Origin: Chitinivorax tropicus
GTDB lineage: Bacteria; Pseudomonadota; Gammaproteobacteria; Burkholderiales; SCOH01
Length of the DNA stretch: 64,000 bases
Direction: 5' to 3'
NCBI RefSeq assembly: GCF_014202905.1
Contig: NZ_JACHHY010000001.1
Coordinates: 124,001 to 188,000, forward strand
Translations under genes and position numbers: made by a program
Part shown: positions 1 to 64,000 of the stretch, in pieces
Layout: each line of letters opens with the position of its first letter
How positions within the stretch are numbered: position 1 is the first letter of the stretch
Notes under the pieces: generated by a model
Database searches by the model: none
The model's input: only the letters and a program-made list of their open reading frames with translations
What the model was told of the DNA's origin: nothing

Positions 1-286
1 TGCTGCTCAGGTAACCAAAATTCATCCAGTTGCAATACCGATTCATCTGATCAGCAAGATCTATACCTTGTTTACGGATCAGACTTTCTGCAAGGCACAA
101 TGCCATTGATGTGTCATCGGTCCATTTCCCTGCATCCAGGTCAAATGGACCACCGCCCACCATATCAGTTACCGGCTCAAAAGTACCACGCTCACAGAAT
201 TCAACAGTCGTTCCCAGAGCATCACCAATTGCCAGCCCTAGCAAACAACCGCGCGCACGATTCTCTTTTTCCAATTGGTTTTCCAT
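1..286 (-). CDS. ADP-ribosylglycohydrolase family protein (partial, N-terminus only)
   Basis: Read on the minus strand, an open frame starts at an ATG at 286 and runs off the left edge of the window. About 95 residues are visible. They open with [21 protein letters not shown], followed by a G-rich stretch and [17 protein letters not shown]. This is the N-terminal signature of the DraG/ADP-ribosyl hydrolase fold, where the TDDTSM acidic cluster binds the two catalytic metal ions. Members remove ADP-ribose from proteins or hydrolyse related compounds; the substrate here cannot be told. An AAGGA lies about 12 bases upstream of the chosen ATG. An in-frame TTG seven codons upstream (307) is an alternative start. 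The C-terminal two thirds are outside the window. Confidence 0.85.
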
Positions 287-421
287 ACACCACCATATTC
301 CTTCCAATGTTACCCCACCCCTTTGACTGCTTTGCCCACAAAATAATGCTTTTACATCACCCATACCCTGATGAAGTGCCACTCATATATCAAACCTACA
401 AGTCAAATCAGCAAGGCGGGG

Positions 422-2914
422 CTATTGGCGCAACAGGCGCAGGCCATTGAATACCACCAACAGGCTGGCGCCCATGTCGGCAAACACGGCCATCCACATG
501 GAGCCCTGCCCCAGCAGTGTCAGCGCCAGAAACACTGTTTTGATACCCAGCGCCAAGGCGATGTTCTGCTTGAGCACGACCGCTGTTTGTTGAGACAGAC
601 GGATGAAGCGTGGGATCTTGCGTAGGTCGTCATCCATCAACGCCACATCAGCGGTCTCGATGGCCGTATCCGTGCCGGCTGCGCCCATGGCGAAGCCGAT
701 CTGCGCCTCGGCCAATGCTGGCGCATCGTTGATGCCATCCCCGACCATGCCCACTTGCTGCCCTTGTGCGCGCAGGGCCTGGATCGCTTGTTGCTTATCG
801 ATGGGCAATTGATTGCCACGGACATCATCGATACCGACTTGCCTACCGATCACTGCAGCGGTGTGCGGGTTGTCACCGGTCAACATCATGGTTTTGACAC
901 CCAGCGCATGCAGTTGGGCAATTGCCTCTCGGCTGGTTTCCTTCACAGTATCCGCCACGGCGAACAGTGCCAGCACCCCCGTAGTGCCGCACAGCAACAC
1001 GACGGTCTTGCCTTGCTGCTCCAGCTCGTCGAGCTTGGCCTCCAGTGCGGCTGAGCAGATCCCGAGTGTTTCCACCAGATGGTGATTGCCAAGGTGGTAG
1101 CGCTGGCCATCCAGGCTGGCCTTGACACCCCGCCCAGGCAGGGCTTCAAACGATTCAACCGGTAAAGGCGTAATCCGGTCAGCCTGCGCCTGTCTGGCGA
1201 TGGCTTGTGATACCGGGTGATCGGACCGGCTGGCCAGACTGGCGGCAATCTGCCGATAGGCGGCCAGATCACCCTTTGCCCACGCCACGACATCAGTCTG
1301 GGCTGGCCGGCCTCGTGTCAAGGTACCGGTTTTATCCAAGGCCAGCCAGCTCAGATGCCGACCGGTTTCCAGATGCTGTCCGCCTTTGATCAAAATACCG
1401 TGCCGGGCAGCAGCAGCCAGACCACTGACGATGGTGACCGGCGTTGAGATGACCAAGGCACATGGACAGGCAATCACCAGCAAGACCAGCGCCCGGTACA
1501 CCCAATCAAACCATCCGCCACCCAGCCACAAGGGCGGCAAGACCGCCACCAGTAAGGCAATGGCGAAGACCACTGGGGTATAGACCCTGGCGAACTGATC
1601 GACAAAACGTTGAGTTGGCGCGCGCGCACCTTGTGCCGCCTCGACGGCCTCGATGATCCGCGCCAACATGCTGTTACTCGCCGCCGCCGTCACCCGGAAA
1701 TCGAATGAGCCCGCTTGGTTGATGGTGCCGCCGAACACCATATCACCGGCCTGCTTTTCGACTGGCAGGCTTTCGCCTGTGATGGGTGCCTGATCCACGG
1801 TTGATTGACCGCTGGTCACGATCCCATCCAGTGCAATACGCTCCCCAGGCGCCACCCGCACGATCTGCCCCGCCTGAATCTGTTCCGCAGGTTGTCGGTG
1901 CCATTCGCCATCTGGTCGCTGAACCAACGCTTGTGTCGGCGTCAAGGCCAGCAGCCCTCGAATGGCCTGTCGGGCGCGGTCCAGCGATTTAGCCTCAATG
2001 CGTTCGGCCACGGCAAACAGGAACATCACCATTGCTGCTTCCGGCCACTGGCCGATCAACAAGGCGCCCGTGACGGCAATGCTCATCAAGGCGTTGATAT
2101 TCAAGTTGCGATGCTTGATGGCAATCCAGCCTTTGCGATAGGTGTCCAGCCCTGCGCCTACCACGGCCACCACGGCGAACATGGCCGGCAACCATTCGCC
2201 ACCGATGGCAAACCAGTGCGCCAGCTCGGCGGACAAGGCCGCAACACCGGATACCGCCAACGGCCACCAGGGCTTGGGTTGCTCCGCTGCGGGCACAGCA
2301 GACTGCTCGGTCTGCACGATGGCCGTAAAGCCCAGCTCGGCAATGGCCGAAATGATATGAGCCTGCTGGTCGTCCTGATGCGCCACGGTCAGCACCCGCT
2401 GCACCAGATTGAAGTGCATCCCCTGCACACTCGCAAGCCGCCCGAGTCGCTGGCGGATCAACGTCTCTTCGGTCGGGCAGTCCATCTGGGCGATATGAAA
2501 GCGGGTGTGGATGAGGTCATTCAATGGCTCGGCCTGCATGCCCAGCTCAGCCACAGCCAGCTGCAGCTGTGCGACATCCCGCAACGAATGGCGCACCGAC
2601 AACACCCGCTGTATCAGATTGAACTCCAACTGCAATACCCCTGCCATCGCACTCAGATGTTGCCGGATCAAAGCCTCCTCGGTAGGGCAGTCCATGGCTG
2701 CGATGCGAAACCGCACCCACTGCCCCTCTGGCGCCGACACTGCCGCTGCGGGGGCCGCATCATGCCCGCCACAGCAGTGAGCGCCATCATGGTGGACGTG
2801 GGATGATGTCACGCCTCGGTAGTGTCTGGTGGTGGCGACCTTGCGTGGCTGGTCTGTTGCGCACCCCTCATGTGCATGTTGGTGGGGTGTCGAATGATCA
2901 TGTCGATCTGCCAT
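422..2914 (-). CDS. cadA: Cd2+/Zn2+/Pb2+-translocating P1B-type ATPase
   Basis: An 830-residue inner-membrane ATP-driven exporter of soft divalent metals. The N-terminus is His/Cys-rich (HDHSTPHQHAHEGC, SHVHHDGAHCCGGH). Two heavy-metal-binding domains follow, each with MDCPTEE instead of the classic GMxCxxC (about residues 73 and 143); this variant is seen in Zn/Cd/Pb pumps. Later come the transmembrane CPC metal site (ACPCAL, about residue 482), the phosphorylation motif DKTGTLT (about 526), MLTGDN, and GDGINDAPAL (about 724). Length is normal for a pump with two metal domains. It is divergent from a CadR-type regulator, and its promoter carries a MerR-type operator. The ATG is preceded by the regulator's intergenic region. 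The CPC motif does not separate Zn, Cd and Pb from Cu; the neighbouring regulator and the HMA variant favour Cd/Zn/Pb. Confidence 0.93.
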   Translation of the reverse strand: MADRHDHSTPHQHAHEGCATDQPRKVATTRHYRGVTSSHVHHDGAHCCGGHDAAPAAAVSAPEGQWVRFRIAAMDCPTEEALIRQHLSAMAGVLQLEFNLIQRVLSVRHSLRDVAQLQLAVAELGMQAEPLNDLIHTRFHIAQMDCPTEETLIRQRLGRLASVQGMHFNLVQRVLTVAHQDDQQAHIISAIAELGFTAIVQTEQSAVPAAEQPKPWWPLAVSGVAALSAELAHWFAIGGEWLPAMFAVVAVVGAGLDTYRKGWIAIKHRNLNINALMSIAVTGALLIGQWPEAAMVMFLFAVAERIEAKSLDRARQAIRGLLALTPTQALVQRPDGEWHRQPAEQIQAGQIVRVAPGERIALDGIVTSGQSTVDQAPITGESLPVEKQAGDMVFGGTINQAGSFDFRVTAAASNSMLARIIEAVEAAQGARAPTQRFVDQFARVYTPVVFAIALLVAVLPPLWLGGGWFDWVYRALVLLVIACPCALVISTPVTIVSGLAAAARHGILIKGGQHLETGRHLSWLALDKTGTLTRGRPAQTDVVAWAKGDLAAYRQIAASLASRSDHPVSQAIARQAQADRITPLPVESFEALPGRGVKASLDGQRYHLGNHHLVETLGICSAALEAKLDELEQQGKTVVLLCGTTGVLALFAVADTVKETSREAIAQLHALGVKTMMLTGDNPHTAAVIGRQVGIDDVRGNQLPIDKQQAIQALRAQGQQVGMVGDGINDAPALAEAQIGFAMGAAGTDTAIETADVALMDDDLRKIPRFIRLSQQTAVVLKQNIALALGIKTVFLALTLLGQGSMWMAVFADMGASLLVVFNGLRLLRQ

Positions 2915-2951
2915 GATGCAACCTTATCGTTATCGTTTGGTCAGGTTGTCC

Positions 2952-2982
2952 ATTGGACACCCTGAAGCTACTATAGAGTCAA
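2952..2982 (-). promoter_or_regulatory. MerR/CadR-type operator-promoter of the metal ATPase
   Basis: On the minus strand a -35 TTGACT (2977-2982) and a -10 TCCAAT (2952-2957) are separated by 19 bases, the over-long spacing typical of MerR-activated promoters. Inside the spacer an imperfect dyad ACTCTATAG-TAG-CTTCAGGGT (2959-2979) matches the usual CadR/PbrR/ZntR operator shape. It fires towards the ATPase and lies just upstream of the divergent regulator, so it probably serves both. Confidence 0.8.
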
Positions 2983-3002
2983 CCCCTGATCGGACTTGCA
3001 TC

Positions 3003-3482
3003 ATGAAAATAGGCGAATTGGCCAAACTGGCCGACTGCACAGTCGAAACCATCCGCTATTACGAAAAGGAAGGGTTGCTGCCCCCCTCCCGCCGCACAGA
3101 TGGCAACTACCGCGACTTCGATGCATCACTGGTGGAGCGCCTGCGCTTGATCCGCAACTGCCGCCTGCTGGACATGACGCAGGAGGAGATCCGGGCAATA
3201 TTGAATTATCGCGATCACCCCAATGACAATTGCCAGGAAGTCAACGCCTTGATCGACCACCACATCGGCCATGTTACCGCCCGCATCCAGGAATTGCAGC
3301 ACTTGCAGGAGCAATTGATCACCCTGCGCCAACAATGCCAGCGCAACCAGGCCACCCGCGAATGCGGCATCATCAAAGGTCTGGAGGAGCCGGAGCGATT
3401 TGACAGAACCAATGATCACGAGCATTGCTCCCATACCGCTGGGGTACATGGTCACCGCCCAGCGCAGCCACACAAACCATGA
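3003..3482 (+). CDS. cadR: CadR/PbrR-type MerR family metal-responsive regulator
   Basis: 159 residues from the ATG at 3003 (MKIGELAKLADCTVETIRYY), the standard MerR N-terminus; an upstream in-frame extension is not conserved-looking and would cover the promoter. The winged helix-turn-helix occupies roughly residues 1-70. A dimerisation helix and metal-binding Cys77 (in DNCQEVN), Cys112 and Cys121 follow; the first two coincide with the Cd/Pb-binding cysteines of CadR. The tail after about residue 130 is His-rich (HEHCSH, HGHRPAQPH), as in several CadR proteins, and may bind a second metal. By family knowledge it untwists the 19-bp-spaced promoter upon metal binding and turns on the divergent ATPase. 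Confidence 0.92.
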   Translation: MKIGELAKLADCTVETIRYYEKEGLLPPSRRTDGNYRDFDASLVERLRLIRNCRLLDMTQEEIRAILNYRDHPNDNCQEVNALIDHHIGHVTARIQELQHLQEQLITLRQQCQRNQATRECGIIKGLEEPERFDRTNDHEHCSHTAGVHGHRPAQPHKP

Positions 3483-3603
3483 AGATCAACCTGCCCGCCG
3501 GTGGCGGCTGACACGCGGCTGTGCAAAGTGTATCGGGCTGGTTACAATCCGTGTTTTGCCTTGCGCCCCGCCCTCCTGCCGGGGCCGATTCCACACCCAG
3601 ATC

Positions 3604-4623
3604 ATGATCAATATCCAAGCCGCAACCGTCGAAAACATCATCATCCACCAGATCGGTAACAAAGCCCGCGATGAAGGCTACCGCCTATCCACCGTCGAGG
3701 CCACCGATGACGGCGGCGTCAAAGAGCTGCTGGTCCATCACTATCTGGCCAGCGTTGTCAAAGGCGGCGGTGACGGCTATGTGTTTTTCCATGAGTCCGA
3801 CCTTGAATTGAACGAGGTGTTCCATTTCTGCAAGGCCATTTTTGCCGACCCGGATCAATTCCGCAGCGCATCGGAAAGCCTGGCCAAACATCTGTACGCC
3901 CAGTCGCTGCACCCCAACGTCAGCGCGGGGGATTTACTGGTGGTGCGCTTCAGCGGTTTGCAGCATGATGGCGAGCCACGTCAAGCAATCGGCATTTTCA
4001 AATCCGAGATTCGCGAGCCTTATCTGTCGGTTGAGGAAATCGATGGCGGATTCAGTCTGCATGGTGATCGCGGCATCAGCCTGGGTATGGTGCAGAAAGG
4101 CGCGCTGATACTGGATGAGAGCTATACCGTGTTTGCAGTGGACAAACTCAGCAGCAAGACCAAGTATTGGCTGGAGTCTTTCTTGAAGGTCAAGAAGAAG
4201 CCCACCGAGAAGGCATGCCTGAAATCACTGACACAATTGGTCAAGCAGGTGACCCACGAGATCGAAGAACCCGCCCAGGTGCTTGAATACAATCGGGCGC
4301 TGACCGAACAGGCTATCAACGACGGCGCATTGAAGATCGAAGATCTCAAGCAGATCTCCGCTGGGTTCATCGCCCCGGAAGTGGTGGCAGAGGTCATTGC
4401 CAAGACCGAGGCTCGCGATCAGATTGCCTTGCCGGACACGATCGAAGTCCCGACTGAGAAACTGACAGAGGCTGTCCGTAAAGGCAGCCGCAAGATCCGG
4501 GTCATGGCAGGGCTGGAGTTGGTCTTTCAGGACAAGTATCAGATCGACTCGATCGATAAAGATGAAGACAGCGACACTGACAGCATCACCGTCACGCTGA
4601 AATTGGCAAGACGCCCTGTTTGA
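3604..4623 (+). CDS. ndpA: Nucleoid-associated protein NdpA/YejK
   Basis: 339 residues from the ATG at 3604 (MINIQAATVENIIIHQIGNKA); the frame is open further upstream but this is the start that aligns with the family. The NA37/YejK family is recognised from this N-terminus, the FADPDQF and LLVVRFSG segments and the SRKIRVMAGLELVF region near the C-terminus. The protein is a soluble nucleoid-associated DNA-binding protein whose exact role is poorly known. Length matches the E. coli protein (about 335). It stands alone, convergent with the DUF805 gene, with a hairpin between the two stop codons. Confidence 0.9.
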   Translation: MINIQAATVENIIIHQIGNKARDEGYRLSTVEATDDGGVKELLVHHYLASVVKGGGDGYVFFHESDLELNEVFHFCKAIFADPDQFRSASESLAKHLYAQSLHPNVSAGDLLVVRFSGLQHDGEPRQAIGIFKSEIREPYLSVEEIDGGFSLHGDRGISLGMVQKGALILDESYTVFAVDKLSSKTKYWLESFLKVKKKPTEKACLKSLTQLVKQVTHEIEEPAQVLEYNRALTEQAINDGALKIEDLKQISAGFIAPEVVAEVIAKTEARDQIALPDTIEVPTEKLTEAVRKGSRKIRVMAGLELVFQDKYQIDSIDKDEDSDTDSITVTLKLARRPV

Positions 4624-4632
4624 AAGCAGTAC

Positions 4633-4655
4633 GGCAAGCCATCAGGTGGCTTGCC
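4633..4655. terminator. Hairpin between convergent ndpA and the DUF805 gene
   Basis: A perfect 9-bp stem, GGCAAGCCA and TGGCTTGCC, with a 5-base loop, 9 bases after the ndpA stop. There is no T tract on either strand, so an intrinsic terminator is only one reading; it may instead protect RNA 3' ends. Confidence 0.45.
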
Positions 4656-4700
4656 ATACTCATGACGCATTCCATGTATGTGGCGGTCTTTTGCCAAGGG

Positions 4701-5636
4701 TCACTTGGTGCCCGCTTCGAAATATGTCAACAACAGCATCAGCCCGAATACGCAGGCGATGACTTTCATCCAGACGGGTGCAGGCTCATTCTGGTAGCCA
4801 TATGCGTTGCCGCCCTCCTCGCCAGGCATCAACATCAGCACCACCAACAACATCAGCTGCACAATTGGCACCCACAGCAAAAGGGCCCAATTGCCATGAC
4901 GCCCGATGTCATGTAGGCGGAGCACGGCATAGCGGATATTCATGATGAAGAGAATGATCGCCCCCACCAACACCCAAGACACCCCCAGCGAACCTGGCGA
5001 ACTACCCGTGCCAAGCACTGGCAGCATGCCAGCCATCAAGAGGCAAGTCGCCCCCAATAAATAAGTGAGATAGTGCACCCGATCCAAGCGCCCCTCAAAT
5101 GACAGAGAGAAAAATCGTGGTGCGGGGGAGGACTCATCCTGTGCATCTTCCACCAAGCTGGCTGAAGGTGGTCGCCAAGCGGTGGTTTCGCCCAGCCTTG
5201 CCATCCGCGCTTTTTGCGCAAGAACAGCTTTGGCTTTCTCGACATCTGCCCCACAGCCACGACACGCCGCACGACGGGGCTGCTCCAGCTGGCAGGCCGG
5301 GCAGGTCATCAACGGACCTCGATCCGTCACACTTCCCTCCCCAGTCGATACCTGTACCGGTTTGGTCGTGACCGCTGGCTGCACATCCCGAGCGGAAGCT
5401 GAGGCCATCTGCGGGAGAATCTGAACCATCGCGCCGGCTCGTTCGAGAGCAGCCCGATAGCTGGGCACCTGCTGCTCATCCAGACCTTGTTTGATGACAG
5501 TCACTTGCCCCTGCAACAATGCAGATGCATGTGCCTGTGAGATTTTCAACAGGCGTGCCAGGTTGACTGCAACCTGCTCGACTTCATATCCAGGCAGGGC
5601 AAAACCCGCCAAGGCCAAATCCACTCGATCTGCCAT
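4701..5636 (-). CDS. Zinc-ribbon and DUF805 membrane protein
   Basis: 311 residues in three parts. Residues 1-75 form an alpha/beta domain of unknown role, with a LARLLKISQAHASALLQG helix and a YRAALERAGA helix. About residues 110-128 hold a zinc-ribbon-like CPAC-x9-CRGC. After residue 170 the segment FFSLSFEGRLDRVHYL opens a DUF805 module with about four transmembrane helices, including the characteristic YAVLRLHDIGRHGNW. DUF805 (YhaH-like) proteins are inner-membrane proteins without an assigned function. The N-terminal domain and zinc ribbon would lie in the cytoplasm. The gene is divergent from trxB with 300 bases between the two starts. The DUF805 call is firm; the function is not known. 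Confidence 0.8.
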   Translation of the reverse strand: MADRVDLALAGFALPGYEVEQVAVNLARLLKISQAHASALLQGQVTVIKQGLDEQQVPSYRAALERAGAMVQILPQMASASARDVQPAVTTKPVQVSTGEGSVTDRGPLMTCPACQLEQPRRAACRGCGADVEKAKAVLAQKARMARLGETTAWRPPSASLVEDAQDESSPAPRFFSLSFEGRLDRVHYLTYLLGATCLLMAGMLPVLGTGSSPGSLGVSWVLVGAIILFIMNIRYAVLRLHDIGRHGNWALLLWVPIVQLMLLVVLMLMPGEEGGNAYGYQNEPAPVWMKVIACVFGLMLLLTYFEAGTK

Positions 5637-5908
5637 TTATGCCCCAATTGAAATACAACGACTTCATACAAAGGCGCGGATCATAGCATATCAATTCCTT
5701 GCAAATATTCACCCTCAGCCATCAAAGGGCCAGCGCTCAAACATCGTTTACACCCACACTGCATGCACCCCAACAAATACAAGGGCCAGCCTTGCATTCA
5801 CCACATTGATCGACTGACCTACTCGATAGTCAAATGCTATGACAAAAATGAACAAAATAAAATGTGACAAAATCGGAGGAATGACGCGGTTGTTGATAAA
5901 ATGAATGA

Positions 5909-6892
<984 letters not shown>

Positions 6893-7007
6893 CCCGCCCC
6901 TTCAGGATGGCATGACCGATCAGCCGTGTTTGGGCACAGCAGATCGGCTTCATGGCTGATGACCAAAGCAGGTGCCGCCCACCAGACCTGCAAAGTCCAC
7001 GCCACGA

Positions 7008-7034
7008 CGGCATGTCGATTCGACATGCCGTTTT
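7008..7034 (+). terminator. Rho-independent terminator downstream of trxB
   Basis: Eleven-base perfect arms CGGCATGTCGA and TCGACATGCCG around a single central base (in practice a shorter stem with a small loop), followed by TTTT. It sits between trxB and the Smr gene and would end the trxB transcript. Confidence 0.75.
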
Positions 7035-7086
7035 CATTGCGCCCCCGGTACTGACCCACGGCCAGCAGCCTCGAACAGGTGATAAA

Positions 7087-7746
7087 ATGCGTGCTCAGGC
7101 AACCTCATCAATCACCGGGCCAACCATGGATGACGATACAGTGGCGCGGCTGAAAGCCCTGCGCAAAACCCTGACCCAACCCAAGGCCCCTCCCCGGCCT
7201 GCGCAGCCAGATCCGACGCAATTGGATCAGCAGGCCTTCGAAGCGGCCATGAAGGGCGTACTTCCGCTTCAGGACCAGCGCAGAGTCGAGTTGTACCCCG
7301 CCAAGCCCAAGCCAATTGCCCGCCAGCTGCAGCTGGATGAGCAGCAGGTGCTCATCGACAGCCTAAGTGACTGGAGCGAATGGGAATTCGGTCCGGAGAC
7401 AGGCAATGAGCCCGCGTTCGTCCGGCCCGGCATGCGTCGCGATACATTGAAAAAGCTCCGCCGAGGACATTGGGTGGTCGATGCCCAGATCGACCTGCAT
7501 GGTCTGGTTGTGGATGAGGCCCGCTTCGAAATCGCACAATTCCTGTATCTATGCCGACGTGACAATAAACGTTGTGTGCGGATCATCCATGGCAAGGGGC
7601 TTGGATCACGCAATCGGGAATCGGTGCTGCGCGCCAAGGTGCCGGGCTGGCTGGTCCAACGTGATGAAGTTCTGGCATTTTGTCAGGCACGACGGGTGGA
7701 CGGCGATTGCGGCGCATTGATCGTATTGCTGCGAGGCCCGAAATAA
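7087..7746 (+). CDS. Smr-domain protein (MutS2 C-terminal-like)
   Basis: 219 residues from the ATG at 7087, preceded by an AGGTG Shine-Dalgarno-like sequence. A second in-frame ATG at 7126 (MDDDTVARLKALR) is a realistic alternative, because the DNA just before 7087 also looks like an extended -10 (TGATAAAAT). The N-terminal half is a proline-rich, charged, probably disordered linker. The C-terminal half is a Smr domain with the hallmark DLHGLVVDEARFEI and the RIIHGKGLGS turn, then LRGPK at the end. Stand-alone Smr proteins of this size (YdaL/SmrA/SmrB-like) act on nucleic acids; SmrB is an endonuclease that cuts mRNA at collided ribosomes. Which paralogue this is cannot be settled here. The family call is firm. 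Confidence 0.88.
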   Translation: MRAQATSSITGPTMDDDTVARLKALRKTLTQPKAPPRPAQPDPTQLDQQAFEAAMKGVLPLQDQRRVELYPAKPKPIARQLQLDEQQVLIDSLSDWSEWEFGPETGNEPAFVRPGMRRDTLKKLRRGHWVVDAQIDLHGLVVDEARFEIAQFLYLCRRDNKRCVRIIHGKGLGSRNRESVLRAKVPGWLVQRDEVLAFCQARRVDGDCGALIVLLRGPK

Positions 7747-7809
7747 GCCGATCCCGGCCCTGCATCTATTTCAACGACGATCAGCGAACCATTCGCGTAA
7801 GATGTTAGA

Positions 7810-9498
7810 ATGCCGCCTTTTGCCCCTCAGCATTGTCAAATCGTGTTCGAATCCACCTCAAAACGTAGCTGGGCTGCGCTGCTGATCTTATTCGCCGCGC
7901 TTTGGTTCGGCCAGCTGGATTTCCGCAAGCTGGTCAAGCCGGACGAAGGGCGTTACGCCGAAATCTCCCGGGAAATGGTGGTCAGTGGAGATTGGGTCAC
8001 CCCTCGCCTGAATGACCTGAAATATTTTGAAAAGCCGCCAATGCAATACTGGGCCACCGCTCTGGCCTATGAGATCTTTGGCGAAACGGAATGGACTGCC
8101 CGCCTGTGGACCGGGCTATCCGGCTTCATTGGCATCCTGCTCGCGGTCTACGCCGGCAGTGTGCTGTTCGGCAGACGGGCCGGACTGATTACCGGGTTGG
8201 TGCTGGGCGGCAGCCTCTATTATCTGGCGCTGGGCCATATCAACACCCTCGACATGGGCGTGTCGCTGTTTCTGGAGCTGGCGTTGATCGGCTTCCTGAT
8301 GGCACACCGTGACCAGGCAAGCCCCCGCAGTCAGCGCAACTGGATGATGGTGGTGTGGTTTGCCATGGCAGGCGCCATGCTGTCGAAGGGCCTGATCGGC
8401 CTGGTCATCCCGGGCATGGCGCTGATCCTGTACATGCTGCTTACCCGGCAATGGTCGTTGCTTGCCAGGATGCACTGGCTTCCGGGCCTTGCATTATTTG
8501 CCTTGATCGTGCTGCCCTGGTTCGTGCTGGTATCTCAGCGTAACCCGGAATTCCTGCAATTCTTCTTCATTCACGAGCACTTCCAGCGTTTTGCCACGGA
8601 CAATGCGCGCCGGGATGGTGCAATCTGGTATTTCATTCCGCTATTGATACTGGGCATCACCCCTTGGGCGAGCTGGCTTGGCAGCAGCTTGTGGCAGGCC
8701 AAGACAAAAACGCCGCAGCAGACCTTCCAGCCCAAATGGATGTTATTGATCTGGTCAGCATTCATTTTCATCTTTTTCAGCATTTCCAAATCCAAACTGC
8801 CGGCTTACATATTGCCGATGTTTCCTGCTGTCGCACTGTTGATGGGGGATCATCTGGCACGGCAGACTCCCGCGCAAATCGCCCGCCACGCCGGCTGGCT
8901 GGCGTTGCTCTCTGTGCCGATGTGCGTGTTCCTGATCGCGCTGCCACATGTGCAGGAATTTGGCAGTGAAGAGACGCCCGCTTCGCTGATCATGGCCTAT
9001 GCCACTTGGATACAAGCGGGTGCGGTCACGGGTGTGATCGGTTTCGTCATGGCTTGGCGGCTGGCCAGGAAAAACCAAGCCTTGGACAGCCTGGTTGCCA
9101 TAGGTATGACCGGTGCCATTGTCGCATCACTGATCCTGAACGGACACAATGAGCTGGCACCCTCCAACTCCTCATATCATTTTGCCCAACAACTGAAGGG
9201 TAAGATCAAGCCCAATGTGCCTTTCTTCTCGGTCAACACTTACGATCAGACCCTGACCTTCTATTTGAAGCGGACGATGACCTTGGTGAACTATACCGAC
9301 GAAATGGCGCTAGGCATCCAGCAGGAGCCGCACAAGGCCATTCCGCAGGATGCGACATTCCAGGCCCTTTGGCAAAGCCTGCCCGAAGCCTATGCCCTGA
9401 TGACCCCAGGCCGCTATGAAGAGATCGTCGCTCAGACCGGCCTACCTATGAAAGTCCTGGCGAGGGATACCCGCCGGATTGTGGTGAGCAAACCGTGA
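7810..9498 (+). CDS. arnT: ArnT-like undecaprenyl phosphate-L-Ara4N:lipid A transferase
   Basis: 562-residue polytopic inner-membrane glycosyltransferase of the ArnT/PMT (GT83) family. An N-terminal membrane helix (WAALLILFAALWFG) is followed by the periplasmic catalytic loop with KPDEGRYAEISREMV and FEKPPMQYW; the DE pair and the EKPP segment are the family's active-site signatures. About ten more hydrophobic segments follow, with a C-terminal soluble domain. It would attach L-Ara4N to lipid A, lowering its negative charge and giving resistance to cationic peptides. It heads the arn operon and overlaps the next gene by GTGA. The start is uncertain: TAGAAT at 7806-7811 looks like a -10 and overlaps the ATG, which would put the real start at the GTG at 7843. 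Confidence 0.88.
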   Translation: MPPFAPQHCQIVFESTSKRSWAALLILFAALWFGQLDFRKLVKPDEGRYAEISREMVVSGDWVTPRLNDLKYFEKPPMQYWATALAYEIFGETEWTARLWTGLSGFIGILLAVYAGSVLFGRRAGLITGLVLGGSLYYLALGHINTLDMGVSLFLELALIGFLMAHRDQASPRSQRNWMMVVWFAMAGAMLSKGLIGLVIPGMALILYMLLTRQWSLLARMHWLPGLALFALIVLPWFVLVSQRNPEFLQFFFIHEHFQRFATDNARRDGAIWYFIPLLILGITPWASWLGSSLWQAKTKTPQQTFQPKWMLLIWSAFIFIFFSISKSKLPAYILPMFPAVALLMGDHLARQTPAQIARHAGWLALLSVPMCVFLIALPHVQEFGSEETPASLIMAYATWIQAGAVTGVIGFVMAWRLARKNQALDSLVAIGMTGAIVASLILNGHNELAPSNSSYHFAQQLKGKIKPNVPFFSVNTYDQTLTFYLKRTMTLVNYTDEMALGIQQEPHKAIPQDATFQALWQSLPEAYALMTPGRYEEIVAQTGLPMKVLARDTRRIVVSKP

Positions 9499-9866
9499 AA
9501 CTGACTGAATTCTCCTTGATCCTGTCTGGCGTGCTGCTCAACGCAGTCGCACAGTTGTTGTTGAAAGCCGGGGCCAATACCATTGGCCATTTCGAATTCC
9601 ACCCTGCCAATATCCTGCCGATCGGCTGGAAACTTGCCACCAACCCTTATATCTTCGGCGGCCTGTCCTGCTATGCGGTGAGCGTGGTGGTGTGGATTCT
9701 TGCCTTGTCACGGGTGGAGGTCAGCATAGCCTACCCGATGCTGTCGATCGGTTATGTGGTCAATGCGCTGGCTGCTTGGTGGCTGTTTGGTGAAGCGGTA
9801 TCGATGATGCGTGTTGTCGGTATCGGTGTGATTATTGTGGGCGTTTGCCTGGTTGCGAGAAGCTGA
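9495..9866 (+). CDS. ArnE/ArnF-like small multidrug-resistance-type flippase subunit
   Basis: 123 residues starting at a GTG that overlaps the arnT stop (GTGA), with four hydrophobic helices. It belongs to the EamA/SMR-like family and starts KLTEFSLILSGVLLNAVAQLLLKAGA; the YPMLSIGYVVNALAAWWLFGE segment near the C-terminus is typical of ArnE/ArnF. These small proteins move undecaprenyl phosphate-L-Ara4N to the periplasmic face. E. coli uses an ArnE-ArnF pair; only one is present here, so this one may act as a homodimer or its partner may be elsewhere. Position between arnT and arnB supports the role. The stop overlaps the arnB start by one base (TGATG). Confidence 0.82.
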   Translation: MKLTEFSLILSGVLLNAVAQLLLKAGANTIGHFEFHPANILPIGWKLATNPYIFGGLSCYAVSVVVWILALSRVEVSIAYPMLSIGYVVNALAAWWLFGEAVSMMRVVGIGVIIVGVCLVARS

Positions 9867-10990
9867 TGGAATTTCTACCCTTTACCCGCCCGACCCTGGA
9901 CGAAGCCACCATCACTGCAGTTGGTGATGTGTTGCGTTCAGGTTGGATTACCAGCGGCCCCAAGGTGAAAGCCTTTGAAGCCGCATTGAGTGAATATTTT
10001 GGTGGGCGCCCCGTCAGGGTGCTCAATTCAGCAACCGGCGGCATGGAGGTTGCATTACGACTGATCGGCCTCCAGCCAGGTGATGAAGTCATCACCACGC
10101 CTCTGTCCTGGGTTGCCACCGGCAATGTCATATTGAACCTTGGCGCCAAGCCAGTGTTTGTCGATATCGACCCTGTCACCCGTAATATCGACCTGGAACA
10201 AATCGAGGCAGCCATCACGCCCGCCACCAAGGCCATCATGCCGGTGGATCTGGCTGGTTTGCCGGTGGATCGGGATCGCTTGTATGCCATTGCTGATCGT
10301 CATGGCCTGCGCGTCATCGAAGACGCGGCCCAATCGATGGGCAGCAGCTGGCGGGGCAAGCGAATCGGCAGCTTTGGCGACCTGATCTCCATCAGTTTCC
10401 ACGCCAACAAAAACATGACCACCACCGAGGGTGGCTGCCTGGTGTTGAACGATGAGTCGCAGATTCCGCTATTTGAGAAACTGCGCCTGCAAGGTGTGGT
10501 GCGCTTCCCAGATGGCAATATGGATGTCGATGTGGCCGGTGGCAAGTACAACCTGACTGATGTCGCCGCCGTGATCGGCCTGCATCAGTTGCAGCAGATC
10601 GACGCATTCAACGCCAAGCGCAAAATGCTGGCGCAACATTACTTCGCTACACTGGACCGCTCCCTTGGCCTTGGACTGCCATTGGACGACATGGAAAACA
10701 GCAACTGGCATATGTTCCAGATCCAGTTGCCACTGTCCGACCTGACCATCGGACGAGGGGATTTCATCCAGGCCATGCATGCCAAGGGCATTGGAATTGG
10801 CGTTCACTATCCGGCCATGCATCTGTTCACACTCTATCGCAGCCTGGGCTGGAAAGAAGGCGACTTCCCCCATGCTGAAAAGACAGGCCGTGAAACGGTA
10901 ACGTTACCGCTGTTCCCGGCCATGGAGTGCCATGATGTCGAGCGGGTGTGCAAAGCCATCAGTGAGATCGTATCGGCCCATCGCCGCTGA
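9866..10990 (+). CDS. arnB: ArnB-type UDP-4-amino-4-deoxy-L-arabinose aminotransferase
   Basis: 374-residue PLP-dependent aminotransferase of the DegT/DnrJ/EryC1 (sugar aminotransferase) family. The start MEFLPFTRPTLDEATI overlaps the upstream stop by one base. Visible features are NSATGGMEVALRLIG near the N-terminus, the IEDAAQSMGSSWRG segment, and the PLP lysine in SFHANKNMTTTEGG. ArnB turns UDP-Ara4O (from ArnA's dehydrogenase half) into UDP-L-Ara4N using glutamate. Sequence alone would allow another sugar aminotransferase; the surrounding arn genes decide it. Length fits the family (about 379). Confidence 0.9.
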   Translation: MEFLPFTRPTLDEATITAVGDVLRSGWITSGPKVKAFEAALSEYFGGRPVRVLNSATGGMEVALRLIGLQPGDEVITTPLSWVATGNVILNLGAKPVFVDIDPVTRNIDLEQIEAAITPATKAIMPVDLAGLPVDRDRLYAIADRHGLRVIEDAAQSMGSSWRGKRIGSFGDLISISFHANKNMTTTEGGCLVLNDESQIPLFEKLRLQGVVRFPDGNMDVDVAGGKYNLTDVAAVIGLHQLQQIDAFNAKRKMLAQHYFATLDRSLGLGLPLDDMENSNWHMFQIQLPLSDLTIGRGDFIQAMHAKGIGIGVHYPAMHLFTLYRSLGWKEGDFPHAEKTGRETVTLPLFPAMECHDVERVCKAISEIVSAHRR

Positions 10991-11233
10991 TATCGGTCTG
11001 ACACGCAGCACAGTCGTAAAATAATGCCCAGGCTGTGATGGAACGGTGATTCGGTCAGACGCTCTGATCAAGTCAGCAGGCATCACAGTCTGGGCTTTCG
11101 TCCAGTTTGCATTGCGCCGTCTGTGGGCAGGCCTGTCATGGCCAAACGGTGGTCTTGATCCAGCAATACGCGGCTCAGTCCTGGCATGCAAACTGTTTGT
11201 CTTTAACCATCAACAGGCGAAACCAACAATCAT

Positions 11234-12178
11234 ATGACGCCGCAAGTTACCGTCGTTGTGCCGGTCTATAACGAGGAAGCGGGGCTACAAGCTCTGTTCG
11301 ACCGGCTCTACCCCGCTCTGGATGCGCTACATCGTCCATATGAGCTGATATTTGTCAATGATGGCAGCAGGGATCGTTCCCCCGCCATCTTGCGTGAACA
11401 ATTCCAGAAACGGCCCGATGTGACCCGGGTGATTCTGTTCAATGGCAATTTTGGCCAGCACCGTGCGATTCTGGCGGGTTTTGCCCATTCCCGTGGCGAA
11501 TATGTCGTGACATTGGATGCCGACCTGCAAAACCCGCCCGAAGACATTGCCACGCTGCTCAGCAAGATGGATGAAGGCTACGACTATGTCGGCTCGATCC
11601 GCCGACAGCGCAATGACAGCACATGGCGGCATATTGCATCCAAAGCCATGAATCAGCTGCGGGAGCGTATCACCCGCATCAAGATGACCGATCAGGGCTG
11701 CATGCTGCGCGCTTACCATCGCCACATCATCGATGCCATCAATCTCTGCAGCGAGATGAATACCTTCATCCCAGCCCTGGCCTATACCTTTGCCAGCAAG
11801 CCCACCGAAGTGGTGGTCGGCCACGAGGAACGGGCGGCAGGTGAGTCGAAGTACTCGCTCTATAGCCTGATCCGCTTGAATTTCGACCTGATGACTGGCT
11901 TCTCGATCGTGCCGCTGCAGATGTTCTCCATGCTGGGCATGGCAGTTTCTCTGCTATCTGGCCTGTTGGTTGCGTGGTTGGCGATCCGACGGATCATCGT
12001 CGGCCCCGAAGAAGGCGGCCTGTTTACCCTGTTCGGGGTGGCTTTTTTCCTGATCGGCATCGCGCTGTTCGGCATTGGCCTATTGGGTGAATACATTGGC
12101 CGGATCTACCACGAAGTACGCGACCGGCCACGTTACATCGTGCAGGCGGTGCTGGAACAGAAGCGGGAGGAAGCCTGA
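11234..12178 (+). CDS. arnC: ArnC-type undecaprenyl-phosphate 4-deoxy-4-formamido-L-arabinose transferase
   Basis: 314-residue GT2-family membrane glycosyltransferase. The N-terminal catalytic domain shows TVVVPVYNEEAGL, FVNDGSRDRSP and the DxD-like LDADLQNPPEDI; the C-terminal third has two transmembrane helices (SMLGMAVSLLSGLL, LFGVAFFLIGIALFGIGLLGEYIGRIY). ArnC loads formylated L-Ara4N onto undecaprenyl phosphate on the cytoplasmic side. A 243-base gap separates it from arnB, with no convincing gene in it and no strong ribosome site before the ATG. It overlaps the formyltransferase gene by one base (TGATG). Confidence 0.9.
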   Translation: MTPQVTVVVPVYNEEAGLQALFDRLYPALDALHRPYELIFVNDGSRDRSPAILREQFQKRPDVTRVILFNGNFGQHRAILAGFAHSRGEYVVTLDADLQNPPEDIATLLSKMDEGYDYVGSIRRQRNDSTWRHIASKAMNQLRERITRIKMTDQGCMLRAYHRHIIDAINLCSEMNTFIPALAYTFASKPTEVVVGHEERAAGESKYSLYSLIRLNFDLMTGFSIVPLQMFSMLGMAVSLLSGLLVAWLAIRRIIVGPEEGGLFTLFGVAFFLIGIALFGIGLLGEYIGRIYHEVRDRPRYIVQAVLEQKREEA

Positions 12179-13101
12179 TGGCACGTGCTGTCGTCTTTGC
12201 CTATCACAATGTCGGCGTCCGCTGCTTGAGCGTGTTGCTGGCGCGGGGTGTTGAGGTGGCGCTGGTGGTGACGCATGAAGACAATCCAAACGAAACCATC
12301 TGGTTCGACAGCGTGGCCGAACTGGCCGCCCTGCATGGCATTCCGGTCATCAAGCCTGCCGACCCGAACACAGACGCAGTGCTGGAGCGAGTCAAAGCAG
12401 CGCGGGCCGACTGGTTGTTTTCATTTTATTACCGGCACATGTTGAAGGCACCGCTGTTGGCCACCGCAAGCCAAGGCGCCTATAACATGCACGGCTCGTT
12501 ATTGCCGAAGTACCGAGGTCGCGTTCCAGTCAATTGGGCCATCATCCACGGGGAAACCGAGACTGGTGCCACCTTGCATGTGATGAATGAAAAACCGGAC
12601 AACGGCGCCATCGTTGATCAGACGGCGGTGCCGATCCTGCCTGACGATACCGCACACGAGGTATTCAACAAGGTGACCGTAGCCGCAGAGCTTACCTTGT
12701 ATCGCTGCCTGCCAGCCTTGCTGGCCGGCACGGCCACCCTGACACAACAGGATCTCGCACAAGGAGCGTATTTCGGCGGGCGCAAGGCCGAAGACGGTCG
12801 TATCGACTGGCACAGCTCCGCCCGCCAGATCCACAACCTGGTTCGCGCCGTGGCCCCACCCTACCCTGGTGCGCACACGATCATCCATGGCCTGCCGGCC
12901 CGCATCCTGCAGACGCAGGTGACCGACCTTCACGCACAAGACAGGCCGGAAAAGTGCTTATATACGGAACATAGCAAGATCTTTGCGAAATGTGGCGATG
13001 GCAGTATCCTCCGCATCGTCGAATTGGAACTTGCCGGTCATGCACTGGATGCAACCGGCTTCGTACAACGCTTCGGCACCTCACCGCTGTCGCTTGCCTG
13101 A
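12178..13101 (+). CDS. arnA: ArnA formyltransferase half (stand-alone UDP-L-Ara4N formyltransferase)
   Basis: 307 residues covering only the N-terminal half of E. coli ArnA. It begins with a formyl-transferase Rossmann fold (VVFAYHNVGVRCLSVLL) and has the catalytic NMHGSLLPKYRGRVP segment (Asn and His of the formyltransferase site), HGETETGATLH, and the conserved Asp in KPDNGAIVDQ. It would transfer a formyl group from N10-formyl-tetrahydrofolate to UDP-L-Ara4N. In enterobacteria this is fused to the decarboxylase; here the decarboxylase is the next gene, 19 bases downstream. The split is clean, with a stop codon and a new ribosome site, so it is not a frameshift. Confidence 0.88.
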   Translation: MARAVVFAYHNVGVRCLSVLLARGVEVALVVTHEDNPNETIWFDSVAELAALHGIPVIKPADPNTDAVLERVKAARADWLFSFYYRHMLKAPLLATASQGAYNMHGSLLPKYRGRVPVNWAIIHGETETGATLHVMNEKPDNGAIVDQTAVPILPDDTAHEVFNKVTVAAELTLYRCLPALLAGTATLTQQDLAQGAYFGGRKAEDGRIDWHSSARQIHNLVRAVAPPYPGAHTIIHGLPARILQTQVTDLHAQDRPEKCLYTEHSKIFAKCGDGSILRIVELELAGHALDATGFVQRFGTSPLSLA

Positions 13102-13120
13102 ACTACTTTAGGACCACATC

Positions 13121-14164
13121 ATGAAGAAAATCCTGATTCTCGGCGTGAATGGCTTCATTGGCCACCACTTGTCCAAGCGCATCATCGACACCACCAACTG
13201 GGAGGTGTACGGTATGGACATGCACACCGATCGGATTACGGATCTGCTTGGCAACCCCCGCTTCCACTTCTTCGAAGGCGACATCACCATCAACAAGGAA
13301 TGGATCGAATATCACGTCAAGAAATGTGACGTGGTATTGCCGCTGGTTGCCATCGCCACCCCGGCGACCTATGTCAAAGACCCGTTGCGCGTCTTCGAGC
13401 TGGATTTCGAAGCCAACCTGCCGATCGTCCGTCAGTGCGTGAAATACCGCAAACGCATTCTGTTCCCGTCCACCTCGGAAGTGTACGGCATGTGCCACGA
13501 CAGCCAGTTCGACCCCTACGAATCCGAGCTGATCTATGGCCCGATCGAAAAGCAGCGCTGGATCTACGCCTGCTCCAAGCAGCTGATGGACCGCGTCATC
13601 TATGCTTACGGCTCGCGTGACGAACTCGATTTCACTCTGTTCCGCCCGTTCAACTGGATCGGCGCCGGTCTCGACAGCATCCACACGCAAAAAGAAGGCA
13701 GCTCACGGGTGATCACCCAGTTCCTGGGTCATATCGTGCGCGGCGAGGACATCAAGTTGGTGGATGGGGGGGAGCAGAAACGTGCCTTCACCTACATCAA
13801 CGATGGCATCAACGCGCTGATGAAAATCATCGAGAACAAGGATGGCCGCGCCTCCGGTAAGATCTACAACATCGGCAACCCCAGCAACAATTTCTCGGTA
13901 CGCGAGCTGGCGGAGATGATGCTGGAGTTGGCCCTGACCTATCCCGAATACCGCGACTCAGCCCTCAATGTCAATCTGGTGGAAGTCAGCTCCGGTGACT
14001 ACTACGGCAAAGGTTACCAAGATGTGCAGAACCGCGTGCCGAAGATCGACAACACCATGCAAGACCTGGACTGGAAGCCTCAGTTCAGCATGAAGGAAGC
14101 GTTGCGTTACATTTTCGACGCCTATCGCAATCAAGTTGCTGAAGCACGCCGCTTGGTTGATTGA
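13121..14164 (+). CDS. arnA: ArnA decarboxylase half (UDP-glucuronate 4-dehydrogenase/decarboxylase)
   Basis: 347-residue short-chain dehydrogenase/reductase of the extended class. The NAD-binding motif is KKILILGVNGFIGHHLSKR, STSEVYGM carries the active-site Ser/Thr region, and the catalytic Tyr and Lys are in YACSKQLMDR. The C-terminal KAQF-like ending (DWKPQFSMKEALRYIF) is typical of ArnA's second domain. It oxidises and decarboxylates UDP-glucuronate to UDP-Ara4O, the first committed step. TAGGACC lies before the ATG. It is the last gene of the arn operon; a strong terminator follows 21 bases after the stop. No arnD deformylase or ugd gene is in the window. Confidence 0.9.
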   Translation: MKKILILGVNGFIGHHLSKRIIDTTNWEVYGMDMHTDRITDLLGNPRFHFFEGDITINKEWIEYHVKKCDVVLPLVAIATPATYVKDPLRVFELDFEANLPIVRQCVKYRKRILFPSTSEVYGMCHDSQFDPYESELIYGPIEKQRWIYACSKQLMDRVIYAYGSRDELDFTLFRPFNWIGAGLDSIHTQKEGSSRVITQFLGHIVRGEDIKLVDGGEQKRAFTYINDGINALMKIIENKDGRASGKIYNIGNPSNNFSVRELAEMMLELALTYPEYRDSALNVNLVEVSSGDYYGKGYQDVQNRVPKIDNTMQDLDWKPQFSMKEALRYIFDAYRNQVAEARRLVD

Positions 14165-14185
14165 TCCTTCGTCAGTCAGCTCACC

Positions 14186-14213
14186 AAGGCAACCCACGGC
14201 GGGTTGCCTTTTT
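14186..14213 (+). terminator. Strong rho-independent terminator of the arn operon
   Basis: A perfect 10-bp stem, AAGGCAACCC and GGGTTGCCTT, with loop ACGGC; the T-rich run (TTTTTCTTT) follows and overlaps the end of the stem. It begins 21 bases after the last arn stop and also separates it from the convergent diguanylate cyclase gene. Confidence 0.9.
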
Positions 14214-14306
14214 CTTTGCCAAAACCATGCACCGCCACCATGCTGGTGGGACAACGCCGACACCCGCAGATCCACCCCGCACCCAGCACCTAGCCGGACA
14301 TGCTGC

Positions 14307-15242
14307 TCAACCACTCTGAGTGGGCTCAGAGTTGACTGGCTCCATGCCCACCACTTGGTTCCGCCCCCGTTTTTTCGCCTTATACAGCTGGGCATCGGCC
14401 AATTTGTACAATGCATGGCCCGCATCGGGCTCGCCACTATCGACATGAGCCACGCCGATACTGACCGTGACACAAGACGACGCCTGCGAACACGCATGGG
14501 GCATCGCCAATGCTTCCACACTGCTACGGATACGCTCTGCAACCGCCATCGCGCCTTCCATCTCGGTTTCGGGCAATAGGCAGGCGAACTCCTCACCACC
14601 GATGCGGGCAATCAGATCGGCTGGGCGCTGCAATGTCGCCACCAAGGCATCTGCGAGAGATCGCAACACCATATCACCCGCAGGATGGCCATAGTGGTCG
14701 TTGTACTGCTTGAAGAAATCGACATCGATCAACACCAATGACAAGTCCCCCCGCCGCCGGCGCTGACGATTGACCTCATGTGACAAGGCATCTTCGAAAT
14801 GACGCCGATTGGCCAGTCCGGTCAGGCCATCGGTGATGGCCAGCCGCTGTAATAGCTCACGATTGCGCTTGATCTCCAGATGATTACGTACCCTGGCTCG
14901 TACCACCACACTGTTGAATGGTTTGCTGATGAAATCGACGGCCCCGCAATCGAAGCCACGAGCCTCTTCATCCGGGTTGGCCAGCGCTGTCACAAAGATG
15001 ACCGGGATGTCCACGGTACGCCGATCTACCTTCAGCAGTCGGCAGATGGCAAACCCATCCATCTCTGGCATCAACACGTCCAGCAAGATGAGATCCGGTA
15101 AGGGGGATAGCCGTGCCCGGGCCAGGGCCTCTTGGCCACTCAGGGCAAACTGCACCTCATACAGCTCTTCAAGCGAGCCCGCCAGAACCTCGACATTTGC
15201 CGGCTCGTCATCCACGATGAGAATGGTCGGCTGCCCGATCAC
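14307..15242 (-). CDS. Response regulator with GGDEF domain (diguanylate cyclase)
   Basis: 311 residues. A receiver domain (about 1-125) has the acidic pair in ILIVDDEPANVEV, the phospho-acceptor Asp in LILLDVLMPEMDG, and the conserved Thr and Lys (FVTALAN, ISKPF). The GGDEF domain (about 145-300) has FFKQYNDHYGHPAGD and an intact GGEEF active site. An RxxD inhibition site (RPAD) lies exactly five residues before it, so the enzyme is likely product-inhibited. It would make cyclic-di-GMP when phosphorylated. Its ATG overlaps the stop of the large hybrid kinase (ATGA), so the two are co-translated and very probably a signalling pair. Output target is unknown. Confidence 0.92.
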   Translation of the reverse strand: MIGQPTILIVDDEPANVEVLAGSLEELYEVQFALSGQEALARARLSPLPDLILLDVLMPEMDGFAICRLLKVDRRTVDIPVIFVTALANPDEEARGFDCGAVDFISKPFNSVVVRARVRNHLEIKRNRELLQRLAITDGLTGLANRRHFEDALSHEVNRQRRRRGDLSLVLIDVDFFKQYNDHYGHPAGDMVLRSLADALVATLQRPADLIARIGGEEFACLLPETEMEGAMAVAERIRSSVEALAMPHACSQASSCVTVSIGVAHVDSGEPDAGHALYKLADAQLYKAKKRGRNQVVGMEPVNSEPTQSG

Positions 15243-18200
15243 GACGATGGATTCCTTTCTGCATAATAGGCCAGGATACGACCCAGCAGGCGCTGGGCCT
15301 CCGGAAAGTCCAAGCTCTCCAGAGCGGTGCCCATATCGATTGCCACACTTTCATCCACAGCGGCGACAAGGGCCTGCAACTCTTGGAACCGCCGCCGTGC
15401 GCTGATCGACCGCACACGCAGCAACGCGTCCAGCTCATTGAGCTGTGGTGCGGCATCATCGCGCCCGTCCAGCGCATGATCGCTCTTCACCGGCATCTCG
15501 CTACGGGGTGGCAACCAGCTGTCGATGCTGTTCAACACGACATCCAGCTCGGCGGCCAAATCTATCAACAACTGATCCATGCCATCTGACGAATGCTGCG
15601 CCATCTTCGGCTCGATCATCGACGCCAATTCGGCCACCTGGGTGGCGCCCAGCGTGCCCGCCAATCCTTTTAGCGAGTGGGCGTATCGACGTGCTTCGTC
15701 ATACTGCACTGAATCCGATAGCTCGCGCAAACGATGTGCCGCATCCGGATATCCGGTTCTAAAACGGTTCAACATGCGGCGCAAAAAGGCAACCTTGCCA
15801 CCCAGGCGTTGCAACGCGGCATTGAGATCCAACCCTGGCAGATCGGGCACATCGGGCAGGTGGGTAGGCATCGGTACCGAGCCTGCCGCCACGCTGGGGT
15901 AGACGGCATGCACCAGCGCCCCGGCCAGGCGATCAGGGTCGATAGGCTTGGAGATATGGTCATTCATCCCAGCGTCGAAGCAACGCTGCTTCTCGGTGTC
16001 AATGGCATGTGCTGTCATCGCGATGATGGGAAGTTGTTCGCGTCCGGGTAGGCGACGGATCAGGCGCGTCGCCGCCAGCCCATCCATGATCGGCATTTGT
16101 ACATCCATCAACACCGCATCGACGTGGGTTTCCGGGTCAGCGAGCAGATCCACCGCCTGCTTACCATTGACCGCCACAATGGGTAGCACCCCCATCGAGG
16201 ACAGCAGATCCACTTCAAATTCGCACAGGATGTCATTGTCCTCCACCACCAGAATACGCATGCCGCGCAGCTCCGCACGTAGCGTAGCCCGACAAGGTGG
16301 TGAAACCGGCCTGGACGACAGCTGCCCCAACACTTGCATGACCATGGACTGAAGCTCGGCCTGCCCCACCGGCTTTTGCAGCGTGGCATCCACCCCCTCT
16401 GGGTTGCCCGCATTGGCAGCCAGCGGGTTGCTGACCAACAGCATGACTTTCGGGCACACCAGCCGACCACTCCGCATCTGCTGGGCCAGCTTACGAGCAG
16501 TATCCACTCCATCCAAGGCCGGGAGCGACTGCTCGATCAGAACCAGATCGACCGGTGATAGCGCAATGGACTCCTGCGCCGCCAGCAACAACTGCAAGGC
16601 AATCTCACCGCTGCTGACATGGCGGACCTTCATCCCCCAGCCCGACAGCCAGTCAGCCAGCTCCCGCCCGGTGGCGACATTGTGGTCCACCACCATCGCA
16701 GTCAAGCCGTGCAGACCATGCCCGTCATCGCTGGCGGCACTTTGCAGTGTGGCGCGTTGCAGCCAGACATTGAAACTGAACAAGGTGCCCTGCCCCAGCA
16801 AACTGCTGACATCGATCTCCCCCTCCATCTTGTGGATCAGCTCGCGGCAGATGGCCAGGCCAAGGCCTGTGCCACCAAAACGGCGAGTGGTGGAGCTGTC
16901 GGCCTGGGTGAATGATTGGAAGATCGTAGCCATCTGCGCCTCGGACATGCCGATCCCCGTGTCCTTGACACAACATTGCAGCTCGACCTGCTGATCAGTC
17001 GATTCGCCAGGCACCACGGTGACCATCACCTTGCCGCGCAGGGTAAACTTGATGGCGTTATTGACCAGATTGAGCAGGATCTGCCCCAGCCGTAAAGGAT
17101 CACCCTTGAGCGCCATCGGCACGCTCGGATCAACAGCGATCACCAGCGACAGGCCCTTGGCCTCTGCCTGCACCGTGGCAATACTGGCGACACGATCCAA
17201 CACCTGTTGCAGATTGAAATCCACAGATTCCAGCTCCAACCTGCCGGCTTCGATCTTGGAGAAATCGAGGATACTGTCGATCAGCTCCAGCAAGGTGGTC
17301 GCAGAGGCGCTGACTTTTTGCTGCAAGGACTGCTGACGCTGCGTCAGCGAAGTCTGTTGCATCAGATGCGCATAGCCGAGAATGGCTGCCAAAGGGGTGC
17401 GCAACTCGTGGCTCATATTGGCGAGGAAAGCGGATTTGGCCCGCGTGGCCGCCTCGGCAGACTCCTTGGCCCGTCGTTGCTGCTCTTCAGCCTGTTTTCG
17501 GCCAGAGATATCCTGCAAGGCGCCAAAGATAGCCTGCTGATCCGCGTACTGGATGCGCACTGCGGACAACATTACCCATACCAATGTGCCATCCACAGCC
17601 CGCAATTGCAGCTCCCGATCGCTGATACGGTGCTGGGTATTCATCAGACATTGCAATTCAGCATAGGCACCACGCTCAGCGAACAGCTGCGAGATATCCA
17701 ACCCGCTCCCGCCCCGCTCTTGCCCCAGCTTGAAAAGCTCGGCAAAGCGATGGTCCAGATAGATCAGATAGCCGGTTTCCAGATTGGAAATCCACAATGG
17801 AAAAGGCGAAGCCTCGAAGATCGACCACAACCTCGCTTCACTCCTGGCCAACCCTTCCGACTGTTCCCGCAACTGCTGGATCAAGTCACGAAACCGATCC
17901 AGTGAATTGGACAAGGCGAGAATCTCGTCATCCTCGGCATCCTGCATCACCAGGCTGCCAGTGGTGCGCCCCGTCACAATGTCCTGCACACCTTGCTGCA
18001 AGCGCTCCAGCCGCATGATGACCCTGCCGACATAGACATACCCGACCCAAAAAAACAGAGCCAGTGCCACGAGCAATATCACGCCAAACTGGACGCTGCC
18101 ACGCTGCAACACATATCGCCGGTCATCCAGCAAGGCCACCGTATCCTGTCGGTTGTCCGATGCCACATGGGTGAGCAGACTGCTGATTTCCTGCGTCAGC

Positions 18201-19057
18201 TGCTGATTCTCCTGCAATAGCTGCAAAGTGATCCGGTCCAGGCCCAGCCGGAGGCCATACAACGCGATCAGGCCATCTCCGGGCACAATGGCTTCCTCAA
18301 AAGGTGCCAAGGCCGTACGGACGACCTGCTGCCTCGTGGCGGGCAATGAATGCACCAGATATTGCAGGCGTTGCAGGTGGGGGGTGTAGGCATCATGATA
18401 CATCGCCAGCTGTTGCTCATCCTGCGCCTGCGATGCCGCGCTCAGCAAGCCCGACAACTGACCCAGCTCTCCACTCAGCTGCATGATTTGGGCAGGGCTA
18501 CCCGTGGTGACCAGCAATTGCTGGCGGATGACGGCAGCCGCCTGCTCGATGGCATCCAATTTCACCTGGCGCCTGACGTATAGATCCGCTCGCCCATCCA
18601 CCAACTGACGAGTGTTATTGGCGTTCAAGCGCATTGTCCGGATCAGCCGTTCCAGCTGGATGCGGGCCTCACGCTCAGACGTCAGCACCAACCCAATCTG
18701 CTGGTCGATGGTGGTCAGCAGCTGATCGATCTGCTGCTGAGCCGGGACTTTATCCGTTGGCCGATCAGCCATAGCCAATGCGGCCAATGATGCAGATAGT
18801 GCATGAGCGGAGGCATTGAGCTCCGCCACATGCAGCTCAGCAGGCAGATTCTGCTCCTGCAACACCCGCAACGAGGCATCGACATCGCGGAAGATCCAAA
18901 GCGCGCTGATGGCCAGAAAACCAGTGATGGCTGCTGCCAGCGCAAACGCAATCTGCATCCGTCGCCCCAACCCCAGGCGGATTGGCGGTGACATATCCAT
19001 GGCACGTGGGGGATTCACGCCCTGACTCGGCTCATCATGGACGGGCAAGGCAAACAC
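15239..19057 (-). CDS. BarA-type hybrid sensor histidine kinase with two receivers and an HPt domain
   Basis: 1272 residues from a GTG at 19057; in-frame ATGs at 19000 and 18994 are equally possible. Order: a transmembrane helix (about 34-53), a periplasmic helical sensor region of about 270 residues, a second helix (about 325-345), HAMP, PAS (about 415-535), and HisKA with the phospho-His in ANMSHELRTPL (about 549). Then come an HATPase with the G box GGTGLGLAICREL (about 729), a first receiver (about 790-910), a second receiver (about 925-1045) and an HPt domain with HSLKGLAGTLGA (about 1120). The first receiver is degenerate: the acidic pair reads VVDHN and the phospho-acceptor position reads LIEQSLPALDG (Glu). 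The second keeps LMDVQMPIMDG. Phosphate likely flows His-Asp(REC2)-HPt-Asp of the adjacent response regulator. Confidence 0.93.
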   Translation of the reverse strand: MFALPVHDEPSQGVNPPRAMDMSPPIRLGLGRRMQIAFALAAAITGFLAISALWIFRDVDASLRVLQEQNLPAELHVAELNASAHALSASLAALAMADRPTDKVPAQQQIDQLLTTIDQQIGLVLTSEREARIQLERLIRTMRLNANNTRQLVDGRADLYVRRQVKLDAIEQAAAVIRQQLLVTTGSPAQIMQLSGELGQLSGLLSAASQAQDEQQLAMYHDAYTPHLQRLQYLVHSLPATRQQVVRTALAPFEEAIVPGDGLIALYGLRLGLDRITLQLLQENQQLTQEISSLLTHVASDNRQDTVALLDDRRYVLQRGSVQFGVILLVALALFFWVGYVYVGRVIMRLERLQQGVQDIVTGRTTGSLVMQDAEDDEILALSNSLDRFRDLIQQLREQSEGLARSEARLWSIFEASPFPLWISNLETGYLIYLDHRFAELFKLGQERGGSGLDISQLFAERGAYAELQCLMNTQHRISDRELQLRAVDGTLVWVMLSAVRIQYADQQAIFGALQDISGRKQAEEQQRRAKESAEAATRAKSAFLANMSHELRTPLAAILGYAHLMQQTSLTQRQQSLQQKVSASATTLLELIDSILDFSKIEAGRLELESVDFNLQQVLDRVASIATVQAEAKGLSLVIAVDPSVPMALKGDPLRLGQILLNLVNNAIKFTLRGKVMVTVVPGESTDQQVELQCCVKDTGIGMSEAQMATIFQSFTQADSSTTRRFGGTGLGLAICRELIHKMEGEIDVSSLLGQGTLFSFNVWLQRATLQSAASDDGHGLHGLTAMVVDHNVATGRELADWLSGWGMKVRHVSSGEIALQLLLAAQESIALSPVDLVLIEQSLPALDGVDTARKLAQQMRSGRLVCPKVMLLVSNPLAANAGNPEGVDATLQKPVGQAELQSMVMQVLGQLSSRPVSPPCRATLRAELRGMRILVVEDNDILCEFEVDLLSSMGVLPIVAVNGKQAVDLLADPETHVDAVLMDVQMPIMDGLAATRLIRRLPGREQLPIIAMTAHAIDTEKQRCFDAGMNDHISKPIDPDRLAGALVHAVYPSVAAGSVPMPTHLPDVPDLPGLDLNAALQRLGGKVAFLRRMLNRFRTGYPDAAHRLRELSDSVQYDEARRYAHSLKGLAGTLGATQVAELASMIEPKMAQHSSDGMDQLLIDLAAELDVVLNSIDSWLPPRSEMPVKSDHALDGRDDAAPQLNELDALLRVRSISARRRFQELQALVAAVDESVAIDMGTALESLDFPEAQRLLGRILAYYAERNPSS

Positions 19058-19485
19058 GACGGCAGCTCACAACACATGCACTCGTTTGCATGTATCGGCA
19101 GAAATTGCCCATCAGCGGTTGCATGGGTGAGCAACTGGAGTGAGACACTGAATCGACACAGCCATGGTATAACCCCCCAATGCGCCTTCAGATATATGCG
19201 TAGCCAATTTCGATAGTGCTATTGCATATCAGTATAGTCACCTCAGGAGGCAATCGAGCCTGTTTTATCAACCCAAAGCGATGATTTCTCACCCTGGCCA
19301 CCGGGCCCGCTGAATAGTGTTCGGGCGCTCGCCGCACACTTTGGCTCGGCGGGCCAGCATCAGGATGCTCGCGCCCACCTGCCGCCCAATCAGCCCGAAC
19401 AAGCCCCGTCCGAACGCCTTTTATTGCGCCAGACCGGGTGGCAGGCTATCCTGTTCCCACCTTATGTTGTAATCCGCCGCCAACC
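19058..19485. other. Intergenic region upstream of the hybrid kinase
   Basis: A 428-base gap between the divergent kinase and a small hypothetical gene; no protein-coding frame looks real. It holds a perfect inverted repeat ACATGCA-CTCGTT-TGCATGT at 19074-19093, just upstream of the kinase start, which could be an operator. Near its right end TGTAAT (19468-19473) followed by CCGCCGCC resembles a -10 element for the next gene. The stretch around 19180-19240 is more AT-rich than its surroundings and may contain the kinase promoter. Confidence 0.5.
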
Positions 19486-19881
19486 ATGACGACGCCTATC
19501 AGTTCTGTGGGCAATCTTGCCGCGATTGTTTCCATCATCAGAAAACAGCTGGTTGAAGATCAGTCACGCCAGCGCACCCGCCGCGCCACCAATTCCAGCC
19601 CACCACAAGCCTTGTCCCGCTCGATCGAACAACGCGTTTCGAGCAGCTTGGCAGCTGTCACACATGACGACCCGGACAGGAAGCACAAAGGCATCAAAGC
19701 CTTCATTGAGGCGGTGCTGCTGAATGAGCTGGGGGATCAATTGCTGAACGACCCGGCGTTCTACCAGATGGCCGACACCATCACCAGACAGATCCTGGCA
19801 TCGCCCGCCTTGTCCGACGCGGTGACGACTGTAGTTGCCCATTTGACCACGGACGCAGGATCACCGAACCACCGAGTCTAG
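19486..19881 (+). CDS. Hypothetical protein
   Basis: 131 residues from the ATG at 19486 (MTTPISSVGNLAAIVSIIRK); upstream in-frame codons (PVPTLCCNPPP) look non-coding. I do not recognise a family. The first 70 residues are polar and rich in Arg, Ser and Gln, probably partly disordered; residues 70-120 are predicted helical (FIEAVLLNELGDQLLNDPAFYQMADTI). No signal peptide, cysteine motif or membrane helix is visible. Codon usage fits the neighbours and the frame is open throughout, so it is likely a real cytoplasmic protein. It precedes rlmJ by 116 bases, and nothing suggests a shared function. Confidence 0.6.
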   Translation: MTTPISSVGNLAAIVSIIRKQLVEDQSRQRTRRATNSSPPQALSRSIEQRVSSSLAAVTHDDPDRKHKGIKAFIEAVLLNELGDQLLNDPAFYQMADTITRQILASPALSDAVTTVVAHLTTDAGSPNHRV

Positions 19882-19997
19882 GCGCTACTGGCGTAGCCAC
19901 CTCCCATTGCCATCCCAATCCCATCCCACAATGCAGAAAGATTGACGCTACGCACCCAAAGTCGGATCATCCTGCGGTTTAAACAGAACGTCCCATC

Positions 19998-20843
19998 ATG
20001 CTGAGCTATCGCCATGCTTTCCATGCCGGCAACCATGCCGACGTCCTCAAACACTTGGTTCAAGTGCAACTGCTGAGCTATCTGAATCAAAAGGACAAAC
20101 CCTACTGGTATATCGACACCCATGCGGGTGCAGGCGTTTATTCGCTGCTGGATGGTTATGCGACCAAGAATGCGGAATTCCGTACCGGGATAGGCAGGCT
20201 GTGGGCACGCACCGATCTGCCTGCTGCTGTGGCCGAGTATGTGGCCGCCGTCAAGACGCTGAATCCACAGGGCAAGCTGGCTTTATACCCTGGCTCGCCA
20301 TGGCTGGCGCTGCAACTGATCCGCAGCCAGGATCGGCTGCGGCTGTTTGAATTGCACCCGACCGACGCGGACTTGTTGCAACGTAATTTTGCTGAGCATG
20401 CCAAGCGGGGCCAGATTCTGGTGGCCGATGGATTTGAAGGCATCAAGGCACTGCTGCCGACGCCATCTCGACGTGCGCTGACCCTGATCGACCCGCCTTA
20501 CGAGGACAAACGCGACTACCAGCACGTGGTGCACTGCTTGCAGGAGTCGCTCAAGCGCCAGGCGAATGGCGTGTACGCCATCTGGTATCCGAAGCTGCAG
20601 TTGGCGGCCTCACAGCAATTCGTCGATAAGCTCAAACGCCTGCCGATCGACAGCTGGCTACATGTCAGCCTGGACGTGCACCGCCCCCGTGCCGACGGCT
20701 TTGGCATGCATGGCAGCGGTATGTTCATCATCAACCCACCCTGGACATTACATCAGACCCTGCAGACGGTCATGCCCTGGTTGACCCACGAATTGGCACA
20801 AGATGACGGAGCCCAATATGCCCTTGAACAACAAACCAAATGA
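19998..20843 (+). CDS. rlmJ: 23S rRNA (adenine2030-N6)-methyltransferase RlmJ
   Basis: 281-residue SAM-dependent methyltransferase. The N-terminus MLSYRHAFHAGNHADVLKHL and the DTHAGAGVYSL SAM-binding loop are diagnostic of RlmJ (YhiR), and the catalytic N6-adenine motif appears as LIDPPYEDKRDY. It modifies A2030 of 23S rRNA, a non-essential housekeeping mark. Length equals the E. coli protein (280). Its last 26 bases overlap the start chosen for the asparaginase gene, suggesting co-transcription. Confidence 0.95.
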   Translation: MLSYRHAFHAGNHADVLKHLVQVQLLSYLNQKDKPYWYIDTHAGAGVYSLLDGYATKNAEFRTGIGRLWARTDLPAAVAEYVAAVKTLNPQGKLALYPGSPWLALQLIRSQDRLRLFELHPTDADLLQRNFAEHAKRGQILVADGFEGIKALLPTPSRRALTLIDPPYEDKRDYQHVVHCLQESLKRQANGVYAIWYPKLQLAASQQFVDKLKRLPIDSWLHVSLDVHRPRADGFGMHGSGMFIINPPWTLHQTLQTVMPWLTHELAQDDGAQYALEQQTK

Positions 20844-21792
20844 TCCGCCATTCGTGCTCGCCATCCACGGTGGAGCGGGGACGATACGGCGTCAGGATCT
20901 GACGCCTGATCAAGAGGCGGCCCTGCTGGCCGGATTGCATGCCGCATTGGATGCTGGACAAGCCATTCTCGCACAGCGAGGTAGTGCGCTGGACGCCGTG
21001 ATCGCTGCTGTTTCCGCCCTGGAAGACAATCCCCTGTTCAATGCAGGCCGAGGCGCCGTCTTCAACGATGAAGGGCGGATCGAGCTGGAAGCTGCCGTCA
21101 TGAACGGCCCGGATCAGGCTGCTGGCAGTGTGACAGGGGTGACGCGCACCCGCAATCCGGTCCAATTGGCGCGGGCCGTCATGCAGCATACTGCCCATGT
21201 CACACTGGGCTTTGATGCAGCAGATCGCTTGGCGCTCACCTTGGGCTTGCCACAGGGAGATGCCGATTATTTCTACACCGCCAAGCGCTGGCAGGCTTTG
21301 CAGGATGAGCTGGCCAGGATGGCAGCGGGCGGCAGCGAGGCCGATGCGCCTGAAGACCGTAAGCATGGCACCGTCGGCGCCGTGGCGCTGGATTGCATGG
21401 GCCGCCTGGCTGCCGCCACCTCAACCGGTGGTCGTACCGCCAAGATGGCGGGTCGCATTGGTGACACCCCGGTCATCGGCGCGGGCACCTGGGCCGACAC
21501 GCGCTGTGCGGTCTCCGGCACTGGGCATGGTGAATACTTTGTCCGCGCCGCAGTCGCCCACGACATCGCCGCCCGCATCCACTATGGCGCCCAACCCCTC
21601 GCGCAGGCAAGCCAGGCCACCATCGACACCCTGACCGCGATGGGCGGTACTGGCGGCGTCATTGCAATCGACCACCACGGCAACATCGCGATGCCCTTCA
21701 ACTGTGAAGGCATGTACCGAGCGGCTATCGATCAACAGGGCCAACGGACAGTGGCTATCTATCGGGACGGATCTGCCCCAGCCACTGCTTGA
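20818..21792 (+). CDS. iaaA: Plant-type L-asparaginase / isoaspartyl peptidase
   Basis: 324 residues from the ATG at 20818, which has GGAG six to seven bases upstream; an in-frame ATG at 20803 is less well placed. It belongs to the Ntn-hydrolase asparaginase 2 family: FVLAIHGGAGTI at the N-terminus, NPLFNAGRGAVF, and the autocleavage site HGTVGAVALD, where Thr185 becomes the N-terminal nucleophile (Thr179 in E. coli IaaA). The second conserved loop TSTGGRTAKMAGRIGDTPVIGAGT is also present. It degrades isoaspartyl dipeptides and asparagine in the cytoplasm. The proenzyme length is normal. Confidence 0.95.
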   Translation: MPLNNKPNDPPFVLAIHGGAGTIRRQDLTPDQEAALLAGLHAALDAGQAILAQRGSALDAVIAAVSALEDNPLFNAGRGAVFNDEGRIELEAAVMNGPDQAAGSVTGVTRTRNPVQLARAVMQHTAHVTLGFDAADRLALTLGLPQGDADYFYTAKRWQALQDELARMAAGGSEADAPEDRKHGTVGAVALDCMGRLAAATSTGGRTAKMAGRIGDTPVIGAGTWADTRCAVSGTGHGEYFVRAAVAHDIAARIHYGAQPLAQASQATIDTLTAMGGTGGVIAIDHHGNIAMPFNCEGMYRAAIDQQGQRTVAIYRDGSAPATA

Positions 21793-21855
21793 GGAAACGG
21801 ATCAGCGAAGCCGGTGGATCGGCAGGCGTGGCTCATTTGACCCACCCTGCCCTGA

Positions 21856-22770
21856 TCACCATGACTCGCGCCGGTGCTCACCTTCGATCGAAGCGGATTG
21901 GTCGTATAGAAAGGTAACCAGCCTTTGAGTCAAGCCATGTGCTGGCGCATTGCCTGGCCAGACCGCGAATACATCCAGCGGCGTGACTTGCCAGTCTGGC
22001 AACACCTCGATCAGCCCGCCTGCCAGCAGATCTTGCTCGACCATGAACCGGGGCGGCGTGGCCAGCCCCATGCCTGCCCGCGCCAACGCACACACTGCCG
22101 CTAAGCTGTCCACCACAATCCGGGGCGCAAAGCCCAGCTCGGCAGCCTCCCCCGCCGGGCTGCGCCATTGCTTACGATTGGCGCGAATCGACAGACCGAT
22201 CCAGTCCCAATCCTGCAGGGCTTCTGGGTGGGTCGGTGCGGGTCGGTGTTGCAGATAGGCTGGGCTCGCCACCAGTACCCGCCGCATGGTGAACAGCTGG
22301 CGTGACTTCAGGGCACTATCCGCCAATGCCCCGACCCGGATGGCCAGATCCAATCCGTCCTTGACCAGATCCTGCTTGGCATCGCTGAACTGCATTGACA
22401 ATGATACCTTGGGATATTGCTGCGCAAAGGCGGCTATTGCATCCAACACCTTGCTCGGCGCAAAGAATGCCGGCAAGGTCACCCGCAGCCGGCCTACGGG
22501 GGCCTGGGTCTGCGCGGCGATGGCATCCAGGCCAACTGATGCGGCATGCAGCATGGCCTGTGTCGCCTCAAACAACTGCTCGCCCGCCGCCGTCAGCGAC
22601 AGCCTTCGCGTCGAGCGATACAACAAAGCCGCGCCCAACCGTTTCTCCAGCTGGCTGATGTGATGACTGACCACTGACGGCGCCAAGCCTAAAGCCGCCG
22701 CTGCCGCGCGGAACGACCCGAGTTCGACTGTCTTGGCGAACACCGCCATTGCCCTGAGTTCATCCAACAT
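21856..22770 (-). CDS. LysR-family transcriptional regulator
   Basis: 304 residues, the standard length. N-terminal winged helix-turn-helix: MDELRAMAVFAKTVELGSFRAAA (in part), then LAPSVVSHHISQLEKRLGAALLYRSTRRLSLT. The effector-binding domain follows from about residue 90 (PVGRLRVTLPAFF). Effector not recognisable. It is divergent from a DUF3291 gene with 99 bases between, the classical LysR arrangement, so that gene is its most likely target. Confidence 0.9.
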   Translation of the reverse strand: MLDELRAMAVFAKTVELGSFRAAAAALGLAPSVVSHHISQLEKRLGAALLYRSTRRLSLTAAGEQLFEATQAMLHAASVGLDAIAAQTQAPVGRLRVTLPAFFAPSKVLDAIAAFAQQYPKVSLSMQFSDAKQDLVKDGLDLAIRVGALADSALKSRQLFTMRRVLVASPAYLQHRPAPTHPEALQDWDWIGLSIRANRKQWRSPAGEAAELGFAPRIVVDSLAAVCALARAGMGLATPPRFMVEQDLLAGGLIEVLPDWQVTPLDVFAVWPGNAPAHGLTQRLVTFLYDQSASIEGEHRRESW

Positions 22771-22779
22771 TGCTCGATT

Positions 22780-22801
22780 ATTTGGATTGATGAAATCAAA
22801 T
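22780..22801. promoter_or_regulatory. Possible LysR-type binding site
   Basis: Arms ATTTG and CAAAT separated by 12 bases, containing T-N11-A-like dyad symmetry, lie 10 bases upstream of the LysR start and 69 bases before the divergent gene. Position fits an autoregulatory LysR site; the match is short. Confidence 0.4.
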
Positions 22802-22869
22802 TATGCCATCTAATCGATCTGAGTAACATCCGCTAGACTGGCACCCGTCACCTTTTACCAAGCCAAGCC

Positions 22870-23337
22870 ATGACAACCGAATTCCACCTTGCCCAATGCA
22901 ATATCGCCAGACTGCGCGCCCCGCTGACTGATCCCTCCATGCAAGGCTATATGGAGGACATCGCCCCACTCAATCAATTGGCAGAACAGAGCCCCGGCTA
23001 CGTCTGGCGGCTGCAGGACGACGCGGGCGATGCCACGTCGATTCAGGTTTTCGATGACCCGCTGTTGTTGATCAACTTGTCAGTCTGGGCAGACCTGGCA
23101 AGCTTGAAAGCGTATGTCTATCAAGGCGCGCATCTGGCGTCGATCAAGACCCGTAAACAGTGGTTTAACGTGCAACCGCAGCCCAGACTGGTGCTCTGGT
23201 GGGTCAAGGCCGGCACGCTGCCGACAACAGCGCAGGCCAAGGCCCGGCTGGAACAGCTGGCGCTACATGGGCCAGGGCCGGAGGCTTTCAGCTTCGCCCA
23301 CCCTTTTCCAGCCCCTTCGGTTATCATGCCAGCCTGA
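22870..23337 (+). CDS. DUF3291 domain protein
   Basis: 155 residues. Recognised as DUF3291 from the HLAQCNIARLRAPLTDPSMQGY start, the SPGYVWRLQDD segment and the RKQWF motif. The fold is related to antibiotic-biosynthesis-monooxygenase-like dimeric alpha/beta-barrel proteins. Members are small cytoplasmic proteins of unknown role, sometimes beside oxidoreductases. It is divergent from the LysR gene, which probably controls it, and is followed 24 bases later by the VF530 gene. Confidence 0.82.
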   Translation: MTTEFHLAQCNIARLRAPLTDPSMQGYMEDIAPLNQLAEQSPGYVWRLQDDAGDATSIQVFDDPLLLINLSVWADLASLKAYVYQGAHLASIKTRKQWFNVQPQPRLVLWWVKAGTLPTTAQAKARLEQLALHGPGPEAFSFAHPFPAPSVIMPA

Positions 23338-23361
23338 ACGGATTGCCCAGCAGGATGCAGC

Positions 23362-23574
23362 ATGACCCAAGCCAACAACCCTTTGCACGGTATCACTCTG
23401 GAACAGATTGTCACTCGTCTGGTGGATCACTACGGATGGGATGGACTGGCGCAGCGGATACCGGTGCGCTGTTTCAAACACGACCCCAGCATCAAATCCA
23501 GCCTGCGCTTTTTGCGCACCACGCCCTGGGCCCGCACCGAAGTGGAAAACCTGTTTTTGAACACCCGCTGGTAA
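23362..23574 (+). CDS. VF530 family (DUF2132) DNA-binding-like small protein
   Basis: 70 residues, with AGGA seven bases before the ATG. The sequence [42 protein letters not shown] and EVENLF are the VF530 family hallmarks. The family fold resembles a small DNA-binding helical domain, but the biological role is unproven. It may be co-transcribed with the DUF3291 gene just upstream. Confidence 0.88.
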
Positions 23575-24198
23575 GCCCACCTGGTCTGCCCGCCGGGCAT
23601 CCCACTCCCTGCGGGCTACAGCCCCGTCAAAAGCGGCCTGACCAGGCCCGCCCCTGCCTGCGGCGACCCCGCACCCTTTCCCGCGCCAGCGCTGACTTCA
23701 CTGCCCCCGCGCCATCTGGAATGTCTCCCTTTTCGCCAGATTTGGCGCCACGAGCGGCATGTGACGGGCCGTAGCGGCGGCGGCTTGCACATCATCTCGC
23801 CAAGAAGCGCGCCGGAAATGAAACGATTTCATTGAAAAAGAAATATCCGCTTATCAAACATTTACAAATTACATACAAATAGAACAAATGCGATAAGTAT
23901 TTCAGACATTCACATTCATTTACAGCCCAGCTTTATTCGAATCTGAACTTTACAGAATCACCTCAGTCCATCATGCATGATCAAACAAAATGAATCAGAA
24001 CAAATATGCATACCTGCCACGGAGCGTCATCAGCATATCGCACACGGCCAGCGTACTGGAGTAATGGGTCGGGCCGTGAGCATGTTGCGCTGAAAACAAG
24101 ACGGCCTGGGTGAAATGCCTAACCTTCTGTCGAAATCACTTCCGACATTGAAAACATAAAGATCACAGACACTTTTTTACAATTCCGATCGCTGAAAA
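23575..24198. other. 624-base gene-poor gap before the MFS exporter
   Basis: The first 230 bases are GC-rich with no plausible gene. The remainder (23810-24198) is strikingly AT-rich compared with its neighbours. It contains a perfect palindrome AATGAAA-CGA-TTTCATT at 23817-23833, which could be an operator. A 24-codon frame from 23990 is present but unsupported. No RNA gene is evident. The AT-rich part probably holds the exporter's promoter. Confidence 0.5.
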
Positions 24199-25467
24199 AT
24201 GAATCGCGCCACCGAAACCAGCCCTCCCCGCTCGCTATTACCGATCTCCCGCCATCGGATGATCGGCTTCTGCGTGCTGCTGGCGCTGTTCGAATGGATC
24301 ACTTATGTCGGGAGTGATCTGGTCATGCCCGCCATGCTGGATGTGGTGGCAGATCTGCATGCCACGCCCCAGCATGTGCCGACAGCATTGAATGCGTATC
24401 TGCTGGGTGGGGTGGCGTTTCAATGGCTGATCGGGCCGCTGGCTGATCGCTTCGGACGCCGCCCTGTTCTGCTGGCAGGCGTGCTGTTGTTTGCGGTGTC
24501 TTTTCTGATCACACCGGCCATTACCCACATCCAGGCATTTAATCTGCTGCGCTTTGTGCAGGGTGTGGGGCTCGGGTTTGTGGTGGTGGTCAGCTATCCC
24601 ATCCTGCAGGAAGCCTTTCATGAAACGGACGCGGTCCGCCTGATGGCATTGCTGGCCAATATTGCACTGCTATCGCCCCTGCTGGGCCCATTGATGGGTG
24701 GCGTCCTGTTGAATTGGCTGAGCTGGCGTGAGCTGTTCATCAGTATCGGTGGGCTGGCGCTATTGGTGATGGTGGGTTTGTGGCGTTATCTGCCGGAAAC
24801 CATTGGCGTGCGCAGAACCGATGGCACGATGTTGCAACCCGTGCCGCTCTGCCTGCGGGACATGGCTGGTAACTACCTGCGGCTGCTACGCCAGCCCCGC
24901 TTCATGCAAGGCAGCCTGGCTCTGGGCTTGTTGAGCGTGCCACTGATCGCCTGGATCGGCATTGCCCCGGTATTAATGATGGAACACGCGGGCTGGTCGA
25001 TGATGAGCTATGGGCTGGGGCAGCTGCCGATCTTCGGCGGCTTGATCATCGGCAATCTGGCCTTGCATCAGCTGGCTGGTAAATACGCTTTACCGCAGCT
25101 GATCAGATACGCCTGCTGGCCCATCCTGGCGGGCCTGATTGGGGGCTGGCTGGCAGCCCTCGGCGGCGGCGGCCTGCCCACCTTGCTGGTGAGCCTGTCT
25201 CTGTATGCCTTTGGGATGGGCATCTGCAATGCATCGTTGTACCGACTGACGCTGTTTGCCGATGATGGCGCAAAAGGCTCAGTCGCCGCCATGCTGGGCA
25301 TGGTATCAGTCGCCACCATTGGCCTGGGAAGCAGCTTGCTGGCACACCTGGGCGCAGGTGACAGCCCTGCTGCCTTTGTCAGCGGGGCCTTGCTGGCAGC
25401 CAGTCTGGCGCTGCCCCTGCTCTGGCGCCTGTTGAAACCAGCCCCCTTGGCCATGGCCAGCCCCTAG
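24199..25467 (+). CDS. MdfA-like MFS multidrug exporter
   Basis: 422 residues with 12 hydrophobic helices, major facilitator superfamily, DHA1 (drug:H+ antiporter) group. The acidic residue in the first helix (ALFEWITYVGSDLVMPAM) and the loop motif GPLADRFGRRPVLLAG are the signatures; the first-helix ending resembles MdfA/Cmr. The Glu in helix 1 is the MdfA substrate and proton site. It lies 126 bases before the lux-like operon on the same strand; it may be an independent gene or may export that operon's product. Substrate is not predictable. Confidence 0.85.
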   Translation: MNRATETSPPRSLLPISRHRMIGFCVLLALFEWITYVGSDLVMPAMLDVVADLHATPQHVPTALNAYLLGGVAFQWLIGPLADRFGRRPVLLAGVLLFAVSFLITPAITHIQAFNLLRFVQGVGLGFVVVVSYPILQEAFHETDAVRLMALLANIALLSPLLGPLMGGVLLNWLSWRELFISIGGLALLVMVGLWRYLPETIGVRRTDGTMLQPVPLCLRDMAGNYLRLLRQPRFMQGSLALGLLSVPLIAWIGIAPVLMMEHAGWSMMSYGLGQLPIFGGLIIGNLALHQLAGKYALPQLIRYACWPILAGLIGGWLAALGGGGLPTLLVSLSLYAFGMGICNASLYRLTLFADDGAKGSVAAMLGMVSVATIGLGSSLLAHLGAGDSPAAFVSGALLAASLALPLLWRLLKPAPLAMASP

Positions 25468-25593
25468 CCACCAAATAGCCGCTGACAGCGTGTATGGCGG
25501 CTGATCTCCCTTGACCGACCCATCCACGGACTGGCCCATGCCAGCGCCGACGGGCCACTTTTCGCCCAAATGAACTGCAAACAGGAGTACACC

Positions 25594-26724
25594 ATGCATG
25601 ACTTCCCCGCCGTGGATGCATTCTGCGGAATCGACAACCCCTATCGACACGATGCGGAAACCGATGGCCTGTTCGATGCTGCGATGCGGGAGCTGGTGGC
25701 CTACCATGGTCACGCCACCCCTGGCTATCGGCAATGGCTGGCAGCCAACGGTCTGACCATCGACGATGCGCTGGCGCTCAAGGATTGGTCGATGCTGCCG
25801 CCCATCTTTGCCAATTATTTCAAGCAGCAATTGGTGTTGAGCCCAGCTGGCGTGGATGCGCTGGAGTTGACCTCCTCGGGCACCAGCGGGCAAAAAAGCC
25901 GGATGCGCTACGACGCCCGCAGCCTCAGTGCGGCGCAGGCCATGGTGGATCGTATCTTCGCCCACTACGGCTGGGTCACCCCGGCCCAGCCCTGCAATTA
26001 TCTGCTGCTCAGCTACGAGCCCGCCGGGGCCGTCACACTTGGCACCACCTATACCGACCAGTTTCTGTGCAAATATGCGCCGGTGAACCGTGTGGTCTAC
26101 GCCTTGCGTCACAACGGACACGGTAATGAATTCGATCCGTTCGGCGTGATCCGGGCGCTGCAGGACTTTGCCGATGAAGCATTGCCGGTAAGGATCCTGG
26201 GTTTTCCCGCCTTCATGTGGTTCACCTTGGAACGCATGCAGGAGATGGGCCTCCCCGCCTTGTCGCTACACCCGGACTCGCTGGCGTTCTTTGGCGGCGG
26301 CTGGAAGACCCACGCGGACAAAGCCATCCCCAAAACCATGCTGTATCGGCGGCTGGGCGAACAGCTTGGCCTGCCCGATGCCCGCTGCCGAGACGGCTAC
26401 GGTGCCGTGGAGCATCCCGTTCCCTACATTGAGTGCCCCCACCACCGTTTCCATGTCCCAACCTACTCCCGCGCGGTCATCCGGCACCCGGCCACCCTGG
26501 TCAGGCAGCCCTATGGCGAAGCGGGCTTTCTGCAGTTCATCTCGCCCTACATCACCTCCAGCCCCGCGCACAGCGTGGTGATGAGCGACCTGGCCGTGCT
26601 GCATCCGGCCAGCACCTGCGGTTGCGGCCTGCAGACCGACTGGTTCGATCTGCTTGGCCGGGCGGGCACCAGCAAAGCCCGTAGCTGCGCATTGGCGGCA
26701 TCTGAATTGATCAAGGAGTCCTGA
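25594..26724 (+). CDS. LuxE-like acyl-protein synthetase
   Basis: 376 residues from the ATG at 25594, with AGGAG six bases upstream. It matches the LuxE (acyl-protein synthetase) family in length and architecture: P-loop-like LTSSGTSGQKSRMRYD (about residue 93), ILGFPAFMWF, FFGGGWKT, and DGYGAVEHPVPYIEC. Near the C-terminus Cys365 sits in RSCALAASEL, the position of the acyl-accepting Cys at about 362-364 of luminous-bacterium LuxE. The enzyme activates a carboxylic acid with ATP and holds it as a thioester for reduction by LuxC. The natural acyl chain here is unknown. There is no luxA, luxB or luxD nearby. It opens a four-gene operon; one base separates it from the next gene. Confidence 0.88.
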   Translation: MHDFPAVDAFCGIDNPYRHDAETDGLFDAAMRELVAYHGHATPGYRQWLAANGLTIDDALALKDWSMLPPIFANYFKQQLVLSPAGVDALELTSSGTSGQKSRMRYDARSLSAAQAMVDRIFAHYGWVTPAQPCNYLLLSYEPAGAVTLGTTYTDQFLCKYAPVNRVVYALRHNGHGNEFDPFGVIRALQDFADEALPVRILGFPAFMWFTLERMQEMGLPALSLHPDSLAFFGGGWKTHADKAIPKTMLYRRLGEQLGLPDARCRDGYGAVEHPVPYIECPHHRFHVPTYSRAVIRHPATLVRQPYGEAGFLQFISPYITSSPAHSVVMSDLAVLHPASTCGCGLQTDWFDLLGRAGTSKARSCALAASELIKES

Positions 26725-26725
26725 T

Positions 26726-29185
26726 ATGCTTCTCACACACGGCACACTGGCCCCCCAAGCCGACCTCGAACACGTACTCGCTTCACTGGCCGAGCACCTG
26801 CCAGCCTTGCTGGCCAACCCACCGGCAGCTGATTTGGTGATCGAATGCGCTGCCCGTTTTGCCGATGCGCTTCAGCATGGCCAGACTGACTTGCCATTGG
26901 ACGAGGTAGCACGACAGGCGCTGATCGACTTTTGTCGCAAAGAGGCGCTGGAAACCAAGCTGCAACGCGAGCTGGGTGACGCGCCGTTCTCCTTGCGCCG
27001 CAACAGCTACACCAGCCAGCACTTCGAAAGCTGGCGCCCACTGGGCCTGGTGGTACATATCACCCCTGCCAATGCACCTTTGCTACCCTTTTTCGCGGTG
27101 CTGGAAAGCCTGCTGGTGGGCAATGTCAACTGGCTGCGCCCCAGCAGCAGCGATGACGGCCTGACCGCCCGCCTGCTGGCAGCCCTGCTGAGCCATGACC
27201 CAAGCGGCACCCTGGCCGAACAGATTGCCGTCATCCCCTGCCCCACTGCGCAATTGCCCAAGTTGTTCAAGTTGGCCGATGGCGTCTCTGCCTGGGGAGG
27301 AGATGCCGCGCTGGACAACATCAAGCAGCAAGTGCCGGCAGGTTGTCGTTGGATAGACTGGGGGCACCGCATCAGCTTTGCCTATGTCGTTCCGGGGGCA
27401 GCCAGCGATGCCGACTTGGCCGCGCTGGCCGACGACGTGTGCCAACTCGATCAACAGGCCTGCTCCAGTCCGCAATGCGTGCTGGTCGACAGCGATGACC
27501 CGGCTACCCTGCGAGAGCTGGGCGAACGGCTGGCGCTGGCCATGGGTGCACGCTGCGCTGTCTGGCAAGGGCTTACGCCTACCCGACAAGAGGCTGCTGA
27601 AATCGCCACTCGGCTCAACCTGACTTGGTTGTCATACAGCTTTGCCGAGGTCGTCGGGCACACCTGGGTGGGTGAAGGCTGGCGCATTCTCTGGTCGCAC
27701 CGGCCCGAGCTGGCGCCATCACCCTTGTTCCGGACCATTCTGCTTCGCCCCCTCCCCCGCCAGCATCTATCCCAGGTGTTGCAACCCTGGCGCACCCGTC
27801 TGCAGACCTGCGGCCTGGTAGCCGACGCCATCGATCAGGCTGCGCTGGCCCGTCAGTTGCTGGCGGCTGGCGTCACCCGGGTCGTCCCGCTGGGGCACAT
27901 GCATCAGAGCTATGACGGTGAACCGCATGATGGTGTCTATGCCCTGGCCCGACTGGCAAGGCGGGTGTCGGTCACCTTGGCGCACGGCGTCTTGCCAGGC
28001 CATGCCACGCTGGACCCCCTACCCCGGCAACCGACGCTCCCCGCTGGGCTGCCGATCATGTGCAAGACGGATTTCCAGGCGCTGCCGATGCAAGCCGACG
28101 CGCAGTTGTTCTTCCGCAGCGGCGGCAGCGGCGGGGCGCCCAAGCTGGCGGGCTTCAGCTATCGCGACTACCACCGCCAGATGCGCGCAGCAGCCGACGG
28201 CCTGTTCGCTGCCGGTCTGGACCCAGCCCAGGATCGGGTGATGAACCTGCTCTATGGCGGCAATCTTTATGGTGGCCTGCTGAGCTTCTTCAGCATTCTG
28301 GAGAAGCTGTCTGCGACCCATTTCCCGATGGGTGGGCCGCTGGATGAGGACTACAGCCAGATTGCCGACATGATCATCGCCCAGCGGGTGAATACGCTGA
28401 TCGGCATGCCCAGTACCATTCACAAGCTATTCGTCTGCGAGGCGGACCGATTGCGCGCTTACGGCGGTGTTGACAAGGTGCTGCTGGGTGGAGAGCAAAG
28501 CAATGCGGCGCAGCGGGCTTACCTGCAGAGCTTTGGTGTCAAGCAGATACGCTCAGCCATCTATGGCTCGGTGGACGCCGGGCCGCTGGGCCACGCCTGT
28601 CCACACAGCCCGGACGGCGTCTTCCACCTGCTGGCCGATACGCAATGGCTGGAAATTGTGGTGCAAGACGCTGACCAGGCCGTCACCGGCACTGAAATCG
28701 GGCGGCTGATCTTCACCTCCCGCGCTCGCGAAGGCCAACATGTCAATCGCTACGATCTGGGCGATGCTGGTCGTTGGGTACCTGGCCCCTGCCCCTGCGG
28801 GCTGCCCAGTCCCCGTTTTGAATTGACTGGCCGCCAAGGGCAATCATGGAGGCTGGGCACGGTGTTCTTCGACCCCAACACCCTGAGCAAGCAACTAGGC
28901 TACCCCTTGCAGTGCCTGATTGGGCACAACGACCTGGGCACCGAGATGCTGACGCTGCTGGTCGATGGCTCGCCCGATCACGCTCGATCTACCCTGATGG
29001 CCGACCCTTTGATCGCTGAGGCGATTGACATCGGTTTGTTGATATTGGACATCCAGGCCAGACCGATCGATCGATTCGAGCAACATCCGCAAAGCGGTAA
29101 AAGCCCGCTGGTGATCGATCGGCGGCAGCTGTCGCCCAACCAGGCGGCCACCACGCTGACCTCCGCAACCATTGCCCGGCCTTGA
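26726..29185 (+). CDS. LuxC-like acyl reductase fused to a PaaK-like adenylating domain
   Basis: 819 residues, with AAGGAG eight bases before the ATG. Residues 1-430 form a LuxC (acyl-CoA reductase, aldehyde-dehydrogenase-like) domain: PLGLVVHITPANAPLLPFF, the nucleotide-fold segment NVNWLRPSSSDDGL, and catalytic Cys246 in DQQACSSPQ. Residues 440-819 form an adenylate-forming domain like phenylacetate-CoA ligase: FFRSGGSGGAPKL (about 463), the A5-like AIYGSVDAGPLGHAC, and the ending QSGKSPLVIDRRQ (Lys about 790). So one polypeptide carries both an activation module and a reduction module. It would take an acid, activate it and hand it to the Cys for NADPH reduction to an aldehyde, with the LuxE partner. 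Such a fusion is unusual, since LuxC is normally about 480 residues and separate. Confidence 0.85.
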   Translation: MLLTHGTLAPQADLEHVLASLAEHLPALLANPPAADLVIECAARFADALQHGQTDLPLDEVARQALIDFCRKEALETKLQRELGDAPFSLRRNSYTSQHFESWRPLGLVVHITPANAPLLPFFAVLESLLVGNVNWLRPSSSDDGLTARLLAALLSHDPSGTLAEQIAVIPCPTAQLPKLFKLADGVSAWGGDAALDNIKQQVPAGCRWIDWGHRISFAYVVPGAASDADLAALADDVCQLDQQACSSPQCVLVDSDDPATLRELGERLALAMGARCAVWQGLTPTRQEAAEIATRLNLTWLSYSFAEVVGHTWVGEGWRILWSHRPELAPSPLFRTILLRPLPRQHLSQVLQPWRTRLQTCGLVADAIDQAALARQLLAAGVTRVVPLGHMHQSYDGEPHDGVYALARLARRVSVTLAHGVLPGHATLDPLPRQPTLPAGLPIMCKTDFQALPMQADAQLFFRSGGSGGAPKLAGFSYRDYHRQMRAAADGLFAAGLDPAQDRVMNLLYGGNLYGGLLSFFSILEKLSATHFPMGGPLDEDYSQIADMIIAQRVNTLIGMPSTIHKLFVCEADRLRAYGGVDKVLLGGEQSNAAQRAYLQSFGVKQIRSAIYGSVDAGPLGHACPHSPDGVFHLLADTQWLEIVVQDADQAVTGTEIGRLIFTSRAREGQHVNRYDLGDAGRWVPGPCPCGLPSPRFELTGRQGQSWRLGTVFFDPNTLSKQLGYPLQCLIGHNDLGTEMLTLLVDGSPDHARSTLMADPLIAEAIDIGLLILDIQARPIDRFEQHPQSGKSPLVIDRRQLSPNQAATTLTSATIARP

Positions 29186-29237
29186 CCCGAGCCACTGTCA
29201 ACCACGCCTATTGTCGTCAATGAAGCAGGAACAAAAA

Positions 29238-30515
29238 ATGAATAGCCAACTGGAATCGATTGTGCAGCATGCCCGACAACATGCCCCCTATTTCCATCAA
29301 CACTATGCAGCATTACCCGCAGCAGGTTGGAGCCTGAGTGATCTGCCGATCATCGACCCAAGCCACTTCTGGGCAGGCTCGGACGACCTGGATCATTGGC
29401 CGGTATTGACCGCACACATACAAGATGGCCATGTGTTCAAGACCGGTGGCTCAACCAGCGAGGGCAAGCTGTCGATCTATACCCGCGAAGAGTGGCAGGC
29501 ATTCATCCACACCTTCAGCCAGGCCATGAGCAGCCGCCTGCAGCCCGGAGACAGAGTGGCGAACCTGTTCTACGCGGGCGATCTGTACACCAGCTTTCTG
29601 TTCATCCATGACGCCTTGAACCACTCACCGGTACCAGTGTGTGAATATCCGTTCACCGGCGCGGTTGACCACGCCGTTTTGGCGAATGCCATCCGGCAAT
29701 ATGACATCAACGTGCTGGCCTGCGTGCCCGCGCAATTGATGAAATTCGCCCACTGGCTGAGCCAGGCCGGGATACAGCTCCCCCAGATACGCACCATTCT
29801 GTATGGCGGAGAGAGCCTGTTCGACGACCAGCGCCCATTGCTGGCGCGTGATTTCCCCAATGCCACCATTGCTTCGATCGGCTGCGCCAGCGTCGATGCT
29901 GGCCTGATCGGTGCCAGCCTGCCCGACTGCCAGCCAGGTGAGCATCGCTGCTTTGATGGCGAAACCCTGATCGAGATCATCGATGAAACCACGGGCCAAC
30001 CCATCACCGAGCCTGGCCAGATCGGCCTGCTGGTGGTGACCAGCCTGCAACGACGACTGATGCCGATACTCCGCTACCCAACCGGTGACCAGGCCTGCTG
30101 GCGGGAGCCGGCAGGCACGCCAAACCGCAAATTCGTGCTGCATGGCCGGGCCGGGCAAGGGCACCGTATCCGTGTCGGCACCTTATCGCTGTTTCCAGCA
30201 CAGATCGATGAGGCATTGCACCAGGCCATTGGTCAGGTCGCCTGGCAGTTGGTCATCGACCGCATCGACTGCCAGGATCGCCTGACACTGTGCCTTGCCC
30301 ATGATGATCAAGCAGCATCAGCCGACCCGGCTGCGCTCGCCGCATTCTTGCAGCAATCGATCTGTGGTTTGGGCGAAGCATGCGAATCCGGTCAGCTCCG
30401 CTTTCATATCCAACATCTGTCGAGCGATTCAATGCAGACCCACGAACGATCCGGCAAATTATTGAAAGTGGTGGATCGCCGCCAGTATCAAGACAAGATG
30501 GAGCGCCCAGCATGA
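29238..30515 (+). CDS. PaaK-like adenylate-forming protein
   Basis: 425 residues from the ATG at 29238 (MNSQLESIVQHARQHAPYF; AGGA eight bases upstream); ATG 29220 is an alternative. It is a phenylacetate-CoA-ligase-like member of the adenylate-forming family: FKTGGSTSEGKLSIYTREE (about residue 68), an ILYGGESLF segment, ASIGCASVDAGLIG and the C-terminal SGKLLKVVDRRQ. This C-terminal signature is nearly the same as the one closing the preceding fusion protein (SGKSPLVIDRRQ), so the two adenylating units look like duplicates that have diverged. The substrate acid is unknown. The stop overlaps the GNAT start (ATGA). Confidence 0.82.
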   Translation: MNSQLESIVQHARQHAPYFHQHYAALPAAGWSLSDLPIIDPSHFWAGSDDLDHWPVLTAHIQDGHVFKTGGSTSEGKLSIYTREEWQAFIHTFSQAMSSRLQPGDRVANLFYAGDLYTSFLFIHDALNHSPVPVCEYPFTGAVDHAVLANAIRQYDINVLACVPAQLMKFAHWLSQAGIQLPQIRTILYGGESLFDDQRPLLARDFPNATIASIGCASVDAGLIGASLPDCQPGEHRCFDGETLIEIIDETTGQPITEPGQIGLLVVTSLQRRLMPILRYPTGDQACWREPAGTPNRKFVLHGRAGQGHRIRVGTLSLFPAQIDEALHQAIGQVAWQLVIDRIDCQDRLTLCLAHDDQAASADPAALAAFLQQSICGLGEACESGQLRFHIQHLSSDSMQTHERSGKLLKVVDRRQYQDKMERPA

Positions 30516-31447
30516 CCACCCTCCCCCCATGCCAACTGACCGTCAGGTCATTTGTCGATACCGATGCTGACGGTGTCAGCCAGCTTTTCCGCACAGTGTA
30601 TGGTGACTGTTATGTCTACCCGGATGTCTATCTGCCCAGCATGATCCGCCGCAATAACGCCTCGCACCTGTGGCACTCTGCTGTTGCCGAATTCGGGCAA
30701 CAGATTGTGGGCCATGCTGTGCTATGGTGCGATGCCACTGCGCCCGATCACGCTGAATTCGCCTTGAATGTGGTACACCCCGCCGCACGCGGCCATGGCA
30801 TCGCCACGCAGCTGGCCCAATATCTGTGCGAGCATGCTCGGCAAGCGGGCCTGAGCATGTTGACCATCAAGGAAGTCTCATCACACAGCCAAAGCCAACG
30901 GCTGGCCAGCAAGCTGGGCTTTCAGACAACCGCCCTGATGATGGACTATGTGGACTCCCCTTTTGGCAACAAATACCGGGAAAGCATTGTGCTGGGCTGC
31001 CTGCCGATCAAGCCACATCCCATTCCCGATGTGGCGTGGCCTGCCGCATGGCAGAGCTGGCTTGCACCCATGATCAGGCAATTTGGGAGCGGCCCAGCCC
31101 CGGTGCTGGAGGAGGTGGTGCCTCCGCTGGCGATCACCAATACTGACCATCGCTGTGATGTCATGCTGCACAAGATGTGCCCCACCTTGGTGCATGAAAT
31201 CGCCTGCCTGCCCGCTGATTGGTTGATCTATCTGCAACTTGCGCTCTCGGCGCAAACCCCGCCGATGATGCTGCAACTGCAACAGGCGGGCTTTAGCTGT
31301 GCAGGCTTGGTGCCTGGCCCGGCGCAGCGCTGGCATGCGTTGATGATCCGTGGTCATCACGCCCACGAGCTGGATCTGCGCTGCCCAACGGCCAGGGCCT
31401 TGCTGGAAAGCGAGCAGGCAGGGGCCCGGGAGACTGCGCTCTGCTGA
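30512..31447 (+). CDS. GNAT-family N-acetyltransferase with an unknown C-terminal domain
   Basis: 311 residues overlapping the upstream stop by four bases. Residues 1-160 form a GNAT domain, with VRSFVDTDADGVSQLF at the start and the acetyl-CoA-binding motif LNVVHPAARGHGIATQLAQYL. The second half, from about residue 165 (PIKPHPIPDVAWPAAWQSW), has no recognised motif. The fourth and last gene of the lux-like operon, it likely acylates an amine or hydroxyl in the same pathway. Its stop codon directly abuts the stop codon of the opposite-strand radical SAM gene (31448), with no base between. Confidence 0.82.
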   Translation: MTTLPPCQLTVRSFVDTDADGVSQLFRTVYGDCYVYPDVYLPSMIRRNNASHLWHSAVAEFGQQIVGHAVLWCDATAPDHAEFALNVVHPAARGHGIATQLAQYLCEHARQAGLSMLTIKEVSSHSQSQRLASKLGFQTTALMMDYVDSPFGNKYRESIVLGCLPIKPHPIPDVAWPAAWQSWLAPMIRQFGSGPAPVLEEVVPPLAITNTDHRCDVMLHKMCPTLVHEIACLPADWLIYLQLALSAQTPPMMLQLQQAGFSCAGLVPGPAQRWHALMIRGHHAHELDLRCPTARALLESEQAGARETALC

Positions 31448-32353
31448 TCAGGGGTGGCCCTGCGGCGCAGTCGCCACCCAGCCCACTGGGCGCTGCCATC
31501 GAAAATACAGAGGCACCCGGCCCAGCGCGCCCCAGCCGAATTCAGCAGCAAAGGGTTGGTCGTGACGATGCACATAGCCGATGTAGCAATCACAGACTGG
31601 ATTGGGGCAGGGCTTGGTACGCAGCCGCGCTGCCCAGTCATGTTGGTAGAGGTTGCCCAATGGCTCGTTGACGAAATGACAAGGCCGCAGGTTGCCCGCG
31701 CCATCGACGGACAATGCACTCTCTCCCGCCCGACAAGCCACGCCCAGGCTGGGGGGCGGGCTCAGATTGTGTTCGAACCAGGGGTCGATCTGCCGCAACC
31801 AAGCCGCTTCGTGCGCCTGGTAATAATCACGGCCTTCGTCCCAGTACGCATTCACCCACAGGTAGGTGGTCGCAGGCAGGGCCAGCCGCATATCAGCAAT
31901 GGCGGGAAAAAACGCGCGAATCCCCACCATGCCAATGCTATGTGGCACCTGCAAGGCTGTCAGCCGGGCTACCCGCGCCAGAAAGCGGGCACTGGGGGTC
32001 TGGTCGGGGTGGAAGGTGCACCATAGCGACACCTTGCTTGGCGGCGCATCCACCAACCAGTCAGGCATCACCGACAGATTGGTCTGGATGGCCACCCGCT
32101 GTACTTGTGGCATGGCCGCCAGCGTAAGCAGGGCTTCGCGGTAGTATCGACGGGTCAACGCCTCGCCCCAAGGCGTGAACAGAATCGACAGCTGATGCTG
32201 CGCCTGTTGCCCCGCCCATTCGACAAAACGTGTCAGATCGGCGGCATCCTGCAGCAAAGTGGCGCGGGTGTCCCGACGCTTGGCAAAGGGACAATAGCTG
32301 CAATCATAGTTGCAGCTGGCCAGCCGCCCACGATACATCAGATTCAATTGCAT
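31448..32353 (-). CDS. STM4011 family radical SAM protein
   Basis: 301 residues. The radical SAM cluster motif is CNYDCSYC (CX3CX2C) near the N-terminus after MQLNLMYRGRLAS; further cysteines near the C-terminus (LRPCHF, CPNPVCDCYIG) may bind an auxiliary cluster. Together with the four genes upstream it forms the STM4011-STM4015 cassette first seen in Salmonella, for which no biochemical function is established. It would generate a 5'-deoxyadenosyl radical to modify a partner molecule or peptide. Last gene of its operon; 33 bases after the STM4012 gene. No precursor peptide is obvious near it. Confidence 0.85.
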   Translation of the reverse strand: MQLNLMYRGRLASCNYDCSYCPFAKRRDTRATLLQDAADLTRFVEWAGQQAQHQLSILFTPWGEALTRRYYREALLTLAAMPQVQRVAIQTNLSVMPDWLVDAPPSKVSLWCTFHPDQTPSARFLARVARLTALQVPHSIGMVGIRAFFPAIADMRLALPATTYLWVNAYWDEGRDYYQAHEAAWLRQIDPWFEHNLSPPPSLGVACRAGESALSVDGAGNLRPCHFVNEPLGNLYQHDWAARLRTKPCPNPVCDCYIGYVHRHDQPFAAEFGWGALGRVPLYFRWQRPVGWVATAPQGHP

Positions 32354-32386
32354 GACCCGCCCATGCTGTCAGCCGCCCCGCTGACG

Positions 32387-33748
32387 CTAGGCCAGCTCAT
32401 ATTGTTGCATCCTTGCCCGAACCGCATCAGAGATCAATGCAGGACCGATGCTGTCCGACAAGGCCAGCCCGGCCTCGGTCAGGCTCAGCCAGTCGCCTTG
32501 CTGGCTGAGCAGTTGATGCTCACGCAGCTGATCCAGCAACGGGATGTCAGCCCAGGCATCCGCACCATCAAAACGCGCTGCGTAATCGCTCAGGCTGAGG
32601 CCGGGGCGGATCAGCAGCGATTGGATGACAAAGCGGCGTTTGCGTTCGGTTGCATCCAGCTCGATGCCGTAATGTGCCTGCGTGAACCATTCCTCTTGCC
32701 GATCACAATAGTGTTCGATGATGTCCCGGGTCGATTGCCGCCCCACGGCATATTCAGTCGAATAGTGCAGCTGTCGCGTATAGGATCGGGCACCGCTCCC
32801 CAGCCCCACCATGCCATCCGCCTGACAACAGTAGATCGGCGCAGGTTTGCCTGGCGCATGGGGCAGTTTGAACATGCGCATCGAACATTGCTGATAGCCC
32901 GCCGCCAGCAAAACGGCCTGCCCGGCCCGGTACAACTCGGCCCGGTTGTCCGCCTGCCCTTGTTGAATGACGAATTGCGGATAGCGCCCGGCGTGCCGTT
33001 GCTGGATCACACCCAGCCCGGTCAGGTCGCGCACATAAAGCGGGTAGAGGTAGATCTCCTCTGGCATCCAGCGCAGCGCCTGCCGGATGGATGCAGCAAA
33101 GCTGGCAGCAGTCTGGTTGGGGATGCCATAGATCAGGTCCAGATTCAATGTCGCGATCCCTGCCTGGCGGATGGCATCCAGCGCCTGGCTGACCACAGTG
33201 TTCAGCTGGGGGCGGATCAACGCATCCGTCTCGGTGCGCAAAAAGCTCTGGATGCCAATGCTGACCCGATCCACCCCAGCCTGGGCCAGCAGGCTGAGTT
33301 TCTCGTCGGTCAGGGTTTCGGGGGACACCTCCACCGAAGCAGGGGTGGTAGCCATGTCCAACTGGAAATGCCGCTGGGCCGACTCCAATAGCTGAGCCAG
33401 CTGCTGAGCCGACAGATAGGTAGGTGTGCCCCCCCCAATGGCAAAACGTGCGATCCGATGCGGGCCCAGCGCGGCAGCCACCTGCCGCATCTGGCGCTGC
33501 ATGGCATCCACATATCGCATGGGCAGGCTGGCATTGGGCTTGGCCAACGTGAACAGATTACAAAAACCACAGCGCATTTCACAGAACGGAATATGCAGGT
33601 AGAGAAACAGCGCATCACGCTTCTCCTCCGCCCACAACGGCGCCAGGGGAAGGGGCGTCGAAAAGGGGCGGTAGGCCGTCTTGTGCGGGTAGGAGTAGGA
33701 GTAGGCCTGATAGGGTGTGGCCAGCCAGGGCATGGTGATATCGTTCAT
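32387..33748 (-). CDS. STM4012 family radical SAM protein (HemN-like)
   Basis: 453 residues. The N-terminus carries the diagnostic YSYSYPHKTAYRPF, then the cluster motif IPFCEMRCGFC (CX3CX2C) and the HemN-type FAIGGGTPTYLS. The C-terminal region is also HemN-like. HemN relatives do radical decarboxylation or methylation; STM4012 itself has not been assigned a reaction. Start overlaps the preceding gene's stop by four bases (ATGA), so translation is coupled. It is one of two different radical SAM enzymes in the five-gene cassette. Confidence 0.88.
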   Translation of the reverse strand: MNDITMPWLATPYQAYSYSYPHKTAYRPFSTPLPLAPLWAEEKRDALFLYLHIPFCEMRCGFCNLFTLAKPNASLPMRYVDAMQRQMRQVAAALGPHRIARFAIGGGTPTYLSAQQLAQLLESAQRHFQLDMATTPASVEVSPETLTDEKLSLLAQAGVDRVSIGIQSFLRTETDALIRPQLNTVVSQALDAIRQAGIATLNLDLIYGIPNQTAASFAASIRQALRWMPEEIYLYPLYVRDLTGLGVIQQRHAGRYPQFVIQQGQADNRAELYRAGQAVLLAAGYQQCSMRMFKLPHAPGKPAPIYCCQADGMVGLGSGARSYTRQLHYSTEYAVGRQSTRDIIEHYCDRQEEWFTQAHYGIELDATERKRRFVIQSLLIRPGLSLSDYAARFDGADAWADIPLLDQLREHQLLSQQGDWLSLTEAGLALSDSIGPALISDAVRARMQQYELA

Positions 33749-34548
33749 ATCCGCCCCGGGATCAGGAATTCGGCGTAGGGCACCTCCCAGACCACCGGGT
33801 GGCCGATCCGATGACCATCGTAGCCATCTTCGCCATAGGCGGTGCCATGATCAGCGCACAGGATGACGAACGCACCGCGCGCGGCCAGGGTATCGAACAG
33901 CGGTGCCAGCGCACCATCGACATAGGCCATGGCCGCCATATGGCTCTGTAGATCATCGCGCTCGCAACCCGGCACATAATGTCGGTTGGGCTGGTGCATG
34001 GCCGAGACATTGATGAACAGGAACGCTCGCCCCTGACAGGCCGCCAGATGGCGCTGCGCACAGGCCACCTGCTGTGTGGTCGAATCCGGCGCGGTGACGC
34101 CAAATGCAGGCGTCCATTCACTGACCTGGAACAACCCAGGCAAGACCCGCCCCAGCGGTGATGTCTTGTTGAAAAATCCAACCCCGCCGATGCAGATGGT
34201 CTGATACCCCCGCTGCGCCAAGCCAGACACGATATCAGGGGTCTCGAACACACAGGTGGTCGGCGCGGTGGTCTCGCTACCAGGGAAAGCCACCGCGAAA
34301 TGGCGTGGATGGCGCCCTGGCTGGGCGGGCGTCGGTAGAAAGCCCGCAAAGAATGCATGATGCGCCGCGTAGGTAAAGCTGCCGGGACTATGACGGCGCT
34401 CCCACCCAGTGGCAGGCAGGTAACGGGACAACACCGGCAGTCGCCCAGCCTGGAACAGGCTCTGCGCCGCATCGAAACGTAGCGTATCCAGCGTGATCAG
34501 GACGATATCGACCTCACCCACCAACTGGCGCATATTGAAAGCTGTCAT
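33745..34548 (-). CDS. STM4013/SEN3800 family hydrolase (sulfatase-like)
   Basis: 267 residues of the alkaline phosphatase/sulfatase superfamily. Metal-binding segments DIVLITLDTLRFDAA near the N-terminus and LCADHGTAYGEDGYDGHRIGHP near the C-terminus supply the Asp/His ligands. There is no signal peptide, so it is cytoplasmic, unlike most sulfatases. The conserved Cys/Ser of true sulfatases (CxPSR) is not visible, so a phosphatase or phosphodiesterase activity is as likely. It is the third gene of the STM401x cassette. Reaction not known. Confidence 0.85.
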   Translation of the reverse strand: MTAFNMRQLVGEVDIVLITLDTLRFDAAQSLFQAGRLPVLSRYLPATGWERRHSPGSFTYAAHHAFFAGFLPTPAQPGRHPRHFAVAFPGSETTAPTTCVFETPDIVSGLAQRGYQTICIGGVGFFNKTSPLGRVLPGLFQVSEWTPAFGVTAPDSTTQQVACAQRHLAACQGRAFLFINVSAMHQPNRHYVPGCERDDLQSHMAAMAYVDGALAPLFDTLAARGAFVILCADHGTAYGEDGYDGHRIGHPVVWEVPYAEFLIPGRI

Positions 34549-34567
34549 GCGATTGCATCAAATCAGG

Positions 34568-35671
34568 TTACGGAATTGGAACAAGCTGCGCCGCCTTATG
34601 TGACAACAACGCAACCTCGGCTTGGTGGACAGTCTGGCCTTGCCAGGTCAGGCGGGGCAGCCAGTCGCCAAAGGCATTGACCTCCAGCACATGGCACTGC
34701 CGCGCCCCGACGATCAGATCGACACCCGCCAGCCAGGCATCTGGAAAGCACCCGGCAGCCTGGCTGGCCACCCGCTCCAAAGCAGCCACACGCGGCGCAT
34801 CGAGGCAATCCTCCACCGCACGGCGCTGGTTGCCCAGATGGAGATTGGTCAATGGGCTGCGCGACACCCGCGCCACACGGTGCAAAGGTGATTGGCCAAG
34901 ACACAGCACGCGCACATCGAATCGGCCACCCCCAGCTTGTGGCTTAGGCACCCATGCCTCGGCATACAGTGCATTCGGGGCCAGCGCGTCGATCAACGTC
35001 ACGACCGCTTGATCATGATAGCGGCGGATCTTCAGCGAATTGAACAGGCGCCCTGCCAAAGTCATCTCGACCGAAGTCGTCGCCACCCAGCGTGACCGGC
35101 CATCATGGGCCAGGGCCACCACGCCCGAGGCGGACGAGCCGTAGCGAGGCTTGACGAAGACCCGCCGCAATCCCTGTTGCAGCATCTGCGCTTGTAGCTG
35201 CGCGAACCCTCCCACCAAGCCCAACTGGTCGGGCACCGACAGCCCAGACGCCGCCAGCGCCTGCTGACAGGCCCACTTGTCACACATCGCCAGCACCGTG
35301 GTCGGCGGGTTCAGGCAACGCACCCATGGGCGGGCCTGCAAGGCTTGATCCAAGCCATGCAGATGGTGCTGAAACCCAGAGAACCACCACGCCTGATGGG
35401 CCAGCTCGCCATGCGCCAGCGCCGCAGGGCGAGCGGCACCTTGCAATGCCGCCCCTGTCGCAATCAAGTGATCCTGCACCCAGGCGTGCTCCCCAGGTGC
35501 CTCCAGCTTCAAAATGCAGGGCGAATCCAAGGCTTGCCACAGAGTCGCCGGGCGTGACAGCCAATCCTGATAAGACACCACCTGTGCCAGCGGCAGACCA
35601 GCCTCAGCCAATGCTGCCTGCAGGCTGGCTACACGTGGATGGGCGGGGTTGGCCAGCAACACCCACCTCAT
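34568..35671 (-). CDS. STM4014 family protein (ATP-grasp-like)
   Basis: 367 residues from the ATG at 35671, with GGAG upstream; a GTG two codons earlier is in frame. The middle shows VFVKPRYGSSASGVVAL, an ATP-grasp nucleotide-binding strand, and the C-terminal part has AGVDLIVGARQCHVLEVNAFGDWLP, where the EVNA acidic/Asn pair resembles the Mg-binding end of an ATP-grasp fold. ATP-grasp enzymes join a carboxylate to an amine or thiol using ATP. The role in the STM401x cassette is inferred; the family is assigned by context and sequence together. Confidence 0.83.
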   Translation of the reverse strand: MRWVLLANPAHPRVASLQAALAEAGLPLAQVVSYQDWLSRPATLWQALDSPCILKLEAPGEHAWVQDHLIATGAALQGAARPAALAHGELAHQAWWFSGFQHHLHGLDQALQARPWVRCLNPPTTVLAMCDKWACQQALAASGLSVPDQLGLVGGFAQLQAQMLQQGLRRVFVKPRYGSSASGVVALAHDGRSRWVATTSVEMTLAGRLFNSLKIRRYHDQAVVTLIDALAPNALYAEAWVPKPQAGGGRFDVRVLCLGQSPLHRVARVSRSPLTNLHLGNQRRAVEDCLDAPRVAALERVASQAAGCFPDAWLAGVDLIVGARQCHVLEVNAFGDWLPRLTWQGQTVHQAEVALLSHKAAQLVPIP

Positions 35672-35704
35672 ATCCACTCCACTACTGCCAGGGCCTGATG
35701 AAGG

Positions 35705-36622
35705 CTACTCCCCCACCGCCACATAGCGCCAATCGTCTTCGTCTGCTTCCAGCTGCTCATCGGCAATCACCTCGATAGGTAGCGACTGCAGCTTTTCCAT
35801 CCATTCATCGCTCATATAGTGATGCGAGACATCCAGCCGTTTCAGCTGTCGCACATAATCACTGGCGAACAAGGCTGCCGCCCCCGCATCGCCCAGCGTC
35901 CCCATTGACAAGTCCAGGGTATCGATTTCGGCAAGCCAAGGCTGTGATGCCACCCAAATCGCCACATCATCCGCAATATCAGCATCCTTCAAGCCCAGAT
36001 AGCGCAGGCGAGATGCATCCAGGGCCGTCAGCAGCTTTGCGTAATCATCCACTCCCCCATCAAAGCCATATTCGTCAGTACCCAACCACAGCTCCAAATG
36101 AGCCAGCCTGGGCAGACGTGACTGTGTCAGATTGTGAACGATCGCCACTGGCAGGCCGCCACACTCAATAGCCAATTCGCACAGGTTGGCATGCTCGAAA
36201 GGCGCGATCTCCAAACCATTCGAGCCTCTGATCCGCAGCACCTCCAGTGATGGAAAGGCATTCAGCAAAGGCTGATATGAGCCTTGGATGATCCAGGAGA
36301 TTTCACATTCTTCATAGGTGATGTCACCGATGAACAAGGCTCGCAACGCCGGCAGCGCATCACGGCGCTCGATCAGCAGATCGAGAACCGGTTGCGGAGA
36401 GGATTCATAGGCGTCCGTCCACATGCCAATGATCAGCGAATCGAGTTTGCTGGTTTCCACTTGATCGAGAAACGAAGTCAACAGATCCAACAAGCTCCGC
36501 TCATCATCGTATTCGGTGGCAATCCGATAGACATGCGTTTCAAGCGGCTGTAATGGCTTATCTGGCTGATAAGTCAGCACCCGCTTGCCGTAGAACGACT
36601 CCTGATGATCCCCGATGGTCAT
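35705..36622 (-). CDS. STM4015 family leucine-rich-repeat-like protein
   Basis: 305 residues from the ATG at 36622, which has AGGGAG five bases upstream; the frame is open further back but without a ribosome site. Regular LRR-like units run through the C-terminal two thirds, for example LPALRALFIGDI, FPSLEVLRIRG, LPRLAHLELWLG, SRLRYLGLKDADIADD, IDTLDLSMGTLGDAG and LKRLDVSHHYMSDE. The N-terminus (SFYGKRVLTYQ) is typical of the STM4015 family. It is the first gene of the five-gene cassette. It could be a docking scaffold or the protein that the two radical SAM enzymes act on; both are inference. Confidence 0.85.
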   Translation of the reverse strand: MTIGDHQESFYGKRVLTYQPDKPLQPLETHVYRIATEYDDERSLLDLLTSFLDQVETSKLDSLIIGMWTDAYESSPQPVLDLLIERRDALPALRALFIGDITYEECEISWIIQGSYQPLLNAFPSLEVLRIRGSNGLEIAPFEHANLCELAIECGGLPVAIVHNLTQSRLPRLAHLELWLGTDEYGFDGGVDDYAKLLTALDASRLRYLGLKDADIADDVAIWVASQPWLAEIDTLDLSMGTLGDAGAAALFASDYVRQLKRLDVSHHYMSDEWMEKLQSLPIEVIADEQLEADEDDWRYVAVGE

Positions 36623-37427
36623 GGCGCTCCCTTTATGTGATATGTAAAAGTCTGGATGCCGGGTGCTATTGACATGTTTCATGGCCCGCACCGAAACCAT
36701 GTCAACAACAGTCAAACCCCGCCAAGGTCGTCAGTCGGCATCCTTCAGGCAAACCACCCACATCGCAGGACAACTGCTTCATCTGCAAGGGAGGCATGAA
36801 ACGCACGGACGACCTATCACTGGCGCGAGGCTGAAAGCGGTCTCAAACTGGCTGGCAGTGTAGCAGAGCCCCGTGAAAACCACATTGTCATTCATGCTTT
36901 TTTTACAAAGACTCACAGATTGCACAGTGCAATATCGCTATTTCATCATTTGATAATTTTTTGATCGAATTATTTACTTACATTCGAAATTGCAAACTAT
37001 TCCATGTCCATGCAAAATTGCGCGCAGATCGAGCAAGCATCAGCCCGCCGAGGGCGAGCGCCATGCAAGTGTCGGAGTGTATATATGGTGTAAAGGGATG
37101 GTAGGTATTTCCAGCACGCCAGACCACCAGAAAAACCAGGCCGGCTAAACGCGGGCCATATCCTGCCAAAATGACTAATCAGGCGCCCGTAATCTCTGCT
37201 GAAACAACCCACCACCCGCACCAACCAATGAAAAAATGATTCCATTGGCGCAATTATTCACTCTTTTTTGGAAAAGGTTGCAAAATCATTTTAATCAAAT
37301 GACATATGCGTTAAAATGCAACCCGGACGCCACCCAATTCGGTGCGTGATCCGCTCCAAAATGGCCACCATCCTGCATCGCGGGGCCTTGCTTTCCACCA
37401 ACCCAGCCGATCCGCCAAGGGGACAAC
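36623..37427. other. 805-base gap upstream of the STM401x operon
   Basis: No protein-coding frame looks real: two short minus-strand frames (36978-37169 and 36997-37245) lack family features. The central part (36890-37000) is very AT-rich. A perfect palindrome ATTGCAC-A-GTGCAAT lies at 36919-36933 and could be an operator shared by the leftward STM4015 gene and the rightward binding-protein gene. A second AT-rich block lies near 37260-37315. No RNA gene is evident. Confidence 0.5.
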
Positions 37428-38177
37428 ATGATCAATCGCCGTAGCGCCTGCTTGGCTTTCTGTCTGGGCCTGCTGCCGATCCGTGCCTCTGCCCGGTCCA
37501 ACCGGGAGGTATTGCTGATCAAGCAGTATCTGAACCCGGATGGCAGCGAAGCCCCTCTGCCTGCCTTTCTGCAGCGTCTGATCAGCTATCTGGAGGAGGA
37601 GCTGCAGCTGTACTTCGATGTGCAGACCTACCCCTGGAAGCGCGGTCTGGCCTTGGCTGCGCAAGGGAAGGGATTGGTCTGGGGGTTATCGAGCAATACC
37701 CGGCGACAGGCCGTCTTCGACTTTTCCGCCACGGTCCGCACCAACGATATCTGGATGATCACCCGCGCTGGCGAGCGCTTTCCCTGCCATCGTATTGAAG
37801 ACTTGCGGGGCAAGGTGGTCAGTGTATTCCGTGGTAATGTCCTGAGTGATGATTTCGAACGCCATCGCGGGCAGCTATTTCAGGTGCAGGAGGACGTGGA
37901 CTCCACGCCCATCCGGCTGCGCAGGCTGCTGGCCGGTCGTGTGGATGTCGTTTTGCTGACGACCCACAACAAGACGCGGGATCAGTTGCAAGCTTCGCTC
38001 GATAAACAGACCAAGCAGGCCGGGCTGGTTTCGGTACTCGACAAGCCCCTGATCAAAGACCCGGTGCATTTCGCCTATGCCAAATCGGCCAATAAGCGCC
38101 TATTGCTGAGGCGCATCGATGTCGCCATCCAGAAAGCCAAGCATCAGGGCATATGGCAACAGTTCCTGCAACCTTGA
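37428..38177 (+). CDS. Periplasmic solute-binding-like protein
   Basis: 249 residues. A signal peptide (RRSACLAFCLGLLPIRASA) is followed by a family-3 extracellular solute-binding fold: YPWKRGLALAAQGKGLVWG, FDFSATVRTNDIWMI, LRGKVVSVFRGNV and the RIDVAIQKAKHQGIW ending. Such stand-alone proteins without an ABC permease next door are common in proteobacteria. They bind amino acids or similar ligands in the periplasm and may feed a distant transporter or a sensor. The ligand is not predictable. It is isolated, with no operon partner. Confidence 0.75.
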   Translation: MINRRSACLAFCLGLLPIRASARSNREVLLIKQYLNPDGSEAPLPAFLQRLISYLEEELQLYFDVQTYPWKRGLALAAQGKGLVWGLSSNTRRQAVFDFSATVRTNDIWMITRAGERFPCHRIEDLRGKVVSVFRGNVLSDDFERHRGQLFQVQEDVDSTPIRLRRLLAGRVDVVLLTTHNKTRDQLQASLDKQTKQAGLVSVLDKPLIKDPVHFAYAKSANKRLLLRRIDVAIQKAKHQGIWQQFLQP

Positions 38178-38283
38178 TCCCCGTCACAGCGCAAATGGCC
38201 ACGCCTTTTTTGGTGATCTGTCACTTTGCAAAAGCATGGTCTTTGTTTAGATTCTGCTGACCACGAACAACGGAGATCAACTC

Positions 38284-39000
38284 ATGACGCAATGCCTGTT
38301 CCGCGACGATGCCTATCTGCAACAATGCCAAGCAACCGTAATCGCCGTCGATGAGCGTGGTATCGAGCTGTCCCACACCGTGTTCTACCCGCTCGGCGGC
38401 GGCCAGCCTGGCGATACGGGGACCCTGGCCTGTGCAGACGGTCGGGTGCTGCAGATCATCGATACCCGCAAAGGGGAAAGCCAAGGCAGCATCGTCCACA
38501 TCCCAGCGCCCGACAGCCCCACCCTGGCGGTGGGCGATACTGTTTCAGCCCAGATCGACTGGGCACGCCGTTACCGGCTGATGCGGATGCATACCGCGCT
38601 GCACCTGCTCTCCGTCGCCTTGCCCTACCCGGTGACAGGCGGACAGATTGCAGAGGACAAAGGGCGTCTGGATTTCGATTTGCAAGGTGAGCAACCTGAC
38701 AAAGATTCAGTGGCTGCTCAGTTGAATGCGCTGATCACCACCGGCCTCCCCGTCACCACCCAATGGATTACCGATGCCGAACTGGATGCCCAGCCTGAAT
38801 TGGTGAAGACCATGTCGGTCACTCCCCCCCGAGGAGCGGGCCAGATCAGGTTGCTGCGCATTGGCACGGCCCAACAGATCGATTTACAGCCCTGTGGCGG
38901 CACCCATGTAGGTAACACCGCCGAGATCGGCCCTATGGTCGTGCAAAAAATCGAAAACAAGGGCAAACAGAACCGCCGGGTGACCATCACGTTTGCGTGA
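38284..39000 (+). CDS. Alanyl-tRNA editing protein AlaX-type
   Basis: 238 residues. The zinc-binding HxxxH of the AlaRS editing fold is present in RLMRMHTALHLLS, and the second half of the site is the PCGGTHVGNTAEIG segment with its Cys and His. The N-terminus (TVFYPLGGGQPGDTG) is the usual AlaX start. It removes mischarged Ser or Gly from tRNA-Ala in trans. GGAG lies before the ATG. Long (AlaX-L-like) rather than AlaX-S, although the C-terminal extension of the longest forms is absent. Confidence 0.9.
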   Translation: MTQCLFRDDAYLQQCQATVIAVDERGIELSHTVFYPLGGGQPGDTGTLACADGRVLQIIDTRKGESQGSIVHIPAPDSPTLAVGDTVSAQIDWARRYRLMRMHTALHLLSVALPYPVTGGQIAEDKGRLDFDLQGEQPDKDSVAAQLNALITTGLPVTTQWITDAELDAQPELVKTMSVTPPRGAGQIRLLRIGTAQQIDLQPCGGTHVGNTAEIGPMVVQKIENKGKQNRRVTITFA

Positions 39001-39117
39001 GCATGCAACCCCTATAAATCAGCTGCTTACCACCCTCGCACCGCCATTCCGCCAGGCGCTGTGCGGGGCTGCGCAGGGCCACCCTATTCAACATGGAATA
39101 AGTCGCTGAATTAGCGT

Positions 39118-39123
39118 TATAAT
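39118..39123 (+). promoter_or_regulatory. -10 promoter element of prfC
   Basis: TATAAT, followed by GCCGCC, ends 30 bases before the prfC ATG. No clear -35 is found at 16-18 bases. The leader is short and pyrimidine-rich and lacks a normal Shine-Dalgarno sequence. Confidence 0.55.
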
Positions 39124-39153
39124 GCCGCCCTTTTATCCCTCCTGCCTTTCCTC

Positions 39154-40758
39154 ATGTCATTCGAACAGATCGCCAATGAAGTGGCGCGCCGACGCACCTT
39201 CGCCATCATTTCCCACCCCGATGCGGGCAAAACCACACTGACCGAGAAATTGCTGCTGTTTTCGGGTGCCATTCAACTGGCGGGCACGGTCAAGGGCAAG
39301 AAGACCGGCAAATTCGCCACCTCCGACTGGATGGAGATCGAAAAGCAGCGGGGTATCTCCGTCGCATCCAGCGTGATGCAGTTCGATTACCGTGAACACG
39401 TGATCAACCTGCTCGACACCCCAGGCCACCAGGACTTCTCTGAGGATACCTACCGCGTATTGACTGCGGTCGATTCCGCCCTGATGGTCATCGACGCCGC
39501 CAAAGGTGTGGAGGAGCAGACCATCAAATTGCTGAATGTCTGCCGCCTGCGCAGCACGCCGATCGTTACCTTCATGAACAAATATGACCGTGAAGTGCGT
39601 GACAACCTGGAGCTGCTGGACGAGGTGGAAAGCGTGCTGAAGATCCAGTGCGCACCAATCACCTGGCCAATCGGCATGGGCAAGGTGTTCCGTGGGGTCT
39701 ACCACCTGCTGAATGATGAGGTGATGCTGTTCACCCCTGGCGAAGACAAGGCAGGGCAAGATGTGGCGGAGGTCATCAAAGGGATTGACAATCCGCGCCT
39801 GGACGAGCTGTTCCCGCTTGAAATCCAACATACCCGTAACGAGCTGGAGCTGGTGCGCGGCGCATCACATCCATTCGACCTGGAAGCCTTTCTGGCGGGT
39901 CGGCAGACGCCCGTATTCTTTGGCTCAGCCATCAACAACTTCGGCGTGCGCGAGATCCTGAATGCATTGATCGACTGGGCACCCGCCCCAGGCGGACGAG
40001 ATGCTACGGTTCGCAGCGTCAACCCGGACGAACAGAAATTTTCCGGCTTCGTGTTCAAGATCCAAGCCAATATGGACCCGAAACACCGCGATCGTATCGC
40101 CTTCCTGCGCGTCTGCTCGGGCAAATTCGAGCGTGGCATGAAGATGAAACATCTGCGCCTAGGGCGCGATGTGGCCGCCAACTCGGTGGTCACCTTCATG
40201 GCATCCAGCCGCGAGCAGGTCGAGGAGGCTTACGCCGGGGACATCATCGGCGTACCCAACCACGGCAATATCCAGATCGGTGACTCGTTCTCCGAAGGCG
40301 AGCTGTTGGCTTTCACCGGCATCCCGTTCTTTGCGCCCGAGCTGTTCCGCAGTGTGCGGATCAAGAACCCACTAAAGCTCAAGCAGTTGCAAAAAGGTCT
40401 GCAGCAGCTAGGCGAGGAAGGCGCAGTACAGGTGTTCAAGCCCCTTTCGGGCGCAGACATGATTCTGGGCGCGGTAGGCGTGCTGCAGTTCGAGGTGGTG
40501 AAAAGCCGCTTGGAGAACGAGTATGGCGTCGATGCCATTTTCGAGTCCTGCTCGATCTACACCGCACGCTGGGTCAGCAGCGAAGACAGTCGCATGTTGG
40601 CTGATTTCGAGAAAAACCTCGGCATGAACCTGGCCCATGATGCCACCGACAACTTGACCTATCTGGCCCCGAACCGCGTCAATCTGTCACTGACAGAAGA
40701 GCGTTGGCCCAAGATCCGTTTTCACGCAACCCGTGAGCATGCCGCCAAGCTGAACTGA
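39154..40758 (+). CDS. prfC: Peptide chain release factor 3 (RF3)
   Basis: 534-residue translational GTPase that recycles RF1/RF2 after termination. G motifs are intact: [29 protein letters not shown] and NKYDREVRD. The length is that of E. coli RF3 (529), and the C-terminal [18 protein letters not shown] matches the family. The translation start lacks a Shine-Dalgarno sequence, with only a CCTCC/TTCCTC pyrimidine run upstream; no better in-frame start is available. A hairpin follows the stop. Confidence 0.97.
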
Positions 40759-40775
40759 TCAGCGCGGCCCACCAC

Positions 40776-40800
40776 GTAACCCGCCTGGCTGGCGGGTTAC
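40776..40800. terminator. Hairpin after prfC
   Basis: A perfect 10-bp stem, GTAACCCGCC and GGCGGGTTAC, with loop TGGCT, 17 bases after the prfC stop, convergent with the lipoprotein gene. There is no T tract on either strand, so it is a candidate terminator or RNA-stabilising hairpin only. Confidence 0.5.
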
Positions 40801-40824
40801 AATCAATAAGCCCCAGTCAGGTGG

Positions 40825-41349
40825 CTACCGGCGCCGACACAAACCCGTTTCGGAATACATGACGACTGCCCTGTTGGGAAGTGAGCGCACCCTCACACCA
40901 CACACCCCCGCCCGGACATCGTGTATGTACTCGACCTCATAATCTTTATTGGCTTCCGGTATGAAATAGATCGATGGCGCAACGCAGTGCCATCTACCAC
41001 CAAAGTCCATCAGCGTGAACGTGATAGGTGCGTTCGCAGTAGCGTAGAATTCCGCATAATCTGCCTTGTCCAGATATTGGATCTTATCGTCAGGTATGCC
41101 GATCGATCTTCCCGTAAATCCTGGGTTTCCCACAGGCGTTCGCATGATCGCCATGCCAGATTGTGGATCTGAGGGAGCGGCACACGACTTGTTTGGTGTC
41201 ACCGCAAGACTTCCATAGGTTACGATGGCTCTGATTCTGGCACGTTCACCTGATGTGGCCTCAACCAGTGGCCTGAATTGAAAGGACGAAAGGATGGTGC
41301 AAGCTGGTAGGGCAAGCACCGCAACAAGCATCAGGGGCATTCTTCCCAT
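40825..41349 (-). CDS. Small hypothetical lipoprotein
   Basis: 174 residues from the ATG at 41349, which has GGAGG nine bases upstream; a GTG nine codons earlier is in frame. The short signal peptide MGRMPLMLVAVLALPAC ends in a lipobox with Cys17, so the mature protein would be membrane-anchored by lipid. The rest contains six cysteines and is rich in beta-type segments (RARIRAIVTYGSLAV, YEVEYIHD). I do not recognise the family. It follows prfC convergently and precedes the GarR-like gene by 78 bases on the same strand, without an evident link. Confidence 0.65.
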   Translation of the reverse strand: MGRMPLMLVAVLALPACTILSSFQFRPLVEATSGERARIRAIVTYGSLAVTPNKSCAAPSDPQSGMAIMRTPVGNPGFTGRSIGIPDDKIQYLDKADYAEFYATANAPITFTLMDFGGRWHCVAPSIYFIPEANKDYEVEYIHDVRAGVCGVRVRSLPNRAVVMYSETGLCRRR

Positions 41350-41427
41350 GGCGGCAGCCCTCCATGATATCTCCACAACAGCTACATGCGGCCCACTCGT
41401 GCGGAGATGTCAACGCCCCGTGACATG

Positions 41428-42309
41428 TCAATCGCCAGACATCCGCTCGATCACTTTGATCATAGCCGATGAATCCATTTCACCCTGCCCCAATCCCAGC
41501 AAGGCATTGATCAGCTGGGTGGTCTGGCTGCTGATGGGCAAAGCCAAGCCAAGCTGGCGGGCAGTCTCCAGCACGATGTGCATATCCTTCTGATGCAGGC
41601 GGCTCTTGAAGCCAGGCCGGAAGTCACCATCCAGCATCCGCTTGCCGTGCACCTCTAGAATCTTGCTGCCCGCAAAACCGCCCATGAGGGCATCCCGAAC
41701 CTTGGCTGCATCCACATCGCTACGACGGGCAAAGGTCAGGGCTTCCGCCACCGCCGCAATGGTGCCCGCCACCACGATCTGATTGCAGGCTTTCGCCACC
41801 TGCCCCGCCCCGCTGTCACCGACATGTACGATATTCTTGCCCAACACCTGCAACAGCGGCAACGCCCGTTCGAATGCGCTTGCTTTACCCCCTACCATGA
41901 TCGAGAGCGTACCGGCTATCGCGCCCGCCTCTCCACCCGATACCGGCGCATCCAGCAGGTCAATGCCCCTCTCTGCCAATCGTTCGGCCATCTGCCGGGC
42001 AGCCAGCGGCGCGATGGTGCTCATGTCCACCACAACTTGGCCCGCCCTGCCAGCCTCGATCACACCTTGCTCCCCCAGCAGCACCTGCTCCACATCCGGG
42101 GTGTCCGACACATTGACGAACAGGATGTCGGCCACCCGAGCCAGCTCACATGGGCTGGCGGCGGCCTGCGCACCCTCCGCCAACAGAGGGGCCAATGACG
42201 CTGCCCGCCGGGCATACACATGCAACGTATAGCCCGCTTTGATCAGATTGAGCGCTGTGGGGCGGCCCATGATGCCCAGGCCAATATAGCCGACAACCGG
42301 TTTGGTCAT
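41428..42309 (-). CDS. GarR/3-hydroxyisobutyrate dehydrogenase family oxidoreductase
   Basis: 293 residues, beta-hydroxyacid dehydrogenase family. Rossmann motif VVGYIGLGIMGRPTALNLI, substrate segment LLDAPVSGGEAGAIAGTLSIMVGG, and the catalytic Lys in GAGQVAKACNQIVV. The family reduces 2-hydroxy-3-oxopropionate (tartronate semialdehyde) or oxidises 3-hydroxyisobutyrate; sequence alone favours the GarR-type 2-hydroxy-3-oxopropionate reductase but does not prove it. It stands alone in this block. Confidence 0.85.
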   Translation of the reverse strand: MTKPVVGYIGLGIMGRPTALNLIKAGYTLHVYARRAASLAPLLAEGAQAAASPCELARVADILFVNVSDTPDVEQVLLGEQGVIEAGRAGQVVVDMSTIAPLAARQMAERLAERGIDLLDAPVSGGEAGAIAGTLSIMVGGKASAFERALPLLQVLGKNIVHVGDSGAGQVAKACNQIVVAGTIAAVAEALTFARRSDVDAAKVRDALMGGFAGSKILEVHGKRMLDGDFRPGFKSRLHQKDMHIVLETARQLGLALPISSQTTQLINALLGLGQGEMDSSAMIKVIERMSGD

Positions 42310-42395
42310 GCTGATTCCTTACGATGGATGGAGACACGGATAGAGCGCCCGGCACATTGAGCCAGGCCGCAGGCAAGCGGGTGGAGTTTAACCGA

Positions 42396-42737
42396 TCAGC
42401 CCGGCTGCTCACCATCGACAGTCGCTGGCATTTCAGGCAATGACAGCGTCGGTGGCGGGGGTGCGTCGCCGCCCTGCTCCAGCAGGTAGATGAAAGCCAG
42501 AAGTTCGGCCACGGCACGGTACAGCTCAGGGGGAATATGCTGATCAAGATCGACCTGCATCAACAAGGACACCAGCTCCGGCGATTCATGGACGAACACA
42601 CCTGCCTCGCGTGCGCGTTCAATGATCATTTCAGCCAGTACACCCCGCCCCTTGGCCACGACCTTGGGCGCGCTCATGCCCGATTGATAGGCCATGGCCA
42701 CCGCCATCTGCCGCTGCCGGTCTTTATCCAACGCCAT
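42396..42737 (-). CDS. FlhB C-terminal-like protein (FlhB-prime/FlhX)
   Basis: 113 residues corresponding to the cytoplasmic FlhB C-terminal domain only: AVAMAYQSGMSAPKVVAKGRG and IIERAREAGVFVHESPELVSLL. It has no membrane helices and no NPTH autocleavage motif. Similar stand-alone proteins occur beside fliK in many betaproteobacteria; they may help the export apparatus switch from hook to filament proteins. Start overlaps the fliK end by 14 bases. Confidence 0.85.
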   Translation of the reverse strand: MALDKDRQRQMAVAMAYQSGMSAPKVVAKGRGVLAEMIIERAREAGVFVHESPELVSLLMQVDLDQHIPPELYRAVAELLAFIYLLEQGGDAPPPPTLSLPEMPATVDGEQPG

Positions 42738-43875
42738 CAGATGCTTCCTGAATATCCACTGTACTGCCCGCCAGGCGGAGACCGGCTGCTTCCAATTGAT
42801 GGCTCAAGGTTGTGCCGGCATTGCGGATGCGGTTGCCTGTCTCAGCCTTGGCGACATGAAAATTGACAGCGACATTCTGCCCATGCAGGCTGACGCCAAT
42901 CACCACATCACCCAAGGTAGGCAGGCTCAATTTCATGCGTGAATACCAAGTCCGGTCCTCCTCTCCCCCTCCGCCTTGCTGGGCTGCCACCTGCTCCTCA
43001 ATCGACCACTCCATCGGCTGATTGGGCCATGCCACGCCATGCCACATCATCTGGCGAGTATCCAGCACACCCAGTTGCTGCTGGACGATCTGCTTGAGCT
43101 GTGGCGCCAGCTCAGCACCGGACAGTGACGGGGCCTTCTCGGCAACCGTGCTGGCAGGCACCAGCAATGTCGCCTCTTTGGCTGGGCCAGCGGGCCTGGT
43201 CAGATCAGGCACCTCTGCCTTTGGCCCCACCGCAGCAGCAGTCTTTTCCGGATCGGCCACCGCTTGGGGTGTTGGATGATTGGCAACCGATTGCGACAGA
43301 GTGGCTTGCGGCTCGGCTTGCAGAGCCTGCAGGCTGCGCTGGCCACTGACCCACTCAGCCTGATGCGATTCGTAGAAAACGCCACTGTGGGCGATGGCTT
43401 TCTGCAGATTCTGAGCAATCTGCTCCGGCTGGGTATCAGCCGATTCCATCATAGGCTGGGTGCCGATGGTTGCAGGGGTGGCGGCTGACTGTTCCGCCTT
43501 GGCCAGCAACGCCCCTAGGAATTTGGCAGTTTCGCTGAACCTGACCTCTCCTGCCCCGCCCCCCATCAAGGCTGCCAGATCCTTGGTCAGCGCGAAAGTG
43601 GGCCTGGGCTCGACGCGGATGAAGGTCAAGTCCAATGCCTCGCCCGGTTGGGCATTGCCGGGCAGATTCATATCGAGCAATTGGTTTTTCACCAACACCT
43701 CGAACCGACCGTTGGGCAACAGAGTCAGCACATGAGCGGGAATCCGCTCACCAGGGATGAATTGCGGAATACGCTCATCCGTGACAGGCGGCCTTTCCTG
43801 GCTGGCCTCGATCAAGGTTGGCGAAACCCGCCGAACCAGCTGGTTGAGTTGGCCTAATGCATCGTTATGGATCAT
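42724..43875 (-). CDS. fliK: Flagellar hook-length control protein FliK
   Basis: 383 residues, a typical FliK layout. A long low-complexity, Ala/Gln/Pro-rich N-terminal region (the ruler) is followed by a compact C-terminal domain: RMKLSLPTLGDVVIGVSLHGQNVAVNFHVAKAETG in part, and LSHQLEAAGLRLAGSTV. FliK is secreted through the basal body and stops hook growth. Start overlaps the upstream DUF2802 stop by ATGA; the end overlaps the FlhB-like gene. The N-terminal region is highly variable in the family, so annotation rests on the C-terminus and position. Confidence 0.88.
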   Translation of the reverse strand: MIHNDALGQLNQLVRRVSPTLIEASQERPPVTDERIPQFIPGERIPAHVLTLLPNGRFEVLVKNQLLDMNLPGNAQPGEALDLTFIRVEPRPTFALTKDLAALMGGGAGEVRFSETAKFLGALLAKAEQSAATPATIGTQPMMESADTQPEQIAQNLQKAIAHSGVFYESHQAEWVSGQRSLQALQAEPQATLSQSVANHPTPQAVADPEKTAAAVGPKAEVPDLTRPAGPAKEATLLVPASTVAEKAPSLSGAELAPQLKQIVQQQLGVLDTRQMMWHGVAWPNQPMEWSIEEQVAAQQGGGGEEDRTWYSRMKLSLPTLGDVVIGVSLHGQNVAVNFHVAKAETGNRIRNAGTTLSHQLEAAGLRLAGSTVDIQEASDGVG

Positions 43876-44273
43876 ACCGGGTCAAACCGATGCAAAGCGA
43901 TGATCAATTCAGCCTCACCACGGGAAATACCACAATGGGCCGCCAGAGTGGCGGCATCCAGGCCCTGCCTCGCTAACTCCACCGCCTGGGTATACGGCGA
44001 GTGCACTTTCTCATGTTCAGCGGTACGCACCGGCCTTGGCGGGGCGGCATTGGCGGCGGCCTCAAGCCGTTGCCGCAAGGCCTGCACCTCCGCCTCCAGC
44101 ACCTCCAACCGCCCCAGCAGCTCGTGCGATGCGGGTTGAGGTGGGATGGTCTCGCGGCGCTCGCGTGCCCGTTTACTGGCCCGCATGAACGCAAACCACT
44201 CGGCAATGTAGATGCCGATGACAATAGCGCCGACCACCAACAACTCACGCCAGGTAATAACGATGGATTCCAT
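43872..44273 (-). CDS. DUF2802 domain protein
   Basis: 133 residues: an N-terminal membrane helix (LLVVGAIVIGIYIAEWFAFM), an Arg-rich stretch, a coiled-coil (LLGRLEVLEAEVQALRQRLEAA) and a C-terminal DUF2802 motif of a helix-turn-helix kind (ELARQGLDAATLAAHCGISRGEAELIIALHR). DUF2802 proteins are found almost only next to flagellar genes. The role is unknown; the membrane anchor with a cytoplasmic coiled-coil and HTH-like end suggests a scaffold or regulator at the flagellar base. A 190-base gap separates it from fliT. Confidence 0.82.
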   Translation of the reverse strand: MESIVITWRELLVVGAIVIGIYIAEWFAFMRASKRARERRETIPPQPASHELLGRLEVLEAEVQALRQRLEAAANAAPPRPVRTAEHEKVHSPYTQAVELARQGLDAATLAAHCGISRGEAELIIALHRFDPV

Positions 44274-44463
44274 GATCTAACAGCCCGACATCTGACAGTT
44301 GATACTTGAGGTCGTAGGGCTGGCACGCACGACTGCATCATGCCGAAACCCTGCTGCTTTCAGCTTACGCCGTGGCAGATGTTTTCTCAATCCATTGTTC
44401 AGACAAACCATGATGCCCCAGCCAGCCCAGCTGGCGCTGGTATCGTGTCATATGCCGCACCGG

Positions 44464-44787
44464 TCAACGGTAGGCATCAGTGATTTTACGTTCATTACTG
44501 GCACTGGCCAGGATGTCGCGCAGCTCCGACAGCCAGACTTCAGTCAGCGTGACCGTCTGTTGATCAGCTGCAAGAATGGCGGCAATCATGTCCCGCAGCT
44601 CGGTTTGAATGGTTTGCGACAGGTCGAATGCACCGATATCGATTCCTGCCACTGTCGCCAGCATGGCGGCGCGTGTTGCATCCAAGGCCAGCAACGGCTC
44701 CCACTGCTCCTGCCGGGCAAGATCCAACATGTGCTGGCTCAGGCTATGTAGCTCTCGATAGGTGGCAATGAGCTCCTCGCTGGTCAT
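44464..44787 (-). CDS. fliT: Flagellar chaperone FliT
   Basis: 107 residues from the ATG at 44787 (MTSEELIATYRELHSL), overlapping the fliS stop by ATGA. All-helical, with LSQHMLDLARQEQWEPLLALDATR, the FliT hallmark. FliT is the export chaperone for FliD and in enterobacteria also an anti-FlhDC factor. Sequences in this family are poorly conserved, so its position after fliS carries much of the call. Confidence 0.85.
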   Translation of the reverse strand: MTSEELIATYRELHSLSQHMLDLARQEQWEPLLALDATRAAMLATVAGIDIGAFDLSQTIQTELRDMIAAILAADQQTVTLTEVWLSELRDILASASNERKITDAYR

Positions 44788-45257
44788 ACTTTGCCGTAAC
44801 TGGCCGTCTGACGATCCCCCGCATCCGGAGGAGGCGGCGATGCCGGATCGGTCGGTGCCCCGCCACCTTGTGGCGCAATACCCTGCCACGCATCCCGCAG
44901 CTGGTTCAGCAACTGGGTCGATTCATCCAGCATGGCCACATCATTTTGAATATTGGCCAACAGCAGGCGGTGGGAGATGTATTCATACAAGGCATCGAGA
45001 TTCTGGGCCAATTCACCGCCCACGTTCTTATCCAGACTGAGCCGCAAGCCCTCCTCCACAATGGCAATGGCCTTTGATATGGCATTGCCTTTGGCAGAGA
45101 TCTGGGATGCCTCGATATGTTTCCTCGCCTGTGCAATCGAGGCTAACGCCCCATCGAACAACATCAGGATCAATTTATGAGGGCTGGCACTATTGATTTC
45201 ATTTTCCAGTGCATGCCGTGTGTAAGCATGAACCGCAGAGCGTGGATAGCCAGTCAT
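44784..45257 (-). CDS. fliS: Flagellin chaperone FliS
   Basis: 157 residues from the ATG at 45257 (MTGYPRSAVHAYTRHALENEI); an ATG five codons earlier is in frame. It has the standard FliS helices, INSASPHKLILMLFDGALASIAQARKHIE, then AIAIVEEGLRLSLDKNVGGELAQNL. The C-terminal 25 residues (after GIAPQ) form a Pro/Ala/Gly-rich tail longer than usual. FliS binds the C-terminus of unfolded flagellin before export. The gene is 18 bases after fliD. Confidence 0.92.
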   Translation of the reverse strand: MTGYPRSAVHAYTRHALENEINSASPHKLILMLFDGALASIAQARKHIEASQISAKGNAISKAIAIVEEGLRLSLDKNVGGELAQNLDALYEYISHRLLLANIQNDVAMLDESTQLLNQLRDAWQGIAPQGGGAPTDPASPPPPDAGDRQTASYGKV

Positions 45258-45275
45258 GGTTGAGCCGTGCATAAT

Positions 45276-47306
45276 TTATCTGTTGAGCATTGCCAACTGC
45301 TGAGACAAATACTGCCCTGTCTTGCTGATGTTGGACAACATCACATCCAGCGCAGTAAATTGCGTCCGATATCGTTTCTCGGTATCGTCCAGTCGGCGGT
45401 TGAGTACTTCTCGCTGTTTACCGATATCCTTGACGGTCTGATTCAGACCGTCAGTCCGCGCAGCAATCGCACCTTTTGCCCCCAGGAACTCATCCAGCAG
45501 CTTGTCCAGCTGTGAAGCGAATCCACGGGAGAAGCTTATGGTACCGCGATCTGCATTCTCAGCGCCACCCGTCACCGTCACCGACAAACCCAGCGCAGCG
45601 CCGGAGCTGGCAGTCAGCTTCTGACCACTCCCGGTTGCTGCCGCACCACCGATGGTGCCCACGATGTCCGTGCCAGCTGTCGCAACCGGGCTGGCGCCAA
45701 AGAGTGCAGCAGCGTTGCCACTGACCGAGAAATTCGATGATGAACCGTATTGGTCGGACACCCCGGTCAGCGTGAAGCTGGTCGCATCCCCGGTGCCCGT
45801 GATGGCAACCTTGCTGCCGGCAAACGTGCTGTTACCATTGATTTTAGATTGGATTTCCGCAGCCAGCTCCGAAACACTGGCGTACGTCCCCGCGCCCAGC
45901 GTCAAGGTAGCGGCCTTGCCATTCAAGGTCACGGCCAATGAATCATTGACACCCGCAGTCACGGTCAGACCGCTGGTCACGGCACTGCCGACCAACTTGC
46001 CCTGGGTGGCCAGGCTGGTGACATTGACAGCATAGTTGCCCGCCTGGGTATACGCTGTTGATCCCTGATACTTGACCAGGCTATCGGTGGCATTGCCTGT
46101 TGCGGCAAACAGAGCCGTCACATCGTTGAATTTACTATCGATGGCGGATTGCAGCTTGGCTGAATCCACCTTCAATGTACCGTCTTTCTGGAAAGCGATT
46201 CCCACCTTGCCCAGCGAATTGACTGAGCTGTCCACGCCTGCCACCACAGTGCCGAACATCTGCCGCAAGCGGAATTGCATGCTTCGCACTGTCGAGTCAC
46301 CTTGCAGCGGCGCGGATTTTCCCGCTGTGCCACCCGCTTTCGCACCACTACCATCATAGGCGGTGGCATCATCCAGCAATTTGTTCAGATCATTGTAGGC
46401 TTTGACAAAGGCATTGACCGCAGTGCCCAGTGAGCTACCACTATTGGATACCGTGATCTTGGCGGGCGAACCGACATTGGTCTTCAGCAGGTTCAGTGTC
46501 ACGCCCTCTATGGCATCGGTGATCGAGGTGCTGGATTTACTGATAGCAACACCGTCGATCTTCAATTCACTGTTCTGAGCCGTGACGGTCTCCTGCAATG
46601 CCTGACCTGTATTGGAGGCAGGGTCATGTGCCAACAGGTTTTGCAGCGCCGTGTCACCGGCCACGCTGATCTTGACGCTATTGCTCGCGCCTGGGTTGCT
46701 GGATGCCAATGCCAGGCGATAAGGGGTGCCGCTGCCATCATTGATGATCGAGGCAGTCACGCCGATGTTGGCTTTGTTGATTGCATCACGAATGCCTTCC
46801 AGGCTGTTGTTGGATGCATCGATGGTCACGGATTTGGTCGCATTGCCATTGGATGCAAACGACGCCCCGGTATACTTGCCCGTGTTGGCATCGAATGTTC
46901 CACCACTGACAGTGCCAAAGCTGAATGTCAAGGTGCCATTGCCAATGACTGTATTTTTCGATGCCTGGCCTGCAGAGGCCAATTTTTGTGCCTGAGCGAG
47001 CTTGGTCACCTCGATATTATAGTTGCCCAACGCGGCCCCAGCCGAAGCCGTCACTGTGATCGCCTCGCTGTTGGATGAATTAGCAGATTTACTGGCCTGG
47101 AATTTACTGGCATCCGCCAAGCCCCGCACAGCGGATTGCAGCGCCGCCATAGCGCCCTTGACCGTACCAAAGGCAGACAGCTTCGCCTGCACCCCGATCT
47201 CTTTGGTAGCCAAGACTGTCAGCGGCTCTTTCTCAGCCTGCATCAGCTTGGTGATGAGGGTGTTGACATCCAGTCCGGAGCCAACACCGGGCGATGCGAT
47301 AGCCAT
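45276..47306 (-). CDS. fliD: Flagellar filament cap protein FliD
   Basis: 676 residues from the ATG at 47306, preceded by AAGGAG seven bases away; a start 8 codons earlier has no ribosome site. N-terminal FliD signature: SPGVGSGLDVNTLITKLMQAEK; C-terminal helices: QLDKLLDEFLGAKGAIAARTDGLNQTVKDI and QFTALDVMLSNISKTGQYL. The large middle (Ser/Thr/Ala/Gly-rich, beta-type) is the variable outer region, longer than the E. coli FliD of 468. FliD caps the filament tip and catalyses flagellin assembly. Confidence 0.95.
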   Translation of the reverse strand: MAIASPGVGSGLDVNTLITKLMQAEKEPLTVLATKEIGVQAKLSAFGTVKGAMAALQSAVRGLADASKFQASKSANSSNSEAITVTASAGAALGNYNIEVTKLAQAQKLASAGQASKNTVIGNGTLTFSFGTVSGGTFDANTGKYTGASFASNGNATKSVTIDASNNSLEGIRDAINKANIGVTASIINDGSGTPYRLALASSNPGASNSVKISVAGDTALQNLLAHDPASNTGQALQETVTAQNSELKIDGVAISKSSTSITDAIEGVTLNLLKTNVGSPAKITVSNSGSSLGTAVNAFVKAYNDLNKLLDDATAYDGSGAKAGGTAGKSAPLQGDSTVRSMQFRLRQMFGTVVAGVDSSVNSLGKVGIAFQKDGTLKVDSAKLQSAIDSKFNDVTALFAATGNATDSLVKYQGSTAYTQAGNYAVNVTSLATQGKLVGSAVTSGLTVTAGVNDSLAVTLNGKAATLTLGAGTYASVSELAAEIQSKINGNSTFAGSKVAITGTGDATSFTLTGVSDQYGSSSNFSVSGNAAALFGASPVATAGTDIVGTIGGAAATGSGQKLTASSGAALGLSVTVTGGAENADRGTISFSRGFASQLDKLLDEFLGAKGAIAARTDGLNQTVKDIGKQREVLNRRLDDTEKRYRTQFTALDVMLSNISKTGQYLSQQLAMLNR

Positions 47307-47360
47307 GGTATTCTCCTTGGGTTGATCCACATGATCCTGGCCGGCTAAGCCGATGCCTGA

Positions 47361-47762
47361 TCAGGCTTTCTGACGAACCAGCAGGCCCTGCAGATGTTCG
47401 ATACTCTCAGCGATTTTCAACATTTCCTCGGAAGGAATCTGACGGATCACCTCTTTGGATTGTGTATCGATCACTTTGACCACGTCGATGCCGGTCTCCT
47501 CATCAACAGTGAACTTGAGCTCGCTGGCATAGACGTTGACAACCTTATTGAGCTTATCGGCAGCCTTTTTCAATTCTTCAACCGGCGTCGGCTTTTTGGT
47601 CTGCTCAACGGCTGTCTGTTCATAGGCATTGCCAGCAACCTGGCTTGCAGACTGTGTCGTATTGGCCTGAGCGGCATTGTCTCGGTTACGCACACTGCCG
47701 GCATAGGTATCGAGCTGAGCTAAACCGACCTGTGTCGGACTGCTGACGGAAGGGACGGTCAT
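47361..47762 (-). CDS. flaG: Flagellar protein FlaG
   Basis: 133 residues. The N-terminal half is Gln/Thr/Ala-rich and likely disordered. The C-terminal half is the FlaG domain: VEELKKAADKLNKVVNVYASELKFTVDEETG, then VKVIDTQSKEVIRQIPSEEML. FlaG influences filament length and is typically encoded between fliC and fliD, as here. The leading hairpin downstream of fliC lies just upstream of its ATG. Confidence 0.92.
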   Translation of the reverse strand: MTVPSVSSPTQVGLAQLDTYAGSVRNRDNAAQANTTQSASQVAGNAYEQTAVEQTKKPTPVEELKKAADKLNKVVNVYASELKFTVDEETGIDVVKVIDTQSKEVIRQIPSEEMLKIAESIEHLQGLLVRQKA

Positions 47763-47786
47763 GGTTTCACTCCTTTACGGCACAAA

Positions 47787-47811
47787 GCCCGACCGGGTAA
47801 ACCGGTCGGGC
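47787..47811 (-). terminator. Terminator hairpin between fliC and flaG
   Basis: A perfect 10-bp stem, GCCCGACCGG and CCGGTCGGGC, with loop GTAAA on the plus strand. On the minus strand it is followed by TTTG, a short U-rich end, 25 bases after the fliC stop. It would give a monocistronic fliC message, with partial read-through to flaG. Confidence 0.7.
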
Positions 47812-47835
47812 ACGATGATGTTATGCGCTATCGAC

Positions 47836-49338
47836 TTACCGCAACAGTTGGAGCACTTGTTGTGGCAATTGGTTCGCCTGGGCCAACATCGCGGTACCAG
47901 CCTGTTGCAGAATCTGCGTACGACTCAGGTTGGCGGTTTCCGTCGCAAAGTCCGCATCGCGAATCCGACTACGCGCAGCACTCAGGTTCTCCGAGGTGGT
48001 CTGCAAATTCGAGATCGTTGCTGAGAAACGGTTTTGCAGTGCACCGAACTTGGCGCGTTGATCGTTGACGATACCGATGGCACTGTCCACCGTCCGCAGT
48101 GCATTGGTTGCATTCAGAACAGTTGAGATGTCCAGATTCGATACTTTTTGCAGAGCAGACACGCTAGTTGTGCTGGCAGCAATCGAATTTGCTCCAATGA
48201 CACCAGAATTGAGCGCCGCAGTGGCGTCAGTACTGATCGAATAGGATTTAGACGAATCCAATGTCACCTGCCCTGCCACTGTCAATGAACCGCTTGTCGT
48301 TGCAGCCAAACTTGTAGCAGCACCCGCTCCAGACAGTGTGATTTTCCCAGGAGCCGCAATAGCGTTCGCAGCACCCAATGTGACGTTACTACCGTCCTCT
48401 GCTGTCAACACCACACCATCATTGGTGCTATTGAGGCGGGCGGTGATGCCTGTCTTCGATGATTGATCATTGAAAGCCTGCACCGCTTGCGACAGGCCAC
48501 CGGCAGTATTGGTCGAAGTCAAACTGAAACTAACTGTTTGCGCAGTGCTGTTTGAGCCAAACACCGACAAGGAATAAGAACCAGTCGCGCCAAAGGTGAA
48601 TGTTGCCTCGGTTTTTGCCGTTGCACGAACCCCAGTCTGGGTCTGCGCATTGATCTTGCTGGCGATGGTCTTGGCGCTATCATCCACCGCCAATGCGACG
48701 GTTGCTGTACCATCCGCACCATTGATCGTCATGTTGCCAGATGCGGTGACGGCAGCGCTGTTTTGTACTGCTATTGCCGTGGTCCCAGACGCCCCAGAAT
48801 TGGCCGACGTAGCATTACCCAACTGGTAGGTACCATACTGATCCGTGCGGAAATTAGCAGTGGTAGCGGTAATGGTCTGGTTGGCATTGGCACCAACCTG
48901 ATAGATCGCTGAGCCAAACGAGCCGTCGAACAACTTCTGGCCGTTGAATTCAGTGGTCACTGCAAAGCGATCCAGTTCGGAAACCAGTTGTGTGACTTCC
49001 GCATTCAGGGCCTGACGGTCGCCAGCAGAGTTCGAGGCATTGGCAGACTGTACAGCCAGCTCGCGTACACGCAGCAGGATATTACCCATCTGCTCCAACG
49101 CACCTTCACCAGTCTGCGCAATCGACACACCATCGTTGGCATTACGGCGGGCTTGGTCAAGGCCACGAATCTGGGCTGTAAAACGTTCGGAAATTGCGAG
49201 ACCCGCAGCATCGTCTTTTGCGCTGTTGATGCGCAGACCGGACGACAGGCGCTGCAGGGAGGTTGCCAGACTGTCTTGCGAGCGCGACAGATTGCGCTGC
49301 GAGTTCAGAGAGGCAATGTTCGTGTTGATGACCTGCAT
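47836..49338 (-). CDS. fliC: Flagellin FliC
   Basis: 500 residues. The N-terminal D0/D1 region reads [20 protein letters not shown] and continues through [20 protein letters not shown]; the C-terminal D0 region ends [26 protein letters not shown] (read in two halves). The variable centre (residues 170-390) is rich in Ser, Thr and Ala, offering many O-glycosylation sites. An AAAGGAG lies six bases before the ATG. Its own sigma-28 promoter is visible. The neighbouring pse and glycosyltransferase genes suggest that it is glycosylated with a pseudaminic acid derivative. Confidence 0.97.
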
Positions 49339-49402
49339 GTTGTGCTCCTTTCAGGTGCAGCCTAGTTCGTTCAATAAGACGTTGCTCACGTCTCTGACTC
49401 GT

Positions 49403-49429
49403 TTATCGGCATTCGCTAAATTAACTTTA
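49403..49429 (-). promoter_or_regulatory. Sigma-28 (FliA) promoter of fliC
   Basis: On the minus strand: TAAAGTTA (49422-49429), an 11-base spacer, GCCGATAA (49403-49410). This is an almost exact match to the enterobacterial sigma-28 consensus TAAAGTTT-N11-GCCGATAA, and lies 65 bases upstream of the fliC ATG. Confidence 0.95.
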
Positions 49430-49445
49430 GTGATAAACCCAAAAA

Positions 49446-52400
49446 TTATCTGAACCAGGCTTGCATCCAGTTTTCCAGATGTTTCTCAATGGTCCAGTGT
49501 GCCAACACATACTCCCGTAAAGCATCCCCGCGCGCAGCCAGCGCCTGCCTGTCCGACAGGTGTTCGCGAATGGCCTGTATCCAGTCTCGGTCACGGTTCT
49601 TCACCCGCTTAATGGGGAAATCCCCCTGGTAAGGAATGATATCGGTCGCAATCACCGGGAAGCCCAAGATGCCATATTCCAATAGGCGGAGATTGCTCTT
49701 GCATTCATTGAAATGATTGATCTCCAATGGCGCAAGTGCCAGATCCAGATTCAAGCCCGCCAGCGCACCAGGATAACGATCGATCGGCACGCCGGGGTGG
49801 AATTCCTTGACATGAGGCCGGAGCTTATCCGGGCACATCCCCATGAAGACCCAGTCCACTTCGTCAGCCAGCGCTGCCACGACGCCTGCGATCATTTCCA
49901 AGTCGCCCGTATGGCTGAGGCCCCCGGCCCAACCAACCCGAGGCTTGCTCGACACGCCCCGTCGAGGCTGGAAGTGTCCCCATTGCCGGGTATCGATAGC
50001 ATTTTTTACCACGCGGATATCTGCACTCAGGTCTCGATAGGCTTCAGCCAAAGGCTCAGTCGAGACCACGAAGCGATCGCACAACGCAACTGCCTCACGC
50101 AACCACTTACGAATATCTTTTGGAATGTGTTCACGGTGCAAGCTCTTCGCCGGCAGATTGGTGGTCAGGTCATCCAGCTCGAACACCAGCAAACACTTAT
50201 GTAGTGCCTTGTATTGTCGAATGATATCGGTCTGGTGAGGATGCAGCTGCCGCTGTAACAACCAGGTATCGATTTCAAAACGCTCCATCTCGACCGGCGT
50301 GAAATAAGAGAAGGAATAGGTCGCTTCGATCAAACCATGATCCACCGCCCTGCTGAGCGGCTGGATGATGCGATAATGACCACAACCCTGATTGTCCCCT
50401 GGGTGGGCCAGAATACGTGGCAACGGCTTCCAGGACAGGGGGTTCCAGGTCAAACTTGGCCGGGTGTCAATCTGGCAGCCGTACTCGTTCAACGACAAGT
50501 TGGTGTTGTAGTATGGGTCACGGGCCAACTGGGGTAACCAGCGCAAATGCAGTTGCTTGCGATCCGCCTCCAGTCGCGGGCCGATATTGCCGACCAGATC
50601 GATATTCTTCAACGTGGCGCCACCCTCATGCAGCAAGCTGGCATACGGAGTATAGACAATCAGCAAGCCTAGTTCGCGCACCCGAAGGCAGAGATCCACA
50701 TCAGTATAGGCAAGGGCAATATCTTCATTCATGCCCCCCACCTGTTGAAAGACCGCTTTACGGATCAACAGGCAGGAGCCCGACACCGCCGACACATTCT
50801 GCACCAATTGTGCACGACCAAAACCGTAGTCTGAATCATGCGGTATGCCGAAAAATGCTGTATCTGCCGCCCCTAACAGGCCCAAAGTCAAACCAGCCTG
50901 TTGCACCGTGCCGTCAGGCTTGAGCAGACGCGGCCCGACCACACCGATGTCTGGTCGGATTGCATAACCCATCAGCTCACTGAGCCAGTCGTCATGCAAC
51001 GGGGCCACATCGTTGTTCAGAAACAGCAGATATTCACCTTGCGCTTCACCACTGGCCAGATTCATCAATCTTGAGAAATTGAACGGGCCTGGCAGCGTGT
51101 AGACCCGCACACTCTCCGAACCGAGTGCCTCCAGCCCCTGCAGATATTGCATTGCCTCCGGCTCTTGGCTGCCAGTATCGATGATGATCAACTCATAGCG
51201 CGGGTAGTCCGTGTGCTCCAACACTGTTTCGATACAACGCCGCAGGTAGTCCAGATTGTCCAGCGTGGGGATGATGATGGAAACCAATGGATGGTCAGTC
51301 AATTGATATCGTAGCCGATAGCTGCCCGGCACTCTGCCCAGCTCCAATTTTGCTGGGGTCTGGGTGGCAGCGAGGTGGTTCTGCAACGCGGTAGCATTGG
51401 CGTTGACGATCTGCAGCGTGGGCAGATCATCGAAACGGTCAACCGGCCAGCGGTGTATCAGGATGTCCGCGACATGACCAAATGCATCGGTGCCGAACAT
51501 GGCCAGGGCACGTAACTGCAGGTCATACCACTCGGCCCCGGCCAGCTCCGTCTGGAAGCCCAACAGGCGATTGAAGGCCGGCTTGGACAACCATACCAGC
51601 GACCCGATGTAGGGGTAGCCGCGCAGGTAATCAGGGCTGAAGCCCGGTTTGAAATAAGGCAGCTCGGGCTTGCTATTGCCTCCGATGGTATCTTCATCAC
51701 TGTAGATCAACTGCCAGGCCGGATGCTGGAAGGCTTGCTCAGCCACGAACAGCATGCTGTGAGACACCACGGTATCGCCTGCATTGAGCGCCAGCAGCCA
51801 ATCCGCGTCGGAATGGGCAAACAATTGGTTGATCGCATCGAACACCAGCCCATCGGCCTGCATCCATTCAATGTGCTCATTGGCAACGAAATCAACCGGT
51901 GCAGAGCTGCCTGACAAGATGGTGATCCGCACCCGGTAATAACCTTGTTGCGCGAGCGATTGGATGGTCTGCCCCAATTGCTCGACAGTATTGGGCGTGA
52001 CAATGACCACCACATGGAATAATGGATGGTGATCCCATTGCTCAAGCCGCAATTCGAATTGTTCTGCTTCGGCTACCGTCAAGACGTGTTGTTTCAACAA
52101 CTGCTGATGACGCAATGCCGGCAATTGGCCCGCGTCCAATGCCAAAGGTTGGCTGTCAGCCGCCTCCGACGGCACTGCCACCACATAGAATTGCAAGCTG
52201 CACAGCTCACAAAGCTCCGCATGGCTGACATCACGCAACACCATCTTGCCCGTATCCAATGTCGTTGGGCAATGATCTCGATGTTGCTCAAACACATCCT
52301 TCAGTCGGGTATCGATACCATAGGTGGTCCGTACCAAGCGATAACCTGTTTCGCGGAAGAACCGCTCGACTTCTTTGTACGTAAAGAAGCGGATATGAGT

Positions 52401-54188
52401 GATATCCAGCAAACCTAACGCTTCGTATTTCCAGTGGCCCTTTGCAAGATCGTCCATCAGCGCAAGATTGCGCACATTGGGAATGCTGGCGATCACTTGC
52501 GCAGTTGGCGACAGGTAGGGCCGCAAGGTCTCCATCACCTGCCACGGGTTATACATGTGCTCCAACACATCCGCGACGATCACGCCATCCAGGCTACCTT
52601 TGGGAATGCCCTCCGCCTCCAGGTCGAATTCCTCGAATTTGCCCACCAGCACCTTGTCGAGCCGGGTTGAGGCCACCTGTGCGGCAGCGCGATTGGTCTC
52701 AATCCCCCACACCTTGGCCTGTGGATACATCTGCTTGAGCACCCGCCCCGTGCCTCCGGCAGCGCAACCAATATCGAGCACGAATTGTGGGGTGTTGGTG
52801 AACATGGCCACCAAGTCACCCCGTGCCCCCTCGTGATAGCCGGTTGCGTCGATCTCCTCGACATCCAGATATTGCTGCCAGACGAAACGCTGCTCACCAG
52901 CATGAAATTGCCCAAGTCGAGCAATCAGTTCTACGACACGCTCCGCAGCACACTGCTCGCTGCGATGATTGTAATGGGGTAATCTGGCGGCCATCTGTTG
53001 ACGCAGGCCAAGACGTAAACTCTCGCTGGTCAGCACTTCTGCCAAAGCCTGCATCAATTCATCCGCCTCAACCTCAAGCACCCCGGTCTCGGCATCAAAA
53101 CTCGGGCCTAACAGCATGCCCGTCTCATTCATTAAATTGATGGCCGGAGTACCCGCAATCATCGCCTCCACAGTGAGGTTGGAATCGACTGCGACAACAA
53201 CGTCACTTGCCACAACCCAAGCTTCGGTATCCAGCGTGGTATAGGTCAGCCAAGCTGGATCTACCCCCTCTTCCAATGCAATTTGCTGATACCTTTCAAC
53301 ACCAAAATGGGCGTTGGCAGCCCGATCTTTAATCACGAACTGTGGTCGTAATCCACCAGCCATCAAAGGTGGCAGGGCCCGGATGAATGCTCGGAGGGTC
53401 TCACCGTAAATGGCCTCATCCACCATGGCCGATAAATTGGCCGCCCAAGTTGTACCGAACAGTACAATCGGTCGATCTACATCTTGACCATGTTTCTCAC
53501 ATAACTGTTTACGCAGTGAGTCCCTTTGCTCGATCCAGGCAGGGTAAGCATCCCATGCAGGATTGCCGGTGATGAACATCCTTTCCGGCGCCACACCTAC
53601 ATCCAGGTATGCCTCGATACCTCGCCCACCGAACACCGCTGCAACATCTGCAAACAAGGTACCATGTACTGTGTAGGCCGTAGAAAGCTGCACCCCATGT
53701 TGTACGAGCAGGCTTGGTACGCCATGCGCTTTACCCCACGCTACAGTGATCCGACCAGCAGCGGTTACATCTTCATTCAGCAACAATAAGCGTATATCAA
53801 ATAGGTGATTAGCTTTATCTAGTGCGGCAAGCAACTGAATGCCGACTGCGGCATGTCCTCTGGCTGACTCAATCACAGCCTCTGTCAACGCTGTTGCTGC
53901 CAACGACAAAGACTCGCACAACGCCAACCAAGCACCACTTTGCCCAAGTGTCTCTACTTGTTGCTCATAGTGAGCCAATGCATGTTGCAACTCGGGCAAA
54001 TCTGCCTGCGTCAGCAATTGCCCCATATCCACCAAGCGACTACCCACCAGCTCCTGCATCGCTACTGACGGCTGCCCAGTACAGGGCGCATAAACCAGCA
54101 CGACAGAATCGGGAAAACGCTGCAGGTGGCGACGAAGCACATCTATGTTCTTTTCCCACAGGAAACACACCAGCGCCTGCTGCTTCAT
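49446..54188 (-). CDS. Multi-domain glycosyltransferase/methyltransferase, probable flagellin glycosylation enzyme
   Basis: 1580 residues from the ATG at 54188, with AGGAG seven bases upstream. Five modules in order: (1) residues 1-430, a GT-B-like domain similar to capsule/CDP-glycerol-type transferases (VPSLLVQHGVQLSTAY, FITGNPAWDAY); (2) about 430-670, a SAM methyltransferase (FVLDIGCAAGGTGRVLKQ, VIVADVLEHMYNPWQV); (3) about 715-960, a diverged GT2 domain; (4) about 965-1225, a canonical GT2 domain (PLVSIIIPTLDNLDYLRRC, LFLNNDVAPLHDDWLSEL); (5) about 1255-1580, a GT-B domain like the glycosyltransferase group 1 family. It lies between the pse genes and fliC, like the FgtA-type transferases of Pseudomonas. 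It likely builds the glycan on flagellin. No Maf-type transferase is in the window. Confidence 0.85.
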   Translation of the reverse strand: MKQQALVCFLWEKNIDVLRRHLQRFPDSVVLVYAPCTGQPSVAMQELVGSRLVDMGQLLTQADLPELQHALAHYEQQVETLGQSGAWLALCESLSLAATALTEAVIESARGHAAVGIQLLAALDKANHLFDIRLLLLNEDVTAAGRITVAWGKAHGVPSLLVQHGVQLSTAYTVHGTLFADVAAVFGGRGIEAYLDVGVAPERMFITGNPAWDAYPAWIEQRDSLRKQLCEKHGQDVDRPIVLFGTTWAANLSAMVDEAIYGETLRAFIRALPPLMAGGLRPQFVIKDRAANAHFGVERYQQIALEEGVDPAWLTYTTLDTEAWVVASDVVVAVDSNLTVEAMIAGTPAINLMNETGMLLGPSFDAETGVLEVEADELMQALAEVLTSESLRLGLRQQMAARLPHYNHRSEQCAAERVVELIARLGQFHAGEQRFVWQQYLDVEEIDATGYHEGARGDLVAMFTNTPQFVLDIGCAAGGTGRVLKQMYPQAKVWGIETNRAAAQVASTRLDKVLVGKFEEFDLEAEGIPKGSLDGVIVADVLEHMYNPWQVMETLRPYLSPTAQVIASIPNVRNLALMDDLAKGHWKYEALGLLDITHIRFFTYKEVERFFRETGYRLVRTTYGIDTRLKDVFEQHRDHCPTTLDTGKMVLRDVSHAELCELCSLQFYVVAVPSEAADSQPLALDAGQLPALRHQQLLKQHVLTVAEAEQFELRLEQWDHHPLFHVVVIVTPNTVEQLGQTIQSLAQQGYYRVRITILSGSSAPVDFVANEHIEWMQADGLVFDAINQLFAHSDADWLLALNAGDTVVSHSMLFVAEQAFQHPAWQLIYSDEDTIGGNSKPELPYFKPGFSPDYLRGYPYIGSLVWLSKPAFNRLLGFQTELAGAEWYDLQLRALAMFGTDAFGHVADILIHRWPVDRFDDLPTLQIVNANATALQNHLAATQTPAKLELGRVPGSYRLRYQLTDHPLVSIIIPTLDNLDYLRRCIETVLEHTDYPRYELIIIDTGSQEPEAMQYLQGLEALGSESVRVYTLPGPFNFSRLMNLASGEAQGEYLLFLNNDVAPLHDDWLSELMGYAIRPDIGVVGPRLLKPDGTVQQAGLTLGLLGAADTAFFGIPHDSDYGFGRAQLVQNVSAVSGSCLLIRKAVFQQVGGMNEDIALAYTDVDLCLRVRELGLLIVYTPYASLLHEGGATLKNIDLVGNIGPRLEADRKQLHLRWLPQLARDPYYNTNLSLNEYGCQIDTRPSLTWNPLSWKPLPRILAHPGDNQGCGHYRIIQPLSRAVDHGLIEATYSFSYFTPVEMERFEIDTWLLQRQLHPHQTDIIRQYKALHKCLLVFELDDLTTNLPAKSLHREHIPKDIRKWLREAVALCDRFVVSTEPLAEAYRDLSADIRVVKNAIDTRQWGHFQPRRGVSSKPRVGWAGGLSHTGDLEMIAGVVAALADEVDWVFMGMCPDKLRPHVKEFHPGVPIDRYPGALAGLNLDLALAPLEINHFNECKSNLRLLEYGILGFPVIATDIIPYQGDFPIKRVKNRDRDWIQAIREHLSDRQALAARGDALREYVLAHWTIEKHLENWMQAWFR

Positions 54189-55459
54189 GTGCGCTCTCCT
54201 GTGAAACAACCAAGATGCTCAGTCAGGACACGCTCTGTCAAAGAGTATTCGGTAGCGACAGCCAAATTAACACCTTCAAACTGAGTCGCGCCTGGGTTGA
54301 CCATGCATTCGGACCAATGCCGGGCAACACGGGTAGCCCTTTGATCTTGCAATTCACGCCGGAACCAATCGACATAACGATTGAAGATCATCTCAGGCAA
54401 TAGGGCCATCAGATCAAAACGACGGCTTTGCGCCAATAAGGGCTTGATGAGTCGATACAACAAAATCTGATTGCGTAAGGATGTCAGATGGGTGGCCAAT
54501 TCTGTACGGATAACTTCCATTTCAGCAGGCAGATATTGAGCCAATTGGACAACTGTCAGCTGTTGCTCCGCTAGCAGCACACGATTGATTTCATCATTTC
54601 GTGCCAGCCAGCTTGCATTCGCCTTGCTATCTGGCCGTTGCTCCAATACGACCATCATCTTGCCAGATACCACACTCGTCAACGGTGCGATAAAGTGATG
54701 CTCCAGAAAACGGGCAAATGCGAACATCCTGTCATCCAACGCCAACCAGGACAGCAGCCTTTCCCAACGCTGCTGTCCATCCAGCCAGGGGGCCAATAGC
54801 CGGTTGGTATCTGTCGATCCAAAAAAACCTCGATACGGGACGACTGCAATGACACACAAACCCATTTCATCCGCGACGGACACTAAATCATCCACCGCAA
54901 TCCGTAAATTGAAGCGGGAGATTGCACTTTCATCACCCTCAGAAGGCAATATATCTGCTTCTGTCAGTGGCTGCCCCATGGCCACGCGCAAATGATCCAG
55001 TGAATACACATCAAATACCAATCGACCACCAGGCTTTACCTTGTCGGCCCAGTGTTTCAAGATTTCTCGCCAATGCGGGAAATGAGTCAGAACATTCAAT
55101 GCACATACAGTATCGAACGATTGACTTGCCACCGGCAGATCAAGTACATCTCCAGGAATCAAAGTAATCGGTGTCTGTCCGGCCAACCGTCGGGTTTCAT
55201 CAAGCATGGCCTGGGAGCTATCCACACCGGTCACCTGCCTGCCGGCCTGTGCCAACGGCAAGGAAGCACGGCCAGTACCAACCCCAACATCAAGTAAAGA
55301 CTCACCCACTGCATACTGGGCTATCAAGCTAATTTCCAAATCGTTATTCAACCGATTGGTGCCCGTATTTTCGACCATGCGACGCGAATACCACGCCACC
55401 ATTTGCGGGTCTTTCCAGGCATCGGTCTTCCAATTGATCAGCCGATCCACATTCGCCAT
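54185..55459 (-). CDS. SAM-dependent methyltransferase, flagellar glycan-associated
   Basis: 424 residues from the ATG at 55459 (MANVDRLINWKTDAWKDPQ); about 21 in-frame residues upstream look non-coding. The class I methyltransferase fold is in the first half: ESLLDVGVGTGRASLPLAQAG, VTGVDSSQAML and LNVLTHFPHWREIL. The second half (about 230-424) is helical, without a known motif. Stop overlaps the next gene's start (ATGA). By context it methylates a sugar of the flagellin glycan or its lipid/nucleotide precursor. The exact acceptor is unknown. Confidence 0.8.
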   Translation of the reverse strand: MANVDRLINWKTDAWKDPQMVAWYSRRMVENTGTNRLNNDLEISLIAQYAVGESLLDVGVGTGRASLPLAQAGRQVTGVDSSQAMLDETRRLAGQTPITLIPGDVLDLPVASQSFDTVCALNVLTHFPHWREILKHWADKVKPGGRLVFDVYSLDHLRVAMGQPLTEADILPSEGDESAISRFNLRIAVDDLVSVADEMGLCVIAVVPYRGFFGSTDTNRLLAPWLDGQQRWERLLSWLALDDRMFAFARFLEHHFIAPLTSVVSGKMMVVLEQRPDSKANASWLARNDEINRVLLAEQQLTVVQLAQYLPAEMEVIRTELATHLTSLRNQILLYRLIKPLLAQSRRFDLMALLPEMIFNRYVDWFRRELQDQRATRVARHWSECMVNPGATQFEGVNLAVATEYSLTERVLTEHLGCFTGERT

Positions 55460-55585
55460 ATTGATTCCAAATTGTCTACAAAGTGAAAGCCCCGTCTCGT
55501 TGACCAGGTGGAATATGATCACCGTCGAGGCTATAGAATAATTTAATGTGACTATTGATTTACATAGCAGTGTAGTAGCCGCCCC

Positions 55586-56644
55586 CTAGGCCAGCAAGTC
55601 CCAACTCAGCGGCGTGCCGCGCTGGATGGGCACTTTGGCGGTTCGCCCGATCACCTGCTCCAAAAATTTGGGAGGTAAGCCAAACCCTGGGCGGATTGCG
55701 CGAACATTGCGGGCTGTCAGCGTTTCACCAGGTTCAATAGCTTCCACTACATAAAGCGAACGTCGGAACGCCAGCGATTTTTGCTCTACTTCACCCACAC
55801 CATAGGTAATGTGACCGAGCGACTGCCAGGCACGTTCTGTTTCGACGACCAAGGACTGAAGCTCCGCGGGCTCCATTGAAAATGCAGAATCCACGCCCCC
55901 ATCAGCTCGGTTCAAGGTAAAGTGTTTCTCTATCACCGTTGCACCCAGTGCCACCGCAGCTACAGCCGCCCCGACACCCATGGTATGGTCTGACAGACCA
56001 ACCTCACAGCCAAATAACTCACGCATGTGAGGAATGGTTCGCACATGGGAATACGCCGGCGTAGCTGGGTAGGTACTGGTACACTTCAGCAACACCAGAT
56101 TTTGGCACCCTGCTTGACGTGCGGCTCGAACAGTCTCATCCAATTCAGCCACAGTCGCCATGCCGGTTGAGATGATCATCGGCTTACCCGTTGCTGCCAC
56201 CCTGCGAATCAGGGGGAGATCTGTGTTTTCGAATGAGGCTATCTTGTAGCAAGGGACATGCAGCGACTCCAGAAAATCGACTGCTGTATCATCAAAGGGT
56301 GTACTGAAACACAGCATACCCAGCTCGTGGCAGCGCGCCATGATTGGGCGGTGCCAGTCCCAGGGCGTATGAGCCTCATCGTATAACGAGTACAAAGTAC
56401 GCCCCGCCCAGAGACTATGGGGATCATCAATGGTGAAACCAGGCTCCTGGCAGTCCAGCGTCATGGTGTCGGCGGTATAGGTCTGCAGTTTCAGTGCGTG
56501 TGCACCGGCTTTGGCAGCGGCAACCACAATTGCCAAGGCCCGATCAAGTGATTGATTGTGATTGCCCGACATCTCGGCAATGATGAAAGGTGGTTGGTCT
56601 ATCCCGATCCTGCGCCCACCAATCGAAAATGAACGGTTGGACAT
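55586..56644 (-). CDS. pseI: Pseudaminic acid synthase PseI
   Basis: 352 residues from the ATG at 56644 (MSNRSFSIGGRRIG). NeuB family: PPFIIAEMSGNHNQSLDRAL, where NHNQS is the PseI-type signature, plus ALKLQTYTADTMTL, the metal/PEP site region GLSDHTMGVGAA and IEKHFTL. A C-terminal SAF (antifreeze-like) domain ends in RPGFGLPPKFLEQVIGR. PseI condenses the altrose derivative with phosphoenolpyruvate to give pseudaminic acid. It sits directly downstream of the PseG/PseH fusion with a one-base gap. Confidence 0.93.
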   Translation of the reverse strand: MSNRSFSIGGRRIGIDQPPFIIAEMSGNHNQSLDRALAIVVAAAKAGAHALKLQTYTADTMTLDCQEPGFTIDDPHSLWAGRTLYSLYDEAHTPWDWHRPIMARCHELGMLCFSTPFDDTAVDFLESLHVPCYKIASFENTDLPLIRRVAATGKPMIISTGMATVAELDETVRAARQAGCQNLVLLKCTSTYPATPAYSHVRTIPHMRELFGCEVGLSDHTMGVGAAVAAVALGATVIEKHFTLNRADGGVDSAFSMEPAELQSLVVETERAWQSLGHITYGVGEVEQKSLAFRRSLYVVEAIEPGETLTARNVRAIRPGFGLPPKFLEQVIGRTAKVPIQRGTPLSWDLLA

Positions 56645-56645
56645 C

Positions 56646-58133
56646 TCAGCCCCCCAGTCGCTTGATAAAGTGCTGCGATGTGGCTTGATATCCTGCGGTT
56701 TCGAATAGCTTGGCCGAGCGCAGATTATCCACACGCACATTTGCCTTTAGTCTGGACACATCAGACCAGTGAGTTTGCAGCCAACGCTCACCCGCTATTA
56801 GCAAGTGCTTTCCCAGCCCCTGACCAATTCGGTCTGGCACCAGATAGATAGATATAGTAGCCTCTGAACGAGTGCGATCAAATCTCAGCACGCCTAACAC
56901 CCCTGCATCATCCGATGCAATCAACAATGCGCAATCCTTGTCTACCAAGGCAGTATTTAGCCATCGAATGTGGGTTGCAAAAGGAATTTCTTGATCATCC
57001 CCCGCAAATTGACGAACGGTGGGATGATTGCGCCAGGTGTGCAAATCCACAGCATCATCCATGCAGGCAGGGCGCAACTGAATCGCTGCAGCATGATTGA
57101 ATGTAAGCATCGCGCTGGCAACTCGTTGCGCACCTAACCCATCCACCTGCTTACTTGCCAACTGACGCTTCATAGATTGGCGCCAAGCAGAATTCCCCAA
57201 CAACAATGCACTACTGCTGACTATGGTTGGCAGATCAAGCATATGCACCGGCCCTAAGTAACATTGTGCGCCTTGCATGGCCAATTCTTCGTTAAAGGCC
57301 TCTTGATTGGGTGCTACCGCAACAATGATCGACGGTAACCGCAGACAGACCCGCTCCCAGGTTGTGGCCCCCCCCGCTCCAACGAAAATGGTAGCCTTTG
57401 TCATCAAGGTCGCCATCTGAGTAGTTGCGATGTGACATCGTACCCGTGGCTGAATCAGCGCCAGTTGCTGAAGTGCGTGGGCATCTTCACACAAGGCACC
57501 CACCACCACATCAAATTGGACATCCACTGGCAAACCAGACAACAGGGCTTGCACAACTGGAAGCGTCAGCCGCGCAGGGTCGCTACCACCAAAACTGACC
57601 AATACGCTTGGCGGATCGACCAACTGCGCTGGCTGAGCATGTAACGGCCCAAAAGCAGGTTGTAACAAGGCATACCGAGGCCCAAGCAGACATAGGCATG
57701 CCGGATCAACCAGCCCACAATACCGGCTTGCACGGTCTTCAAAGTCATTCTGATCCAGCAGAATATCTGCATCCAGCATACGATTGGCGAGGTCATCAAT
57801 CACCAACAAATATTGCGCTACAGATCGTACTGCCAGATGCCAAGCCTGGCCCAGATGATATTGATCCACCACCAACCACTCGACAGCTTCGCCCTTCAAT
57901 GCATCGATTGTATGCTGGGCATCTTCAAGGTCTGTTGCTGACGATGCTAAGGCCTTGGTTCGATAGCCCTTCACCCGAATCATCGTCAATAGATGTTCTG
58001 GCGCTTCGACACATAAAAACAGAATTTTCAATCCACGAGTCGATAATGCATCAGCCAATGTCAGGCATCGCATGATATGACCCGCTCCGACGCGGACGGA
58101 AGCATCGCACCGGAACGCTATCAAACTGGCCAC
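56646..58133 (-). CDS. pseG: PseG-PseH fusion: UDP-sugar hydrolase plus N-acetyltransferase
   Basis: 495 residues from a GTG at 58133 that overlaps the pseF end by 13 bases. Residues 1-345 are PseG (GT-B-like UDP-sugar hydrolase): FRCDASVRVGAGHIMRCLTLA, VVDQYHLG, SFGGSDPARLT, FVGAGGATTWERV. Residues 350-495 are a GNAT domain of PseH type: IQLRPACMDDAVDLHTWRNHPTVR, ISIYLVPDRIGQGLGKHLL. The fusion combines two successive steps: PseH acetylates the 4-amine and PseG then cuts off UDP. PseG and PseH are separate in Campylobacter and Helicobacter; fusions exist in some bacteria. Confidence 0.92.
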   Translation of the reverse strand: MASLIAFRCDASVRVGAGHIMRCLTLADALSTRGLKILFLCVEAPEHLLTMIRVKGYRTKALASSATDLEDAQHTIDALKGEAVEWLVVDQYHLGQAWHLAVRSVAQYLLVIDDLANRMLDADILLDQNDFEDRASRYCGLVDPACLCLLGPRYALLQPAFGPLHAQPAQLVDPPSVLVSFGGSDPARLTLPVVQALLSGLPVDVQFDVVVGALCEDAHALQQLALIQPRVRCHIATTQMATLMTKATIFVGAGGATTWERVCLRLPSIIVAVAPNQEAFNEELAMQGAQCYLGPVHMLDLPTIVSSSALLLGNSAWRQSMKRQLASKQVDGLGAQRVASAMLTFNHAAAIQLRPACMDDAVDLHTWRNHPTVRQFAGDDQEIPFATHIRWLNTALVDKDCALLIASDDAGVLGVLRFDRTRSEATISIYLVPDRIGQGLGKHLLIAGERWLQTHWSDVSRLKANVRVDNLRSAKLFETAGYQATSQHFIKRLGG

Positions 58134-58819
58134 GATACCAACCCAGCCGCCAGTACCGCTTCAGCCATCTGCAAATCGGCCACCGTATCAATATCCAGCG
58201 ATCGAGGCCAGGGCATTTCATAGGCATATAAGGGCTGGCCAAAATAGCTACCCGCTGCTTCAAACGCGGCCACATCCAGCACGTGAATCGCCCCATTCGG
58301 GCGAAACGCTGAAGGCATCTCCTGCGACTTTCGCCCAAAATACTCAGGAAACCAGGGAGACACCACCCCGTCCTCCAGCTTCATTGCAGCAAACGGCGTG
58401 TGATCAAAAGCAGACACACTCAGCAAAAATTTGGCTTGTTTGGTATCAAACAAGGCGACAGCTTCTGCAATATCGCTGGCTGTGCGAAAAGGGCTGGTGG
58501 GCAGCAAGATGATCATGCGCTTGTATTCCTCACCTTGTGTGCGCAGTGTCTGCAAAGCGTGCAAGGCGACTTGTACAACGCCCGCTGGATCACAACCTAA
58601 TTCAGCAGGTCGTAAAAATGGCACATCGATCCCATATTCACGCGCAACAGCTGCAACCGCCTCATCTTCTGTCGATATGATAATGCGCCCACAAACACCT
58701 GCCCGCCGTGCAGCCTCAGCGGCCCAGGCCAATAGCGGCTTTCCGCCCAAAGGCAGGATATTTTTCCGGGGCAAGCGGGTGGAACAGCCTTTTGCTGGAA
58801 TCAGTGTCAATGTGGCCAT
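58121..58819 (-). CDS. pseF: CMP-pseudaminic acid cytidylyltransferase PseF
   Basis: 232 residues from the ATG at 58819 (MATLTLIPAKGCSTRLPRKNI); an ATG five codons upstream (58834) is possible and neither has a strong ribosome site. The acylneuraminate cytidylyltransferase fold shows the CTP loop IPAKGCSTRLPRKN, LLPTSPFRTASDIAEA, and SLDIDTVADLQMAE at the end. It activates pseudaminic acid as CMP-Pse for transfer. It overlaps the PseG/H gene by 13 bases. Confidence 0.9.
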   Translation of the reverse strand: MATLTLIPAKGCSTRLPRKNILPLGGKPLLAWAAEAARRAGVCGRIIISTEDEAVAAVAREYGIDVPFLRPAELGCDPAGVVQVALHALQTLRTQGEEYKRMIILLPTSPFRTASDIAEAVALFDTKQAKFLLSVSAFDHTPFAAMKLEDGVVSPWFPEYFGRKSQEMPSAFRPNGAIHVLDVAAFEAAGSYFGQPLYAYEMPWPRSLDIDTVADLQMAEAVLAAGLVSWPV

Positions 58820-58867
58820 ATTCGCAAAACACATTCAAACTCGTGTCATCAGCAGATTCATCGTCAT

Positions 58868-60160
58868 TCACAACGCTGTGAACTTCAAACTCTGCTGATC
58901 AAGCACCGGATTACCTGTTGCCTTCGGTGGATTAGCAAGGTTGTAGTACAAGTGACGATTGGCTTCTGAGAAGGTCCGGTCCGCGACCTGCCTGACACGC
59001 TGTTTTTCCTCTTCAGGGCCAATAGCATGTCGAGTAACTGCGTCCAATGGTGCCCAGCCCCCACCCGCATCACGCGACCAAATGCGTGCGTCCCGTTGAT
59101 GATCGACCAGCGAATAAAACTCAGATTTGCGAACCCCCAAGAATTCACAATAGGTATCCAGTGTTTTCGGCTCGCGGTGATCGTAGTGTGCGACTTGTGC
59201 TATACCTTCCTCCCTTGTCAACCGGCCATGACGAATTTCCATGCTGGCATCATCGGTAGCTCGGCCATATCCGAATTTCAGATATTTCAGGTAATCATGT
59301 ACGTCATTTGCGTGATCTTCGATCTTGGCATGTAGATTGAAGCTACGATCACGCTCATAGGCAACCGGTGCAAAGTCCCATTCACGAATCATCAGCTCCG
59401 CATGCTCCTTGGCATTCCAATCCACAAAATTGGATAAATAGATACCACGAACCTCAGTCTTCTCTATCTCTTCGTCAGTTGGGTAGATGTATGGCGCCAC
59501 ATCATGTAATGTAATTCCACCCTTTCCGATCAGATCATGGGGTTCATATCCGCGCATATCATGTTCTTTACGCGTCCAGCGGGTGAATTCGACAAAGTCC
59601 TCCAATGACACGATACCAGTCAATTCGGCAAAACCGTGCTCACCCCAGACAATTAGCGGTATGTTGTACTTGACTGCCACTTGAAACGGAAAAGTGCGGA
59701 TACCGGCATGGTAATGCCATGTCAAATCTCCGACTGTCTGCAACATAAACCGGGACAACCGCCTGACTGCATCCACACCGGCGGTGTAACGGATCAAATC
59801 ACAGCCGGACTTCTCTACCAGATTGGACAGATTACGTAAGCCAGCAGGCGAGTTGTAGACATGATTGAAAGTCACCAACAAGGGGTTCATGCCATATTTC
59901 TTTTTCAGCAACCATACCTGGTAGTGCGAATCCTTACCGCCAGAAACAGGAATGATGCAATCATGGCAATTGCCGCGTGCACGCGCCATACGTCGAGCTT
60001 CTTCCAAAATCTGCTCAAGCATGGCCAATCGTTCTTCCCAGTCCACCTCCAGTCGACCGCGGCTTTCGTGGTAGCGACAACCACTACAAACCCCATCTTC
60101 ATCAAAAATAATGGTGGGCTTGGCATTCTCCGGATAAAGGCACCGTGCGCAATACCGCAT
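58868..60160 (-). CDS. pseA: N-acetyl sugar amidotransferase (PseA/WbpG type)
   Basis: 430 residues from the ATG at 60160, with AGGAG eight bases upstream; a longer in-frame extension is not supported. N-terminal CxxC-type zinc motif (YCARCLYPENAKPTIIFDEDGVCSGC, read in parts), then a PP-loop ATP-pyrophosphatase motif IPVSGGKDSHYQ. This class transfers ammonia from a HisH-type glutaminase to a sugar acetamido group, making an acetamidino group (Pse5Ac7Am-type). HisH and HisF homologues are directly upstream, as in the WbpG-HisH-HisF triad. Confidence 0.9.
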   Translation of the reverse strand: MRYCARCLYPENAKPTIIFDEDGVCSGCRYHESRGRLEVDWEERLAMLEQILEEARRMARARGNCHDCIIPVSGGKDSHYQVWLLKKKYGMNPLLVTFNHVYNSPAGLRNLSNLVEKSGCDLIRYTAGVDAVRRLSRFMLQTVGDLTWHYHAGIRTFPFQVAVKYNIPLIVWGEHGFAELTGIVSLEDFVEFTRWTRKEHDMRGYEPHDLIGKGGITLHDVAPYIYPTDEEIEKTEVRGIYLSNFVDWNAKEHAELMIREWDFAPVAYERDRSFNLHAKIEDHANDVHDYLKYLKFGYGRATDDASMEIRHGRLTREEGIAQVAHYDHREPKTLDTYCEFLGVRKSEFYSLVDHQRDARIWSRDAGGGWAPLDAVTRHAIGPEEEKQRVRQVADRTFSEANRHLYYNLANPPKATGNPVLDQQSLKFTAL

Positions 60161-60161
60161 A

Positions 60162-60923
60162 TTATTCGCTCCTGACAGGAATACCTGCTTCGGCCAGAAA
60201 ACGCTTGGCCTTACGGGTGCTATGTTCAGTGTAATGGAAGATATTCGCCGCAGCAGCGGCCTGAGCACCAGCATTCAATCCATCCACCAAATGCTGCCAA
60301 GTGAAGACACCGCCAAAGGCAATCACTGGCACATCAACTGTTTGGCAAACGGCTTGCAAAGCTGATAGATGATAGCCCTTGCGAGCACCATCATGATCAA
60401 TGGAATTGAAGAACAGCTCCCCCGCACCCAGCTCGACCATTCTTCTGGCCCAGTCAATTGGTGCTATTTTTGTATCATCACGACCACGATTTACCATCAC
60501 GGTAGTTTCGCCAGACACTTGCAGCTTCACATCCATAGAGCCAATGATGCACTGCCTTCCATAGCGGGCTGACAGCGTTTGGACTAGATCGCAGTGAGTG
60601 TGAAACGCCGTATTCAGCACCAACTTATCAGCACCTGCACGCAGTAAGGTTTCGGCATATGCAGCATCATTGATCCACCCTCCTGCCGACAGTGGAACAA
60701 AACATTGCCCAGCGATGCGTCTTACCGCATCAGCAAATCCCTCACGGGATGTGGAATCAGGGGATACATTTAACATCACCAGCTCGTCCACTGCCCACTT
60801 GTTGAAGCACTCGACCGCATGGACAGCATCATAGTGAATGACATTGGTGTGTTTGAACCTAACACTTTGTACCACTTGGCCATCGCGCAAGATCAGGACT
60901 GCGATCAGGCGCTTTTTCAGCAT
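60162..60923 (-). CDS. hisF: HisF-like imidazole glycerol phosphate synthase paralogue
   Basis: 253 residues, TIM-barrel HisF family: KKRLIAVLILRDGQVVQSVRF, VPLSAGGWINDA, ADKLVLNTAF, VPVIAFGGVFTWQHLVDGL. In a true HisF the same fold makes histidine; this one is located in the sugar operon and most likely serves as an ammonia channel partner for HisH and PseA. Overlaps the HisH stop by 7 bases. Confidence 0.9.
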   Translation of the reverse strand: MLKKRLIAVLILRDGQVVQSVRFKHTNVIHYDAVHAVECFNKWAVDELVMLNVSPDSTSREGFADAVRRIAGQCFVPLSAGGWINDAAYAETLLRAGADKLVLNTAFHTHCDLVQTLSARYGRQCIIGSMDVKLQVSGETTVMVNRGRDDTKIAPIDWARRMVELGAGELFFNSIDHDGARKGYHLSALQAVCQTVDVPVIAFGGVFTWQHLVDGLNAGAQAAAAANIFHYTEHSTRKAKRFLAEAGIPVRSE

Positions 60924-61576
60924 GTAGCCATCTCCAACTCTGTGGTAGCCATCAAAGCCGCATTCCAGGCAATGAAATTCTTCAGTATCGTCAAGCCGAT
61001 ACGCTGACTTTTTTCCGGGTGGAACTGGATACCCACCAAATTATCTCGGGCAATCATGGCCGCAAATGGCCCGCCATAATCGCACCATGCAAGTACATCG
61101 TGCTGACTGATGGGCTCAACGCGATAGCTATGCACAAAATAGGCGTCTGCCTGGGCGGGCACTTGACTCAAAACAGGGTGTTCTCGTGAGAAAGCCAGAT
61201 CATTCCAACCAATGTGGGGCACCTTCTGATCTGGAATCGCAGGAAAACGGCGCACATGTGCATCAAACCAACCTAATCCGGTATGCAAGCCGTCTTCGGT
61301 AGAATCCTTACACATCAGTTGCATACCCAGACATATACCCAAAATGGGCCTTCCGGTCCGTCTATAGGCATCCAGAGCAGTAGCCATGCCACTCGATCTC
61401 AATCGCTTGACTGCGTCAGCAAAGGCACCCACGCCAGGCAAAATCAACCTGTCATAATCCAGCAATCGCGTCGGGTCTGTCACAATGTCTGCCAGTCCAC
61501 CCGCAACCATCACAGCATTGCTCACTGAAGCCATATTACCAACGCCGTAATCGGCAATACCAACTCGCACACTCAT
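60917..61576 (-). CDS. hisH: HisH-like glutamine amidotransferase
   Basis: 219 residues, class I glutamine amidotransferase. Catalytic Cys in GICLGMQLMC, His and Glu in VGIQFHPEKSQ. It hydrolyses glutamine to supply ammonia to the acetamidino-forming PseA. Three bases separate it from the upstream NeuB paralogue. The function in sugar rather than histidine synthesis is inferred from the neighbours. Confidence 0.92.
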   Translation of the reverse strand: MSVRVGIADYGVGNMASVSNAVMVAGGLADIVTDPTRLLDYDRLILPGVGAFADAVKRLRSSGMATALDAYRRTGRPILGICLGMQLMCKDSTEDGLHTGLGWFDAHVRRFPAIPDQKVPHIGWNDLAFSREHPVLSQVPAQADAYFVHSYRVEPISQHDVLAWCDYGGPFAAMIARDNLVGIQFHPEKSQRIGLTILKNFIAWNAALMATTELEMATC

Positions 61577-61579
61577 GGA

Positions 61580-62653
61580 TCAGTCCTCCGCACGCAGGTG
61601 TTCGCCGGAAAGCAAGGTGCCTGCAGGCAGTGTCTGTACAAACCGGTGTTGCAGCAATGCTTCATATTGATCTGGTGAAATACCAAATCCAGGGCGACGG
61701 AACTCTACAGCCACGTCAGCAAGTTTCTGCCCCGCCGACACAGACTGTAGAAGATGTACACTACGGCGTATACGTTTACGCTTGGAAAGCTCTTCCGCAT
61801 GTAGAATGCGTCGAGAAGAACCGAAGGCGATTTCCACATCCCGAATCGTCTGGATAAACTGACGCATTTCATGTGGTTCAAGTGAAAATACGTGCTCGAC
61901 GCTACGCGTGGTGCGGTCTTCAGTTATGGTCTTTTCCAGCAGGTTGGCACCCACTGCTAACGCAGCCACATCCATTTCCCAACCTGGCGTGTGATCTGAA
62001 AATGCAACCGGATAGGGAAACATCTGCTTCAACGTTTTGATAATATTGAGATTGATACTTTCCAATCGTGCAGGGTAGCCGCTTGGGCACTGATGAATGA
62101 TGATGTTCTCATTCCCTTCGCTACGAATCACATCAATAGCCTGCTCGACTTCACCCAATGAAGCATTGCCCGTATCCAATTGCAGACACATTCCTGTTCG
62201 TGCCGCCTTTCGAATCAGGGGAAAGTGATTGACATCAGCAGAGGCAATCTTGATAGAGTCGCAATTCAAATTTTCCAGCAAGGCGATTTCATCATCAAAC
62301 CCAACTGTTGCAAAAAAAGCCAAGCCCAGTCCGTCGCAATAGGTTTTTAATATGCGCCATTCCGCATGGCTCAGTGATCTACGGCACAGAATGTCATACA
62401 GCGGCTCTTCTACCGTTTCCAGCCTGCCTGAAGCCCGATCCACCAATACGTCGTAACTAAACAGCAATTGTTTGTCTGCGACCAATCGATCTGGATCCAG
62501 AATCTGAAACTTGACCGCATCCGCCCCCGCCTGACGGGCCAGCTCGACCAGTCGCTTGGCTGAGGCCAAGCCATCATGTGTCGGGCCGGCTTCGTAGGTG
62601 ATGAAACAGGGTTCGCCGTCCCCGACTTTACGCTTGCCAAAATGTACCGCCAT
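61580..62653 (-). CDS. Second NeuB-family sialic-acid-type synthase
   Basis: 357 residues from the ATG at 62653 (MAVHFGKRKVGDGEPCFIT). NeuB family: FITYEAGPTHDGLASAKRLVELA, ADAVKFQILDPDRL, DTGNASLGEVEQAI, AFSDHTPGWEMDVAALAVGA and a C-terminal SAF domain (RRPGFGISPDQYEAL). It is clearly different from PseI in this window, lacking the NHNQS motif. It condenses a hexosamine-derived substrate with PEP, or may be a paralogue with a changed substrate. No second cytidylyltransferase is present, so both products would share PseF or one is inactive. Four bases after pseC. Confidence 0.85.
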   Translation of the reverse strand: MAVHFGKRKVGDGEPCFITYEAGPTHDGLASAKRLVELARQAGADAVKFQILDPDRLVADKQLLFSYDVLVDRASGRLETVEEPLYDILCRRSLSHAEWRILKTYCDGLGLAFFATVGFDDEIALLENLNCDSIKIASADVNHFPLIRKAARTGMCLQLDTGNASLGEVEQAIDVIRSEGNENIIIHQCPSGYPARLESINLNIIKTLKQMFPYPVAFSDHTPGWEMDVAALAVGANLLEKTITEDRTTRSVEHVFSLEPHEMRQFIQTIRDVEIAFGSSRRILHAEELSKRKRIRRSVHLLQSVSAGQKLADVAVEFRRPGFGISPDQYEALLQHRFVQTLPAGTLLSGEHLRAED

Positions 62654-62657
62654 GGCT

Positions 62658-63812
62658 TCAACCTTTTTCAAATATCGCTATCATGTTATCGACCACTTGT
62701 CGGAAATCTTGACAGGTCAGGCCTGGGTAAAGCGGCAGGGTGATGGCATGCCGGTAGTAACGTTCAGCCACGGGGAAATCGCCGGGTCGAAAGCCCAGCC
62801 GTCGATAATAAGGCTGCAGATGCACAGGGATGTAATGGACATTGACGCCGATACCCGCGCTCCGCATGGCGTTGAATACCCGCTGCCGCTGTCCGTCTGC
62901 CTGCACCTGCACCACAAACAGGTGCCAGGCCGATGCCTGGTCATTCGATGGGTCCGGCAGCTGCAGTGGCTGGCCGTCCAATGCAGTCCGGTAGGCTGTC
63001 ACCCACTCTCGGCGCTGGCGGACAAAATCGTCAATCCGGGTCATCTGGCTGGCCCCCAGCGCGGCCTGGATGTCTGTCATCCGGTAATTGAAGCCCAGCT
63101 CGATCTGTTGGTAGTACCAATCTCCCTCTGATGGGCCCTCCATGCAGGCTGGATCACGGGTGATGCCATGGCTGCGCAGGCGGACCAACTGTTGGTAGAG
63201 GTCCTCCCGATTGGTCAGGATCATGCCGCCTTCACCACTGGTGATGATCTTGACCGGGTGGAAGCTGAATACGGCGCAATCCGAGAATTCGCAGCAGCCG
63301 ATCGGCCTGCCCTGGTAATGCCCACCAATGGCATGCGAGGCGTCTTCGATGATGGCGATACCCCGTGGCCGGGCCAGTGCGGCAATGGCTTGCATATCAC
63401 AGGATTGGCCGGCGAAATGCACCGGTACCAATACGTCTGGCAAGGTGTCATTCGCTTCGGCCTGTTGCAATCTGTCGGCCAGCGCGGCTGGGCTCAGGTT
63501 ATAGCTCACGGGGTCGATATCGACGAAATCGACCGCTGCCCCGCAATAGCGCCCACAGTTGGCTGATGCAACAAAGGTATTGGGTGACGTCCATAGGCGC
63601 TTGCCTGGCCCCAGCCCCAGCGCCAGGCAGGCCAAATGCAAGGCAGCGGTGGCATTGGCCACGGCCACGGCGTAACGCACCCCACAGTAGGCTGCCACCA
63701 TCTGCTCAAACCGGGGCACTGCCGGGCCTTGGGTCAACCAGTCGGAACGCAGCGTGGCGACGACTGCTTCGATGTCGGTTTCAGAGATGTCTTGCCGACC
63801 ATAGGGAATCAT
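62658..63812 (-). CDS. pseC: PseC UDP-4-amino-4,6-dideoxy-N-acetyl-beta-L-altrosamine transaminase
   Basis: 384-residue PLP-dependent sugar aminotransferase (DegT family). MIPYGRQDISETDIEAVV is a PseC-type N-terminus; the PLP Lys is in SFHPVKIITSGEGG, with IIEDASHAIGG before it. PseC aminates the 4-keto sugar made by PseB. The start overlaps the pseB stop (ATGA). This gene is visibly more GC-rich than the genes downstream. Confidence 0.95.
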   Translation of the reverse strand: MIPYGRQDISETDIEAVVATLRSDWLTQGPAVPRFEQMVAAYCGVRYAVAVANATAALHLACLALGLGPGKRLWTSPNTFVASANCGRYCGAAVDFVDIDPVSYNLSPAALADRLQQAEANDTLPDVLVPVHFAGQSCDMQAIAALARPRGIAIIEDASHAIGGHYQGRPIGCCEFSDCAVFSFHPVKIITSGEGGMILTNREDLYQQLVRLRSHGITRDPACMEGPSEGDWYYQQIELGFNYRMTDIQAALGASQMTRIDDFVRQRREWVTAYRTALDGQPLQLPDPSNDQASAWHLFVVQVQADGQRQRVFNAMRSAGIGVNVHYIPVHLQPYYRRLGFRPGDFPVAERYYRHAITLPLYPGLTCQDFRQVVDNMIAIFEKG

Positions 63813-64000
63813 ACGTCTGCACGATCCAATTCAATCAGCTCATCGACCGTGAGAAACCAGGGGTTGGTTTCAGAGCTGTACTCAAAATCATCTGCCACCG
63901 TTTTGCCAGCTTCATTCAACTGATTGCGTGAGAAATCCGCAGGCTGGGTGAACAGAATGGCGGGCTTGATCACATAGTGGTCATCGAATTCGATGGTCTG
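63809..64000 (-). CDS. pseB: PseB UDP-N-acetylglucosamine 4,6-dehydratase/5-epimerase (partial, C-terminus)
   Basis: The last 63 codons of a minus-strand gene that enters from the right edge. TIEFDDHYVIKPA and the acidic WFLTVDELIELD near the end match the PseB C-terminal region, and its stop overlaps pseC by four bases. PseB makes the first pseudaminic acid intermediate from UDP-GlcNAc. The N-terminal Rossmann domain lies outside the window. Confidence 0.85.
   Translation of the reverse strand, partial: QTIEFDDHYVIKPAILFTQPADFSRNQLNEAGKTVADDFEYSSETNPWFLTVDELIELDRADV

Follow-up and report, generated by a model that had tools for sequence, protein, structure and literature searches.

What would an operon make that joins LuxE-like and LuxC-like genes to adenylating enzymes and an acetyltransferase, with no luciferase genes beside them? 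The question is raised by a locus in the window, the whole 64,000-nucleotide stretch of Chitinivorax tropicus DNA analysed here. A sequence-only reading had flagged the locus as an undescribed system: an uncharacterised pathway that activates acids, reduces one of them to an aldehyde and acylates a partner. We find that it is very probably a leupeptin-type biosynthetic operon, leupABCD with an MFS exporter, whose predicted product is Ac-Leu-Leu-argininal or a close analogue. Leupeptin is a protease inhibitor, chemically a small peptide aldehyde. What had been flagged as undescribed is thereby settled as a known protease-inhibitor pathway, in a host outside the groups where it has been worked out, and not a new system.

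Four co-oriented genes, separated by 1-52 bases or overlapping at an ATGA, occupy 25594-31447, just as first described, and span 5,854 bp. The LuxE-like gene, leupA (25594-26724, + strand, 376 aa), is followed after a single base by the LuxC-PaaK fusion gene leupB (26726-29185, +, 819 aa) and, after a further 52 bases, by the PaaK-like gene leupC (29238-30515, +, 425 aa), which shares the ATGA at 30512-30515 with the GNAT gene leupD (30512-31447, +, 311 aa). A second in-frame ATG for leupA lies upstream, at 25570. Overlooked until now was a fifth gene, co-oriented upstream of leupA (24199-25467, +), which encodes an MdfA-like MFS transporter and belongs to the operon. Its protein matches PF07690 above cut-off and the MdfA subfamily model NF011931 at E=9.2e-98, below the curated cut-off. 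We compared 86 loci: from 333 confirmed relatives the 80 with the best scores, four loci on plasmids (L023-L026) and, in addition, L107 and L108. Because the 80 are the best-scoring relatives, counts from this set lean to close members; within it, an MFS match lies directly 5' of the LuxE gene in 65 of the 86 loci, and 64 of these 65 matches are long (at least 352 residues), the remaining one being a remnant on a Salmonella plasmid.

The domains of the four proteins fit the architecture first proposed. LeupA matches LuxE (PF04443, E=2e-18) with its acyl-acceptor Cys365 in place, and is probably a LuxE-like acyl-AMP ligase and acyl-protein thioester enzyme. LeupB has two halves: a LuxC-type reductase at about residues 35-413 (PF05893, E=3.5e-114, residues 35-413), and a PaaK-like adenylating domain at about 450-800, which carries Lys792. 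In the first half, the catalytic Cys246 sits in QQACSSPQ, which lines up with DQQACFSTQ in the LuxC structure 7xc6. Both adenylating parts, the C-terminal half of LeupB and the separate LeupC, match PF00501 only under its curated cut-off; their best PaaK model is NF045666 (E=7.9e-18 for LeupB and 5e-28 for LeupC, both below cut-off), and solved PaaK ligases match them at E=1.9e-9 and E=2.8e-14, respectively. LeupC is thus a likely PaaK-like ligase, for which we propose amide-bond formation. LeupD belongs to GNAT families (for example PF00583, E=1.5e-13), and its AlphaFold2 model (pLDDT 88.9, from an alignment of 15 sequences) agrees with YncA and with phosphinothricin-type acetyltransferases over about 170 of 311 residues, as for a GNAT N-acetyltransferase with an additional C-terminal domain. 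The model of the LeupB fusion was poor (pTM 0.38, alignment of 14 sequences) and contributes nothing. At E<=0.01, neither condensation domains nor carrier-protein domains turned up in the cluster proteins. LuxE, PaaK and LuxC matches without NRPS domains are the ligases-plus-reductase make-up of a leup cluster, consistent with PMC11212599.

The link to leupeptin comes from published primers. The general LuxC/LuxE literature that we searched did not name the operon, and a tropolone paper that looked like a lead (PMC11481866) was dropped, its 'LuxC' being a reporter plasmid. A Klebsiella study reports a primer pair, one primer in leupA and one in leupB, that amplifies 1,235 bp (PMC8283571). In the Klebsiella michiganensis locus L079, leupA_f lies at 8924-8944 (+), inside the LuxE-like gene, and leupB_r at 10139-10158 (-), inside the LuxC-PaaK gene; both fit with 0 mismatches and are 1,235 bp apart. 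This locus has the same five genes as the window in identical order, with 44-71% protein identity. Window LeupA is 71% identical to the gene that holds the leupA primer site, and window LeupB is 53-59% identical to its Klebsiella counterparts; both primers falling in L079, and the LuxE-like and fusion proteins being 53-71% identical, the two window genes are orthologues of the published leupA and leupB. The leupABCD cluster is described in the same source as 5,831 bp with an adjoining transporter (PMC8283571), and the window has the order leupA-B-C-D over 5,854 bp.

Other papers tie the operon to its product. In Klebsiella it yields leupeptin and a Lys analogue, and leup clusters also yield a homoarginine pyrazinone (PMC11480411); in X. 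bovienii leupeptin is attributed to separate AMP-dependent ligases and a reductase, with no NRPS (PMC11212599); and one region of P. khanii is typed 'Leupeptin' (PMC12542766). The idea of a discrete conserved pathway stands, one that lacks luciferase genes, activates acids and turns one of them into an aldehyde, and the claim that it is undescribed falls: the leupA and leupB primers fit a relative exactly, and this work connects the leup operon with leupeptin in Klebsiella, Xenorhabdus and Photorhabdus. The loci of K. michiganensis, Xenorhabdus and Photorhabdus have the same four genes, order, fusion and conserved cysteines as the window, which differs in its host and in a LeupB only 53-60% identical to theirs. 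The MFS protein corresponds to the transporter that adjoins leupABCD in the Klebsiella form of the cluster. In the 15 Xenorhabdus and Photorhabdus loci whose flanks are long enough to judge (among the best 80 of 333 plus six), the same comparison showed no MdfA-like MFS gene upstream. The founding paper on the operon is Li et al. 2020 (Angew Chem).

How conserved is this arrangement? Among the 86 loci (best 80 of 333 plus six), leupC is found in all 86 and leupD lies 3' of it in 82; the four-gene order, the check set by the sequence-only reading, is kept in 82 of 86. That reading had also staked its case on the two cysteines. Across 87 rows (the same 86 loci and the window itself; L024-L026 and L108 are missing from the GNAT rows), Cys246 is kept in 87 and Cys365 in 86, the only row without it, L077, having a gap at that position; Lys792 of LeupB and the TSSGT loop of LeupA are present in 87/87. 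The cassette occurs in several proteobacterial genera, on Salmonella plasmids and on streptomycete plasmids, a distribution that shows it to be sporadic and portable. Viral contigs held no relative, and complete E. coli genomes gave no match to the LuxE-fusion segment of the cassette carried by Salmonella. The surveyed loci constitute a list in which leupeptin analogues can be sought.

Older enzymology of leupeptin recognized an acetyl-leucine enzyme, a leupeptin acid synthetase and a reduction of the acid. For the window operon we envision the following course. LeupD would acetylate leucine with acetyl-CoA, a better reading of the GNAT than the acylation of a partner proposed earlier. The two PaaK-type units, LeupC and the adenylating half of LeupB, would then link acetyl-Leu with Leu and Arg by way of acyl-AMP, without a carrier protein, to give leupeptin acid (Ac-Leu-Leu-Arg). 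LeupA would adenylate the C-terminal carboxylate of the peptide and hold it on Cys365, from which the LuxC half of LeupB would take it onto Cys246 for NAD(P)H-dependent reduction to the aldehyde; export of the product would fall to the MFS transporter. The sequences themselves establish the gene content and order, their conservation, the catalytic residues and the orthology to published leup genes, whereas the single steps, the residue added by each ligase and the precise compound made by this strain are inferred. With LeupB only 53-60% identical to its Klebsiella, Xenorhabdus and Photorhabdus counterparts, the choice of residues could differ.

Could the same machinery make mainly another leupeptin-like N-acyl peptide aldehyde, for example with Arg replaced by Lys or homoarginine? 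Such a product, a sub-case of the leupeptin-type reading with which its confidence therefore overlaps, is unlikely but deserves weighing. The Lys analogue and the homoarginine pyrazinone are known from leup clusters (PMC11480411), and the PaaK-like LeupC and the GNAT LeupD, at 51% and 44% identity to Klebsiella, are the more divergent parts of the operon. Against this, the LuxE-like protein (71%) and the LuxC-PaaK fusion (53-59%) are well conserved, and in a LeupB protein tree of 34 of the 87 rows, hand-picked for spread, the window sits amid genera in which leupeptin has been studied, with Klebsiella rows on one side and Xenorhabdus/Photorhabdus rows on the other; the two branches that fix this position have moderate support (87/87 and 88/89). 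Weighing against the leupeptin reading itself, the rows of the three leupeptin genera in that tree, whose evidence of production is at genus level, do not form a single clade (2 changes; 26 of 500 shuffles gave a count that small).

A fatty-aldehyde pathway resembling the luciferase-associated reductase is highly improbable. The lux fatty-acid reductase (LuxC/LuxE with LuxD) does share LuxE and LuxC domains with acyl-carrying cysteines, and our proteins are members of both families. However, they score far under the curated cut-offs (LuxE 55.9 vs 550 bits, LuxC 60.1 vs 750 bits), LuxC is here fused to an adenylating domain, and the additional ligase and GNAT recur in 86/86 and 82/86 loci (best 80 of 333 plus six). 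The absence of luxA, luxB and luxD noted at the outset holds for all 10 proteins examined between 24199 and 36715, and together with the low scores it led us to reject this pathway; the published leup product is a peptide aldehyde. A route in which a PaaK/LuxC pair reduces an aromatic acid, as with EhpF/EhpG in D-alanylgriseoluteic acid synthesis, has the same family pairing and scarcely any chance of being right, there being no phenazine-type protein among those 10, and it was dropped once exact primer identity tied the operon to leup.

The leupeptin-type operon can also be set beside NRPS peptide aldehydes (antipain, MAPI, flavopeptin; PMC10548850), which belong to the same class of protease-inhibiting products; unlike them, the window cluster encodes neither a condensation nor a carrier-protein domain at E<=0.01. 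Relatives reach streptomycete plasmids. In L024-L026 (Streptantibioticus cattleyicolor and Streptomyces spp.), LuxE-like, LuxC-PaaK fusion and PaaK-like genes occur together, with a fusion 41-44% identical to window LeupB; L025 also has annotated MFS and GNAT genes, in the order PaaK-MFS-GNAT-LuxE-fusion, unlike the window, and its GNAT shows kinship with LeupD only in a profile comparison (E=4e-7, probability 93%; BLASTP E=0.62). Since the family extends past the gammaproteobacterial producers to these plasmids, rearranged and with another GNAT, it is conceivable, though less likely than not, that some actinomycete leupeptin comes from the carrier-free ligase-reductase route, divergent members, including that of the window, giving analogues. 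Li et al. 2020 may already state part of this reading. Counting against it, two papers ascribe Streptomyces leupeptin to NRPS clusters.

Near the operon lie convergent STM4011-4015 genes and an asparaginase-like neighbour (20803-21792). In the relative loci tabulated there was no match to STM4011-STM4014 (STM4015 was not among the queries), so they are apparently unrelated to the operon that they adjoin. In a genome of the same genus, a relative of STM4012 lies on another contig, and the asparaginase-like neighbour is on the leup contig.

The four genes at 25594-31447 encode a LuxE-like protein (leupA, 25594-26724), a LuxC-PaaK fusion (leupB, 26726-29185), a PaaK-like ligase (leupC, 29238-30515) and a GNAT protein (leupD, 30512-31447), and the coordinates, gaps and common strand that a sequence-only reading had assigned to them were all reproduced. 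The gene identities, the cysteines and the fused C-terminal adenylating domain that it had proposed are also present. Cys365 lies inside the conserved RSCA stretch that closes the 376-aa LuxE-like protein. In the 819-aa fusion, the LuxC domain (PF05893, E=3.5e-114, Pfam) carries Cys246 within QQACSSPQ, which lines up with DQQACFSTQ of the solved LuxC 7xc6, and a PaaK-like part is joined to its C-terminal side; for both adenylating parts, the Pfam and NCBIfam matches score lower than the curated cut-offs. Directly before the four genes, on the same strand, a profile match identifies an MdfA-like MFS gene (24199-25467). Within the leupA coding sequence, ARAGORN called a tRNA-Arg (gcg) at 26590-26663, probably a false positive; none was called in six related loci.

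A one-genome-per-species scan confirmed 333 relatives, and the best 80 of these belong to Pseudomonas, Xenorhabdus, Photorhabdus, Chromobacterium, Rugamonas, Iodobacter, Parachitinimonas, Burkholderia, Klebsiella, Erwinia and two enterobacterial MAGs. These taxa pointed to the leupeptin pathway. According to PMC8283571, leupABCD of strain CAV1374 occupies 315,353-321,183 with a transporter adjoining, and the primers leupA_f and leupB_r yield a product of 1,235 bp. In the Klebsiella michiganensis DSM 25444 locus (L079), both primers match perfectly, at 8924-8944 (+) and 10139-10158 (-), predicting a product of exactly 1,235 bp; 0 of 100 shuffles matched for either primer. In this locus, the MFS gene and the four genes after it are arranged as in the window, with identities of 55% (MFS), 71% (LuxE), 53% (LuxC part), 59% (adenylating part), 51% (PaaK) and 44% (GNAT). 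Thus, the operon, once put forward as a candidate undescribed system, is a new case of a kind already known, as the leupA/leupB primers match its L079 orthologues.

In PMC11480411, Klebsiella leupeptin was detected (427.3002 observed versus 427.3027 expected) together with a Lys analogue, yersiniabactin was reduced in a delta-leup strain, and pyrazinones derived from leup were reported. For Xenorhabdus bovienii, a non-NRPS route to leupeptin is described in which AMP-dependent ligases act as separate enzymes alongside a reductase (PMC11212599, citing Li et al. 2020), and Photorhabdus khanii is listed with a region of type 'Leupeptin' (PMC12542766). Among the matches listed, from a literature set without most subscription papers, none dealt with leup clusters of this host group.

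The domain set fits a stepwise, carrier-free peptide assembly. The AlphaFold2 model of the GNAT protein (pLDDT 88.9) matches YncA, phosphinothricin acetyltransferases and similar small acetyltransferases over about 170 of 311 residues, the remainder having no match assigned in this comparison. YncA-type and phosphinothricin acetyltransferases act on free amino-acid-like substrates, whose amino groups they acetylate, and for this reason we envision that LeupD would acetylate leucine. Judging from their families, two PaaK-type units would form the two amide bonds, and LuxE and LuxC would reduce the carboxylate of the C-terminal arginine at the expense of ATP and NAD(P)H. Older leupeptin enzymology followed the same three stages.

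We compared 86 loci: the best 80 of the 333 relatives, the Salmonella plasmid locus L023, the streptomycete plasmid loci L024-L026, L107 and L108. The order LuxE, LuxC-PaaK, PaaK, GNAT on one strand, which the sequence-only reading had named as a check along with retention of the cysteines, is conserved in 82 of them; the exceptions are L108, truncated at a contig end, and three streptomycete loci, where the PaaK gene lies upstream and GNAT gave no tblastn match. Across 87 rows (window included), Cys246 of the fusion and its Lys792 are kept in all, while Cys365 (a gap in L077) and Lys407 of the PaaK-like protein are each kept in 86. An MFS gene stands directly upstream of LuxE in 65 of 86 loci; 64 of these matches are long, and the remaining one, on the Salmonella plasmid, is a remnant. 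By the same test it is absent from 19 loci with enough flank (15 Xenorhabdus/Photorhabdus, three streptomycetes, one Pseudomonas), and two loci were too short to tell. The remnant, in L023 (IncF plasmid CP054717, typed as conjugative), is an exporter reduced to 121 aa at 10467-10832, beside leupABCD genes of normal length.

Of 60 genomes searched, two besides the window's own carry the full fusion (69% and 64%); among 369 genomes of the class, at E<=1e-60, the window's own genome alone had it. So few carriers make the distribution sporadic. The window's own genome has a single LuxC match above the family cut-off. A plasmid search matched 38 records. Query coverage reached 80% or more in six of them: two from Salmonella and four from streptomycetes, two of these from the same strain.

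A LeupB tree built from 34 rows (midpoint-rooted for drawing; four rows of unusual letter make-up, the window not among them) pairs the window with a same-genus relative (100/99) and groups it with Iodobacter, one further relative and Rugamonas (86/88). The sister clade of Xenorhabdus, Photorhabdus, Chromobacterium, Burkholderia and one enterobacterial MAG joins at 88/89, followed by the Klebsiella clade (87/87); the streptomycetes and all but one of the sampled Pseudomonas fall outside. The window is thereby flanked on either side, with moderate support, by genera with published leupeptin work. The rows of these genera do not form a single clade: two changes are needed for the label, and 26 of 500 shuffles came out as low.

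When frames of at least 90 aa around the loci were clustered, none was common to at least three genera, and therefore the operon looks like a self-contained cassette. Of the frames common to two genera, one family, LysR-like by eye, unites the window with 20 Pseudomonas entries; several occur in Xenorhabdus and one enterobacterial MAG; several, some of them shadow frames, occur among streptomycetes; and a short one that by eye resembles a transposase is present both on the Salmonella plasmid and in one Xenorhabdus. After the operon lies a complete five-gene STM4011-STM4012-STM4013-STM4014-STM4015 set (31448-36715, -), each above its curated NCBIfam cut-off; two of the products are radical SAM proteins, and the others are a hydrolase, an ATP-grasp-like protein and a fifth protein. 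In the tabulated comparison loci, STM4011-STM4014 did not appear next to the leup operon.

Leupeptin of Streptomyces is described as NRPS-made in PMC10548850, and that of one Streptomyces isolate is ascribed to an antipain NRPS cluster in PMC11212599. L024-L026 carry relatives of LuxE, LuxC-PaaK and PaaK. L025, annotated in the order PaaK, MFS, GNAT, LuxE, fusion, has its own MFS gene between PaaK and GNAT, though the test upstream of LuxE scored it absent. Because of these gene sets, we suggest that a possible NRPS-free leupeptin route in actinomycetes is worth testing. Elsewhere in the window, 45276-60274 (-) encodes FliD, then a glycosyltransferase/methyltransferase protein, a methyltransferase, a NeuB-family protein and a GNAT-domain protein, and looks, from these genes, like a flagellin glycosylation island.
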